A DNA stretch of 64,000 nucleotides from Chloranthus sessilifolius. Its lineage: Eukaryota > Streptophyta > Magnoliopsida > Chloranthales > Chloranthaceae. The stretch is from NCBI GenBank assembly GCA_021018995.1, contig JAJIZI010000020.1, positions 1-64,000 on the forward strand, in the 5' to 3' direction. The position numbers were made by a program, and so were the translations under genes. The notes below the pieces were generated by a model. The model saw only the letters and a program-made list of their open reading frames with translations. It was not told where the DNA came from and made no database searches. Below, in pieces: positions 1 to 64,000 of the stretch. The first letter of the stretch is position 1, and each line of letters starts with the position of its first letter.

Positions 1-515
1 CTCGGGTAGTCATGCTAAATAAACTTTGGGATCGATGGGTTCGCCCAAAGACCTCGAACCCTGCTTTCAGTAGGGGCACCTGCGAACAGTCAAATGGGGC
101 CATCAAATGTCTCGAAGGATTGCACACAAACTGTGGAGCCTTGTGTATGTTTATTTCAGGCCTATCTTTGAATGTGGGTCAACCGCCCCTCTTACTTATG
201 AAGTTGTTGCATTCAGAATGAATCTTAAACATCAAATACCTTCAAAACCATCTCGAGAAGTGAATGTCTTTCCCGACTGTAGGGAGTTCGCAACTCATCC
301 CACCTCGGTGTCTCTAAGCACTTGGGAACCGTTTATCTTGAGAAATGAATGTTTAGCCTGACGTTCAGGGCTTTCGTTTTCTCACCGTGTTACTCATTTG
401 ATGTTTGAAGTTCGTTCTGAATGCAGTGAACCCGCCAGTGATGCCTTGGGCCTCTTCGGATGTCTCATTTCTTTGGCATACAATCATTAGTGATCGGATA
501 CCAAAGAGGGGCATC
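1..515 (+). other. Tat-3 internal region 5' of its 3' LTR (3' UTR)
   Basis: Non-coding 3' tail of a plus-strand Tat element whose body lies left of the window. It matches, in reverse complement, the region 18590-19130 next to the Tat-2 LTR. Shared landmarks are the GCATGCTAA/TCATGCTAA block, the 'GGTYCGCCCAAA' block, 'AGGATTGCACACA', and the stretch ending in 'TTAGTGATCG...ACCAAAGAGGGGCATC'. Short open frames here are not conserved between the two copies, so I call no gene. Confidence 0.7.
501..515 (+). promoter_or_regulatory. Polypurine tract of Tat-3
   Basis: CCAAAGAGGGGCATC directly abuts the LTR start TGTAGACACCC. The same string, reverse complemented, precedes the Tat-2 LTR at 18590-18604. 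A purine-rich tract at this place primes plus-strand DNA synthesis in LTR elements and marks the LTR as the 3' one. Confidence 0.75.
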
Positions 516-928
516 TGTAGACACCCAAATTTGGCCCAAGGCCCGATCGAAACACCTTTCGAGAAAGGTGCGCTTTCGAGTTTTTGATGGCATGTATGGA
601 ACCTTTAGGAACCACCCTATAACCCTTCTAAACCCTTAGGAATCACCCTAGATCCCTTAGGAACTTGCCCCAAAGCATTAAAAATCAATCCCGACCCTTA
701 GAACCTGTTCTAAACCTAAACCTAACCTCCTAAGCCTTGGAAAAAGGAGTGGTGCACCAAAACTAGCTACCACCATCTACTATAATCAAATTTCATACCA
801 TTGAAAAGTAGAACTTGTCAGCTTTCCAACGGTCTAAGAATCACCCCAATCGGAGTTGTACACTGAAAGATATGGCGGTCCAAACCCGGAGGGCAAGTCG
901 GTAATTTCAAGTGGGCCCCCCTAGGGAT

Positions 929-1123
929 TTGGCGCAACTAATAGTTGCGCCAATTATAATTTTGCCTGGTACAACTATTAGTTACGCCAGGCCACTTCTC
1001 CCAGGATTTAAGTCTGGCGCAACTATTAGTTGCGCCAATTTTAAATGTGGACCCCACCCTCGCGAGCCAACTTCCACCATTGTTCATTACTATTTTACTG
1101 TACATTTGTCTGGTGCAACTAAT
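929..1123 (+). promoter_or_regulatory. Array of GGCGCAACTA-arm palindromes in the Tat-3 LTR
   Basis: 929-953 is a perfect inverted repeat with 12-bp arms (TTGGCGCAACTA) around one A. 965-991 is a degenerate copy (CCTGGTACAACTA arm, two mismatches). 1015-1037 is perfect with 11-bp arms around one T. 1110-1123 keeps one half-site (CTGGTGCAACTAAT). Centres are at 941, 978, 1026 and about 1121, that is 37, 48 and about 95 bp apart. The array lies 280-470 bp upstream of the LTR TATA box. It occupies slots that in Tat-2 hold a different palindrome. Confidence 0.85.
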
Positions 1124-1401
1124 ATGAACAGTAACTCATGGTTTTTGCCTCGAAATTTGTGATTGGGGTTTGACTTATTGACCACCTTGACCTTTGGAGT
1201 CTGTTTTGATAGTCCTGGTGCACCCATTCACTACCTATTTGCGACCCTTTGAGTGGCTTAAAGCCTCACCCCATCATCCACCATTGAAGGACCTTCTCAC
1301 ACATTTCAAGGCTCCAAAAACTCTAAAAAACTTTAGATGTTAAATTACCTAATTTCTAATCCTAATTAGCATCTAAACACCCTCCAAATCCGCCCATTTC
1401 C

Positions 1402-1409
1402 TATAAATA
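1402..1409 (+). promoter_or_regulatory. TATA box of the Tat-3 LTR
   Basis: TATAAATA followed by AGAGACCCCC, in a C-rich context typical of plant LTR promoters. The Tat-2 LTR has the same box at the homologous place (17698-17705, minus). It defines the U3/R side of the LTR. Confidence 0.65.
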
Positions 1410-2124
1410 GAGACCCCCACCCCTAGGTTTAAGGGTTGAGAATTTCTACCTAAGAGAGAAAGAGGTTAAAGTGAGAAGATCTTTCTCCCTTTGGTGCGCA
1501 CCTCCCATACAAAATCTAAAATTCCAAAACCTCCTTCCAAGCCTTACACTTCATCTAAAAACTCTATGTTAGGTGTGTGTGACCTCCTAGCCTCCCTCCC
1601 CTACCTCCTAGCTTCAAGCCTTAGGAGTTATAACCTCATTTTCTACCACACAAAGCCTTCAAGAGCTCATTAAAGCAAGCCACGCAAGGCTCCCCTACGG
1701 TGATACAAGGGCCTGAGGGCTCCGGCTCTCCCCTTTCTTCTCCTATCTCTTTCTAGCTCACTCCATCCTCCCATTTGTGTAGTTATGCCACCGACTTTTT
1801 GGTAGAAATGGAGGGGCACAAATAGGAATCTAAGCCCTTTTGGGCAAGAGGAAGCTATTTTCTTTTCTATTACTTCATTTTATTTCTGGCCATAAGTAGA
1901 GACCACATTAAGCAGGTTGATCGGGTGCCTAACACCTTTCCGATTGATAATCTAAGCCCCTACCCAAGAGCCTTTGGTGTGGACCGGATTCAGAGTCATA
2001 TTTTTAGCACTTCGGTGCTCATAAAAATGATATAGGTATCCCGGGACAATAAAAGCTCCGGGTGGCAACTCTATATTTTTCGTTAGCGAGCGCATCGCCG
2101 CGACGGGATCGTCACAGATCCCAC

Positions 2125-2592
2125 AGTTGCACAAGTGGTCTACAACCACATTTTCCCCTTTTTTGTCCTTAATCTCAAGATCAAACTCCTGTAATAGGAG
2201 GATCCATATGATTAATCTTGGCTTTGTATCTTTTTTTGACAAAAGGTACTTTAGGGCTGAATGGTCTGTGAACACCACTCTCCTAGACCCCAAAACATAA
2301 GAGCTGAATTTTTCCAAGGCATAGACAATTGCCAGCAATTCCTTCTCAGTTGTGCTGTAATTTAACTGAGCATCAATCATGGTTTTGCTTACATAAGCAA
2401 TCACACAAGGGGCTTATCCTTCCTTTGTCCCATGACTGCACCAATAGCAAAATCTGATGCATCACACATCAATTCAAATGGAAAAGAAAATTCAGGTACT
2501 TCAAGGATAGGTGCAGAGGTTAAGCAACCTTTTAAAAGCTCAAAATCCATAAGACATTCATCAGTAAATTCAAAGGGAACCTCTTGGCACAA
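2125..2592 (-). pseudogene. Ath-1 RNase H domain, truncated by Tat-3
   Basis: Two overlapping frames encode a Ty3/gypsy RNase H. The upstream part has VPFEFTDECL, SAPILEVPEFSFPFELMCDA and [12 protein letters not shown]. The downstream part has [40 protein letters not shown] and [20 protein letters not shown]. Catalytic-type residues (the D of MCDAS, the E of TTEKELL, the D of [11 protein letters not shown]) are present. The frame changes near 2400 at 'KPLV'. Similarity ends at VDHL around 2125, where the Tat-3 LTR begins. This domain would degrade the RNA strand of the cDNA hybrid. Confidence 0.85.
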
Positions 2593-3640
2593 CAGGTTAC
2601 AACGAGGCTATGTGATCTTGCTAAAATCCTTGATGAATACCCTATAGAACCCAGCATGCCCCAAGAAAGATCTGACTTCTTTCACAATTTTTGGTGGGGG
2701 AAAATGTGCTATCAGATCAATTTTAACCTTGTCTACCTCAATGCCTCTATGGGAAACCACATGGCCAAGGATAATGCCTTGATTGACGATAAAATGGCTC
2801 TTTTCCTAACTCAACACCAAGTTGGTTTCCTCATATCTCTGCAACACAAGGCTAAGATGGTGTAGGCATTGGCTTAAACTATCCCCCCTCCATGAATATC
2901 TCTATAGGCAAAGGTGCCAAATGGGCATGTGAAAGTTGTCTTTTCCTGGTCTTGTGGGTAGACAGGGATTTGGTTATACCCCGAATATCCATGAAGAAAA
3001 TAATAAAAAGCCTTGCCTGCCAAACCAACTTATCCAGAATTTGGTCAATGAAGGATAAAGGGAAGTGGTCTCTTCTGGTTTTTAAATTGATCTTCCGATA
3101 GGATATACACACCCTCCAACCTATAGTTTCCCTAGTTGAAACAAGCTCACCAGAATCAGTTTTAATCACAGTGATTCCAGATTTCTTAGGGACCACCTGA
3201 GTAGGTGCCACCCATTCGAAATCTTAAATTGGGTAGATGACTCTAGCATCTAACAATTTGACCACTTCTTGCATGTGGGGGTTCAATTTTCTCTATATTT
3301 CTCTAGAGGGTTTGGAACCCTCTTCCAGGTAGATTTTATGCATGCATATAGCAGGGCTGATGCCCCCAAGGTCAGCAATAGTCCAGCCTATTGCTCTTTT
3401 ATGCTTGTATATAACACAACAATTCTTCCTCTTGCTCCTCAGTGAGAGAGGAAGAAATGATCACTGACAACTTCTTATTTGCTCCCAAAAAAGCATACTT
3501 CAAGGTCTTAGAAAGTTGTTTCAACTTTACAACTGGTGGACATATGAGAGAAGGCAACAAAGGTGCCTTTTATGGTGGTGGAAGAGGCAACATAGCAGGT
3601 TTCCATGGTGGATACCTTGTTGCTGGCCCCATATTAGCAT
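2593..3640 (-). pseudogene. Ath-1 reverse transcriptase with deleted catalytic core
   Basis: Starts near 3640 with the protease-RT linker (LKYAFLGANK, SSSLTEEQEEELLC). RT fingers follow: VVPKKSGITVIK, the CISYRKINLKTRRDHFPLSF block and TFTCPFGTFAY in mixed frames. Then, near 2880-2900, the frame jumps from GTFAYR-EIFM directly to GDSLSQCLHHLSLVL. The segment expected between them in this family, including the aspartate-pair (x-M-D-D) metal box, is missing. The thumb (GIEVDKVKIDLIAHFPPPK, RSFLGHAGFY) continues with several in-frame stops. The protein cannot be an active polymerase as it stands. The deletion size (tens of codons) is judged from family knowledge, not an alignment. Confidence 0.8.
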
Positions 3641-4215
3641 TTAAGGCTTTCACCTCTTGAACCATGGGCCTTCTCTTCCACAATCTCTCTCCACACATTT
3701 TCAAAATCATCACAAAAATCATCATCATGCAGCAGCTTGGGCAGAGTCTCTTCCACAAGCTCATCAAATACATCAATTAAAAAGCAATCCTCACTATCCA
3801 AGTGAGGCTGATTGGCTGCATCATACACATTCAATTTCACTTTCACGTTGCCAAAGGACACCTCCATTACTCCTGATCTACACTGAATACAAGCATTGAC
3901 AGTGGCCAAGAAAGGCCTACCCAAAATCACAGGAATAGAGGTGGTGCGCTTGCTTGGCTCCATGTCAAGCACCAACTTGTCAACCCCAACTAACACATCC
4001 TCTATCATTCCCACAGGCCTCCTTTCAGATCTGTCAGCTAGTTGTAGCACCATATATGTGGGCTTCAATTCTCCCAAGCCTAACTTCTCATAAACTGAAT
4101 ATGAAAGTAGATTTACACTAGCTCCCAGATCTAATAAAGCCTTCTCAATGATATGATCCCCAATGATGCAGGGGATTGTGGGAACTCCAAGATCTTATCT
4201 TAAAGCTTGGCTAAT
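3641..4215 (-). pseudogene. Ath-1 retropepsin (protease) domain
   Basis: The minus strand reads ALLDLGASVNLLSYSVYEKL near 4090-4145. DLGAS is the active-site form usual in Athila elements, and this is followed by LGELKPTYMVLQLADRS, VLVGVDKLVLDM and PVILGRPFLATVNACI. The ILGRPF motif is the conserved second half of plant retropepsins. The C-terminal tail (LDSEDCFLIDVFDELVEETL) leads into the RT linker. The enzyme would cleave the gag-pol polyprotein. The frame is open from 4077 to 3634 but broken on both sides, so it is called a pseudogene fragment. Confidence 0.8.
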
Positions 4216-6210
4216 CGACAACAATTGGTTTTTCTCAAGATAAAAGGCATCTTCATAGATGTATCCTAGACTGTCTTTTGTGAGTGCATAATTCTTTCAA
4301 GAACTTTGCATAGGTTGGAACTTGCTTGATAAGATCAAGTAAAGGCAAGTTAATCTTTACTTGTTTGAATATTTCCATCATCTCCTCCACTTTAGCATTC
4401 CTCTTATAAAAAGGAGAATGTGCTTTCAATGCATTGGGAAATGAAAAATGGGGGACTGATCACCCACTTGCAGCCTTAGCAAGCTCACCTGAGTTTTCTT
4501 TCTTTTTATTTTCAGTTTTCTGTTGGGGTACATCAACACCCCCCTTATTTTTTATGTGCTGCTCTTGCTGCATATCATCATGGGTTGTTCTTTCATTTTC
4601 TGCACTTACCCCATCATGTGTAACACCAACTTGGTTATCAACCAACCTTCCACTCCTCAAGGTGGTGACAGATTTTGCTTCTTCATGGGAAGAAGTCTCA
4701 CACACCATGTACTGCCCCTTTGGATTATTCATGGGCTGACTTGGCAGTCTTCCCTCCTCTCTCTTAGTCAAAGTGTTAGATAGCTGACCAAGGTGGTCCT
4801 CTATCTTCTTGATACTTTGGCCATGGAGTTGATGCTTTATGACAAAGAGCCTAAATTCTGTAGTGAAGCCAGAACTTGCTCCTCAAATGTGAGAGATCTA
4901 GGGGGTGCTGGGGCTGGTGTACTTTGATGCACAGGTTGAGCCATTGGCTGAGCCATAGGTTGTTGGTATTGGGGCCTTGGAAAGTAATTCTGCTGGTGTG
5001 GTTGGGCATTCCTATAGGGCATGGATTGTTGTTGTGGCTGCTGCTGCTGATTTTGGAAGGTATCTTGTCTCCACCTCAAGTTGGGGTGATTTCTCCAATA
5101 ATAACCAGCAGTAGGCTGTTGTCCATAGGATTGAGCAGCATTCACATGTTCTAGCACAAGGTCTAGAAATTAGGCAGCTGAGGGACATTCCTTAAGGGAG
5201 TGAGTGGGGGACTGGCAGATCACACATGCCTCCTCCAATTTGGCAGCCATTGGAGACTGCATGGCTCCCATGAGCTTATCAAACTTTTGAGTCAAGTTGT
5301 TCACTTTCCTTTCTAAATCATTGTATCTACTCATCTCATATATTTTTCCTCTTGTAGTATTTTCTTTCACCAATCTAGGGGTCTCAAAATCTCTTGACCA
5401 GGTCTCCCTTTGCATGGAGTTTTCACTTATGATATCAAACAACTCCCAAGCCTCATCAGCGGTCTTGTGGAGGTATGTACCACCACATAAGGCATCAACC
5501 ATATCCCTGCTCTTGGGATCAATTCCTTGATAGAAACTTTGGACAAGTTGTCATTTAGGAATTTAGTGATGGGGACATTGCTTCAAGAGTTCTTTAAATC
5601 TCTCTCATGCTTGGTGAAAGTCTTCAGTTGGGGCTTGAGCAAATGAAATAATGCTCTTCCTCAGCTAACTTGTTTTGGACATGAGAAAAAACTTAACCAA
5701 AAATTGACATTGAAGGTTATTCTAGGACTGAATACTATTGGTTGGGAGCATTGACAACCAAGTTCTGGCTCTATCCTTTAATGAAAAAGGAAAGAGTCTC
5801 AACCTGGTTGCTTCCTCCCCTAAACCTGTAATGTTGAAGGTAGTGGACAGTCCTAGAAATTCATCAATGTGCCTATATGGATCTTCTTTACTCAGGCCAT
5901 GGTATGAGGGTAGCATCTGTATGATGGAGGATTTGATCTCATAGTTCCCTTGGACAACAGAGAATTGAATGCAAAAGAGGGAATTGTACACCCCTAGTGT
6001 ATTGAATTCCTTCAATGTCCTAGGTTGCTCACCCATTGTAGAACTATCACAATTAGCTATAGGTGTGTGTATGGGATGCTTGGGTCTAAGAAGTCTCTCA
6101 ACTTCAAGATCCAGAGGAGCAAGCTCAGGATGAAGAGATCTACCAAGCAAACACACAGCAAAAATTAAGTACAACACATAATTCAGTAAAATAGATACAC
6201 AAATACACAA
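4216..6210 (-). pseudogene. Ath-1 gag polyprotein, frameshifted
   Basis: N-terminal part (6210-5722): HPELAPLDLEVERLLRPKHP, then MGEQPRTLKEFNTLG and the retrotransposon gag core HGLSKEDPYRHIDEFLGLST with LRLFPFSLKDRARTWLSMLP. Middle part (5502-5170): AWELFDIISENS and a perfect CX2CX4HX4C knuckle, CVICQSPTHSLKEC. C-terminal part: a Q/P-rich stretch (NQQQQPQQQ at about 5020-5060) and KSVTTLRSGRLVDN, a region typical of Athila gag. Frame breaks lie near 5720-5510, at a TAA near 5170 and near 4835. The product would form the particle shell and bind RNA. The start could be the M at 6210 or a later one. Confidence 0.8.
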
Positions 6211-6469
6211 CTAATGCTGCAGATCTAAAAACTACAGATCTAGAAATGTAAATAGAGTTAAGAGATGCAAACTTAAGTAAAACTTGCTCCTCAAATTGGC
6301 ACAATGCTCCTTTCAAAACAATAACTCCTGGTCTGCAAGCACAAAATTAAAACAGCAGCAATTACTCAAACACAAAATAGGCAATAAAAAATTTAAATCT
6401 AAAATGAGAAAAACTTAGATCTACCACTTTTTAAATGACAACTCCCTGGCAGTGGCGCTAAAAACTTAT
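6211..6469 (-). other. Ath-1 5' leader with primer binding site
   Basis: Directly downstream (minus strand) of the LTR end CAGCACA is a short spacer, then TTAGCGCCACTGCCAGGGAG at about 6444-6463. This resembles the Athila primer site, complementary to the 3' end of tRNA-Asp, with some changes. The rest of the stretch is A/T-rich leader with no ORF. First-strand cDNA synthesis would start here. Confidence 0.7.
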
Positions 6470-7435
6470 TGTGCTGCCCACCTTGCAATTATTATATGGT
6501 TAAAATAGTCAATTAAAAGGCACAAATTACATTAATGAGGGATCAAGGTAAGCAGCCAGTCCTGCAAGAACTAGGGCTGTTGCAACAAGTCTTAATAGGT
6601 AAGTAAGGGTATGTCCACAGGGAAATGTTATTAAACTATGGTAAATCTCCAGATCTATAGCAGATTTGGCACTCTATCCTAATTTAGAGTAAATCGAAAT
6701 AGGAAAGAGGAGAGGTTTATATGATTTGTCACTAAAAATTATAAAACATTAAATTCAAATGATCCAGATTTGATTAAACACAGAGTTCAAGGAAAATGGA
6801 GAAAAGATCAAGCGATGGAGAATAGCAGCTAGGGATTTTGGTCTTTTACTAAAAATTGTTTAGTTCAAAGGTAGTGCAGGGAATTGGTTTGCAGCAATCC
6901 TTCACCTGGCTACAAGCTCAGGTGCAAGGTATAAGAATCCACTCTCAACCACAGACTTGAAGCAATCCTAAGGCTATGATCTATCCACTCGAATGGTCAT
7001 AGATCATCCCAGAGATTGTTCCAATTCAATGGTCTTGATTGGAACAATTTAACCATTGCAGATGTGTGGGTGCAAGGCTACAAGCTCAGGCATCCATAGG
7101 GATATTAGATCAAAGGAAATCAAATGGCAATCAAAAGATCTATGGATCTAAATTAGCTTTGCATTCAATAATTACTGAATCAATACATTTTACAGTCAAT
7201 TGTTCTTAGATCTGTAATCTGTGCAACACCTAATCCTCCTACAAAGCTTTGAACTTCTCAACTTATAGCTCTCAACCTCACCCTAACTACCAAAGAAGTT
7301 AGCCAACCATAATTGGCTAAGAGAAGAATGGGGGAGAAGGAAGAGAAAGAAGGAATTTTTGGAGGGAAGATGGAGATCGGATTTTTGCTCTGGTTCTCCC
7401 AATTTTTGGATGCTCGCTCTATAATTTCTTCAAGC

Positions 7436-7442
7436 TTTTATA
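7436..7442 (-). promoter_or_regulatory. TATA box of the Ath-1 LTR
   Basis: The minus strand reads GTATAAAAGC about 1.3 kb after the LTR start and 300 bp downstream of the CTCGATAGG array. A CCAATCAG element lies about 30 bp upstream in the minus sense (7470-7480 on the plus strand). It is the best TATA candidate in this LTR. Confidence 0.5.
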
Positions 7443-7732
7443 CTCTTCTCCTCTCTTCCCCGATCTATTTCAACCAATCAGAGCCCAAGAGAATAATTCT
7501 ATTATTTTGGGCTGCTGATATGGCTAATTTCTCTTCTAGAAGCTCTTTTCCCCTTGGTCCAAAATAGGTAGGGCCATGTGACGCGGTTAGGGTTCTCATT
7601 CATGCTCAGTGGTGTTCCAAAAAATACCCCCAAGGGTCATTAACACACCTTGGAACTCGTGTAATAAATTCTGAAGGTTGCAACTACTATGAAAAGAACT
7701 GAGAAATTCCTAATTCGACTGTTGAGAGGTAT

Positions 7733-8395
7733 AAGGAACCTCTCGATAGGTTATGAATCAGCTTGGTGTTCTCATCAACAGGATTGAAGACTTCTCGATA
7801 GGTTCATGAGTCTTCCCAGCATTCACTTCGACAAGATGGAGTAGCTCTCGATAGGTTTAGATCTTTCTCGACAGGATTTGAGTACATCTTGATTGGTCCA
7901 TGTGAACTGATCAACAAGATTGGAGTACATCTTCACCTTCTGTCCAGTTCTTCATTCAACTTTTCAACAGGTTATAGTCAACCTATCGACTTGTTATACG
8001 GTCTATAGTTGAGTGTGCAACAAGTTAGCTCAATCCTCACAAGAATGACCATAGCTTTAGGTAAGTTGTCGATAGGTTGCCTTGCACTGTTCGACAGGTT
8101 TAGTTGAGCCTCGCGATAAGTATCTGGAACCTCTCGACTTCTTCTGCACCTCCAAGTATCCTCTCGATAGGATCCACATGGTACCTCCAACCTCTCGATA
8201 GGTACTAGAACCTCACGAGATCTTCATATTTTCAACTCTGTTCCTCTCGAACAGGTTGACTTTTCTTTCCAGAACCTCTTGATAGGTACTGGGAAGCTCT
8301 CGGCAGGATCTTCTGTTGTGCCTCCAACATCTCGATAGCTTGATTCTAAGCATCCAAACTTGTCGACAGGTTAACTTATCCTCTCGATAGGTTGT
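7733..8395 (-). repeat. Interspersed CTCGATAGG motif array in the Ath-1 LTR
   Basis: About 17 copies of YCTCGAYAGGTT or close variants on the plus strand, for example near 7735, 7795, 7835, 7866, 8067, 8090, 8160, 8193, 8277, 8362 and 8380. They are embedded in otherwise non-repetitive DNA every 20-60 bp. Variants include TCGACAGG, TCGAACAGG and TCGGCAGG. The array sits in U3, upstream of the TATA box, at the same relative place as the TTCGAAAAG sites of Ath-2 and the CTCGCGCAG sites of Ath-3. Confidence 0.75.
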
Positions 8396-8757
8396 GTCCT
8401 TTGTTTCCACAATTCGCATACAATCCTGTGTTGTTGTTCTTCATTGGTTCAACACTCAGCAGCCTCTTGGTGGGTTCAATCTTCATTCCATACAACTATA
8501 CTTAGTCTTAAGCACACCCAGTTGGGCCCATGACCTTCTAAAGCTCTATGGACTCTTTCATTGGCTGGCCTTTGGGTTGTTTGAGCACATGTTGAGTAGT
8601 AGACTACTTCTTTGGCCATTTTAGGTGGATGTCTGCACTAAGACTGCAACTTATTACTTATCTATAAAATACACTCAAAACACCTTATTAGTCAGCTCAA
8701 GGGTCCATCAAAGGTCAGGTTAGGAGGTGAAAAATGGTGTTTTTCATTGCTTAATAC

Positions 8758-9570
8758 TTGTCCATTCCCCTGGGGGCAGAAAGGTGACGAATGATGTAGG
8801 TCGATGTCGAATTTCTTGCATAGTTTCTTCGTCTTCTCTGCAATGAATTGCGATCCATTGTCGGTGACAAACATTTTGGGTACTCCATACCTAGTGATGA
8901 TGTTTCGAATAATAAACTTTAAGAGCGTTTAAGCGGTAATTCTTACATATGACTCGAATTATGCCCATTTGGTATAGTATTCGATCACAGTGAGTATGAA
9001 TGCATGCTTGTGAGTGTTCCCAATTGTGTCTGTGAAAAGTCTGACAATGTCGAAGGCCCACATTGAGAATGACCATGGCGATGTTATGGGATTCAATGCA
9101 ACAAATGGGGCTTTGATGAGTGTGGCGTGTTCTTGGCATTGCTTGCACCATCGAACGTATAAGTGGCAATCTCTTATCATCATCAGCCAGAAGTAGCCTT
9201 GTCTTATGATCTGATCCGCAAGTCTTTGTCTACCAGCATGGGGGCCGCAGGCACTAGCATGTGCTTCTCTGATGATGTATTTTCCTTAAGCTATTGTAAC
9301 ACACAGCAGTAGTACTCCCTTGGTGAAGGCTTCTTTGTACAATATCTCGCCCAGGATGCAGATTCTGGCACATCAATTCCTTATCGTCTTCCCTTAGATC
9401 TTAGTAGTATAGAACGGGATGTGTCAATGCTACAGGAAGTTCCATATGTTGAAGTACAATGATTTTCCATCGTCGGATGGTGATTTCTCAAATCTGAAGG
9501 TTGCAATGACAGTTTCTGTCTTTGTAGGTTCCTCTGGGGTGAGCTGCTTCTCATTTGTAACATCTTTTGT
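8758..9570 (-). pseudogene. Tat-1 integrase, cut within the catalytic core
   Basis: The N-terminal zinc region reads DCHLYVRWCKQCQEHA. The core follows with FSMWAFDIV (first catalytic D) and AFILTVIEYYTKWA, then MFVTDNGSQFIAEK (second catalytic D) and the SSPFCPQGNGQV segment. Coding similarity stops at NGQV, just before the glutamate position, where the Ath-1 LTR starts (8757). Frame changes lie near 8890-8950. The segment 9190-9570 holds the degraded integrase N-terminus and spacer to RNase H. The enzyme would insert cDNA into the genome; this copy is dead. Confidence 0.85.
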
Positions 9571-10085
9571 CTAAGTTGGCAGTTTCAGTTTTACTTGCCA
9601 AGCAACTTCGTGTGCTGGTGTAGTTAACTTCTCGATGAAGAAAGATTTGGTGCTTTGTCCGACTGGTATCTGTATGACTGAAGCTAATGTGGCGAGGGAG
9701 TCTGCGAGTTCATTCTCCAATCTGGGAATATACGTAAAGGATATCCTCTCAAACCTTTTTACTAGGAACTGAGTTGTCTCCAAGTATGCCATCAGTCTTC
9801 TTTCTTTGGTCTTCCATTCTACTATGACTTGTGATATGACAAGCTTGGAGTCGCCGATTGTCCTCAACTGCTTGACGCCCAGCTGCAGTGTTGCTCATTA
9901 TCCAGCGACAAAAGCTTCATATTCTGCAATGTTGTTGGTGACTGAGAAGTTGAGTTAAAGAGTTTTGGTATGACAACTCCTTCTGGGCTAAGTAAGACTA
10001 TTTCAATACCTTTTCCTTTATGGTTGAGAGCGCCATCGAAATACAGGGTCCATGATTTCTTGTTGGGCTCTTCGTCATGAATCAC
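9571..10085 (-). pseudogene. Tat-1 second (archaeal-like) RNase H
   Basis: The upstream frame holds KKSWTLYFDGALNHKGKG (catalytic D in FDGA) and VLLSPEGVVIP. A shifted frame near 9890-9930 reads NNIAEYEAF, carrying the expected glutamate, followed by in-frame TAA. The downstream frame has RTIGDSKLVISQV, KERRLMAYLETTQFLVKRF, FTYIPRLENELADSLATLAS, giving the last two aspartates. A second RNase H of this type behind the gypsy RNase H is a hallmark of Tat elements. At least one frameshift and one stop separate the two halves. Confidence 0.85.
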
Positions 10086-11320
10086 GAGTAGGTCTTTGTC
10101 AAGAAAGTCTGTGTGTACTAGCTCATTGCCTGGGAGTGGAATATTAGCAAGGCAGTCAGTGATTGCCTACCCTTTAATCAACTTCTGTGTGACATAGGTG
10201 ATGTCGAACTCTTGTAGTAGCATATGCCATCGAGCGATTTTTTCAGATGTAGTGGGCTTCTCAAATATGTACTTCAAAGGGTTCATGCTTGCTAGTACCA
10301 ATATCTTATGTGCTCCAAAGTAGTGTCGTAGTTATGTCGAGGCCCATACCAGAGTAAGGCATGTCTTCTCCATTACTGTGTACTTTTGCTCATACTCAAC
10401 CATCATTCTGCTGAGATAGTAGATGGCCTTCTCTCTCTTGCCATCTTCTTCATATTGTCTGAGAATTACTCCCATTGCTTTATCATTGGCTAACACGTAG
10501 AGGATGAGGGGTCTTCCAAGAATTGGAGATGATAGTATCAGTGGGTTGATGAGGTATTTCTTTATATTATCTAAGGTCTGCTGACATTGGTCATCCCATA
10601 TGTACTCGACTCCTCCCTTAAGTAGTTTGTAGAAAGGGTCGCATTTGTCTGAGTGATGGGGGATGAACCTCCTGATGAATTACAATCTTCTTATCAGACC
10701 TCGTAGCTCTTTGATGTTGCTGGGAGGTGGCATCTCGAGGATAGCTTTGACTTTTATCGGGTCAACTTCGATTCCATGCTTGCTGACTATGAACCCTCGT
10801 AGTTCTCCAGAGGTAACTCCAAACACACATTTTTTCGGATTAATCTTCAATTGATATTTCTGAGCTCTTTCTAACACTAGTCGAAGCACTTTAGCATGTC
10901 CTGCTTGTGTTTGTGACTTCACTAGTATATCATCTACATAGACTTCTACGCACTTGTGCATCATGTCATGAAAGATAGCCATCATGGCACTTTGATATGT
11001 GGCTCCTGCATTCTTGAGGTCGAAAGGTATGACGACGTAGCAATAAGTTCCCCTGACATGGTGAATGATGTCTTCTCTTGGTCGAATTCCGTTAGTTTGA
11101 TCTGGTTGTATCCAGAGAAGCCATCCATGAAGGATAATATCTCATGTCCTACTATATTGTCGACCAAAGTGTCGATGTGTGAAAGCAAGAAGTCGTCTTT
11201 TGGGCATGCTTGGTTAAGGTTTGAAAAATCGATACATACCCTCACTCTACTGTCTTTCTTAGTGACAGGTACTATGTTAGCAACCCATTTGGGGTAGAGG
11301 ATGACTCGGATGAATTTTTC
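10086..11320 (-). pseudogene. Tat-1 reverse transcriptase and first RNase H
   Basis: RT frames read MRVCIDFSNLNQACPKDDF, FMDGFSGYNQIKLTEFDQEK, MMAIFHDMMHKCVEVYVDDI (the YVDD metal box is intact), INPKKCVFGVTSGELRGFIV and VDPIKVKAILEMPPPSNIKE. Frame changes occur near 10985 and 11050. From about 10660 to 10090 the gypsy-type RNase H follows in broken frames, with YYLSRMMVEYEQKYTVME and IARWHMLLQEFDITYVTQK. The pair makes cDNA and removes template RNA. This RT is better preserved than that of Ath-1. Confidence 0.85.
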
Positions 11321-11880
11321 CCTATGTAGCTTGTCGACTTATTCCTTGACTTGTTGCACGGTCTGTGGGTGCATTCTCCTGAGTCTCTACTTGACGAGCT
11401 TTACATCGGGTTCTAGGACTAAACGATGTTCTACTAGGCTTGGGTCTAAACCGGGCATGTCTTCGTAGGACCATGAGAAGACGCTGAGGTAATCTTGAAG
11501 GACTTGGATAATCTTTTGTCATTCCTTGGGGCTGAGTGTTGCACTGATTAGCAGTTTCTTGGGCTTTTCTTCAGTGTCAAACTTGATTTCTTTTGTAGGT
11601 TCTGTGATGGCTTGAGTTTGCTCATCCAAGCGTTTGATGACTCGTTGGACGTCCTGTATTTCTTTAGTGGCTGGTGCTCCTTCTTCATCATCTGTGAGTT
11701 CATAAACTATAAAATTGCAACACTGGGGCATTAGTTTTCGGGGAGGCTACCCTTCATTCACACAATTGATAACTATGACATCCTTGGTGAGGTGTAGATC
11801 GAGGCTATTCATTCTTCTCTCAAAGTCGGGAAGTATCTCGCCAGGTATGATTACCGGCTTGTTACTTCGTCAGGGTGCCC
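11321..11880 (-). pseudogene. Tat-1 pre-RT region
   Basis: Minus strand: KPVIIPGEILPDFERRMNSL, then DVIVINCVNEG-stop-PPRKLMPQCCNFIVYELTDD, then a Glu/Lys-rich segment (KEIQDVQRVIKRLDEQTQAI), LISATLSPKE, and a WSYEDMPGL-type block followed by VEHRLVLEPD in broken frames. Tat-2 has the matching SWSYEDMPGLDTDLVEHE block in front of its RT. This is the linker between protease and RT. A TAG near 11755 and frame changes near 11520 and 11390 break it. Confidence 0.7.
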
Positions 11881-12356
11881 GGCGCCATCATGAGGGAGAC
11901 AGAGCAGGGTCGCGTTGAACAGAGCCAAGGCGAGGCTTCATGGTGTCACGAGCGGTGGGGTGATCACGTATGATCATGTCAGCTACTATCCTCTTTGCTT
12001 CGTAGGCGTAACCACTACTCATAACCTTATGAGAAAAGTCTCCTTGTTGGTCGCTAGATGGGTCTGGGACAAAAGGCTCCCTCCCTTTTTCAAGATTTTC
12101 TACTTTTTTGGGATTTAAAAGTTTTGATTTTTAGGGATTTTGTGGTTTTCTATTTTTTTATTTGTGATAATAAGTATGGTGCATGGTTTATTTCCCAGGG
12201 AGAAACCAACGAGGATACTTCCCTTAGTTGTGGAAGTGGGATGGCTGCTGAAGTCGTTCGTGCAAGTCTTCGGATGATGTGGACTCTTTTTAAATTTGGC
12301 ATTTTTTTATAGCCCTCATCTAACGTAGCCTTTCTGATGAGTGATGTTGGTGGTGG
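11881..12356 (-). other. Decayed Tat-1 linker, no gene recognised
   Basis: This stretch lies between the pre-RT coding block and the Cys-repeat block of Tat-1. It has A/T-rich runs (12090-12180 and 12290-12310). I see no conserved motif or long minus-strand frame. Plus-strand frames are not protein-like. Confidence 0.5.
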
Positions 12357-13770
12357 TCAAGTTGAAGTTCCTGCCTCTTCTATCATGTTGACTGCTTCGT
12401 CCCTAAAGAAACTTTGGAGGTCATAATCGACTATACTTTCATCTTCGGAGTCGGGCCGAAATTGTTCTTCTCGCTGAGGCTTGTCTTGTTTGGGTGAGCT
12501 TGGTGGATAATCTTTCAGATTGACGAGCTCTCTTCCTTGGACCTCATAGTATGACAAGATGAATACACAGGATTGACAACGAGGCTGGTATGGGTGAGAG
12601 ATGCAGGGAGATCCCCAGGGACATTCCCATCCTTTGAGGTCGGGGTTAAGGTCACTACTGTCGAAATAGGGCTCGTTTTCTTCACTTGATAGCACTTGAA
12701 GGCCTTGTTCTAATTGTTCTGCTAATTCAAGCATGGGAATATCTATCCAATAGTCTTCATCGCCGCTCAGCGGTGGCTATCATTCTTCTTCTAGTGACTT
12801 CCAGAATATCTGAAGTTGGGGTGCTTCTGGGGATTAGGAGTGTTGAATTCTAGCTCCTCTTCGACCTCTATGAAGCCAATGTGAGTTTCATATTCTGTGT
12901 CCACCAAGTGGTTGTTGAACTCCTCTTCTCCTTGCGTCAGTAGCATTGATGGGCTCTCTCTTGGTTCATCATTTACTTATGTAATTGCAAGGTCATAGTA
13001 ATCTAGCCATTTATTTTTCTTGGTTATTGCGGACGAATGTCTGACCCAACTAGCGAGCTGATCTAGTATGCCAGTGCATGCTCTGCAACGAGGTTGGTAT
13101 GGGTAACCAATATAAGGGGCATCCCATGGGCACTCCCATCCTTCGAGATCAAGGCCAAGATGGATGTTATATGAGTTGAAACCTTCTTGATCGTTCTCTT
13201 CTTCTAGTGTGTGGTCCAACTCTTCCTCAAAGAGTGTGTGGATGTTGCAATCTTCTGGGTCGTCTTTCTCGAATATGGGGGAATTAGGTGGGAGCCATCC
13301 CAATCACGGTGTAGGGATACTCTTGAGCGGTCCCTAATATTCCTAATGGTGGCGACATGCTCTGCATGGAGGGTCTTTTTGGCAAGGGTATTTCCATGAG
13401 CATTTATCGTTAGGTTGAGGCACAACGGGGTCTCCTGCCCTGCTGATCTTTTGTTGGATCTCTCTTAGGATAGCTCTTCTGCGTAACTCTAGTATGAATG
13501 TGCATAAGCTATAGTAAGGGTTTTTTGGATATGGAAATCTTCGGGGGCATTCCCAACTGTTGAGTATACGCTGGTGATTAAGCTTTTCTTGAAGTTCTGG
13601 ATCCTTGAGAAATTCTGAGTAATTTTTCCTCATAAATTCTTCTAGTTTTATGGTGGAGAGGTTCAACCAATAGTCTTCATCAGCGCTGCTTGATATTGAT
13701 TGAGAGTCTTCCCCTGACGATGATTGTGAGCGTCCCTCTTCATCCGGCAAGACTGCTATGTGAAAATCCT
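12357..13770 (-). pseudogene. Tat-1 linker with repeated Cys/Trp motif (putative metal-binding repeats)
   Basis: In minus-strand order (three frames) a motif recurs: SWECPRRFPYPKNPYYSLC (about 13490-13550), a shorter CSWKYPCQKDPPCRACR (about 13350-13400), GWECPWDAPYIGYPYQPRC plus RAC (about 13070-13135), and GWECPWGSPCISHPYQPRC plus QSC (about 12565-12635). Two copies are preceded by a DEDYW(L/I) block (about 13670 and 12755). The pattern is W-E-C-P-W, then about nine residues, then P-Y-x-P-R-C-x-x-C. The Cys pairs suggest zinc binding, which is inference. The segment lies between protease and RT of a Tat pol. I do not recognise the domain. Frameshifts separate the copies. Confidence 0.6.
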
Positions 13771-14090
13771 CCTCGTCGGTGGATTCTCAATCCTCCACGT
13801 CTGGCTCTATTTCTGGAACTTCCCTCCTCCCTTCCTCAGAGGCTTCTTCGGGGTCGAATAGTGGTCTGACTCCCTCGAGTGACTTGTCGATGTCGTTGTT
13901 TAGGCTGAAGGCTCAAGTTATTTGCTCAACTTCGCTCCCATGCTTTAGGGAAGGATGCTTCTTTTCTCTTTGGCACAACGGCCTTCTCGGTGGTTCTATA
14001 AACAAAGTGGTCATATAATGACCACTTAGGTGAAGTCGGTAGTATGTCGGCTTTATTACCGTCGATTTGATAGCCGAGCCCTGTATGCTT
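13771..14090 (-). other. Tat-1 linker between protease and Cys repeats
   Basis: Acidic, Ser-rich minus-strand coding remnants (for example the DSQSISSSADEDYW run that leads into 13670) extend into this stretch. No domain is recognised and no frame is open throughout. Confidence 0.4.
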
Positions 14091-14651
14091 TCATATCTTC
14101 TTTGGGATAATAGACCCTATTGGTGTCAGGTTTATATCGTAGAGTCGCATGAGATTAGGGCTTGCCTCTCTCCTTATTAACTTTTGTCGGTGTGTTGGAG
14201 GGGAGATGGGATGGCTAATTTCCGCTATTGCTACATCGGTGGGAACTTGTATCCTCTTGATGTGGCTGGTAGATAGTACTGAGTCATGTGCCATTGGGAT
14301 GCTTGCCGCATAATCGGTATCTATCTCCAGCAGGGGTGCATCAGTGTATATCCTGATGATGGAGTCTTCATACGGAAACATGACACACTGGTGGTATGTT
14401 GAAGCCACAGCCTTCATGGATTCTAACCATTATCTTTCTAAGATAAGATTGTAAGTGCTAGAGGAGTCTAAAACGTGGAAGGTGACTCTCTGGTCACTGG
14501 CCCGAGGTGAACTTGTAGTTTGATGGTCCCTTTAATGAAGTGTCATGATCCATCGTATGCGATCAGAGATAACGATGAGGGCCTGATATCATATTCTATG
14601 TATTCGAGGGTCCTAAGTGTCGTTATGGGGTAAATATTGAGTCCTGCTCTC
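14091..14651 (-). pseudogene. Tat-1 retropepsin, N-terminus removed by Ath-3
   Basis: Minus strand from 14651: AGLNIYPITTLRTLEYIEYD, SSLSLIAYDGS, GPVTRESPSTF and degraded flap sequence, then MKAVASTYHQCVMFPYEDSI and RIYTDAPLLE. The last block is the region that follows the GRPW motif in plant Tat proteases. The active-site aspartate expected just before LNIYP is missing because the Ath-3 LTR begins at 14652. Several stops lie in 14420-14560. Confidence 0.7.
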
Positions 14652-14854
14652 TGTTAAGACAAAAAAAGTATCACTTTTCACCCCTTAACTTAGCCTCTGT
14701 TAGACCCTTAACCATCTAATAAATGTGTGTTAAGTCATTTCTGTAGGTAATAAACAGCAGCTGCAATAAGGCCTGAACCCTGTTAAGGAGCCCACTTTTA
14801 CCCCAGAAGTCCCTAAGAAGGATGAAAGCTAAACCCAGACAAGAATTGAACCTC

Positions 14855-15400
14855 GCGCAACTTTCACAAGCTTTAAAGGATTCAGAAATTAAGCCTCGCG
14901 CAGTCCTCGTGAGTCTCCTAAAACTTCATTTCCAATTGCCCGCACTGTTCTCGCGCAGTTGAGTGACAGAGGGGCTTCAGAATCATACTTCGCGTAGCTC
15001 TTACGAAGCTCAAATATAACTGCTAGCGCAGTCTCACGCAGCCCAAGAAAGTAGCTCTCAAACCTCACACAGTTCCCTTAGATCAACTGAGGAGAGAGAG
15101 CTCCAGGTATTTCGGCGCGCAGCTGTCGCGCAGTGGCCACGGGATGCAAAACTTCAGAAAAACCTCTCGTATAATTCAGAGACCAATGCACATCACGTCC
15201 TCATGAGGATCCATTGAGAAACAAATTGCTCGCGCGATTCCCGCTCCATTCAGAAGGAAAGTGCAATCCTCACAAGACCAATCCAAATGAGGATTCAATG
15301 CTCTATCCCGCTTCAAAGAACTAAGACAACCCCACGATGGCTAGAATTTCAAGCTAATCTAACCTCGCGAAGACCATGCTACCACGCGACAGACTTGAAC
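14855..15400 (+). repeat. CTCGCGCAG motif array in the Ath-3 LTR
   Basis: Recurring CYCGCGCAG/GCGCAGT motifs, many paired with a nearby inverted CTCGTGAG or CTTACGAAG, occur near 14855, 14893, 14950, 14990, 15024, 15065, 15115, 15165, 15228, 15365 and 15385. They are spread through unique sequence between the LTR start and the TATA box. Ath-1 and Ath-2 carry different motifs at the matching place. Confidence 0.65.
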
Positions 15401-15603
15401 CAGTACTACCTGGCAAGGATCTAAACTCTAACTCTCCCTCACCTCAGCAGAGGACATTCTAGGAACTTTTAACAATTAGGGCATGCATTCCAATGCTCCA
15501 AGTTCTCAGATACGTACCTGAGGCATCCAAGAGACAATATTAGGACATGTGGCATCATTAAAATTAGGGTTTCCTAACCCTAATGCACCGCCAAACTAAC
15601 TGC

Positions 15604-15610
15604 TATATAA
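15604..15610 (+). promoter_or_regulatory. TATA box of the Ath-3 LTR
   Basis: CTATATAAACC follows the motif array by about 200 bp and lies about 950 bp after the LTR start. A pyrimidine-rich CTTCTTCTTCTTC tract follows at 15668-15680. Confidence 0.55.
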
Positions 15611-15939
15611 ACCTAAGCCTAGTTTAGGTTTAGAGGACTCTCTGCTTAGAATAGTATTTAGTCTATCTTCTTCTTCTTCTGGTGGTAGCTGCATATTTCT
15701 AGTAAGTTTTAGGTAGTTTTCTTTTTACTTTTTCTTCTCTCCATAGTCCAACATTTACTGGCTATGCCTTTGTATGACTATTTGGAATAGAATAATGGAG
15801 TTTCATGATAGGGTGTTTTACTTTTATGGGATTTTTGTGAGTTATTCTGTACAAGGCTGTTATCTTGAGATCCTCCATTGCTAGGACATATTGCAAGCAA
15901 TGGAGGACTGATTTCATGGTTTATTTAGATCCAAGTGAC

Positions 15940-16850
15940 CTGTGTGTCTGGGCTAACATGCTCCCATACAGGCCTAGCCCCACCACAAGACCCACTAGAT
16001 CTGAAGTCCCCATGAGAGCAATGAGCTTTTATAGCCTTGTGAACATGGTGGTGGCAGCAATGTTTCCTGTTCTATCTTGAGCTTTGTGAGGAGGATAGCC
16101 TCTGGGATAGTCTGTGACCATTTAAGTGGACAGGTTATAGCCTTAGGGTGAAGCCAACCCACAGACTCAAGACGGATTATTCTTCTCTGCCCTTGTGCTT
16201 GTAGCCCTGGGAGAGATTGTGCTGAGACAAACTCCCCTGTATGTGTATAAACCCACCATCAGATAGCAGATCTGGTTTGGTTATAGAGATTGTAGGCTTG
16301 CGATCGGATCACTGCAGTCTCTCTAAAGCAGTGGACAGCTGGATCTTAGGCAGCACTCAAACTCTTGCTGGTTCTATGTGTCTGGGCTAACATGCTCCCA
16401 TACAAGCCTAGCCCCACACATAGCACTTTAGAGGTTGAGGTTCCCTATGGATTCTTGTGCTGGTAGCCTGGATGAAGTAGTGCCTACAATGATAAACTTG
16501 TTCTGACTCATCTTTGGACTGTGGTTCTCCAATTGGATAATCTGTGACCATTTAAGTGGACAGGTTATAGCCATAAAGGGATTGGATCATGGCACAGAGA
16601 TGAGTTCGATTCTTTCTCCTCAGTGGTGATAATGTAGCCACTGGACAGGACTTCTATAGCAGCAGATCTGAATTTGAGTCATGAAGCCCATCAGATCTGA
16701 ACCTAATAGCATACTTCTCACCCTTTTATATTTATTTTCTCACTCCATCTTCGTTCTTAAACCTTTCTATAGCTTAGACATTAGGATACCTTAGAATTTA
16801 GATTTTAGTGACCCTAAATCCCCTTCCATTTAGGATTGCCAGATCTGTAG
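15940..16850 (+). repeat. Diverged internal duplication of about 430 bp in the Ath-3 LTR
   Basis: 'GTGTCTGGGCTAACATGCTC' with 'CCATACA.GCCTAGCCCCAC' occurs at 15943 and again at 16377. 'TCTGTGACCATTTAAGTGGA' plus 'CAGGTTATAGCC' occurs at 16111 and again at 16541. The two pairs are offset by 434 and 430 bp, so one segment of the transcribed part of the LTR was duplicated in tandem and then diverged. Confidence 0.7.
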
Positions 16851-17697
16851 TCAGATCTTGAGGGCTTACTAAAGATGGCTCCCTTGGAGCTTAAGATCAA
16901 TTTCCCTGTGAGACAAACTCTTACTTATCAAAACTTGCTACAATAGGCCCTGTATCTTCCAGGATTGTGCATATTTTAGGCTTGCTGCTCTGTCATTTTC
17001 AATCCATGGATCCTCTCGAACCCGTCGTAGCGATGCGCTCACTTTTAATGAAATGAAGAGTCACCACCCGGAGCTTTTGGTGACCTGGGAAACCTTCAAA
17101 TCAATATTTTGAGCACCGAAGTGCTAAATATGACTCTGATTTATAGGTCTTTACCAAAGGCTCTAGGGTAGGGGCTTCGATTATTGATCGGGAAGGATTT
17201 AGGCACCCGATCAACCCGCATGTAGCAGTCTCTATCTATGGCCAAAAAGAAAAATAAAAGGGCGGAGTTTCCCCTTGCCCGAAGGCAATATGGTCCTATC
17301 AAGATTTGAGCCAAACCGAAATTTCGGCGGTGTAACGGCTTGAATCCTTGGACGTAGGAGACACCAAGAAGGTAGAGGAAGAGAGGGGTGAGCCGGAGCT
17401 CACGGGCCCTTGTTGCTCCGTGGAAGTCCTTCGCTTTGGTGTGCTTCCGATGGCTTAAATGGTGTGAAAATGGGTTCTAATGCTAGGATTCAATAAAATA
17501 GGAAGTATAGGGTGAGGCCAAAGGCTAGACTTTAGCTAAAGGGAGTGATCTAATGGTTGAAATGGATTGAAAAAGATGAACTAAGCTTGCTGGATTTCTG
17601 GAAAATAAGTGGCATTTTCTCTCACTAGAGTTCTCTCTCTTAAGCTCTCTAGTCTTCCAACAAAATTTTCAACCCTTTGGGAAGAGGGGGGCCTCTC

Positions 17698-17705
17698 TAT
17701 TTATA
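17698..17705 (-). promoter_or_regulatory. TATA box of the Tat-2 LTR
   Basis: Minus strand TATAAATAGAGAGG, about 885 bp after the LTR start, at the homologous place to the Tat-3 box. The nearest palindrome centre is about 290 bp upstream. Confidence 0.65.
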
Positions 17706-17986
17706 GAGAAGGGATGGGTTAGGGGCTTATTTAAGAGCTAATGGGTTTAGCAATTAGGTAATCCATCATCTAAGGTTTTCTAGGTTTTCAAGGTCCTAGG
17801 ATTTTGGGGAAACTGATTTCAATGGCAGATGATGGGGTGAGACCAAAGGTGACTTAAGGGTTGCCAATAAGCTTAAAGGGGGTGCAACCAATCTCAAGAT
17901 ACCCACCTTAACTAAGGGGATGGTCAAAGGGTCAAACTAGATGAAGGAAATTCGAGCAACTAATGACAGTTACTGTAGCTAAGCTG

Positions 17987-18201
17987 GGCATATATATTAT
18001 ATACGCTAAGTTTAGGAACAGTAAATTTCACCAAAAACAGGGAAGCCCTGGGAAGATGAAGCCCGTGGTGGGTCCCACCTATGTCGGGCATACGTATTAT
18101 ATACGCCTGGCCAAATTTCCCCCAAAAATGGCAGGCGTATATAATATATACGCCTGACTAATCTGGGGCCAAATTGGCTGGCCGTATGTAATATACACGC
18201 C
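17987..18201 (-). promoter_or_regulatory. Array of GGCGTATATA-arm palindromes in the Tat-2 LTR
   Basis: Four inverted repeats: 17987-18007 (two mismatches), 18087-18107, 18132-18156 (perfect, 12-bp arms CAGGCGTATATA around one A), and 18180-18201 (degenerate). Centres are at 17997, 18097, 18144 and 18191, so three are spaced exactly 47 bp. The flank GGTGGGACCCACC (minus strand, 18068-18080) aligns with TGTGGACCCCACC (1045-1057) next to the Tat-3 palindrome at 1015-1037. The slots are therefore homologous although the palindromes are not. Confidence 0.85.
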
Positions 18202-18589
18202 TGAGTAAAAGTTTTATGATTTTATGTGAAACTTCAATCGGCCATAACGTTTGACTCGCAACTCCAAATCTGGTGATTTTTGGCTTGTTGGAAAGTTGGA
18301 GAAGTTCCCTTTCCAACGGTATATAGCTCATCCTTAGTAATGGTCTGTGTGAAATTCTGTAGCTCGCCTCCCATTAAACTACTCAGGAAGGTTCAAGTTA
18401 GGTATGGGAAGGGAATCTAGGGTTTAGGGGTGATCTCTAAGGGTTGGGGAATGGTTCTAAAGGGTTCAGGGTGATTCCTAAAGCTCTGGGTGGATTCCTA
18501 CAAGTTCAGGGGTGCCATCAGAAGCACAGGGGTACATCTCTCCCGAAGTACAGATTGATCGGGCCTTGGGCCGAATTTGGGTGTCTATA

Positions 18590-18605
18590 GATGCCCCTCT
18601 TTGGT
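18590..18605 (-). promoter_or_regulatory. Polypurine tract of Tat-2
   Basis: Minus strand CCAAAGAGGGGCATC abuts the LTR start at 18589. It is identical to the Tat-3 tract at 501-515. Confidence 0.75.
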
Positions 18606-20530
18606 ATTCGATCACTAATGATCGGATGCCAAAGACAAGAGACATCCAAAGAGGTCCAAGGCACGTTTGATGGGTCCACCTGGTTCAACCTAATTCTCAA
18701 ACATTCATGGTGATGGTGAGTGTACGTAAGCCCTCTCATTTCGGGATATCGTCCGTACCTCAAAGCTAACAGTTCCCAAGCGCATTACGACATTACTGGG
18801 CATAACTGCGATGATCACAAAAAGTGTAAGCCCACTAGCCGGGATATCGTCCACTTCTTGAGGGAAATTATAGATTTGTGATGTTGAGTATTAAGCTGAA
18901 CCAAACAGGTCCATGAAATGGGATGATCGATCTATGCTTCGGAATTGATGCGAAGCACACAAAGCGAAGGTCCAATCAATGTGTGCAATCCTATGGGGTA
19001 TTGACAGCTCCATTGGATTGGGCACGGGTGCCCTTACCTAGGTAAGGCTCAAAATCTTTTGGGCGGACCCAACAACCTGAAGGCTTTTTTTTTTTTTTTA
19101 GCATGCTTTACCCGAGTGAAGCGAATATTGATGTCGCAACACTTCTTGGGAATGCATGCCCATTTTCTGAGTAATTTTCTTTTGTTTCAAGGCCTCTAAG
19201 CAAACCTCAAGGACATCTGACAACTTTATTTTTGTACAACTCTTTAAGTGGATCAAATGTCAATATATATGCTTTAAGAATGCATGCGCTATGCCAGGGA
19301 TAGGTGCACCTTGGGGATGTGCTCGTTCTGGTGGCAAGGTGCTCCTGATTCACATGAACCGGAATGCCTTAACTCGAGACAAAGCTAAAAAAGATCAGGC
19401 TAGAACCAAATATCCCTCGAAAGAGATGGCCAATTCTAGCCTCCGTCCCTAATGAAATCACATTTTACTAAGTATGCACAGACAGACACCCATCATGGGT
19501 GATAAGCAGCAAAATAGGTGCGAACGGAAGCCTCGACCCTAAGGTATAATTTACGAGGACAAACGACCATCCTGCGGATACCCTGACGCAAGTGCGTACA
19601 TTCAATAGGGACACCGTGCCTATACAGGTTTTAAGCCCGTGTAAAAGGAAATAAAAGGGAATGAGCCCTTCGGTCTGTATGTTTGCACATAGTTTGGTTG
19701 GTGGTAATTTTATTTTTGACGGGTCAGTTTCAACTGACAATAGACTTTTCAAATGGTCTGAAGTCGGGGGCACTCTTGGTCAACATAGATCCATAAGTGG
19801 ATGATCAGAGCTAATGCTTGGAAGGTGGGGTCAACCTACTCAGGATTTTCATTATGTAACAACAGGTTGTTATTTCTTCTCTTTTTTCTTTTTTTTCTTC
19901 TTCTCCTTTTTCATGTCAGTTTGAGACTATGAGCATGCTCAAACTGCCTTTATTTCTGCACGTATCCTTAGGCGAATCAACCTGCCATGTTGATATACCT
20001 TAGGGACGTGTGCATTCTGGTGATGGGCTCTTAGTTTGCCCGCCGGATCAGGCATCGACCTCTGCTGGGGGAGATCTGGGGCTATGTGTATGCTCCTAGG
20101 AGTGACCGGTGATGAATGAAATTCATTTGCCTGCCGGATCAGGTAAGGGGTGTCCCGGTATAAGACGGGGTTCGAGAACTTTCGAGTGGACCCTGATCAT
20201 TGATTTAACACGGTTCTCGGAGTGGTGCAAATGGTCGTTGCAGTGCTCCTTTGAGAACTAGTGTCACTTTCGGCATTTTCTTTCTTCTTTTTTTCTTTTT
20301 ATTTTTCCTCTTTTTTTCTTTCTTCTTTTCTTTCTTTTCTCTTTTTTTTTTGTGGGTGCATTAGGTGGGCGCCTACGGATCTTGACCCGTTTATTATAGC
20401 ACGATCCCTTTGGGCCAATCGAAGGAAACTCGAAGGGTCCGTCTAGGGGGGCTGGACCGGGTCTATAGCATACAAGGGGTCCGTCTGGGCCTCGAGAATC
20501 AAAATGGCTGTGTAGTTAAAAACTAATTAT
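18606..20530 (-). other. Tat-2 3' UTR, non-coding
   Basis: The part near the LTR (18606-19130) aligns with Tat-3 1-500. The rest has long pyrimidine runs (19876-19912 and 20270-20350) and no conserved frame. Two blocks repeat 'GCCGGATCAGG' (20042 and 20134). I see no gene; the Phe-rich plus-strand frame around 20261-20446 is a by-product of the T-rich tract. Confidence 0.55.
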
Positions 20531-20534
20531 TTGT

Positions 20535-20598
20535 CAGCGATATATTATATACCGACCAAAATCTGGGAAAAATGGTCGGGCATATATATTATACGCCT
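20535..20598 (+). promoter_or_regulatory. GGCGTATATA-type palindromes in front of the plant-mobile-domain gene
   Basis: 20535-20556 (CAGCGATATA, T, TATATACCGA) and 20578-20598 (GGGCATATATA, T, TATACGCC), centres 43 bp apart. They are the same palindrome family as in the Tat-2 LTR. The nearer one is about 26 bp upstream of the TATA box at 20614, so they are placed like proximal promoter operators. Confidence 0.75.
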
Positions 20599-20613
20599 GT
20601 TTAAAACCGGCAT

Positions 20614-20620
20614 TATAAAA
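20614..20620 (+). promoter_or_regulatory. TATA box of the antisense plant-mobile-domain gene
   Basis: CATTATAAAACCGCCTGAG. The second antisense gene has a matching TTTATAACCCGAGCCTGG box at 24624, also just 3' of the palindromes. Transcription start is expected near 20645. Confidence 0.6.
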
Positions 20621-20639
20621 CCGCCTGAGTCGAGCACAA

Positions 20640-23600
20640 AGGGGTCCCCTTTTCAAATTTTGTCTTTCTTCCTCCTTCCTTCCTTCTTGAGTTGGGACCC
20701 CTAGGGTTTTTGCATTTGATTTGGCTTGAGTTCTATTACGGAGTTGCTTGGTGTGGATCGAAGAACGCTTATCCTCATGATTTGTTTTCTCCCTCATTGA
20801 AGGTAATCATTACCCTTCCTTTATTTTTCTTTTGAATTTTTGATGATATTGCCTCTCTTTTTTTTTTTTTTTTATATGGTGAAATGCTCTGTGATGCCTA
20901 TATTCCTTTTTCTCTCTTTTTGTTTTTGTTGTTTTCCCCCCTTTTTTTTTTTGAAATATTTGATTCCATAGGCCTATTTTCCATCCATCATTCATTTTTG
21001 TTTTTCTTTCTCTTTTTTGTTTTTGATGGATTAGTGCATTTTATTTGATGGATTGGTGCCTCTCCTCTTTTTTTTGGGATTAGTGCATACATATATTAGT
21101 ATACGTATATATGTATTATTTTATTTTATTATATATTTTTTTGTTTGGTGGATTAGTATACACACACACATTTTTTTGCTTGTTGATGGGTTAGTACATT
21201 TATACACACATTTTTTTTTTGGATTAATACGCACACATTTTTTTGTTAATGGGTTAGTACACACACATTTTTTGGATTAATACGCACACATTTTTTTTGT
21301 TAATGGGTTAGTACACACACACATTTTTTTTTTTTTGGATTAGTACACACACATTTTTTTGGATTAGTACATTTTTTTTTTTGTGTATATTTATTTTATT
21401 TTTTTTTGTTGTGTTTGTTTTTTTTTGTTTTTTTTGTTTGTTTTTTTTTTTTTTTTTTTTTGTTTTGTTTTTGTTTTTTTTTGAATTAGTACATACACAC
21501 ATGGTTTTTTTTTTTTTTTTTAATAAGATTTTTTGTCTTTGGATTAGTGCATATATATATTTTTTCTTTTTTTTTTTTTTTTTTTTTTTTGTGTTGGCAT
21601 CCTTCTCATATGCCGATGCATCTCATATTTTCAGGATGTCCGGTGAAGAAGGGCATGATCAGCAAGAGGGGCCGGAGATGGCCTATGGTCCCCGTGGGAA
21701 ACAGTTCATCATGTCTCAACGCTCCTCCCAGCCTTGGTATGAAATGCAAGGCGAGGCTGCCCATACCGGCCTCCTCTACTGCCAGCACACCCATATGTCC
21801 AACTTTGGGATCGTCGGTCAGGTAAACAGATGAGCCCGCCCCCCCCTTTTACTCTTTTGTTTTCCTTTGATGTCTTCATTATACCACCTTGCCCCTATCT
21901 GATTGATGCCTTTACATTGCTACGCCGCACATTATGTTCCGAGGCGGTTGGTTCGACCTCCAGTGTCTCGTGCTTTACCTTCCCCCAGTGGTGAAGGACC
22001 TGCTCACCAATGCCGGTTTCGGGGATTTCATTTCGTGTCCCGCCGTGAGGGCCGATACGGCCTATCTGAAGGCTTTGATAGAGCGTTTTTGCCCCGAGAC
22101 CATGACATTTCACATGGCCGTGGCAGAGATGGCCTTTACACCTGCAGACTGGTCTATGATCACTGGGTCCGTATTGGAGGGGTGCCCGTGGTACCGACTC
22201 GTACACTGGGTAAGGAGGAGGTGATTCGACTGATAGGGGCCTACCCGACCTCTGGGAATATTCAGGGTTCTGAGGTCAAGCTGTCCTGGCTGGTTGATCA
22301 ATTTGAGCCTCACGAGTTAGTGGACCAAGGCCAGCCTGACATGGCCATTTATCTCGAGCCCGCACGCGCACATATGCTGGCCCGCATTGTTTTGCTATTC
22401 CTCCTGCGCAAGACTCTCCTCTCCAACACCGATGAGGCGAGTCTCATTGTCCTACTTTCGGCTGATGGTGGCGGAAACCGTGCATCGATTTGATTAGGCG
22501 GTGGCTATCTTTGTACTCATGTCCAGCCTAAAGCGAGCCGTTCTTGGGGAGTCTAGCTCTATTGTGGGTTTCTGGCCTGCCATTGAGGTATTTTATCCTT
22601 TGGTTTTAGCTTGTCCAATTTTCTTTTATAGCACACCTGTCTTTATCTTCTGGCTTTCTAAGATTTGGGGGTATCTTCACTTCCAACCGGGTCGCCCTCT
22701 GCTTCAGTCTGAAGTTGCTACGTTCCCCCTCATGAGTAACTGGCACGTGAGTCGCCGTCGGGACATAGGTATGAAGCATTTGGAGTTAGGGATGTGCTCT
22801 CAGTTCGACCTGTTTATCTCAGAGCAGGTAAAATAATTCCCATTTTATAAATTTGATAGCTCTTGTGTGCTATAGGTTCTGACCAAATGTGTGTATCCTT
22901 CCTCTGTTTTCTCTTCTTTTGCAGGTCATCCTCGACCCCTACATAGGATCTCCCTTTTGTAACTTGGCCTCAGTGGGTCCTTCTCACTTTTTGCTGAACC
23001 GTCGCATCATCTTCCTTTACGGGTCCTGGACTAGGGCCTACTATTTAGGGGAGAGAGTGGTTCATCAGTATCGCCCTCTCTTTGCCGTGCCCCAAGCTCC
23101 TCCCGCCATGTGTTAGCTCCAGAAGGCTCCATTGATGAGCTTACTACTCACTTTCTTCACCATGGGGTTCCTATCGATGACGTTCTCCTGCTCGGGGGTT
23201 ATCAAACGTGGTACGATTCCCTGCCCTATCATTTCTTGTTGCCCCGCTTCGTGCCTAGTGCTAACTTTTTAGCTTTTGGCAGGTCGCTATCTCAGGTAAT
23301 GCCCCTTTTCTCTTTTTATTTAGCAGCTTCCTTGTGATTACTTTGATTGACCAACCACCTTTAATGATAAAATATTTCTCTCTACAGTTTGAGCAGGGTG
23401 GCGACTCAGATGAGGGGGATGAGGCAGCTACTCCTTATGATGCTACAGGTGCTGGTGCTTCAGGCATGGCTTCAGGTGCTGGACCCTCCAACCCTTCTAG
23501 TGCTGGTGCTTCTGGCAGTTCACCTACCGTGGTCCTGGGGACTTTCAAATGCTTGGATGATGCCTTTCTGTTGCGCGTGTGTGCCGACATGGCAGAGAAG

Positions 23601-24032
23601 GCACGAATCTCTACTGAAGCTATCTAGGTCCCACCTCCTGAGTTGATTCCTGGGGTAATCTCTATCTCGTTGCTTTGTTCTCCTTCCCTTTGAATTATGC
23701 TGATGGCCTGTGTGATTAACACCTCCTTTTTCTTACTGGCCAGGATTATGAGTCGGCAGTGAGTCAAGCTGAATATTATCGTAACCTTGTTGGGCTTAGG
23801 GAGATCGAGGTGGTGAGTGAATGCTGACCCAACCTAGTTATTTTCTTTATTTTCTTTCTGCCTGTTTCTCTACCTGATGGCTTTTGGTGTGTTCCTACAG
23901 CGTGCTCGTGAAAAGGAGTCGCGTTCCCTTCTCAGCCGTATTTCTCAGGCGTGGACTCGGGTGCGGGAGACTCGTACCTTTCAAAGCGCGAGCCGGCGCC
24001 AGAAGAAGTCAAAGGGGGCTGCCCATGACTAG
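20640..24032 (+). pseudogene. Multi-exon antisense gene with a plant mobile domain (PMD, transposase-derived)
   Basis: Predicted structure: 5' UTR exon to 20802 (AAG/GTAATC); intron 20803-21634; ATG 21636 (MSGEEGHDQQEGPEMAYGPR); donor CAG/GTAAAC at 21822; then the PMD-like part with GFGDFISCPAVRADTAYLKA, PETMTFHMAVAEMAFTPADW and RTLGKEEVIRLIGAYPTSGN. An in-frame 75-nt intron (22588-22662) leads to IWGYLHFQPGRPLLQSE. Further GT-AG introns: 22828-22924, 23296-23387, 23655-23743, 23813-23900. The C-terminus is basic (SRRQKKSKGAAHD, stop 24032). Lesions: frameshift near 22167, frameshift near 22470, TAG at about 22494 in FD-stop-AVAIF, TAG near 23113, TAG near 23625. PMD proteins derive from transposases, and plant MAIN/MAIL1 act in nuclear silencing. 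The role here is unknown; DNA binding is inference. The family call rests on motif resemblance. Confidence 0.7.
21053..21540 (+). repeat. T-rich minisatellite inside intron 1 of the PMD gene
   Basis: Degenerate repeats of about 25-35 bp built on GGATTAGTACACACACATTT or GGGTTAGTACACACACA followed by runs of T. At least nine copies lie between 21063 and 21370, then poly-T/TG continues to 21600. The long pyrimidine tract runs up to the acceptor TTTTCAG at 21634. Confidence 0.7.
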
Positions 24033-24435
24033 TTTATTTTCTATAAATTTGACATAATGAAACAGTTTAGACTTGGCTTTATTGGGGATATGTAATAACT
24101 TTTAAACAACAATTTTTTTTTTGGATGGTTTATAATTTTTATGCTTTATATGAATGTTTCATTTGGTTATCCCCTTGCTTTGATGGTTTCCCTTTTTTGT
24201 TTTTTTGTTGGGCCGGGCATGGCACCCTCAATGATGGAGTCGATCTTGCAGGTGATTCTCCGTATATAACCTACGGGTAGTGCGTCCTCCAGGGGCTTCC
24301 CACAGGTGTGCAAGTATGCCTGCCTGTGGATTGCCTCGAGATGAAAGAGTGGGCCAACCAAAAAATAAGTTCCTCCTTGGGGAACAAAAATGGACCACTG
24401 TGAGAGGGGGCCTTGCCAGCCCCGGCTTTAAACTG
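24033..24435 (+). other. Spacer between the two antisense genes
   Basis: A/T-rich 3' flank of the PMD gene with GACATAATGAAACAG and TTATTGGGGATATGTAATAAC, a plausible polyadenylation region, then a GC-richer stretch leading to the palindromes. No gene is seen. Confidence 0.5.
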
Positions 24436-24598
24436 GGCATATATATTATATACGCCTGACAAATGTTCAGCAATAATGGCCGGGCGTATATAATATATAC
24501 GCCTGGTAAATCCATGGTTAAAATGGCCGGGCGTATATATTATATATGCCTGGCAAAATGTTTCAAAATTTTGCCTTGTCGTATATAATATATACGCC
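24436..24598 (+). promoter_or_regulatory. Phased palindrome array in front of the DUF7745-like gene
   Basis: Four palindromes with 10-bp arms around one central base: 24436-24456, 24483-24503 (perfect GGCGTATATA arms), 24530-24550, 24578-24598. Centres 24446, 24493, 24540 and 24588 are 47, 47 and 48 bp apart. The last lies about 40 bp upstream of the TATA box. Same palindrome family and spacing as in the Tat-2 LTR. Confidence 0.9.
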
Positions 24599-24623
24599 CG
24601 TTATAATTTGGGCTCAGCGGGCT

Positions 24624-24631
24624 CTTTATAA
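24624..24631 (+). promoter_or_regulatory. TATA box of the DUF7745-like gene
   Basis: CTTTATAACCCGAGCCTGG, about 150 bp before the ATG at 24776. The following text resembles that after the PMD gene TATA box. Confidence 0.6.
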
Positions 24632-24775
24632 CCCGAGCCTGGTCCCCCCTTGTCTCCTCCTCCACCTTGGTTTGGCCTTTTTGCCCCTACTTTAATCTTT
24701 TCCCTCCCTTTCTTTTTTCTAGTGTGTCCATCGTCATACATTGACTGATTTTATAAAGAACATCTTTGTACGTCG

Positions 24776-26254
24776 ATGGACCCGCCTTTGAAAAGGGGCC
24801 CAAGCTCTTATACGAGGGATGGTACACTTCCCTGTTTGGACCCGGGGCCTAATTTTTTGCAAAAATGGCATGATAGCTTGGCTGAGAGCAAGCTTGCTGT
24901 TTTGAATTGCCTCGGGTTGTCCCGCCTTTCCTCTCTGCTTGCTATCCCTCTGTTGCCCAACCTACTATAGGCAACTTTGGCGTCATGGGACCATAGGGCC
25001 CATGTCTTTAGATTTGGGTCTAGGGAGTTGACCCCAACCTTGGAAGAGCTGGCCTCTATTACTGGCTTGAAGATGCATCGAGGCCTTGCTAAAGTGGTGC
25101 TCAAACCGCGGTATGCAAGGGCGGTCCAAGCGGTTCTTGGTTTAAAAAAGGGTGGGTATGAGAAATGTTTCGCCGGAGGGCCCACTAGGTCTTCGATGAA
25201 ATTCCTGAGAGAACTTTTCGGCAACTCGAGTCTCCGAAAGTTTCCCATTCAAGATCCCTTCAATGTAAAGGCCTTTGCCCTTTATTTGCTGTCGGAAGTT
25301 CTCTTCTTTACTGGGGGCGAGAACTTTTCCCTTGGGTCATGATGTCTTGGCCCGAGTTGGAGGGAGCCCGCTCATTGGTCCACCTAGTCTTGGTTTAGAT
25401 GTATCGGGGCCTAGATGCCTCAGCCTCGGGCCGGGTTGGGATTCTCAGTGGGAGCCTGCTCCTCATTCAGATTTGGCTAGGAGAGCATTTGGCTATCATG
25501 GGGCCTGTGCCGAGAATGTGCTTGATAAGAGGGGATGTGGCTCGGGGCTTTCTGATCTGGTGCTCAAGATTGCCTCATGGGAGCGCCGAGGCCGAGTACA
25601 TGTGCTCGAGATCTGGCTGATTTGGCGACTTCCAGTTGGGAATCTTCCGATTGTCCGCTCTCGAGATTGTGAGGGTATCACCCTATTGGGGTTGACCTGT
25701 AGCACATATTATTTCCCATCTCGGGTGCTTCGTCAGTTTAGGTATACCCAACATGTGCCATGCTCTGTGAGGCCACCTTTGTGCTCTCTGATATTTTCTC
25801 GGGGTTTTCTCAGTGATCTCGACTGCATAGCCACCCTCTGGGAGACCCGCCAATCAGCGCACATGTTCAGCTTAGTTCAGGGGGGCGTCGTCTCTCCTGA
25901 TTACGAGGTTTGGCTGGTATCTAAGGAATTACTTACCCCTAGCCTAGTTTCGGTAGATGTGATAGAGACGGGGCCTTGGCCATGTAAGGAAGCAATGCTT
26001 CGGACCAGGATCGAGTCTCTTTCTGTAGAGAGGATAGCTTTGACCGAGGCTTTGGGGAAAGAAAGGGTCAGAGCGGAGATTGAAGTGAGAGCGCCACGGT
26101 GAGTGAGGTTCTTGGTTGGTGGGCTTTTGAGTCTCGTGGTGTTGAAGCTTCAGGAGAGAAGAGTCTTCATGGTAGGTGGATGTCTGATCGAAATGCCCAC
26201 GAGGACTCTCTGCTTGCCGAGATTAGCGCTTTGAAGCGTGCTCCCTGCCCTTGA
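24776..26254 (+). pseudogene. DUF7745-like antisense accessory gene (copy 1)
   Basis: ATG 24776 gives MDPPLKRGPSSYTRDGTLPC and an N-terminal block (NFLQKWHDSLAESKLAVLNC). After a frame break near 24965 comes WDHRAHVFRFGSRELTPTLE with LASITGLKMHRG, then KKGGYEKCFAGGP, FNVKAFALYLLSEVLFFTGG, LLIQIWLGEHLAI, GITLLGLTCSTYYFPSRVLR and a C-terminal helical part (LRTRIESLSVERIALTEALG) likely to be coiled coil. The 'FRFGxxELTPTLEE...L' block and the later I/LxLWLxEHL block resemble the DUF7745 family often linked to Tat elements. Breaks: TAG near 24970, a garbled patch at 25340, TAG at 25396-25398, a patch near 25590-25645 and one at 26085-26150. Function is unknown. Confidence 0.7.
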
Positions 26255-26594
26255 CCTGTTCTTGCACATATCATAGATTATATACACGGAGGGGAGGAAT
26301 GCCCCCTAACAGAGATCTCTTTTTGGGTTATTTTTCTCTTCTTTTTTTTGGTTATATATATACAGATATATATATATATATATATATTTTTTGGTTTTTT
26401 ATCTGTAAAGAAAGTAGCAAAATAGAAAGTGTGTCATGTCGTTATCTTTTTGGGACGTGACACTCCGCACGTAATACTGTAAGAAATGGAATGAAATCTA
26501 TAGATACATATATTTTTCATTTTTCGACTTTTTTCCTTTGTACGTTTCGCAATGTAAGGCTTTTTACGAAGATTTTCGCCTCGACAAAGTGGAG
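26255..26594. other. A/T-rich tail after the DUF7745-like gene
   Basis: Contains a (TA)n microsatellite at 26353-26390, longer than in copy 2, and otherwise A/T-rich DNA. No gene is seen. Confidence 0.6.
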
Positions 26595-26845
26595 CTTTTT
26601 ATGGGAAAGGGAAATCTATTATCTTTTTTGAAATTTTCTCCTCCACAATGTGGGGTACAGTGTGAGGTTTTTTATGGGAAAGGGAAATCTATTATTTTTT
26701 TATTTTTTTGAAATTTTCTCCTCCACAGTGTGGGGTCTTTTATGGGAAAGGGAAATCTATTATCTTTTTTGAAATTTTCTCCTCCACAGTGTGGGGTTTT
26801 TTATCGGAAAGGGAAATCTATTATCTTTTTTGAAATTTTCTCCCT
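26595..26845 (+). repeat. Minisatellite of 57-75-bp units (copy 1)
   Basis: Four to five tandem units built on TTTTATGGGAAAGGGAAATC, then TATTATCTTTTTTGAAATTT and TCTCCTCCACAGTGTGGGG. Units differ by short inserts (for example 'TACAGTGTGAGG' at 26657). Copy 2 has the same array at 45078-45328. Confidence 0.8.
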
Positions 26846-27966
26846 TTGGGTCTTTTGTGATGTCGGTAATTTATAAGGCCAAACCAGTGGGTCTTTTTTG
26901 AGCACGGTCGAACCCTGTTCATGAGATCTGAGTTTTCCTTTAAGCGTCTGAAGGTCGACTTCCTGAGGATTGGTCTAGTCTTCTGTCTTTCCCTTTGGTC
27001 ATGCGTTAGATGTCGCGGTGGAGATGACATACTTGATCGGGATCTGATCTAATTTTTACATGAGTGGGCCATCGAAAAAGGGGGGAAAGGGGCTCAAGGG
27101 GTTCAAACTGAAATGGGCAGGCCAGAACAGGTCTTCTCCTAATCTCTCTTTCCTTGACATTTTTGCTCATAGCACCCAAGACGGCTTTTCGCCATGCCCG
27201 TCATCCCTGTTTTTACCCGTAGGGCCCTTTCGAGTTTTCACTACGTCCATGGGTTCGATTTCTTACCCCAGGCGCCCTTTCAGGTTTTCACTTGGTCCGC
27301 GTGGGTTCACTATTTTTACTCGTGGTGCCCTTTCGGGTTTTCATCACGTCCATCTTGCTTTGAACCCAAATTAATTTTCTTTTTTTCTCTTTTTTTTTTT
27401 CTTTTTTTTTCTTTAGCACCAGAAGGCCACGACATGGACGTCGATTCCTTCATAGCCGGCTGAATGAAGTTCTGTGTGGTTTGGTAACTCAGCTTGTTCT
27501 GATGCAGTAGATGTTATGACCGCTTGTGGACCTTAAAGAGGGCTTTCTTCCGGGTTGTAATGTGGCCGGGGTTCAAATAGGTTGGGTTTTTCTGGGAATT
27601 TGGATCTAAGCTTTGAGTGAATTTGGTGACTCCTCTTTCTTTCCAAAGGCTTTTTATGCCCCAGTCATTTCTTTTTACTTGGTCCCCCTCTTTTTTTGCT
27701 GGGGGGTTTTACTTTCTTCTTCTTCTTTCTCTTTTTTCTTTTTTTTTTGGTTTTGATTTTCCCTCTCTTCTCTTTTCTCTTTTTCTGGAATTTTGGGAGG
27801 GGTATATGAAAGAAATGGTTATTGGCCCGACGTGTGTAGCAAAAAGGGTGAAGGCTTTCAGAGAATATTTCTTTTGGGCTACTTGTCTTTGAAATGATGG
27901 CCTCTTCTATGGGGTCCTTAAGCGGTCACGCATCTACTATTATCAAAACTCACCTTGTCTAAAGAT
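26846..27966. other. Tat-2 spacer between accessory genes and integrase (copy 1)
   Basis: No conserved protein domain on either strand. Three degenerate ~50-bp units carry GCCCTTTCGGGTTTTCA-like text at 27224, 27274 and 27327. T/C-rich tracts lie at 27370-27412 and 27715-27785. The short plus frame starting MSGPSKKGGKGLKGFK at 27060 is open to 27374 in both copies but shows no domain, and it contains the repeat units. Confidence 0.5.
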
Positions 27967-29236
27967 CTATTAGTAGAACTTACTGAGGTATCCAGCGTTG
28001 ATGGGCTTAGGAAAGTGGTCTCCGTCCATGGTGGCTAGGCGAACGGCGTATCCTGGCAAAACCTCTCGGGCAACGTAGGGTCCTTCCCAATTTGGCCTAA
28101 ACTTCCCTCTTGGATCGGCGTAGAGAGACGAGAAAATTTTCTTTAGTACAGTGTCTCCTACCTTCAGATCTCGACTGCGGACACACTTATTATAAGCACG
28201 TGCAATTCTCCTCTGATAGATCTGGGTGTGGCACAAGGCTAGGAGTCTCTTCTCGTCAATCAAGTCTAGCTGTTCAAAATGGGCTCTTTCCCTCTCAACT
28301 TCAGGTAGATGGGATTCCAAAAGGATACGGAGCGATGGTACTTCGACCTCAATGGGTAGCACGACCTCGGTCCCATACACAAGGGAGAATGGTGTTTCCC
28401 ACATGCGATGCGGATAGAGCGTTTAATAGGCCCAAAGTCGAAGGGTTGCTCCTCCAATCTCTATAAGTAACTACCATCTTCTCGGGATGAATCGAGTTTT
28501 GTTGGGCGCCTCTCTGACTCCATTAAATTGTGGCCTATGGGGATGATCGATGATGCTTGATCTGAATCTCACCAAAATTAGTGCCATTATCAGTGATGAT
28601 ATCTTTGGGTACACCGAATCTGCAAATGATGTTGTTCTTGATGAACTTCTCGACATCACTGGCCTTAATGCTCGTGTAGGAGGCTGCCTCTACCCACTTT
28701 ATAAAATACTCTACTGCGACGAGGATGAACTGATGTCCGTTGGAAGCCTTAGGATTGATTTTGCCAATGACGTCGAGACCCAAGGTGGCGAACGGCCAAG
28801 GAGTGGCCATGCTGTGCAAATCAATGGTCGGAGCATGTATTAGACTGGAGTGTTCTTGGCATTTGTAGCATACGCGTGCTTGCGTGAATCGATCTCCAAA
28901 GTGGTCTAAAAGTATCCTTGTACCTTAGGATTTTCTTAGCAAGCATGTGTCCTTGGCGTGCCTCATTGACCCCTTCATGGATCTCCTTCATGATCTCAAC
29001 CGCTTCTTTCTGGGTTAGGCATCAGAGCAAAATATTGTCGTGAGACCGTCTATGCAGGAGATCGCCGCAGATGACGTAGTTCATTGCCAATCGCTGGATG
29101 GTGCATCTGTCTACCTTCGATGTTCCTTCTGGGATAGTTCGGGTCTCGAGGAAATTCTTGATGTCCGAGAACCAGGGTGGTTCATCATCTAAATCTGTAG
29201 GTCCTTCAATCAAGTGATAGAAAGCCGGTTCGTCCC
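27967..29236 (-). pseudogene. Tat-2 integrase (copy 1)
   Basis: Zinc-binding N-terminus degraded around 28870-29020 (QKEAVEIMKEIHEGV, then lost text). The core has GLDVIGKINPKASNGHQFIL (first D), YFIKWVEAASYTSIKASDVE and FGVPKDIITDNGTNFG (second D). The region expected to hold the catalytic glutamate near 28500 is garbled (PQFNGVREAPNK). The C-terminal part is long and open (28404-27970): TPFSLVYGTEVVLPIEVEVP, ERERAHFEQLDLIDEKRL, LKVGDTVLKKIFSSLYADPR, KFRPNWEGPYV and GYLSKFY-stop. Copy 2 preserves the glutamate block better. The spacer up to 29236 includes a TAG at 29231-29233. Confidence 0.85.
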
Positions 29237-29237
29237 T

Positions 29238-29745
29238 CTACTCTATCATGATCGGCTTCATCACAACTCTGTATGGAATCTCAACCATAAAGGCCAGGGT
29301 GGCCAAGGCATCAGCAAACTGATTTCTTACTCGTGGCACATAGGAGAAGGTGACCTCCTCAAAGCAAGTTATTAGATCCTCAAGATGTTCATGGTATGGG
29401 ATCAGTTTCTCATCCTTGGTCTTCCAATCTCCGTTGGTCTGGCATATAATTGACTGCAAATCTCCAAACACCCTAAGGTGAGTTATATTTAGATCAAGAG
29501 TCACCTATAAACCAACTGTACAGGCCTCATACTCGGCCATATTGTTGGTGCATGGGAAGTTCAATTTGATTGAGATGGGTATATGTGATCCTCTGGGCGA
29601 GATAAGAATGGCGCCAACTCCTTGGCCCTCAACATGCGATGCTCCATCAAAGTGCATTACCCAGGACTCCTCTGTTTCCTCTGTATCCTCGTCAGTCATG
29701 AACAGAATGTCCTCATCGGGGAATTCAATCCTTAGAGGCTCATAG
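29238..29745 (-). pseudogene. Tat-2 second (archaeal-like) RNase H (copy 1)
   Basis: SWVMHFDGASHVEGQGVGAI (catalytic D), ISPRGSHIPISIKL, TNNMAEYEACTVGL (catalytic E), a TAG at 29505-29507, then VTLDLNITHLRVFGDLQSII (third D), KDEKLIPYHEHLEDLITCFE, VRNQFADALATLAF (fourth D). All four catalytic acids are present on either side of one stop that sits where a Gln is expected. In copy 2 the third block reads FGDSQ, the usual form, so Leu here is copy-specific. Confidence 0.88.
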
Positions 29746-30890
29746 TCTGGCAGAGGGTTCTCAGCAAGATGATCAGCGAGTGCCTGCCCATTGATTGACT
29801 TTTGGGTGACATAAGTAATGTCAAATTCGGATAGGAGTTGTTGCCATCATGCAGTTCGGCCAGTGAGTGCAGGTTTCTCGAATAGGTACTTTAGCGGATC
29901 CATCCGTGCTAGAAGTAGGACGGCTTGGGATAACAGGTAGTGTCGAAGTCTTTGAGTAGCCCAAACGAGCGCCAAGCATGCTTTCTCCAAATGAGAATAA
30001 GCGGCGTCTAATGTCGATGAACTTCTTGCTTAGATAATAGATGGCCTGCTCTATTCTTCCGGTATCATCATGCTATCCTAACACACAGCCCATGGAAAAC
30101 TCTGTCGTTGATAGGTACATTATTAGAGGTCTATCGGGTACGGGTGGAACCAATACCAGAGATTTTAGGAGGTAACCCTTAATCTTGTCGAATGCAGCTT
30201 TACAGTCGTCATTTCATTCAACCGGTGAGTCCTTTCTTAGTAGTTTGAAGATTGGTGCGCATATCGAAGTTAACTATGCAATGAATCGACTGATGTACTA
30301 GATTCTGCCTAAAAAGCCTCTAACTTCCTTCTCTGTAGATGGTGGCGGCATTTCAGTGATGGCCTTGATTTTCGTCGGATCGACCTCGATCCCTCTCCTG
30401 CTAACAATAAAGCCCAACAACTTTCGACGACTGGCAGAAAGGCGCACGAGGGGTTCAAAGCTGTACTTTCTCAACCTCTCGAACAGCTTCTAAAGGTTTA
30501 TCAAGTGGTCCTCCCTTTCTGGTGATTTGGCAATCATGTCGTCGACATATACTTCGATCTCTTGGTGCATCATGTCGTGGAACAGGGCCGTCATTGCTCT
30601 TTGGTAGGTTGCCCCAGCATTCTTCAGCCCGAATGGCATTACTTTGTAGCAGAAGGTTCCCCAGGGGGTAATGAACACTGTCTTCTCGCGATCAACCTCT
30701 GCCATCTTTATCTGATTGTATCCTGAGAATCTATCCATAAATGAGAGCATTCCATGCTTTGCAGTGTTATCGACCAGGATATCGATGTGGGGTAGTGGGA
30801 AGTCGTCCTTAGGGCTTGCCTTGTTGAGATTGCAGAAATTGATACACATTCGAACCTTTCCATCCTTCTTCGGTACGGGGACAATTTTAG
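29746..30890 (-). pseudogene. Tat-2 reverse transcriptase and first RNase H (copy 1)
   Basis: RT: MCINFCNLNKASPKDDFPLP, FMDRFSGYNQIKMAEVDREK, VMPFGLKNAGATYQRAMTAL and EIEVYVDDMIAKSPEREDHL (YVDD box intact). The frame then breaks at 30490 with a TAG after INL, and the thumb/connection part at 30400-30480 is garbled relative to copy 2. The gypsy RNase H (about 29800-30250) survives only as short broken frames. Confidence 0.85.
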
Positions 30891-31499
30891 CTAGCCACTG
30901 CGGTACTTGGATACCATGAGAAACCCCGCATCATACTGCTTGATGACCTCGTCTTTGACTTTCAGCATCCATTGAATTGAGCGTCTCGACCGCAATGGCT
31001 TAACATTGGGATAGAGTGGAAACTCATGCTCAACCAGATCGGTATCCAAACCAGGCATGTCTTCATACGACCATGCGAAGACGTCTTGGTATGACCGATG
31101 GAAGTCTATCATGCCCTTCCTCTCCGCAGGGGACAGCGATGTTCCGATTTTGGTGATTCTAGGGACCTCTTTGGTGCCCAATTTGACATCCTCCGTCTCT
31201 TCGACTATCGGGTTAGGGCCATGCTCAAAATCGGCAAATTGTTTGAGGAGCTCATTGGGGAGCTCATTGGTTTGACCTTCCTCGTCTAGACTCGTGACTC
31301 CTACCTCTTCTTGTATTTCTACAGGAAAGGGGTCGGCTTCACGTGGGACGGGTATTACGACATCAACTTCAATCTTATTGGGAATTTTAAAGGACAATAT
31401 TTTTGGAATTGGTATTTTTTCTATCTTTATGGTCTTTTGCATTTTTTCGGAGGTCAGCCCCTAGCGAGGTGGATCTCTATATATACAAGGTAGAGTGGT
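30891..31499 (-). pseudogene. Tat-2 pre-RT linker (copy 1)
   Basis: Open from 31442: MQKTIKIEKIPIPKILSFKI, VVIPVPREADPFPVEIQEEV, LPNELLKQFADFEHGPNP, then TSLSPAERKGMIDFHRSYQD and FAWSYEDMPGLDTDLVEHEF, and MLKVKDEVIKQYDAGFL at the RT border. The WSYEDMPG block is the one also seen in Tat-1. In copy 1 a patch at 30970-31010 reads RSRRSIQWM where copy 2 reads KQKLRRLRPEWM. Confidence 0.8.
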
Positions 31500-32290
31500 C
31501 CAGAGGCTACCTTCACTTTTTACAGTTGTTTTTTTGGGAGTCGGTCTTTCATTTTCACGGTATTTGGCGGCTCAAGAGTTGGGGCAAGGATGCCCGATTA
31601 CTCACCATGAGGCTTACCCTTTACCTCTCTGATTGGGAGTGGCATCGGTAGGCTCTTATAGTTCCTCCCTCAACATATTTATAGAGGGATCCTCTGGGAC
31701 CCTATCCTCTATGGTTTGGATGGGCCCAGAGTGGCTGGCGCCGGAGCGATGGGTGGGCCGGGGAACTTCTTCCTCGAATAAGGAAAGGGCGACCAAGTTC
31801 ATTTCGAAGTCTGGGGGGATGATGTAGGGATTGGTGGGGTGGATTGAAGTAGGCTTATGTGGGCTTACCCTCGTCTCCCCATTTAGGTCAATTTTTACTA
31901 CCTCGGCGCTCAAAAAGGTTTCACGGATGTGGGGGCGACCATGAGGTACCTCTTCCAAGATGATTCCTCTGGCCTTGGCGACTGCTATGACTCTCATCTT
32001 TTCCTTGGCCTCTCTGACTTCCTCTTCTCTGGGCCAGTAGCCTAAGCCGAATTTAGTCTGTTGCCCCTTGGCCTTGACGGGGTCTCTTCTTCCTTGGAGG
32101 CGTGGGCCCAGCCCTTTCCCTTTTTGATGGCCCCATCTGTGGAGCATGAACACAGCTGCGTCCATTCCTCCTCCAGTTTTATCCGGGATCTTTTTAGTTG
32201 ATTCGAGGGAGACGGCTGAGAAGTCATACTCGAATCGGTGAAGGTCGGTGTCCTCTATTGTGTGCCGTATGTTCAGCACTTTTGGATTCT
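31500..32290 (-). pseudogene. Tat-2 G-patch region downstream of protease (copy 1)
   Basis: The 207-codon frame (32279-31656) begins MLNIRHTIEDTDLHRFEYDF. It contains GMDAAVFMLHRWGHQKGKGL with GPRLQGRRDP, a G-patch signature (M-L-x-x-x-G-x-x-x-G-x-G-L-G with a second Gly-rich part). Then comes an acidic/basic helix (REEEVREAKEKM) and RPHIRETFLSAEVVKIDLNG. G-patches bind RNA or RNA helicases; betaretroviral proteases carry one too. It follows the protease in frame order, as it would in a gag-pol polyprotein. The frame ends in TAA near 31656; the segment to 31500 is poorly coding. Confidence 0.75.
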
Positions 32291-32900
32291 CAATGTGCAG
32301 GGTGCTTCTTTCCTTGTCTTCTTTCCTCTCGCCGAAGATGGTAATAATTTTTCCTTCTGAGATGAATCAGAGCTTTTGCTACAAGGTAGATGGTATTGCT
32401 CTGAGCTTATGTATCCATGGGATTAGCAATGTATTGAAGACTTGATGTCCATCACCTGAAAGGGGGTAGTGAAGGTTTGTGACCCGAGGATCAGGTCGAG
32501 GTCTACTTCTCCTATGATTTCTCTTCTGGTGTTGTCGAATCCCCCGGCGCTTGATATGGATGGCCGGAAGGTGTCGGGGTTCGCCCCAATTTTGATTACC
32601 ATTCTTAGAGGGCATACATTCAATGCCGACACGTTGTCGATTAGGACCAACGGCACCACCAAGTTTCCTACTTCCACTATTATATTCAAGCGCTTAGAGT
32701 GGTCATTCCCCTCGATTGGTAGGTACGCATCGGTGAATGAGATGGCATTTGGGGCCAACACTTGCCCTATTATTTCTCCTACTTCATCTGGAGTTACGTG
32801 GGTGGAGACATGTGCGTCCTTGAGTGCTCCCATCAGGGCTTGGAAGTGGAGGGGGGACGTGATTAACAAATTCCAAACAGTGATATGTGCGGGTGTTCTC
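32291..32900 (-). pseudogene. Tat-2 retropepsin (copy 1)
   Basis: Open frame 32869-32423: MLITSPLHFQALMGALKDAH, the conserved pre-domain, then VEVGNLVVPLVLIDNVSALN with VCPLRM (active site), SSAGGFDNTRREIIGEVDLD, LILGSQTFTTPFQVMDI. Copy 1 breaks at 32430 before the LLGRPWIH motif, which copy 2 retains. The active site reads D-N-V-S where Tat proteases more often read D-N-G-S or D-T-G-S; both copies share the Val, so it predates the duplication. Confidence 0.8.
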
Positions 32901-33342
32901 TTGAGCTGTCTCTAATATATGTTCTCTGGCCATTTTTTCAAAGGGATTCCCTATAGCCTATTATTTCCTCTTCTCTTCTCCTCTAACGGCCCCTGATGCC
33001 TCCGGCTGTGTAGAAATCTGGCCTGATCGGGTAATAAATTCAACAGCCTCCTCTTAGTTGCACTTGGCATTCATGTCCGTCTATTCATAGCTTAGCAGCA
33101 CTTGATGCGGGTCATAGGCAGGTTTCGGGATAAGGAATGGAGTGCATGATAATTTTGGGGAGGATTGGGTTGGACACGCCAGTTTCTCGGGTCCTACAAG
33201 GTTGACTCAATAGAGGTGGACGATTGGGGGAATTAGCGAGGTTGAATTTGCAGTGGGGAGGGGGCTGTCTGGTGTGCACAGGCATGGTAAGACCAGTGGT
33301 GATTGGGAGCAGGTGATAAGGGGATTGGTTGAGGGGTTGCTT

Positions 33343-33914
33343 GCTTGGGTGGCGGTGGAGTTGGATTGGGGCCAAAATAACGAAGGGATGGCAGGAGTGT
33401 GACTAGGATGGAGGGATGGGGAGACATCTGAGGAGTGGGTGATAGGGATATGAAGGGTTTGTATATGGGGTGGCAGGGTGGGATGATACCGGATTCGTGG
33501 ATTACATATGGTAAATTAGGGGTAATGGAGTTGTGCATGGAGCGGGATGATTGGGACATGGCGGGGTAGTGGGTGGAATAGGGGGATATGAAGGGTTTGT
33601 GGCATGGTGGGATGATGATGGGTTGCCTGCTTGGGTGGCGGTGGAGTTGGATTGGGGCCAAAATAACGAAGGGATGGCAGGAGTGTGACTAGGATGGAGG
33701 GATGGGGAGACATCTGAGGAGCGGGGTGATAGGGATATGAAGGGTTTGTATATGGGGTGCCAGGGTGGGATGATGCCGGATTCGTCGATGACATATGGTA
33801 AATTAGGGGTAATGGAGTTGTGCATGGAGCGAGATGATTGGGACATGGCGGGGTAGTGGGTGGAATAGGGGGATATGAAGGGTTTGTGGCATGGTGGGAT
33901 GATGATGGGTTTGT
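33343..33914 (-). repeat. Two tandem 286-bp units in gag (copy 1)
   Basis: 'GCTTGGGTGGCGGTGGAGTT' occurs at 33343 and 33629, exactly 286 bp apart, and the whole interval repeats with few changes. The minus strand encodes Pro/His/Ser-rich units (MAPIQLHRHPSRQP..., MSPHPSILVTLLPSLRYFG). Shorter GTATGGGGTA-type repeats continue to about 34150. Copy 2 has the same pair at 51898-52470. Confidence 0.8.
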
Positions 33915-36415
33915 GGATGAAATGGGATAAATTGGGGATGATGGAGTTGTGCATGGAGCGGGGTGATTTGGGGGTGACAGAGGGGTGTATGGTATAAATT
34001 GGGTGGTGGGGTTTGAAGTTGTGTATGGAATGGGGTAACTTGGGGATGGCGGAGTAGTGTATTGGGTGGAGAGACTTGAGGGTGTGTATGGGGTAGGATA
34101 CGGGATGGCAGTTGTGTATGGTGGGATGATTTGGGTGTGACTGGAGGTGTATGGGGTAAATTAGGCGTGGATATGCATGATGATTGTATGGCCCGCTTGG
34201 ATTTGATAGGCGGGAGCAGGGGTGGAAAAATACTGCCCTAAATCTTAGGGCTCCTCTTGGTATGCCGGTGTGGGGAAATAATCGGCTAGATACAACGGCT
34301 CGATCACCCCAACAGATAGTTCATCTTCGTTCAACCTGGGGAGTGAAAATTCCTCCTGATTACTGATATAATTCGATGGGTCAAACTCTTCTTCTTCCTC
34401 CTCTATCCAATGTATGTTAGGCCTGGGGCCTCCTGGGTGTGGTGGTAGAGGGGCTTGATGGATATTCTGGTTCTGCCTGAGGAAGTGGCGGGGGAATGAT
34501 TTTTCCTTCCTCTATCAGATCTTGGACCGCGTGCTTTAACGGGAAGCACCGGTCCGTAGGGTGACCCGGTCCCTGGTGGAAATTGCAATGCAGATTTAGA
34601 TCATAGTTCCTCGATATGGGATGGGGTGGTGGTCGAGGCTAGAGCAGATTGACCAATCCTTTTTGTAGCAACACTGGCAACAAGACACTCAAGGATTGCC
34701 CCAACAGTGTGAACACTCGTTCGAATCGTGTTTTCATCTGTTCCTGGGTAAACGGGGCTCTTGGTCCGTTTCTTGGCCTTGATACTTACTCAAAATGGGC
34801 CAGGGGTGGTTGTGTAACCTGAAGCTGTATCGGGGGGGCATTGGTATTGGCCTAGGGGTAAATAATGTTCTGTACCTCTGTCCCTAGTCTTCTTTCAAGT
34901 CTTGGTTCGGCAGCTTTTCGAACCCCGATGGCCCCGTTGGCCACATTCCTTCCTAACCTGCCCTCTCTAATGGCGTCTTCGCAACGATTGGCATTTCGGA
35001 CCAGATCAACAAAACTAGACTGCTGCTGATATACTAAAAAATCTGCGATGACTGGGAGGGCTCCTTTGGTTATCAATTCAATTTGCTCATCATCGGGAAT
35101 CCGGTGAGTTACCTGAGCGGCCAATGCCCTCCACCTTCCCAACTAAGCACTGAATGTTTCATCATGTCTTTACTTTAAACGGGCCAAATCTGACTTCCTT
35201 GGCTCTATGTCCATGTTATAGACATATTGCTCTTGATATAAGCGTGTCAGATCTTTCCAATTTTTTATCATGGACAGTTCCAGGGATGTGAACCATCTCA
35301 GTGCTGGGCCCGTTAAACTCTTCTGGAACACTTTGATGAGGAGTCGTTCATCTCCGCCATACTGGCACATATCCCCACAGTAAGATTTTAATTGGGTGAT
35401 GGGGTTGCCAATGCAGTTATACTTATCAAATGATGGCATCTTGAATTTCTGTGGCAGGGGAACATCAGAGAACAGACATAGGTCTAAAAAGTCTATTGAA
35501 TATAGTTCTATTCCTCCCATCTTCATCAGTTGCTTCTGTATTCTGTCTATTTGTTCTTTCAACTATTCTGGTTCTTTTGAGGATGTAGTGGGGACTGCTT
35601 CCCCCTGATTTTGTTCAACTCTAGGTGTGATGATGGTGGGCCCAGGAGTCCCCACTGTTATGGATTTCATCCTCCTCATACTATTGGTCATGGTATTGGT
35701 GAGGGGCGAGTTCTGCTATTTGGACTTGGGGGTGAGGGGTTGGATGACCTGGTGGGGCCATATGGTTTGTAGGGGATGAGAAGGGATAAATGGGTGAGCG
35801 GTTTATGGGTAAGTGATGTGCTAAGTTGGGTGCACATTTTGGGGGTGATGGGGGTGTGGTTGAGGTGGCGGGATGTTGTGGGTTTGAGGAATGGGATGGA
35901 TTGGATTTCCCGTTGGAGGTGGGATGGGGGCGTAAGGGGTATAGGTGAATGAAGGGTACTGGTGGGGGGGTATGGGGTTAGTGAATGGGCCTTGATTAGC
36001 GTGGGTGGATGGGCCTTGGGTTTGAGGGATTTGGGTTTGATGGTTTTGGAAGGCTTGGATTGATGGGCCTTGGGCTTGGGTGTGGGGGTTAGTATGACTC
36101 TGGGTCAATGGGCCTTGTTGGGTTTGGGCTAATGGGTCATGAGAGGGTTGGGTTTGGATCTGAGCCTGATGGGCGTGGGTCCATGGGCCTTGGTCTTGGG
36201 CTTGATAGGTTTGGGTCCAAAGGCCCTGGGGGGCTTGGACTTGGGCCTGAGTCCAATCGGTTTGGGTTTAGGCTTGGGCCCATGGGTTTGAGGGTTTCGA
36301 GTCTGGGGTTGAGCCTGATGGGTTTGGGTCCATGGGCCCTGAGGATTCTTGACCTGGGCCTGGGTCTGATGGGCTTGGGCCCATGGGTTTTGAGGGTCTT
36401 GGGCCTGGGCCTGAT

Positions 36416-36451
36416 GGGCTTGGGCTTGGGCTTGGGCTTGGGCTTGGGCTT
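36416..36451 (+). repeat. (GGGCTT)6 microsatellite in gag (copy 1 only)
   Basis: Six GGGCTT units on the plus strand, coding for Ala-Gln dipeptides on the minus strand. Copy 2 has only two units at the matching place (about 54981-54992). Four G-triplets with 3-nt loops fit a G-quadruplex-forming pattern. Confidence 0.8.
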
Positions 36452-37828
36452 GACGGGCCTGGGCTTGGGCCCATGGCTCTAGAAGTGTTTGGGCTTGGGC
36501 CCATGGATTTGTATGGGTTTGGGTCTGGAATTGAGGTAGGGGATTTTGGGAGGTATGGACGATGGGTGGTTGGGCGTGGTTAAGAGGGAATGGGGTATGG
36601 AGGTTTTGGAGATTTGGATGCAGCGTTTGAGATGTAGGGTTCCGAGAAGCAGCCCACAGGGCGTACATCGTTCTCAGGTCCTCCATTGAGGGCATGGATT
36701 CAGGTGTGAGATTGGGGGGTGATGGCTCACTTAATGACGGAGGGGGTTGGGAGAAATTGGGCATGACTCGGGTAAATGGGGGGGTATGTTGGGATGTGGA
36801 TGGGCCAGGTGGTGGGAATGGTATGTGAGATGAGGTGGATGGGATGTGGGATGTGTTGTTGAATTCTAAGTGTGCATGATTTATTTGTATTTTGAAAACC
36901 GATTTACAAATGATGAATTATACTGAATTTGGAAGACTAAAAAGAATAAAGAAATATGAGCACAGAGAGAAGTAAATTAGCCTGCAAGATCAGGGCCAAT
37001 TGTAGCAAGTTTTAAATGTAAGGGAGTAAAAGATCGTCCACAGAGAATTTATTTAAAATGTAAGATAAACCTTCAGATCTGAGCTACCAGATTTGGCCTC
37101 ACGATCCTATCTATCTGGAGGTTGAATTTGTCACATTAACTAAATGATAAAAGTACAGATTAAGTTAAGTGATCCAGATCTGAGTTGGGGAGATTTTGAT
37201 GTAAATTAATAAGAATGGAGAAATAATATCTAACTTTGATTTGGTTCTTGAAACAAAATGAGAATAAATGTAGATCAAATGAGAGATGATCCAAACTTCA
37301 TCCTACAAACACGGATGCAAGAGGAAGTAATCTAACTCAAGGATTAGAGTTAAACTTATGGCTATGGTATGTCCACTTCAATGGCCTGAGACCATCCAAT
37401 AGTCTTTAATCTAAACCATCAATTGAGCAGAAATACCACTACAAATGCTGTGAAAGATTAGGTTACAAACACTAATTCCCACAGGGATAATGAATCAAGG
37501 GAAATTGCTTGAAAAATAGTAAATCTAAAGGAGTCTAGTGCAATAAGGAGATCACAGGGACCCCTCAACACGAATCCAATTGAGAACGTACGGTTCATAG
37601 CAACCATTTCAAATTCACCATTACAATTATAGAGCACAGCTTAAACAGCTCCCAGATTTCTAGTCTTGAATACAATTCTCACGTGAAGTACAGAGACATC
37701 TCACAGCTCTCAGTTACAAATAAAGGCTAGGCTATTACAGAAATTTCAGACATGCTATCAGAAATGGAAATGAGGGAATAGAAATGAAACTGAAAATCTG
37801 GATACCCAAATTGGGCAAATGGTTCATC

Positions 37829-37836
37829 TATTTATA
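37829..37836 (-). promoter_or_regulatory. TATA box of the Ath-2 LTR (copy 1)
   Basis: Minus strand CTATAAATAG. Copy 2 has it at 56397-56404. Four CCAAT elements lie just upstream in the minus sense. Confidence 0.65.
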
Positions 37837-37867
37837 GTTTCTCCCAGGTCTAGCTCAGATGTGTATC

Positions 37868-37976
37868 GACCAATCAGAAGTTCTTAGATCTGTATCAACC
37901 AATGGTAGTCGAGCACGAGGATCCAGATCTGTTTTGGCCAATCAGAATTGCTTGATTTGTTTCAGCCAATCAGATG
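37868..37976 (-). promoter_or_regulatory. Cluster of four inverted CCAAT boxes in the Ath-2 LTR
   Basis: CCAATCAG at 37870, CCAATGG at 37899, CCAATCAG at 37938 and 37965 on the plus strand, so inverted (ATTGG) relative to LTR transcription. They sit 35-140 bp upstream of the TATA box. Present again in copy 2 near 56438-56540, where the fourth reads TCAATCAG. Such clusters are classic NF-Y targets; binding here is inference. Confidence 0.55.
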
Positions 37977-38002
37977 ACAGAGGCATCAATTCTGTTATGT
38001 AA

Positions 38003-38297
38003 TTCGAAAATCTGTTAGAACTTCTCGAAGTTCCCGCCAATTGATTTCATCTTCGGGTGCTCACATGGGGTGGAATATACCTTTGATTCGTGCTCAAAAT
38101 CTTCTGGAATGTCCCTGGGTTTTTAAATGCATTGGGGTGCATGCAAAAGATTACTGAATTACCCTTTGTAGATGCTAGGAATCTCCAGAATACCATTTCG
38201 CATAGTTTAGGGAACTTTTCGCAAGGTACTGTGACTTCTGAAGCTCTTTTTGCAAAGTTCAGATTCTTTTCGAAATGTTCAGATTCTTTTCGAAAAG
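38003..38297 (-). repeat. TTCGAAAAG-type motif sites in the Ath-2 LTR (copy 1)
   Basis: TTCGAAAA at 38003, CTCGAAG at 38024, TTCGCAAGG at 38219, TTCGAAATG at 38269 and TTCGAAAAG at 38289. The last two lie in a 20-bp tandem repeat (CAGATTCTTTTCGAAATGTT). The same motif forms the 31-bp array upstream of the Ath-2 env-like ORF. Copy 2 has these sites at about 56573-56870. Confidence 0.65.
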
Positions 38298-38590
38298 TAC
38301 TCTGTAGTGCATTCTTACAAATTGCTCCACATCTCTTTTTTGGGTTGAGACCAGGTCTTTGCCTCTTCAGTTCAGGCATTTTCATAGCTAGTGAGGTTGT
38401 CCCTTCTCTTTCTTCCTTTGGATCAACATGGATTATCCTCTTTTTGGCACTTTTAGGCTGCTTTTATGGTTAAGCCTGTCTTTATTGTTAGCTGTAAGAC
38501 AAGCACTTAAAACACTTATTTAGTTCTCTCAAGGGTCTATCAAGGCCCAGGTTAAAGGGTGGAGAATGGTATTTTCTAGTTCTCAACACA

Positions 38591-40347
38591 CCCCCAAACC
38601 TAAGCTTTGCTAGTCCCTGAGCAAAGACAAAATTAAAAATAGAATAAAAAGCCACTTTTGTAGGGAACACGGTTGCATTTAGCATATGCAACAAGCCTTT
38701 TAAACCCCTAGGTGATCCCTAGTGGAGGAGTGAAGTCTCCTGAGGGTTTTCAGTGAAGGTACCCATAAACTTCTCCAATAAATCAGTTAATATCAATGCG
38801 CTGTTAAAGGCACTTTTATCCAGTCAGGTTACTCACACCTGCATTAGTCAAGCTGTAAAAAGATCTCCAGGAAAATATTAGTTTATAACTAAAATTCAGC
38901 TGTAATTCCTTTTACCATTTACTCAGTTGGTGTCAAAAAGATTTTAAAAGAAAAATTAATGAAAAGCTTGCCTTCTATTTGAAAATTCAGTTTTGATGTT
39001 ACCCCAAATAATTTGATTTCAAACTCAACTCTCACCAGGGTTTTCACTCATCATGCAAATATGAGGGTTGCACTATTTCATACAGTATGAAGAGAACAAT
39101 TCATCCTCAAATAGGATTGTAAGCAGGAGCATAGGCTTTGCTTTTTGTTTCTGAATTCATTGCTCTTTTCACCGTAGATTACACAAATCCTTATCTCCAT
39201 GTGACAGCTCAATCCATCATTGATCAGTAAGGACTTTGACTTGGGTGGTACTGTGGCTTATGAGTGAACTTTATCAAGAATAAAGAGGTGGAATGGAATT
39301 CAGAATTGAGAAGTCTGTCAAGGTAAGGAAGTGGTAGACACATCTTCTTTATTTCAGACACAATTTCATCTTCTTCTTTGAATTTTAGCCAAAGTGGCCA
39401 TCTTTTCTCTTTCTTTTCAAATTCCCAATGAAATGACTTTTTCGACTTTTTTTCTTTTCGAAGCAACATTCTTTGAGTGCAACATTTCTTTTGTTGATAC
39501 ATCATTGCCTTCAATTATTTTTCTTCTTCTTTTACCAATCTGTTACCCAACTCTCCTTTCTTCAGCATCCTTTCCTTTACCTTCTGAATTTTCAGAGTGA
39601 GGGTTAGGCTCAATGAGGTTGATTAGGTTACAAAGAAACCTTGGGTTTATAAGGCTCAACTGGTGTGTATCAAAGGCAGTTTCAAAAGGTGGGGCTCTTT
39701 TTTTTTTTTGAAGTTCAAACTGTCAAAAGGAGGCCTTACATCATGTCTTTAATATCATGATTGCTGTCAAGTTATTTCAATTTGAATATGTGTAACTTCT
39801 AGTGATAGTAAGCAGGTTCAAACAGTCCCTAGAGCAGAAAAAAAATTGCCAATTCATATCTCCAAAGAATACATTTCAAGCCCAAGTCTCACTGGGTGTA
39901 GTTTTCTATCAAATTCCTAAGGTATATCATCACTGTTTTCTCTCCTTTTAGGTTTACCAAAACATCAATTTTTATTTTAAAAATTTTCTGGCATTCCCTT
40001 CATGAAGGTATTGGGATTACACTAAAAATCAATTTTAAAAGTTTTAACTTCCTCATTTTTTAAGTGTGAAATCACTTTATTTTAAAAAATTCTACTATTT
40101 CAAAAATTCTACTGATGATCAGTTGCATTAATGTTAACTCACTTATTTGCATTTCTGCCACACCCCCAAACCTATGGTGAGCAGGGTCCGCACTGGTCCG
40201 AAGTGTATTAGCAAAGAAAAGATACAAGCAATCAGAAATCATAATGACAAGAAGAAAGAAAAGAAATGCACAATGTATGTACAATGTATTAACATAAAAC
40301 AAAAATTTTATATTATAGACTCATAAAATAGATATGTACAATGGATT
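38591..40347 (-). other. Ath-2 3' UTR with two polypurine tracts (copy 1)
   Basis: The tract at 38591-38603 (minus AGGTTTGGGG) abuts the LTR. A second near-identical tract (minus ATAGGTTTGGGGGTGTGG) lies at 40162-40180, about 1.6 kb upstream. Otherwise A/T-rich DNA with no conserved frame. Confidence 0.65.
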
Positions 40348-41040
40348 CTAATAGCTGGGGTCAAAGTCTGTATCATAAGTTGGTTGAATGGGATCAGAAC
40401 TGGAGTCACTGTCAGAGTCATAATTAGAATCAGTATTGGATTCTGAACTCGATTTGGCCTTCTCCTGGATTGTGGCTTGCAGCTTGGTGTATTCCTCAGC
40501 TGTGATCTTTTTGGTGAGGCCAATATACTTTTCAAGTCTAGTAGTCCTCAATTTTTCCTGTTCAAGTTGTGCTTGCAACATGGTCACCTTGTGCTGCTCA
40601 CTCCTAACCATCTGAAAAGTTTGACCCAGCAGGTCTTGCATCTTCTCTCTCTCAAATTTCATGAATATCTCCAATTTTCGAATCTTATTTTCATAAGGGG
40701 TTCGAATGTAAGCTTGCAAATCAGCTAACCCCTTGAGGACATCTCAACAGATATATGGATTCTTTTCCATAGCCTTTTTTAGAGAGGCAAATCTGGGAAT
40801 GGGAATGGAATGGTAGGGGACCAAAGGTATCCCAGATGTGGGAGTGGGAGAAGGGGGGTTCAGAAGAATGACCTCAGGGTCGGTCTGAGTGGCTTGAGCA
40901 GAAAAAATGAGGAGAGGTGAAGGGGACTCAATAAGAACTACCTCAGGTTCTGTTTGGGTAGCATGGGCAGTAGTGGTTAGGGTGGGGGGATCAACCAATA
41001 CTACCTCAGGTTTTGTTTGGGTAGCATGGTCATCAACAGC
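40348..41040 (-). pseudogene. Ath-2 env-like ORF, C-terminal part (copy 1)
   Basis: Begins at the duplication junction in the ATQTEPEV repeats, then a Pro-rich segment (PSPTPTSGIPLVPYHSIPIP). After a stop near 40745 comes a predicted coiled coil (IRKLEIFMKFEREKMQDLLG, VTMLQAQLEQEKLRTTRLEK), then a Ser/Asp-rich acidic tail (SDSDSSSDPIQPTYDTDFDP) ending with TAG at 40348. Upstream text is replaced by PMD-gene sequence because of the duplication. Copy 2 joins the complete ORF. Confidence 0.75.
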
Positions 41041-42527
41041 GAGCCGTTCTTGGGGAGTCTAGCTCCATTGTGGGTTTTTGGCCTGCCATTGAGGTATTTT
41101 ATCCTTTGATTTTAGCTTGTCCAATTTTCTTTTATAGCACACCTGTCTTTATCTTCTTGCTTTCTAAGATTTGGGGGTATCTTCACTTCCAACCGGGTCG
41201 CCCTCTGCTTCAGTCCGAAGTTGCTACGTTCCCCCTCATGAGTAACTGGCACGTGAGTCGCCGTCGGGACATAGGTATGAAGCATTTGGAGTTAGGGATG
41301 TGCTCTCAGTTCAACCTGTTTATCTCAGAGCAGGTAAAATAATTCCCTTTTTATAAATTTGATAGCTCTTGTGTGCTATAGGTTCTGACCAAATGTGTGT
41401 ATCCTTCCTCTGTTTTCTCTTCTTTTGCAGGTCATCCTCGACCCCTACATAGGATCTCCCTTTTGTAACTTGGCCTCAGTGGGTCCTTCTCGCTTTTTGC
41501 TGAACCGTCGCATCATCTTCCTTTACGGGTCCTGGACTAAGGCCTACTATTTAGGGGAGAGAGTGGTTCATCAATATCGCCCTCTCTTTGCCGTGCCCCA
41601 AGCTCCTCCCGCCATGTGTTATCTTCAGAAGGCTCCATTGATGAGCTTACTACTCACTTTCTTCACCATGGGGTTCCTATCGATAACGTTCTCCTGCCCG
41701 GGGGTTATCAGACGTGGTACGATTCCCTGCCCTATCATTTCTTGTTGCCCCGCTTCGTGCCTAGTGCTAACTTTTTAGCTTTTGGCGGGTCGCGATCTCA
41801 GGTAATGCCCCTTTTCTCTTTTTATTTAGCAGCTTCCTTGTGATTACTTTGATTGACCAACCACCTTTAATGATAAAATATTTCTCTCTACAGTTTGAGC
41901 AGGGTGGCGACTCAGATGAGGGGGATGAGGCAGCTACTCCTTATGATGCTACAGGTGCTGGACCCTCCGATCCTTCCGGTGGTGCTTGTGCATGGCTTGG
42001 TCTTGGACCTCCAACCCTTCTAGTGTCTTGGTGCTTGCGGACTTTCAAATGCTTGGATGATGCCTTTTCATTATGTGCAGTGTGACATGGCCGAGAAGGC
42101 ATGAATCTCTACTGAAGCTATCTAGGTCCCACCTCCTGAGTTGATTCCTGGGGTAATCTCTATCTCGTTGCTTTGTTCTCCTTCCCTTTGAATTATGCTG
42201 ATGGCCTGTGTGACTAACACCTCCTTTTTCTTCGCCGTGATTATGAGTCGGCAGTGAGTCAAGCTGAATATTATCGTAACCTTGTTGGGCTTAGGGAGAT
42301 CGAGGTGGTGAGTGAATGCTGACCCAACCTAGTTATTTTCTTTATTTTCTTTCTGCCAGTTTCTCTACCTGATGGCTTTTGGTGTGTTCCTACAGCGTGC
42401 TCGTGAAAAGGAGTCGCGTTCCCTTCTCAGCCGTATTTCTCAGGCGTGGACTCGGGTGCGGGAGACTCGTACCTTTCAATGCGTGAGCCGGCGCCAGAAG
42501 AAGTCAAAGGGGGCTGCCCAGGACTAG
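41041..42527 (+). pseudogene. PMD accessory gene, 3' part (copy 2)
   Basis: Starts at the junction within the exon reading RAVLGESSSIVGFWPAIE. Introns as in copy 1: 41094-41168, 41334-41430, 41802-41893, then two more; stop TAG at 42525-42527. It has no promoter or N-terminus, so it is a truncated duplicate. Unlike copy 1 it reads TAT where copy 1 has TAG (near 41621). The Asp/Ala/Gly-rich exon is damaged at 41960-42090 and lacks the repeated GASG block of copy 1. Confidence 0.75.
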
Positions 42528-42899
42528 TTTATTTTCTATAAATTTGACATAATGAAACAGTTTAGACTTGGCTTTATTGGGGATATGTAATAACTTTTAA
42601 ACAACAATTTTTTTTTTGGATGGTTTATAATTTTTATGCTTTATATGAATGTTTCATTTGGTTATCCCCTTGCTTTGATGGTTTCCCTTTTTTGTTTTTT
42701 TGTTGGGCCGGGCACGGGTCGGCACCCCTCCAATGATGGAGTCGATCTTGCAGGTGATTCTCCGTATATAACCTACAGGTGGTCGTCCTCAGGCTTCCAC
42801 AGTGTGCGAGTATGAAAGTGGGCCAACCAAAAATAAGTTCCTCCTTGGGGAACAAAATGGACCCTTGTGAGAGGGGCCTTGCCAACCCGACTTTAAGCG

Positions 42900-43062
42900 G
42901 GCATATATATTATATCCGCCCGACAAATGTTCAGCAATAATGGCCGGGCGTATATAATATATACGCCTGATAAATCCATGGTTAAAATGGCCGGGCGTAT
43001 ATATTATATATGCCTGGCAAAATGTTTCAAATTTTTGCCTTGGCGTATATAATATATACGCC
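42900..43062 (+). promoter_or_regulatory. Phased palindrome array (copy 2)
   Basis: Palindromes at 42900-42920 (one arm changed to TATATCCGCC), 42947-42967, 42994-43014 and 43042-43062. Centres 42910, 42957, 43004 and 43052 keep the 47, 47, 48 bp spacing. The upstream 120 bp differ markedly from copy 1 while the palindromes are kept. Confidence 0.88.
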
Positions 43063-43239
43063 CGTTATAATTTGGGCTCAGCGGGCTCTTTATAACCCGA
43101 GCCTGGTCCCCCCTTGTCTCCTCCTCCACCTTGGTTTGGCCTTTTTGCCCCTACTTTAATCTTTTCCCTCCCTTTCTTTTTTCTAGTGTGTCCATCGTCA
43201 TACATTGACTGATTTTATAAAGAACATCTTTGTACGTCG

Positions 43240-44745
43240 ATGGACCCGCCTTCGAAAAGGGGCCCAAGCTCTTATACGAGGGATGGTACACTTCCCTGTT
43301 TGGACCCGGGGCCCAATTTTTTGCAAAAATGGCATGATAGCTTGGCTGAGAGCAAGCTTGCTATTTTGAATTGCCTCGGGTTGTCCCGCCTTTCCTCTCT
43401 CTGCTATCCCTCATTTGCCCAACCTCTGCAGTGCTTTGGCGTCATGGGACCATAGGGCCCATGTCTTTAGATTTGGGTCTAGGGAGTTGACCCCAACCTT
43501 GGAAGAGTTGGCCTCTATTACTGGCTTGAAGATGCATCGAGGCCTTGCTAAAGTGGTGCTCAAACCGCGGTATGCAAGGGCGGTCCAAGCGGTTCTTGGT
43601 TTAAAAAAGGGTGGGTATGAGAAATGTTTCGCCGGAGGGCCCACTAGGTCTTCGATGAAATTCCTGAGAGAACTTTTCGGCAACTCGAGTCTCCGAAAGT
43701 TTCCCATTCAAGATCCCTTCAATGTAAAGGCCTTTGCCCTTTATTTGCTGTCGGAAGTTCTCTTCTTTACTGGGGGCGAGAACTTTTCCCTTGGGCTGTG
43801 CGATGTCTTGACTGAGTTGGAGGGAGCCCGCTCATTGGTCCACCTAGTCTTGGTTTAGATGTATCGGGGCCTAGATGCCTCAGCCTCGGGCCGGGTTGGG
43901 ATTCTCAGTGGGAGCCCGCTCCTCATTCAGATTTGGCTAGGAGAGCATTTGGCTATCATGGGGCCTGTGCCGAGAATGTGCTTGATAAGAGGGGACGTGG
44001 CTCGGGGCTTTCTGATCCGGTGCTCAAGATTGCCTCATGGGAGCGCCGAGGAGCTGAGTACATGGCTATCAGATGCGAAGCTGATTTGGCAGCTTCCCTG
44101 GTTGGACGGTATCTTTCCGATTGTCCGCTCTCGAGATTGTGAGGGTATCACCCTATTGGGGTTGACCTGTAGCACATATTATTTCCCATCTCGGGTGCTT
44201 CGTCAGTTTGGGTATACCCAACATGTGCCATGCTCTGTGAGGCCACCTTTGTGCTCTCTGATATTTTCTCGGGGTTCTCTCAGTGATCTCGACTCATAGC
44301 CACCCTCTGGGAGACCCGCCAATCAGTGCACATGTTCAGCTTAGTTCAGGGGGGCGTCGTCTCTCCTGATTACGAGGTTTGGCTGGTATCTAAGGAATTA
44401 CCTACCCCTAGCCTAGTTTCGGTAGATGTGATAGAGACGGGGCCTTGGCCATGTAAGGAAGCAATGCTTCGGACCAGGATCGAGTCTCTTTCTGTAGAGA
44501 GGATAGCTTTGACCGAGGCTTTGGGGAAAGAAAGGGTCAGAGCGGAGATTGAAGAAGTGAGAGCTGCCACAGCCGAGAGTGAGGTTCTTCGGTTGACTGG
44601 GCTTTTGACTGAGTCTCGTAGCGCAGCTGAAGCTTCACGGAGATGGTAGAAGAGTCTTCATGGTAGGTGGATGTCTGATCGAAATGCCCACGAGGACTCT
44701 CTGCTTGCCGAGATTAGCGCTTTGAAGCGTGCTCCCTGCCCTTGA
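43240..44745 (+). pseudogene. DUF7745-like antisense accessory gene (copy 2)
   Basis: Same start as copy 1 (MDPPSKRGPSSYTRDGTLPC). The first break is near 43400-43435, then a long open part 43415-43858 through NFSLGLCDVLTELEGARSLV, text that is garbled in copy 1. TAG at 43856-43858 is shared by both copies. The next frame runs 43859-44299 (SGSPLLIQIWLGEHLAIMGP, ELSTWLSDAKLIWQLPWLDG). A frameshift at about 44293 is absent from copy 1. The C-terminus (VRAEIEEVRAATAESEVLRL, SRSAAEASRRW) is a clear coiled coil. The lesions of the two copies are largely complementary. Confidence 0.72.
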
Positions 44746-45860
44746 CCTGTTCTTGCACATATCATAGATCATATACACGGAGGGGAGGAATGCCCCCTAA
44801 CAGATATCTCTTTTTGGGCTATTTTTCTCTTCTTTTTTTTGGTTATATATATACAGATATATATATATATTTTTTGGTTTTTTATCTGTAAAGAAAGTAG
44901 CAAAATAGAAAGTGTGTCATGTCGTTATCTTTTTGGGACGTGACACTCCGCACGTAATACTGTAAGAAATGGAATGAAATCTATAGATACATATATTTTT
45001 CATTTTTTGACTTTTTTCCTTTGTACGTTTCGCAATGTAAGGCTTTTTATGAAGATTTTCGCCTCCACAAAGTGGAGCTTTTTATGGGAAAGGGAAATCT
45101 ATTATCTTTTTTAAAATTTTCTCCTCCACAATGTGGGGTACAGTGTGAGGTTTTTTATGGGAAAGGGAAATCTATTATTTTTTTATTTTTTTGAAATTTT
45201 CTCCTCCACAGTGTGGGGTCTTTTATGGGAAAGGGAAATCTATTATCTTTTTTGAAATTTTCTCCTCCACAGTGTGGGGTTTTTTATCGGAAAGGGAAAT
45301 CTATTATCTTTTTTGAAATTTTCTCCCTTTGGGTCTTTTGTGATGTCGGTAATTTACAAGGCCAAACCAGTGGGTCTTTTTTGAGCACGGTCGAACCCTG
45401 TTCATGAGATACAGGTTTTTCCTTTAAACGTACGAAGGTCAGCTTCCCAGGGATTGGTCTAGTCTTCTGTCTTTCCCTTTGGTCATGCGTTAGATGCCGC
45501 GGTGGAGATGACATACTTGATCGGGATCTGATCTAATTTTTACATGAGTGGGCCATCGAAAAAGGGGGGAAAGGGGCTCAAGGGGTTCAAACTGAAATGG
45601 CGGGCAGCAGGTGTCTTCTCTAATCTCTCTTTCCTTGACATTTTTGCTCATAGCACCCAAGACGGCTTTTCGCCATGCCCGTCATCCCTGTTTTTACCCG
45701 TAGGGCCCTTTCGAGTTTTCACTACGTCCATGGGTTCGATTTCTTACCCCAGGCGCCCTTTCAGGTTTTCACTTGGTCCGCGTGGGTTCACTATTTTTAC
45801 TCGTGGTGCCCTTTCGGGTTTTCACCACGTCCATCTTGCTTTGAACCCAAATTAATTTTC

Positions 45861-45891
<31 letters not shown>

Positions 45892-46445
45892 CTTTAGCAC
45901 CAGAAGGCCACGACATGGACGTCGATTCCTTCATAGCCGGCTGAATGAAGTTCTGTGTGGTTTGGTAACTCAGCTTGTTCTGATGCAATAGATGTTATGA
46001 CCGCTTGTGGACCTTAAAGAGGGCTTTTTTCCGGGTTGTAATGTGGCCGGGGTTCAAATAGGTTGGGTTTTTCTGGGAATTTGGATCTAAGCTTTGAGTG
46101 AATTTGGTGACTCCTCTTTCTTTCCAAAGGCTTTTTATGCCCCAGTCATTTCTTTTTACTTGGTCCCCCTCTTTTTTTGCGGGGGGGGTTTTACTTTCTT
46201 TTTCTTCTTTCTCTTTTTTCTTTTTTTTTTGGTTTGGATTTTCCCTCTCTTCTCTTTTCTCTTTTTCTAGAATTTTGGGAGGGGTATATGAAAGAAATGG
46301 TTATTGGCCCGACGTGTGTAGCAAAAAGGGTGAAGGATTTCAGAGAATATTTCTTTTGGGCTACTTGTCTTTGAAATGATGGCCTCTTCTATGGGGTCCT
46401 TAAGCGGTCACGCATCTACTTTTATCAAAACTCACCTTGTCTAAA
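44746..46445. other. Spacer with minisatellite (copy 2)
   Basis: Counterpart of 26255-27966. Holds the shorter (TA)n at 44850-44870, the 57-75-bp minisatellite at 45078-45328, the three ~50-bp GCCCTTTC units at about 45705-45825 and T-rich tracts. No gene is seen. Confidence 0.6.
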
Positions 46446-47766
46446 GATCTATGAGTAGAACTTACTGAGGTATCCAGCGTTGATGGGCTTAGGAAAGTGG
46501 TCTCCGTCCATGGTGGCGTAATGGCGTATCTGCAAAACCTCTCGGCACGAGGGTCCTTCCCAATTTGGCCTAAACTTCCCTCTTGGATCGGTGTGGAGAG
46601 ACAAGAAAATTTTCTTTAGTACAGTGTCTCCTACCTTCAGATCTCGACTACGGACACACTTATTATAAGCACGTGCAATTCTCCTCTGATAGATCTGGGT
46701 GTGGCACAAGGCTAGGAGTCTCTTCTCGTCAATCAAGTCTAGCTGTTCAAAATGGGCTCTTTCCCTCTCAGCTTTAGGTAGATGGGATTCCAAAAGGATA
46801 CGGAGCGACGGTACTTCGACCTCAATGGGTAGCATGACCTCGGTCCCATACACAAGGGAGAATGGTGTTGCCCCTATTGCGGTACGGATAGACGTTCTAT
46901 AGGCCCAAAGTGCGAAGGGTAACTGCTCACTCCAATCTCTGTAAGTAACTACCATCTTCTCCAGGATGCGGATCAGAGTTTTGTTGGCTGCCTCTACAGC
47001 TCCATTCGTCTGTGGCCTGTATGGGGATGATCGATGATGCTTGATCTGGAACTACTCACACAAGGCCCGGATGCGCCTATTAGCAAAATTAGTGCCATTA
47101 TCAGTGATGATATCTTTGGGTACACCGAATCTGCAAATGATGTTGTTCTTGATGAACTTCTCAACATCACTGGCCTTAATGCTCGTGTAGGAGGCTGCCT
47201 CTACCCACTTTATAAAATACTCTATTGCGACGAGGATGAACTGACGAGGATGAACTGATGTCCGTTGGAAGCCTTAGGATTGATTTTGCCAATGACGTCG
47301 AGACCCCAGGTGGTGAACGGCCAAGGAGTGGCCATGCTGTGCAAATCAATGGCCGGAGCATGTATTAGACTGGAGTGTTCTTGGCATTTGTAGCACTTCT
47401 GCACGTGCTTGCAGCAATCGATCTCCAAAGTGGTCTAAAAGTATCCCTACCTTAGGATTTTCTTCGCAAGCATGTGTCCACTGACGTGTGCCCCGCAGAC
47501 CCCTTCATGGATCTCCTTCATGATCTCAACCGCTTCTTTCTGGGTTAGGCATCGGAGCAAAATATTTTCGTGAGACCGTCTATGCAGGAGATCGCCGCAG
47601 ATGACGTAGTTCATTGCCAATCGCTGGATGGTGCGTCTGTCTACCTTCGATGTTCCTTCTGGGATAGTTCGGGTCTCGAGGAAATTCTTGATGTCCGAGA
47701 ACCAGGGTGGTTCATCATCTAAATCTGTAGGTACTTCGATCAAGTGATAGAAAGCCGGTTTGTCCC
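46446..47766 (-). pseudogene. Tat-2 integrase (copy 2)
   Basis: Better preserved than copy 1. Zinc region with EIHEGVCGAHVSGHMLAKKI and CCKHVQKCYKCQEHSSLIHA; two TAG stops at 47435-47437 and 47447-47449. Core: GLDVIGKINPKASNGHQF (D), FGVPKDIITDNGTNF (D), TAG at 47052-47054, then QIKHHRSS and a TNG-A-VEA block that supplies the glutamate (about 47000), continuing to VVTYRDWSEQLPFALWAYRT and TAIGATPFSLVYGTEVMLPI. The C-terminus ends at GYLSKFYS, 46449. A 15-bp local duplication (GACGAGGATGAACTG) at 47228-47258 breaks the frame. Confidence 0.85.
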
Positions 47767-47767
47767 T

Positions 47768-48290
47768 CTACTCTTTCATGATCGGCTTCATCACAACTCT
47801 GTATGGAATCTCAACCATAGAGGCCAGGGTGGCCAAGGCATCAGCAAACTGATTTCTTACTCGTGGCACATAAGAGAAGGTGACCTCCTCAAAGCAAGTT
47901 ATTAGATCCTCAAGATGTTCATGGTATGGGATCAGTTTCTCATCCTTGGTCTTCCAATCTCCGTTGGTCTGGCATATAATTGACTGCGAATCTCCAAAGA
48001 CCCTAAGGTGAGTTATATTTAGATCAAGAGTCACCTATAAACCAACTGTACAGGCCTCATACTCGGCCATATTGTTGGTGCATGGGAAGTTCAATTTGAT
48101 TGAGATGGGTATATGTGGTCCTCTGGGCGAGATAAGAATGGCGCCAACTCCTTGGCCCTCAACATGCGATGCTCCATCAAAGTGCATTACCCAGGACTCC
48201 TCTGTTTCCTCTGTATCCTCGTCAGTCATGAACAGAATGTCCTCATCGGGGAATTCGATCCTTAGAGGCTCACAGTCTGGCAGAGGGTTC
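47768..48290 (-). pseudogene. Tat-2 second (archaeal-like) RNase H (copy 2)
   Basis: Same blocks as copy 1, including FDGA, NNMAEYEA, FGDSQSII and NQFADALATLAS, so all four catalytic acids are present. One TAG (48035-48037) splits it, and another TAG (47768-47770) ends it before the integrase N-terminus (RDKPAFYHLIEV). Confidence 0.88.
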
Positions 48291-49400
48291 TCAGCAAGAT
48301 GATCAGCGAGTGCCTGCCCATTGATTGACTTTTGGGTGACATAAGTAATGTCAAATTCGGATAGGAGTTGTTGCCATCATGCAGTTCGCCGGAGTGCGGG
48401 TTTCTGAATAGGTACTTTAAGCGGATCCATCCGTGCTAGAAGTAGGGCGGCTTGGGATAACGAGGTAGTGTCGAAGTCTTTGAGTAGCCCAAAGCAGGCG
48501 TAAGCATGCTTTCTCCAAATGAGAATAGCGCGTCTCGTAATCAGTGAATTTCTTGCTTAGATAATAGATGGCCTGCTCTCTTCTTCCGATATCATCATGC
48601 TATCCTAACACATAGCCCATGGAAAACTCTGTCGTTGATAGGTACATTATCGAGTCTATCGGTGCAGGTGGTACCCAATACGGAGGATTTAGGAGGTAAC
48701 CCTTTAATCTTGTCGAATCTTTGCTTTGGCAGTCATCATTCCATTCAAGGTGAGTCCTTTCTCAGTAGTTTGAAGATTGGTGCGCATATCAGAGTTAACT
48801 ATGCGATGAATCGGCTGATGTACTGGATTCTGCCTAAAAAGCCTCTGACTTCCTTCTCATGATGGTGGCGGCATTTTGATGATGGCCTTGATCTTGGTCG
48901 GATCAACCTCGATCCCTCTCCTGCTGACAATAAAGCCCAAAAACTTTCCTGACATAGCACCGAAGGCGCACTTCTGGGGGTTCAACAGTAACTTGTACTT
49001 TCTCAACCTCTCGAACAGCTTCTGAAGGTTTATCAAGTGGTCCTCCCTTTCTGGTGATTTGGCAATCATGTCGTCGACATATACTTCGATCTCTTGGTGC
49101 ATCATGTCGTGGAACAGGGCCGTCATTGCTCTTTGGTAGGTTGCCCCAGCATTCTTCAGCCCGAATGGCATTACTTTGTAGCAGAAGGTTCCCCAGGGGG
49201 TAATGAACACTGTCTTCTCGCGATCAACCTCTGCCATCTTTATCTGATTGTATCCTGAGAATCCATCCATAAATGAGAGCATTCCATGCTTTGCAGTGTT
49301 ATCGACCAGGATATCGATGTGGGGTAGTGGGAAGTCGTCCTTAGGGCTTGCCTTGGTGAGATTGTGGAAATCGATAAACATTCGAACCTTTCCATCCTTC
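48291..49400 (-). pseudogene. Tat-2 reverse transcriptase and first RNase H (copy 2)
   Basis: RT is open for 174 codons (49381-48857): MFIDFHNLTKASPKDDFPLP, FMDGFSGYNQIKMAEVDREK, PFGLKNAGATYQRAMTALFH, EVYVDDMIAKSPEREDHLIN, LRKYKLLLNPQKCAFGAMSG and FIVSRRGIEVDPTKIKAIIK. The YVDD box is intact. The RNase H part (48300-48850) is broken into short frames by many small indels relative to copy 1. Confidence 0.87.
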
Positions 49401-50040
49401 TTCGGTACGGGGACAATTTTAGCTAGCCACTACGGTACTTGGATACCATGAGAAACCCCGCGTCATACTGCTTGATGACCTCGTCTTTGACTTTCAGCAT
49501 CCATTCGGGTCGGAGACGTCTCAGCTTCTGCTTGACTGGCTTAACATTGGGATAGAGTGGCAACTCATGCTCAACTAGATCGGTATCCAAACCAGGCATG
49601 TCTTCATACGACCATGCGAAGACGTCTTGGTATGACCGATGGAAGTCTATCATGCCCTTCCTCTCCGCAGGGGACAGCGATGTTCCGATTTTGGTGATTC
49701 TGGGGACCTCTTTGGTGCCCAATTTGACATCCTCCGTCTCTTCGACTATCGGGGTAGGGCCGTGCTCAAAATCGGCAAATTGTTTGAGGAGCTCATTGGG
49801 GAGCTCATTGGTTTGACCTTCCTCATCTAGACTCGTGACTCCTACCTCTTCTTGTATATCTACAGGAAAGGGGTCGGCTTCACGTGGGACGGGTATTACG
49901 ACATCAACTTCAATCTTATTGGGAATTTTAAAGGACAATATTTTTGGAATTGGTATTTTTTCTATCTTTATGGTCTTTTGCATTTTTTCGGAGGTCAGCC
50001 CCTAGCGAGGTGGATCTCTATATATACAAGGTAGAGTGGT
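49401..50040 (-). pseudogene. Tat-2 pre-RT linker (copy 2)
   Basis: Open 49983-49423 with the same blocks as copy 1, including FAWSYEDMPGLDTDLVEHEL, and an intact VKQKLRRLRPEWMLKVKDEV segment that is altered in copy 1. It leads directly into RT. Confidence 0.8.
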
Positions 50041-50840
50041 CCAGAGGCTTACCTTACTTTTTACAGGTTGTTTTTTTTTGGGGAGTCAGTGCTGTTTTCA
50101 CGGTATTTGGCGGCTCCCAGGAGTTGGGGCAAGGATGCCCAGTTACTCACCCGCGAGGCTTACCCTTTACCTCTCTGATTGGGAGTGGCATCGGTAGGCT
50201 CTTATAGTTCCTCCCTCAACATATTTATAGAGGGATCCTCTGGGACCCTATCCTCTATGGTTAGGATGGGCCCAGAGTGGCTGGCGCCGGAGCGATGGGT
50301 GGGCCGGGGAACTTCTTCCTTGAATAAGGAAAGGGCGACCAAGTTCATTTCGAAGTCTGGGGGGATGATGTAGGGATTGGTGGGGTGGATTGAAGTAGGC
50401 TTATGTGGGCTTACCCTCGTCTCCCCATTTAGATCAATTTTTACTACCTCGGCGCTCAAAAAGGTTTCACGGATGTGGGGGCGAGCATGAGGTTCCTCTT
50501 CCAAGATGATTCCTCTGGCCTTGGTGACTGCTACGACTCTCATCTTTTCCTTGGCCTCTCTGACTTCCTCTTCTCTGGGCCTGTAGCCTAAGCAGAATTT
50601 AGTCTGTTGCCCCTTGGCCTTGACGGGGTCTCTTCTTCCTTGGAGGCGTGGGCCCAGCCCTTTCCCTTTTTGATGGCCCCATCTGTGGAGCATGAACACA
50701 GCTGCGTCCATTCCTCCTCCAGTTTTATCCGGGATCTTTTTAGTTGATCCGAGGGAGACGGCTGAGAAGTCATACTCGAATCGGTGAAGGTCGGTGTCCT
50801 CTGTTGTGTGCCGTATGTTCAGCACTTTTGGATTCTCAAT
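50041..50840 (-). pseudogene. Tat-2 G-patch region (copy 2)
   Basis: Open frame 50825-50202 with GMDAAVFMLHRWGHQKGKGL (G-patch). Differences from copy 1 are conservative (for example FCLGYRPREEE for FGLGYWPREEE). The TAA near 50202 is shared. The stretch 50041-50200 is poorly coding and differs by several indels. Confidence 0.75.
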
Positions 50841-51430
50841 GTGTAGGGTGCTTCTTTCCCTGTCTTCTTTCCTCTCGCCGAAGATGGTGATAATTTTTCC
50901 TTCCGAGATGAATCAGAGCTTTTGGTGCAAGGTAGATGGTATTGCTCTGAGCTTATGTATCCATGGCCGGCCCAACAGCAGATTGAATATAGACTTGATG
51001 TCCATCACCTGAAAGGGGGTAGTGAAGGTTTGTGACCCGAGGATCAGGTCGAGGTCTACTTCTCCTATGATTTCTCTTCTGGTGTTGTCGAATCCCCCGG
51101 CGCTTGATATGGATGGCCGGAAGGTGTCGGGGTTCGCCACAATTTTGATTACCATTCTTAGAGGGCATACATTCAATGCCGACACGTTGTCGATTAGGGC
51201 CAACGGCACCACCAAGTTTCCTACTTCCACTATTATATTCAAGCGCTTAGAGTGGTCATTCCCCTCGATTGGTAGGTACGCATCGGTGAATGAGATGGCA
51301 TTTGGGGCCAACACTTGCCCTATTATTTCTCCTACTTCATCTGGAGTTACGTGGGTGGAGACATGTGCGTCCTTGAGTGCTCCCATCAGGGCTTGGAAGT
51401 GGAGGGGGGACGTGATTAACAAATCCCAAA
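50841..51430 (-). pseudogene. Tat-2 retropepsin (copy 2)
   Basis: Open frame 51422-50913 covers the whole domain: VVPLALIDNVSALNVCPLRM (active site with Val in place of the usual Gly), GEVDLDLILGSQTFTTPF, then NLLLGRPWIHKLRAIPSTLH. The GRPW motif absent from copy 1 is kept here. A short stop separates it from the G-patch frame. Confidence 0.82.
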
Positions 51431-54400
51431 CAGTGATATGTGCGGGTGTTCTCTTGAGCTGTCTCTAATATATGTTCTCTGGCCATTTTTTCAAAGGGAT
51501 TCCCTATAGCCTATTATTTCCTCTTCTCTTCTCCTCTAACGGCCCCTGATGCCTCCGGCTGTGTAGAAATCTGGCCTGATCGGGTAATAAATTCAACAGC
51601 CTCCTCTTAGTTGCACTTGGCATTCATGTCCGTCTATTCATAGCTTAGCAGCACTTGATGCGGGTCATAGGCAGGTTTCGGGATAAGGAATGGAGTGCAT
51701 GATAATTTTGGGGAGGATTGGGTTGGACACGCCAGTTTCTCGGGTCCTACAAGGTTGACTCCAGTTTGGGAGCGAGTGGGGAATTTAGGGTTGAATTTGC
51801 AGGTGCAAGGGGGGCTTGTACAGGTATTGCCTGGGCTTGGTAAGACCAGTGGTGATTGGGAGCAGGTGATAAGGGGATTGGTTGAGGGGTTGCTTGCTTG
51901 GGTGGCGGTGGAGTTGGATTGGGGCCAAAATAACGAAGGGATGGCAGGAGTGTGACTAGGATGGAGGGATGGGGAGACATCTGAGGAGTGGGTGATAGGG
52001 ATATGAAGGGTTTGTATATGGGGTGGCAGGGTGGGATGATACCGGATTCGTGGATTACATATGGTAAATTAGGGGTAATGGAGTTGTGCATGGAGCGGGA
52101 TGATTGGGACATGGCGGGGTAGTGGGTGGAATAGGGGGATATGAAGGGTTTGTGGCATGGTGGGATGATGATGGGTTGCCTGCTTGGGTGGCGGTGGAGT
52201 TGGATTGGGGCCAAAATAACGAAGGGATGGCAGGAGTGTGACTAGGATGGAGGGATGGGGAGACATCTGAGGAGCGGGGTGATAGGGATATGAAGGGTTT
52301 GTATATGGGGTGGCAGGGTGGGATGATGCGGATTAAATGGATGACATATGGTAAATTAGGGGTAATGGAGTTGTGCATGGAGCGAGATGATTGGGACATG
52401 GCGGGGTAGTGGGTGGAATAGGGGGATATGAAGGGTTTGTGGCATGGTGGGATGATGATGGGTTTGTGGATGAAATGGGATAAATTGGGGATGATGGAGT
52501 TGTGCATGGAGCGGGGTGATTTGGGGGTGACAGAGGGGTGTATGGTATAAATTGGGTGGTGGGGTTTGAAGGTGTGTATGGAATGGGGTAACTTGGGGAT
52601 GGCGGAGTAGTGTATTGGGTGGAGAGACTTGAGGGTGTGTATGGGGTAGGATAATACGGGGATGGCAGAGTTGTGTATGGTATGGGATGATTTGGGTGTG
52701 ACGGAGGGGTGTATGGGGTAAATTGGGCGTGGGGTGGATATGCGTATGATTGTGGCGGGGCTGTGCCCGTTTGGATTTGATAGGCGGGAGCAGGGGTGGA
52801 AAAATACTGCCCTAAATCTTAGGGCTCCTCTTGGTATGCTGGTGTGGGGAAATAATCGGCTAGATACAACGGCTCGATCACCCCAACAGATAGTTCATCT
52901 TCGTTCAACCTAGGGAGTGAAAATTCCTCCTGATTACTGATATAATTCGAAGGGTCAAACTCTTCTCCTTCCTCCTCTATCCAATGTATGTTAGGCCTGG
53001 GGCCTCCTGGGTGCGGTGGTAGAGGGGCTTGATGGATATTCTGGTTCTGCCTGAGGAAGTGGCGGGGGAATGATTTTTCCTGCCTCTATCAGATCTTGGA
53101 CCGCGTGCTTTAACGGGAAGCACCGGTCCGTAGGGTGACCCGGTCCCTGGTGGAAATTACAATGCAGATTCGGATCATAGTTCCTCGATATGGGATGGGG
53201 TGGTGGTCGAGGCTGGAGCAGATTGACCAAGCCTTTTTGTAGCAACACTGGCAACAAGACACTCAAGGATTGCCCCAACAGTGTGAACACTCGTTCGAAC
53301 CGTGTTTTCATCTGTTCCTGGGTAAACGGGGCTCTTGGTCCGTTTCTTGGCCTTGATACTTACTCAAAATGGGCCAGGGGTGGTTGTGTAACCTGAAGCT
53401 GTATCGGGGGGGCATTGGTATTGGCCTAGGGGTAAATAATGTTTTGTACCTCTATCCCTGGTCTTCTTTCAATTCTTGGTTCGTGACTTTTGAACCCCGA
53501 TGGCCCGTTAATACATTCCTTCCTAACCTGCCCTCTCTAATGGCGTCTTCGGAACGATTGGCATTTCGGACCAGATCAACAAAACTAGACTGCTGCTGAT
53601 ATAATAAAAAATCTACGATGACTGGGAGGGATCCTTTGGTTATCAATTCAATTTGCTCATCATCGGGAATCCGGTGAGTTACCTGAGCGGCCAATGCCCT
53701 CCACCTTCCCAACTAAGCATTGAATGTTTCATCATGTCTTTACTTTAAACGGGCCAAATCTTACTTCCTTGGCTCTATGTCCATGTTATAGACATATTGC
53801 TCTTGATATAAGCGTGTCAGATCTTTCCAATTTTTTATCATGGACGATTCCAGGGATGTGAACCATCTCAGTGCTGGGCCTGTTAAACTCTTCTAGAACA
53901 CTTTAATGAGGAGTCGTTCATCTCCTCCATACTGGCACATATCCCCACAGTAAGATTTTAAGTGGGCGATGGGGTTGCCAGTGCAGTTATACTTATCAAA
54001 TGATGGCATCTTGAATTTCTGTGGCAGGGGGACATCAGAGAACAGACATAGGTCTAAAAAGTCTATTGAATATAGTTCTATTCCTCCCATCTTCATCAGT
54101 TGCTTCTGTATTCTGTCTATTTGTTCTTTCAACTATTCTGGTTCTTTTGAGGATGTAGTGGGGACTGCTTCCCCCTGATTTTGTTCAACTCTAGGTGTGA
54201 TGATGGTGGGCCCAGGAGGGTTGAAGCTAGCAACTCCCCACTGGTATGGATTTCATCCTCCTCATACTATTGGTCATGGTATTGGTGAGGGGCGAGTTCT
54301 GCTATTTGGACTTGGGGGTGAGGGGTTGGATGACCTGGTGGGGCCATATGGTTTGTAGGGGATGAGAAGGGATAAATGGGTGAGCAGTTTATGGGTAAGT

Positions 54401-55420
54401 GATGTGCTAAGTTGGGTGCACATTTTGGGGGTGATGGGGGTGTGGTTGAGGTGGCGGGATGTTGTGGGTTTGAGGAATGGGATGGATGGGTTTTCCGGGG
54501 GGAGGTGGGATGGGGGGGTGAGGGGTATAGGTGAATGAAGGGTACTGGTGGGGGGGTATGGGGTTAGTGAATGGGCCTTGATTAGCGTGGGTGGATGGGC
54601 CTTGGGTTTGAGGGATTTGGGTTTGATGGTTTTGGAAGGCTTGGATTGATGGGCCTTGGGCTTGGGTGTGGGGGTTAGTATGACTCTGGGTCAATGGGCC
54701 TTGTTGGGTTTGGGCTAATGGGTCATGAGGGGGTTGGGTTTGGATCTGAGCCTGATGGGCTTGGGTCCATGGGCCTTGGTCTTGGGCTTGATAGGTTTGG
54801 GTCCAAAGGCCCTGGGGGGCTTGGACTTGGGCCTGAGTCCAATGGGTTTGGGTTTGGGCTTGGGCCCATGGGTTTGAGCCTGATGGGTTTGGGTCCATGG
54901 GCCTTGAGGATTCTTGACCTGGGCCTGGGTCTGATGGGCTTGGGCCCATGGGTTTTGAGGGTCTTGGGCCTGGGCCTGATGGGCTTGGGCTTGACGGGCC
55001 TGGGTTTGATGGGCTTGGGCCCATGGCTCTAGAAGTGTTTGGGCTTGGGCCCATGGATTTGTATGGATTTGGGTCTGGAATTGAGGTAGGGGATTTTGGG
55101 AGGTATGGACGATGGGTGGTTGGGCGTGGTTAAGAGGGAATGGGGTATGGAGGTTTTGGAGATTTGTATGCAGGGTTTGAGATGTAGGGTTCCGAGAAGC
55201 AGCCCACAGGGCATACATCATTCTCAGGTCCTCCATTGAGGGCATGGATTCAGGTGTGAGATTGGGGGGTGATGGTTCACTTAATGACGGAGGGGGTTGG
55301 GAGAAATTGGGCATGACCCGAGTAAATGGGGGGGGATGTTGGGATGTGGATGGGCCAGGTGGTGGGAATGGTATGTGAGATGAGGTGGATGGGATGTGGG
55401 ATGTGTTGTTGAATTCTAAG
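51431..55420 (-). pseudogene. Tat-2 gag (copy 2), 5' end cut by the Ath-2 LTR
   Basis: Same order as copy 1. Pro/Gln repeat N-terminus (55420-54407), core with PSFDKYNCTGNPIAHLKSYC (54132-53893), a frame break near 53890, TAA at 53740-53742 and TAG at 53713-53715 shared with copy 1, GRWRALAAQVTHRIPDDEQI, the CNFHQGPGHPTDRC knuckle (about 53150) and the 286-bp repeats (51898-52470). The 245-codon frame at 55452 begins inside the Ath-2 LTR, so its first codons (MVFKIQINHAH) are LTR-derived. Confidence 0.8.
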
Positions 55421-57161
55421 TGTGCATGATTTATTTGTATTTTGAAAACCAATTTACAAATGATGAATTATACTGAATTTGGAAGACTAAAAAGAATAAA
55501 GAAATATGAGCCCAGAGAGAAGTAAATCAGCCTGCAAGATCAGGGCCAATTGTAGCAAGTTTTAAATGTAAGGGAGTAAAAGATCGTCCACAGAGAATTT
55601 ATTTAAAATGTAAGATAAACCTTCAGATCTGAGCTACCAGATTTGGCCTCTGATCCTATCTACAAAGCACATAAGATGGGAGGTTGAATTTGTCACATTA
55701 ACTAAATGATAAAAGTACAGATTAAGTTAAGTGATCCAGATCTGAGTTGGGGAGATTTTGATGTAAATTAATAAGAATGGAGAAATAATATCTAACTTTG
55801 ATTTGGTTCTTGAAACAAAATGAGAATAAATGTAGATCAAATGAGAGATGATCCAATCTTCATCTGGCTACAAGCACAGATGCAAGAGGAAGTAATCTAA
55901 CTCAAGGATTAGAGTTAAACTTATGGCTATGGTATGTCCACTTCAATGGCCACAGACCATCCAATAGTCTTTAATCTAAACCATCAATTCAGAACGAGAA
56001 ATACCACTACAAATGCTGTGAAAGATTAGGTTACAAACACTAATTCCCACAGGGATAATGAATCAAGGGAAATTGCTTGAAAAATAGTAAATCTAAAGGA
56101 GTCTAGTGCAATAAGGAGATCACAGGGACCCCTCAACACGAATCCAATTGAGAACGTACGGTTCATAGCAACCATTTCAAATTCACCATTACAATTATAG
56201 AGCACAACTTAAACAGCTCCCAGATTTCTAGTCTTGAATACAATTCTCACGTGAAGTACAGAGACATCTCACAGCTCTCAGTTACAAATAAAGGCTAGGC
56301 TATTATAGAAATTTCAGACAAGCTATCAGAAATGGAAATGAGGCAATAGAAATGAAACTCAAAATCTAGATACCCAAATTGGGCAAATGGTTCATCTATT
56401 TATAGTTTCTCCCAGGTCTAGCTCAGATGTGTATCGACCAATCAGAAGTTCTTAGATCTGTATCAACCAATGGTAGTCGAGCACGAGGATCCAGATCTGT
56501 TTTGGCCAATCAGAATTGCTTGATTTGTTTCAGTCAATCAGATGACAGAGGCATCAATTCTGTTATGTAATTCGAAAATCTGTTAGAACTTCTCAAAGTT
56601 CCCGCCAATTGATTTCATCTTCGGGTGCTCACATGGGGTGGAATATACCTTTGATTCGTGCTCAAATCCTTCTGGAATGTCCCTGGGTTTTTAAATGCAT
56701 TGGGGTGCGTGCAAAAGATTACTGAATTACCCTTGCAGATGCTAGGAATCTCCAGAATACCATTTCGCATAGTTTAGGGAACTTTTCGCAAGGTACTGTG
56801 ACTTCTGAAGCTCTTTTTGCAAAGTTCAAATTCTTTTCGAAATGTTCAGATTCTTTTCGAAAAGTACTCTGTAGTGCATTCTTCTGTTCGAATTGCTCCA
56901 CATCTCTTTTTTGGGTTGAGACCAGGTCTTTGCCTCTTCAGTTCAGGCATTTTCATAGCTAGTGAGGTTGTCCCTTCTCTTTCTTCCTTTGGATCAACAT
57001 GGATTATCCTCTTTTTGGCACTTTTAGGCTGCTTTTATGGTTAAGCCTGTCTTTATTGTTAGCTGTAAGACAAGCACTTAAAACACTTATTTAGTTCTCT
57101 CAAGGGTCTATCAAGGCCCAGGTTAAAGGGTGGAGAATGGTATTTTCTAGTTCTCAACACA
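55421..57161 (-). repeat. Ath-2 3' LTR (copy 2, about 1.74 kb)
   Basis: Starts TGTGTTGAGAACTAG at 57161 on the minus strand and ends ATCATGCACA at 55421, abutting Tat-2 gag. TATA box at 56397-56404. Identical architecture to 36871-38590. In this position it is the original 3' LTR continuous with Ath-2 pol to the right. Confidence 0.85.
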
Positions 57162-58900
57162 CCCCCAAACCTAAGCTTTGCTAGTCCCTGAGCAAAGACA
57201 AAATTAAAAATAGAATAAAAAGCCACTTTTGTAGGGAACACGGTTGCATTTAGCATATGCAACAAGCCTTTTAAACCCCTAGGTGATCCCTAGTGGAGGA
57301 GTGAAGTCTCCTGAGGGTTTTCAGTGAAGGTACCCACAAACTTCTCCAATAAATCAGTTAATATCAATGCGATTACTAAAGCAAACTTTATCCAACAAAG
57401 TTACTCACACCTGCATTAGTCAAGCTGTAAAAAGATCTCCAGGAAAATATTAGTTTAAAACTAAAATTCAGCTGTAATTCCTTTTACCATTTACTCAGTT
57501 GGTGTCAAAAAGATTTTAAAAGAAAAATTAATGAAAAGCTTGCCTTCTATTTGAAAATTCAGTTTTGATGTTAGCCCAAATAATTTGATTTCAAACTCAA
57601 CTCTCACCAGGGTTTTCACTCATCATGCAAATATGAGGGTTGCACTATTTCACACAGCTCAAGAGCAATTACAGTCCTCAAATAGGATTGTAAGCAGGAG
57701 CCTAGGCTTTGCTTTTTGTTTCTGAATTCATTGCTCTTTTCACCGTAGATTACACAAATCCTTATCTCCATGTGACAGCTCAATCCATCATTGATCAGCA
57801 AGGACTTTGACTTGGGTGGTACTGTGGCTTATGAGTGAACTTTATCAAGAATAAAGAGGTGGAATGGAATTCAGAATTGAGAAGTCTGTCAAGGTAAGGA
57901 AGTGGTAGACACATCTTCTTTATTTCAGCACAATTTCATCTTCTTCTTTGAATTTTCAAAGCCAAAGTGGCCATCTTTTTCTCTTTCTTTTTCAAATTCC
58001 CAATGAAATGACTTTTTCTGACTTTTTTTTTTCTTTTTGAAGCAACATTTACTGGAGTGCAACATTTCTTTTGTTGATACATCATTGCCTTCAATTATTT
58101 TTCTTCTTCTTTTACCAATCTGTTACCCAACTCTCCTTTCTTCAGCATCCTTTCCTTTACCTTCTGAATTTTCAGAGTGAGGGTTAGGCTCAATGAGGTT
58201 GATTAGGTTACAAAGAAACGTTGGGTTTATAAGGCTCAACTGGTGTGTATCAAAGGCAGTTTCAAAAGGTGGGGCTCTTTTTTTTTTTTGAAGTTCAAAC
58301 TGTCAAAAGGAGGCCTTACATCATGTCTTTAATATCATGATTGCTGTCAAGTTATTTCAATTTGAATATCTGTAACTTCTAGTGATAGTAAGCAGGTTCA
58401 AACAGTCCCTAGAGCAGAAAAAAAATTGCCAATTCATATCTCCAAAGAATACATTTCAAGCCCAAGTCTCACTGGGTGCAGTTTTCTATCAAATTCCTGA
58501 GGTATATCATCACTGTTTTCTCTCCTTTTAGGTTTACTAAAACATCAATTTTTATTTTAAAAATTTTCTGGCATTCCCTTCATGAAGGTATTGGGATTAC
58601 ACTAAAAATCAAATTTAAAAGTTTTAACTTCCTCATTTTTCAGGTGTGAAATCACTTTATTTTCAAAAATTCTACTGATGATCAGTTGCATTAATGTTAA
58701 CTCACTTATTTGCATTTCTGCCACACCCCCAAACCTATGGTGAGCAGGGTCCGCACTGGTCCGAAGTGTATTAGCAAAGAAAAGAAACAAGCAATCAGAA
58801 ATCATAATGACAAGAAGAAAGAAAAGAAATGCACAATGTATGTACAATGTATTAACATAAAACAAAAATTTTATATTATAGACTCATAAAATAGATATGT
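57162..58900 (-). other. Ath-2 3' UTR with two polypurine tracts (copy 2)
   Basis: Tract 1 at 57162-57175 (minus TAGGTTTGGGGG) abuts the LTR. Tract 2 at 58722-58740 (minus ATAGGTTTGGGGGTGTGG) lies about 1.57 kb upstream, close to the end of the env-like ORF. Between them is A/T-rich DNA with no gene. Confidence 0.65.
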
Positions 58901-61384
58901 ACAATGGATTCTAATAGCTGGGGTCAAAGTTTGTATCATAAGTTGGTTGAATGGGATCGAACGAGTCCGCCAGTCGAAATTAGAATCGTGATTGGATTCT
59001 GAACTCGATTTGGCCTTCTCCTGGATTGTGGCTTGCAGCTTGGTGTATTCCTCAGCTTTGATCTTTTTGGTGAGGCCAATATACTTTTCAAGTCTAGTAG
59101 TCCTCAATTTTTCCTGTTCAAGTTGTGCTTGCAACATGGTCACCTTGTGCTGCTCACTCCTAACCATCTGAAAAGTTTGACCCAGCAGGTCTTACATCTT
59201 CTCTCTGTCAAATTTCATGAATATCTCCAATTTTTGAATCTTGTTTTCATAAGGGGTTCGAATGTAAGCTTGCAAATCAGTTAACCCCTTGAGAACATCT
59301 CAACTGATATATGGATTCTTTTCCATAGCCTTTTTGAGAGAGGTAAATCTGGGAATGGGAATCGAATGGTAGGGGACCAAAGGTATCCCAGATGTGGGAG
59401 TGGGAGAAGGGGGGTTCAGAAGAATGACCTCAGGGTCGGTCTGAGTGGCTTGAGCAGAAAAAATGAGGAGAGGTGAAGGGGACTCAATAAGAACTACCTC
59501 AGGTTCTGTTTGGGTAGCATGGGCAGTAGTGGTGAGGGTGGGGGGATCAACCAATACTACCTCAGGTTCTGTTTGGGTAGCATGGTCATCAACAGCAGGT
59601 ACAGTGGCTAAGGTAGTTGTGTGGGATGTGGAGGCTAAGGTTTGGAGAAGGGCATTGGTCACAGACTGATTGTCTGTGTTGATCTGTAGTTGGGCTTGGA
59701 TGGATTGGAGAAAGGTAAATATTTGGCTAATTGATTCAGGTGTGGGTGTGGGATGCATAGTAGGGGCTGGTAAAACTGAAGTGGATGGTTGAGGTGCAAT
59801 GGGTGAAATGGTTGTAAAGGGTGAAGTAGCCAAATGAGTGAAATGAGGAGGGTCAGGTATAGGGACAGATTCAAGCCCAATATTCTCTAAAATAGATCCC
59901 ATCAGTGATGAATAGGCCTCTGTAGTGAATATCTCAGGTTCAGTTTGGGTATGAGTTACTTCAGGTGTATGAGTTAAATGAGCAGGTGAACCTGAGAAGC
60001 TTTGGAGAAGGGGGGTGCTTTGAGATGGTTCAACAAAATCTGGGGCCATATCTTGGTCATTGTTAGGAGAAATTGGTGGTGTGAGTATGGCTGGAGTAGA
60101 TGGTGTAGAGGAGGAATCTGCAACGGGGATTATGTTGGTTATGGGAGATGGGATTGCTTGAAGGGGTGCAAGCATAGGAGTTGGGCTAGGTGAGGTAAGA
60201 TGACAATTTCTTCAAGAAGGTGCAATCAAGAGCTGGTCACCACAGGGAGGACAGCTTGCTCAATGTCGGCTGTAGGTAAAATAGGTGCAGCTAAAGAGCT
60301 GGTCACCTCAGGGTCTGGCAAAGCAGGTTCTAAGGTAGCTGCAGGGGCAGGTTCACTAGCAGCTGCAGGGGCAGGTTCACTAGCAGCTGCAGGGGCAGGC
60401 TCCACTTCCTCCCTCATTCTATTCAACATTGCTTGACTTGTAGTCCAAGCCTTTTTCCCAAAAGCATGAGGAGATATAACTTCAAATGGTTCTTGCTCAT
60501 CAATATCAAACTTGGCTCTTAGTAGGTCATGATCAGCCTACCAAATGGTATTCCAGCTAATTTCTGCTCCTTTTTCAGCTTGGTACTAATATCAGCCATG
60601 GCTTCAAAAATCAACATGGGGGCATTGAAAAATTGTCCTTAAAAAAATGGAAGAGAGCCTCTAAAATTAGTGTCCTCCTTTCTTGGATGTGCCCAGTGAC
60701 ATAAAAACATCCCCTCAAAATAGAATCCATCAGCAAAAATTGAGGTGCTAAGTCTCTCCTCATGATGGATTGTCCAGTTCCAACTATGCCTTGGGTTAAA
60801 TGTGCAGCCATTTCTCTAAAAGAGGCTATTTCTGGTGCGGCCAGCAGGATCATATTGAAAAGGTATCCCCAAAGCATTCCCAATGTCTTCATAAGTGATA
60901 GTTAAATCGCAATCATCAATGAAAATAACAAGAGTAGGGACATCAGCATCCTTCTCTGTCACTTTTACCAAGTTTTGGTACCATAATTTCACCATTCGTG
61001 GATAAATTTTTTCTGGAAGAGGGGTTAAGATATTGCTCAGTGAGGCATCCCTAATGTATTTCAAAGATAACTGACATTCAGGTTTGTTGTAGAAAAAAGT
61101 TTCATCCACGATAAGCTCTGGGATCAGCTTCTGAGCTTCAATGAATGGGTTTGGCAGTACCAAATGCATAGGGAGAGGAGGGAGCTCAGGCTCAGGACTA
61201 GGGTCAGCTGCCGGGATGGGTTCCTCATGTCTAACCTTCTTCCCCTTCTCAATTCTATCTCATCATCCATCGAAAGTTTTCTCTTGGCTGAAGCTTTGGT
61301 TTTTCCCTTTTTGGACGGTTTGCTAATTTTCTTAGCAGAAGATTTTTGAAATATTTCAGCCAATGATTTTTTCGCTTTCCCCAT
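58901..61384 (-). pseudogene. Ath-2 env-like accessory ORF
   Basis: ATG at 61384: MGKAKKSLAEIFQKSSAKKI plus a Lys-rich, nuclear-signal-like start (SKPSKKGKTKASAKRKLS). After frameshifts comes a globular part (61169-60611: MHLVLPNPFIEAQKLIPELI, YPRMVKLWYQNLVKVTEKDA, LTITYEDIGNALGIPFQYDP, EMAAHLTQGIVGTGQSIMRR). This resembles the putative plant transposon protein region found in Athila elements. Then repeats EPAPAAAS (60340-60410), a Pro/Ser/Thr-rich region with three ATQTEPEV units (59420-59600), a coiled coil (about 59010-59170) and an acidic tail. No signal peptide or membrane segment is apparent, so an envelope role is not supported. It lies between integrase and the 3' LTR. Stops and frameshifts near 61200, 60815, 60590, 60180 and 59290. 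Confidence 0.7.
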
Positions 61385-61688
61385 TCTAAAGCTTTGTATA
61401 AAAAACTCCCACAATAAATGCTGACACCAAATCAAATTTTGCAAATGATAAACAGAGGAAATGCACAGAAAAGTACCGAAATCTAGGGTTTTGGTTGAAC
61501 TTGTTGCTTGCTCGCTGAAATCCACCAGAACTAGAAGCTAAAATCCCTCTCTTCAAGCTTAAATGATTGAACAAATGTGAAGAAAAGTGTGGCTGAATTC
61601 TAAAATCACGCAAGGAAAGAAAGAAATAGGGTTTCTGTGAAACAGGACATTCTCAGAAAGCTTTTGAATATGAAACCCCTGCTTCAAA
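61385..61688 (-). other. Leader in front of the Ath-2 env-like ORF
   Basis: A/T-rich stretch between the motif array and the ATG at 61384. I see no convincing TATA box on the minus strand and no alternative gene. The frame above 61384 (MDFSEQATSSTKTLDFG at 61525) could be an upstream ORF or an N-terminal extension but shows no domain. Confidence 0.4.
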
Positions 61689-62030
61689 AGGGTTTAAGTA
61701 TGCTCAAAATGATTTTCGCAAATATCTTTGAAGTTTTCAAAAAGTTCAAAATAGTCCTTATTTACAAGTGAGAATGGCATCAGTACCATTCGAAAAGCAT
61801 ATGGCTTCAGAAACAACATTTCGAACAGTGAATAGCTTCATAATCAACTTTTCGAAAAGCAAATAGCTTCGGAACTAACTATTCGAAAAGCAAATAGCTT
61901 CAGAACTAACTATTCGAAAAGCAAATAGCTTCAGAACTAACTATTCGAAAAGCAAATAGCTCTTTTCGATCAGTTAGTTACCAGGCTAGATCCTTTTCGA
62001 ACAAAAAATTGAACTTTTCGAAATGAATTT
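61689..62030 (-). repeat. 31-bp phased TTCGAAAAG array upstream of the Ath-2 env-like ORF
   Basis: TTCGAA cores at 61789, 61820, 61851, 61882, 61913 and 61944, each exactly 31 bp apart. The last four units are nearly identical (CTATTCGAAAAGCAAATAGC then TTCAGAACTAA). Looser copies flank them (TTTTCGCAAA near 61711, TTTTCGATCA 61964, TTTTCGAACA 61993, TTTTCGAAAT 62015). The motif is the same as in the Ath-2 LTR. Confidence 0.85.
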
Positions 62031-62171
62031 TTTTTTCTTTGCAAACTCATTTTTCACATATTATAAACTTCTCGAATTGAGTGTACACAAGACTAAAAAT
62101 AGAGAGCAAACAACTATGCAAAAATTATAAAACAAGCACTGACAAAATACATATGATACAGTTGTTTATCA
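62031..62171 (-). other. Spacer after Ath-2 integrase
   Basis: A/T-rich, no frame or repeat of note. Confidence 0.4.
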
Positions 62172-63089
62172 TCAGATATGTGGAGGTTCTTGGTGATAGA
62201 TGGTCAGCACAGGCTCCAGAGTATTTTCAATGCATGGTTTAAGCCTCTGACCATTTACTTTCAAGATTCTCCCATCACTTGGGTCCAAAATTTCAGCAGC
62301 CCCAGACGGTGATGCATGAATGACAGTATATGGCCCTTCCCATCTAGATCTCAGCTTTCCAGGAAAAAAATTAAGTTTTGAGTTAAATAGCCATACCTTA
62401 GAGCCAGCTATGAACTCTTTTCTCAACAAATTTTTATCATGGAAGGCCTTGACTTTCTCTTTGTAAGATCTTGCAGTGGTGTATGTATCCATCCCTAGCT
62501 CTTCTAACTCCTCAAGCTGCAATTTCTTGTGATTACCAGCAGTAGTAAGATCCATGTTCAAGGTTTTAATAGCCCAAAAGGACTTATATGCTAACTCCAC
62601 TGGTAAATGGCATGCTTTGCCAAAGACCAATCTGAATGGGGACATGCCAATTGGGGTTTTATAGGCTGTCCTATATGCCCACAATGCATCATTCAGCTTA
62701 AAGGACCAATCCTTTCTGTCCTTCTTCACAGTCTTTTCTAGTATATATTTGATTTCTCTATTGGAAATCTCCACTTGTCCACTGGTTTGTGGATGATATG
62801 GAGTAGCTACTCTATGACTCACAGAGTATTTTTTCAATAAAGCTTCAAAATTTTTATTACAAAAATGGCTTCCCCCATCACTGATAATAGCTCTGGGAAA
62901 ACCAAACCTGGAAAAAATGTTATCCTTTAAAATTTTCAAAACCACTCTGTGATCACTGGTTTTAGTGGCTGTGGCTTCAACCCATTTGGATACATAATCC
63001 ACAGCTACTAAGATGAAATTACACCCATTGGAAGGAGGAAAGGGACCCATGAAGTTTATCCCCCAAATATCAAACAGTTCAACTACCAA
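62172..63089 (-). pseudogene. Ath-2 integrase, long open frame with mutated first catalytic residue
   Basis: The 305-codon frame includes [60 protein letters not shown] (second catalytic D), [20 protein letters not shown] (catalytic E), [39 protein letters not shown], and the C-terminal [20 protein letters not shown] to YHQEPPHI. The usual GIDF motif reads GINF (AAC for GAC), so the first metal-binding Asp is Asn and the enzyme should be inactive. A TGA at about 63090-63095 separates it from the zinc domain. Otherwise it is the best preserved pol module in the window. Confidence 0.9.
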
Positions 63090-63095
63090 AATGGG

Positions 63096-63575
63096 TCAGA
63101 AGGCATTGAGTTTCTCTTGGAAATGTCGCCCAATCTCTATAGCTCGACAAGACTTACAGTGCTGCAGTGCATCTTTGAAAAGTGTAGGCCAATAAAATCC
63201 ACACTGCAAAACCTTTGCAGTAATTTTGTTTTCGCTAAAATGACCTCCACAGGCCTGTTCATGACACATAGAAAGTATGCTATGAAAGTCTTCTTCAGGG
63301 ACACATCTTCTTATTATTTGGTCTACACAAATCTTGAACAGATAAGGATCCTCCCAAATAAAATGTTTAACCTTTGAGAAGAAAAGATCTTTATCCATTT
63401 TATTCCAATGTTGAGGAGTTCTTCCAGTAGCCAAAAAGTTGACTATGTTAGCAAACCAAGGGGTGTGTATACTGATAACAAAAAGTTGCTCATCAGGGAA
63501 AGATTCATTGATAGGCAGCCTATCAATCTTAGTAGTTAAAATTCTAGACAGGTGATCAGCCACCACATTCTCCAC
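63096..63575 (-). pseudogene. Ath-2 integrase zinc-binding N-terminus and RNase H tail
   Basis: Begins NVVADHLSRILTTKIDRLPI (end of RNase H), then FANIVNFLATGRTPQHWNKM, VKHFIWEDPYLFKICVDQII, RRCVPEEDFHSILSMCHEQA with CGGHFSENKI (zinc His), VLQCGFYWPTLFKDALQHCK and SCRA (zinc Cys). Open for 159 codons. Together with 62172-63089 it forms one integrase split by a single stop. Confidence 0.87.
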
Positions 63576-64000
63576 ACCCTTTTTATCTTTAATCTGTAAA
63601 TCAAACTCCTGTAATAGGAGGATCCACCTGATTAATCTTGGTTTGGTATCCTTCTAAGACAGAAGGTATTTCAGGGCTGAGTGGTCAGTGAACACCACTA
63701 TTTGTGAACCCAAAACATATGACCTGAATTTCACTAAAGCAAAATCAATTGCTAACAGCTCCTTCTCAGTTGTTGTGTAATTGAGCTGTGCATCAAACAT
63801 TGATCTACTGGCATAAGCTATGACATTAGGCAGCTTATCCTTTCTCTGCCCAAGAACAACTCCCAAAGCATAATCTGATGCATCACACATCAGTTCAGAA
63901 GGCAGTGAATAATCTGGAGATTGTAATATTGGAGCTGAAATCAAACAGTTTTTTAAGAATTCAAATGCCTTCAAGCATTCATTGTTGAAAACAAAAGGGA
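63576..64000 (-). pseudogene. Ath-2 RNase H and end of RT (runs off the window)
   Basis: 63974-63654: [80 protein letters not shown] and [14 protein letters not shown]-stop-KDTKP. Catalytic-type residues D, E and D are present. One TAG at about 63654 interrupts it, after which [19 protein letters not shown] continues. Text above 63974 (FVFNNECL) is the RT-RNase H connection. Confidence 0.87.

Follow-up and report, generated by a model that had tools for sequence, protein, structure and literature searches.

Family-specific palindromes at the LTR and both antisense-gene promoters of a gypsy retrotransposon as candidate operators of a self-encoded circuit

Introduction

VANDAL elements are Mutator-type DNA transposons of Arabidopsis whose VANC proteins have the domains DUF1985 and DUF287; the motif bound by one of them, VANC21, is YAGTATTAY, nine bases long and not palindromic (Hosaka et al. 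2017, PMC5735166). According to the available text of that paper, VANDAL motifs are short, lie in non-coding DNA, often in tandem, and differ between families, and protein and motif are thought to co-evolve. Gypsy elements encode PMD proteins of the clades PMD-A1 and PMD-A2, which are widespread in flowering plants and are ancestors or descendants of host silencing factors; in the portion available, their function is still to be determined, with no demonstrated DNA binding and no target DNA named (Ikeda et al. 2017, PMC5418596). For MAIN / MAIL1 / PP7L, the available text states that it is unknown if the complex touches chromatin at all (PMC9899485). Retand elements carry antisense TRP28 ORFs (Vicient 2025, PMC11963269), and maize Grande gene23, which has its own promoter, encodes a nuclear protein with a proposed regulatory role (PMC7264820). 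In the available text of the Retand paper the string “palindrom” occurs in just one reference title and no operator is described.

Here we analyse a 64,000-nucleotide stretch of Chloranthus sessilifolius DNA (contig JAJIZI010000020.1, positions 1 to 64,000; the window), in which a retrotransposon called Tat-2 carries two antisense genes, A and B. As in VANDAL, so far as the cited text describes it, an accessory-protein transposon has a family-specific motif repeated in its non-coding DNA. Unlike VANDAL, the carrier is an LTR retrotransposon (LTRs, reverse transcriptase, integrase core) rather than a Mutator-type element, and the motif, a palindrome of 21-25 bp, sits at three promoters with TATA boxes. 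Genes A and B match PMD and DUF7745, in contrast to VANC; DUF1985 matched one piece of gene A at 16.7 bits, below the cut-off of 35.1, and DUF287 was not among the matches of the gene A and B pieces. The circuit proposed below would work like VANC without belonging to the VANC family, and VANC serves as an analogy only.

The locus resembles the described Retand and Grande elements in having antisense ORFs between pol and the 3′ LTR. It appears to differ from Retand in that these ORFs encode PMD and not TRP28; PF04195 (TRP28) was not among the matches of the 30 pieces scanned, which are part of the elements’ ORFs. Like the PMD-A1 and PMD-A2 proteins as described, the PMD proteins here are encoded by gypsy elements, and genes A and B probably fall into this group. 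MAIN / MAIL1 / PP7L and the DOWN motif offer a further likeness, PMD proteins linked to a promoter motif (PMC9899485). The DOWN motif itself (CATGCAGTTT, MORC1 promoter), in the form given there, was rejected as the same site because it is unlike the palindrome.

Results

The Tat-2 element lies on the minus strand, where a TATA-like TCTATAAATAG near 17700 and a PPT-like AAAGAGGGGCATC near 18590-18605 mark its LTR (Table 1). The name Tat is that of the initial annotation; a long region between pol and the 3′ LTR with antisense genes is consistent with the Tat lineage of Ty3/gypsy. LTRs were found in the element or in neighbour copies, as were matches to reverse transcriptase (72.5 bits) and to the integrase core, and an RVT_1 match lies at 30490-30930 of the window. 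An internal 18.5 kb stretch of Tat-2 is tandemly repeated (22532-41040 and 41038-59596, 95% identical). A second LTR in the window, Tat-1, which is similar in sequence to the Tat-2 LTR, was missing from the initial list.

Table 1. Coordinates of LTRs, palindrome arrays and antisense genes in the window
Feature	Position	Strand	Sites and remarks
Tat-1 LTR	518..2110	+	limits approximate (start near 518 by eye); TATA-like CTATAAATAG near 1401
Tat-1 LTR palindrome array, different type	931..1036	.	931-951 (GGCGCAACTAATAGTTGCGCC), 968-988, 1016-1036
Tat-2 3′ LTR	17000..18595	-	limits approximate; sequence reading; aligned with LTRs from 20 copies
Tat-2 LTR U3 palindrome array	17987..18201	.	21-bp sites 17987-18007, 18087-18107, 18134-18154, 18181-18201
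Palindrome upstream of antisense gene A	20577..20597	.	TATA-like CATTATAAAAC near 20611-20621
Antisense gene A	21636..24032	+	introns; broken in this copy; PMD-type
Gene B promoter array	24436..24598	.	24436-24456, 24483-24503, 24530-24550, 24578-24598; TATA-like CTTTATAACCCGAG near 24621-24634
Antisense gene B	24776..26110	+	broken in this copy; PMD/DUF7745-type; C-terminal part coiled-coil-like by eye
Gene B promoter array, second copy in tandem repeat	42900..43062	.	site scan and self-alignment

The Tat-2 palindromes are odd-centred, of the form GGCGTATATA-N-TATATACGCC, and are found within U3 of the LTR and a short way upstream of both antisense genes. Sites were scored against CAGGCGTATATA-N-TATATACGCCTG, with a maximum of 24. 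Centres lie at 17997 (score 18), 18097 (20), 18144 (24) and 18191 (19) in the LTR, at 24446 (21), 24493 (23), 24540 (22) and 24588 (20) at the gene B promoter, and at 20587 (17) at the gene A promoter. A second gene A site (20535-20556, near 20545) has decayed in the window copy, where it scores below both 16/24 and 15/20; at its position other copies carry good sites (23 and 22 in L011, 23 and 20 in L018, 23 in L009, 23 in L012, 22 in L022, 20 and 22 in L023). The pair is intact in L011, L018 and L023. The initial annotation had placed the palindrome at these three promoters, which the site scan of the window and its recurrence in copies bear out; of its gene A sites, that at 20587 stands in the window and that near 20545 in other copies. 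Relatives, whether intact or decayed, keep the palindrome at their accessory-gene promoters. The further claim that Tat-2 has no other such sites is correct at a threshold of 16/24, apart from a second gene B array at 42910-43052 that comes with the tandem repeat. A single 17/24 match at 14139, outside the element, looks like chance.

Among 124 neighbouring pairs less than 200 bp apart in 28 sources, 64 are spaced by 47 bp and 26 by 48 bp, the spacing annotated earlier; another 21 are spaced by 100 bp. In a Markov control of the 9-kb region with 200 random sequences, sites scoring 18/24 turned up at a rate of 0.005 per 9 kb. Genome-wide, the exact 21-mer of this type (TATATA) was found 8,687 times, as against 0 for the reversed control. 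The CAACTA type, with the inner arm GGCGCAACTA-N-TAGTTGCGCC, has 9,405 genome sites and the TGTNTA pattern 922, again with 0 in each reversed control. These controls together rule out a chance origin of the palindromes.

CAACTA is the palindrome of the Tat-1 LTR (centres 941, 978 and 1026), a relative of Tat-2, and CAACTA-type elements have their own palindrome at the LTR, gene A and gene B promoters. The same three-promoter layout is seen for a third type, TGTATA, in one element, and a fourth, TGTGTA, in one promoter array. Exact-site coordinates cluster at matching distances across families. Common to the families is the frame GGCG..TA-N-TA..CGCC, written as the patterns GGCGNNNNTANTANNNNCGCC and GAGTCGGTNACCGACTC, with TATA, CAAC, TGTA or TGTG as the inner four bases of each arm. 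In the third-type arrays of L073 and L074 one site each ties with the TATATA type, and one site of L064 scored 17/22 as TATATA type.

In elements with arrays both in the LTR and at one or more internal positions, one palindrome type prevails throughout (15 of 15); outside this count are 10 of the 20 Tat-2 LTR loci, which lack an internal array of their own type (L010, L014, L017, L019, L021, L024-L028). Arrays of this kind are absent from 13 of 40 sampled LTR junctions, of which 11 belong to another LTR group, L036 resembles none, and L057 is clade-like over the first ~150 bp only. Near the TATATA-type LTR of L026 lies a CAACTA-type array, which we provisionally treated as flanking DNA and not as part of a mixed element because the junction beside the LTR has no PPT. 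Weak single sites of another type (15/20) occur in L010, L025 and L027.

At different promoters of one element the palindromes are 80-89% identical and the spacers 56-67% (shuffled spacers 46-52%), while at the same promoter of two families the palindromes are just 59-66% identical. In a set of 230 sites selected only on their outer frame, the two arms match at position 5 in 206 (123.6 expected if independent), at position 7 in 206 (112.6) and at position 8 in 182 (95.4); position 6 is hardly above expectation (193 vs 180.2). These counts and the type agreement are not independent events, because both are inherited. Compared across the Tat-2 family, palindromes of the gene B promoter are better conserved (0.076 vs 0.145; rotation rank 28/320), those of gene A weakly so (rank 73/240), and those of the LTR no better than the remaining U3 (0.074 vs 0.068; rank 267/400).

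The gene A pieces of the window gave no Pfam match, and gene A of other copies matched PMD at 75.1 (L015) and 69.4 bits (L018; cut-off 34.9). Its last piece ends in SRRQKKSKGAAHD, which is basic and NLS-like by eye. For gene B, the window pieces match PMD and DUF7745 weakly, and the copy in L016 matches both above cut-off (53.8 and 31.4 bits, respectively). PMD (PF10536) is above cut-off in genes adjoining LTRs of this gypsy family. What had been annotated as a PMD gene and a DUF7745-like gene are thus both PMD-type, the latter matching DUF7745 as well. When the gene B ORF of L016 was searched against a protein database, none of 8,000 candidates matched at E 0.001. A PDB sequence search with pieces of both genes gave 0 matches (E up to 1). 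Between families, both genes differ at about 0.57-0.61 of third and 0.22-0.29 of second codon positions; therefore, the coding sequence has been maintained despite wide divergence at silent sites.

Discussion

What reads these palindromes, whose places, recurrence and single type per element are direct observations? We put at roughly 0.6 the probability that they are family-specific operators common to three promoters, forming a self-regulating circuit of this retrotransposon clade. Independent copies, reversed controls and between-family differences uphold the earlier interpretation to the extent that the sites are operator-like at all three promoters. The pattern suggests self-control of each family by a DNA-binding protein that is specific for the site of that family, and we infer a dimeric reader encoded by the element. 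A symmetric dimer would read each 21-25-bp site, and the inner four bases of each arm would set which family is read. It would do so at arrays of two to four sites, 47-48 bp apart, just upstream of the gene A and B TATA boxes, and at the LTR array, which precedes the TATA box of the LTR by a few hundred bp. As reader we favour a PMD protein encoded by the element itself, with gene A and gene B, both PMD-type, as its most likely sources; the protein would activate, or counter the silencing of, the LTR of its own family and its own genes. Given such an operator circuit, a positive sign, that is activation or anti-silencing, seems a reasonably good expectation. An RNA-level function at all three places was rejected, as the gene arrays lie upstream of TATA boxes.

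The sites might instead be read by host transcription factors, if families moved from one host factor to a related one and the element’s own proteins serve some other purpose. LTR and accessory promoters need host activators, whose sites the palindromes upstream of TATA boxes would suit, and our data, all of them DNA sequence, are silent on the identity of the reader. Yet at least three families with one outer frame and their own inner bases would require several related factors, each adopted at three promoters, and exact sites are far above chance (in genome-wide counts, all locations together); we hold this explanation to be unlikely.

A second alternative is that the arrays are tandem repeats with no binding function, which template switching or gene conversion has carried between the LTR and the internal promoters. 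The LTR and gene B arrays share ancestry, because the spacers of the 47-bp units are partly similar and the arrays align over 139 bp at 76%; the absence of extra conservation in the LTR palindromes within the family also fits, and Retand-type elements often have tandem repeats near the 3′ LTR, as described in the available text of PMC11963269. Copying alone, however, does not hold palindromes alike while spacers drift, alter both arms symmetrically or restrict arrays to positions upstream of core promoters, and we regard this explanation as improbable. Long AT-rich inverted repeats phased at a regular 47-48 bp could also work through DNA structure and not as sequence-specific sites, be it as cruciforms, as nucleosome-free or boundary elements, or as preferred targets for insertion, and a reference title cited in PMC11963269 names palindromes as frequent targets of LTR retrotransposons. 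Such a role needs symmetry, but neither one sequence per family nor a constant GGCG..TA frame across families, and we regard it as very improbable.

Returning to the operator circuit, we consider its more specific form an evenly balanced proposition: a self-encoded PMD protein would recognise the operator at the LTR and both accessory promoters, and families would have diverged through the inner half-site (TATA, CAAC, TGTA, TGTG) at all of these together. On this same reading, because the half-site changed at the promoters together, families resident in one genome would be insulated from each other. If true, the gypsy-type PMD would be a DNA-recognition domain with a given target code, and the palindromes offer a concrete candidate DNA target for testing PMD function. 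A wider suggestion is that private regulatory codes evolve in LTR retrotransposons as they do in VANDAL DNA transposons, and the types would provide natural variants for mapping specificity. Rarer symmetric types were seen as well, namely CAAG, CAGG, TATG, TGTC and TGCA.

Element anatomy and palindromes of the window

The Tat-2 retrotransposon lies on the - strand, and we call its LTR the 3' LTR because a PPT-like stretch adjoins it. Two antisense, PMD-type accessory genes, A and B, occupy the + strand in the region from this LTR to pol. In the window both are broken and their Pfam matches are weak or none. In other Tat-2 copies gene A scores 75.1 bits (L015) and 69.4 bits (L018), and gene B of L016 scores 53.8 bits for PMD and 31.4 bits for DUF7745, all above curated cut-offs. 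By eye, the C-terminal stretch of gene B is coiled-coil-like, and the final piece of gene A has a basic, NLS-like end, SRRQKKSKG. A head-to-tail duplication of an 18.5-kb internal stretch (95% identity) has no LTR between its halves.

Every window position was scored against CAGGCGTATATA-N-TATATACGCCTG on a scale of 24; Markov controls matched in dinucleotide composition yield 0.005 sites scoring 18/24 in 9 kb. The palindromes listed in the initial annotation were recovered, except for the gene A pair, of which just one site passes in the window copy. Other near-perfect palindromes (11/12 arm pairs matching) in the window and the fetched copies L009-L028 are mainly simple AT repeats and a few single sites, plus a different array at 941. 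The fourth Tat-2 LTR site is asymmetric in most copies, with TATG in one arm and TGTA in the other; it may differ in affinity from the others or accommodate a mixed dimer.

Coordinates of palindromic sites and associated features
Locus	Position	Feature
Window	~518-2110	LTR of Tat-1, inner arm CAACTA in place of TATATA
Window	~17000-18595	3' LTR of Tat-2
Window	17985-18203	Tat-2 LTR sites
Window	18181-18201	fourth Tat-2 LTR site
Window	20587	passing gene A promoter site (17/24)
Window	22532-41040; 41038-59596	duplicated internal stretch
Window	24621-24634	gene B promoter core
L026	2614-2756	four-site CAACTA-type array
L029	707-888	CAACTA-type sites, LTR
L029	3064, 3112, 3160	CAACTA-type sites, gene A promoter
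L029	7186, 7234, 7282, 7329	CAACTA-type sites, gene B promoter
L029	7366-7380	gene B promoter core
L073	0.9 kb inward, L064 element	three sites, 47-bp spacing, upstream of TATA-like TTTTTAAAC
L074	4.6 kb inward, L064 element	three-site array upstream of CCTTTTAAGCCCGAG and gene B relative
L074	309-323	gene B promoter core
L075	356-371	gene B promoter core
L050, L051, L056, L060, L062	597, 593, 821, 688, 587 (PPT-to-LTR orientation)	single odd palindrome close to TGAGTCGGTNACCGACTCA

One palindrome type per element

Contig C27, which begins with the window, belongs to a genome of 2.17 Gb, from which we fetched 20 of 40 scored Tat-2 LTR matches. All 20 carry 3-4 LTR sites of at least 17/24, and ten (L009, L011-L013, L015, L016, L018, L020, L022, L023) have sites of the same TATATA type at the promoter of gene A, gene B or both. 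Decay of the LTR sites is concentrated at CpGs (variation of 0.160 in CpG columns and of 0.053 in the remaining palindrome columns), the pattern expected if they were methylated in the germ line.

The Tat-1 LTR represents a second family, and four regions (L029-L032) were fetched from 40 scored matches to its array. L029 and L032 carry CAACTA-type sites at the LTR, gene A and gene B; pieces of both genes can be recognised in L029, with identities of 65-73% for DNA and about 45-59% for protein. L030 has LTR and internal arrays of this type, and no gene match was found in its fetched region. L031 has the LTR array, and its gene A position holds just a decayed site (15/20). A CAACTA-type array in L026 lies near the apparent leader of another element, with no recognised gene A or B downstream.

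An LTR-start pattern occurs at 3,983 and 3,965 places in the genome. Among the first 40 of the ordered list, all on C1 and 851 bases each, the general template matches 27 LTRs (0.016 matches per shuffled LTR); discounting L057 as chance and adding L058 by type score again leaves 27/40 with an array. Most are CAACTA or TATATA, and six (L043, L045, L046, L052, L055, L064) have TGTATA, TGTCTA or TGTGTA-like arms. Genome-wide, GGCGTGTNTANTANACACGCC matches at 922 sites (control, 0), including exact sites at two places inward of the L064 LTR edge. L064, L073 and L074 were treated as a single element from their adjacent coordinates. The gene B relative there matches at 51% over 167 residues (E 4e-52); the gene A search covered 451 bases of L073. 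In L075, four TGTGTA-type sites upstream of the same kind of core promoter represent a possible fourth type. Another LTR group makes up 11/40 sampled junctions, and the palindrome close to TGAGTCGGTNACCGACTCA in five of these may be a further operator type.

Where an LTR array is accompanied by one or more internal arrays, the prevailing type is common to both in 15/15 elements, apart from some tied sites: 11 TATATA (the window and ten copies), three CAACTA (L029, L030, L032) and one TGTATA (L064). By coordinates only, exact TATATA and CAACTA sites (first 50 listed per type) cluster at 1.9-2.7, 3.8-5.0 and 6.3-7.3 kb, and third-type sites at 1.4-2.8, 3.7-3.8 and 5.5 kb.

Putative binding sites and their candidate reader

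Within the Tat-2 family, conservation alone is weak evidence for function, because the LTR palindromes diverge no less than the remaining U3; the gene B promoter palindromes show about half the divergence of their surroundings. Across promoters of the same element (five elements), palindromes are 80-89% identical and spacers 56-67% (shuffled, 46-52%); at the same promoter in two families (one pair), palindrome identity is 59-66%. Both arms vary jointly at three of four variable positions. Between families, genes A and B differ by 0.56-0.61 at third and 0.22-0.29 at second codon positions, overlapping tblastn pieces being partly counted more than once; silent sites are therefore far diverged, and the frame, spacing and placement of the sites are kept. 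From sequence, the palindromes look like binding sites.

We hypothesize that a symmetric dimer binds each palindrome, and that arrays with a site spacing of 47-48 bp (roughly 4.5 helical turns), placed upstream of the TATA, would control transcription of both accessory genes, and the LTR array would act on LTR transcription from a few hundred bp away. The PMD protein encoded by gene A or B is a candidate for the reader, since the element carries it along with the palindromes. The effect would more probably be activating or anti-silencing, as the distance of several hundred bp between array and LTR TATA is easier to reconcile with an activating region than with steric blocking.

PMD-A1 and PMD-A2 are described as encoded exclusively by gypsy elements, and the function of the domain as still to be established (PMC5418596). 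Work on VANC, the analogous accessory proteins of VANDAL DNA transposons, describes family-specific motifs in tandem repeats (PMC5735166). Antisense ORFs have been reported, with promoters of their own (Grande gene23), and a role in regulation has been proposed for them (PMC7264820, PMC11963269). In the accessible portions of the open-licence literature searched, we found no description of palindromic operators common to LTR and antisense promoters.

By eye, the gene B promoters of the types have a common core like TTWTAWRCCCGAG, and the gene A promoters a similar TATA followed by CCCGAG stretches.
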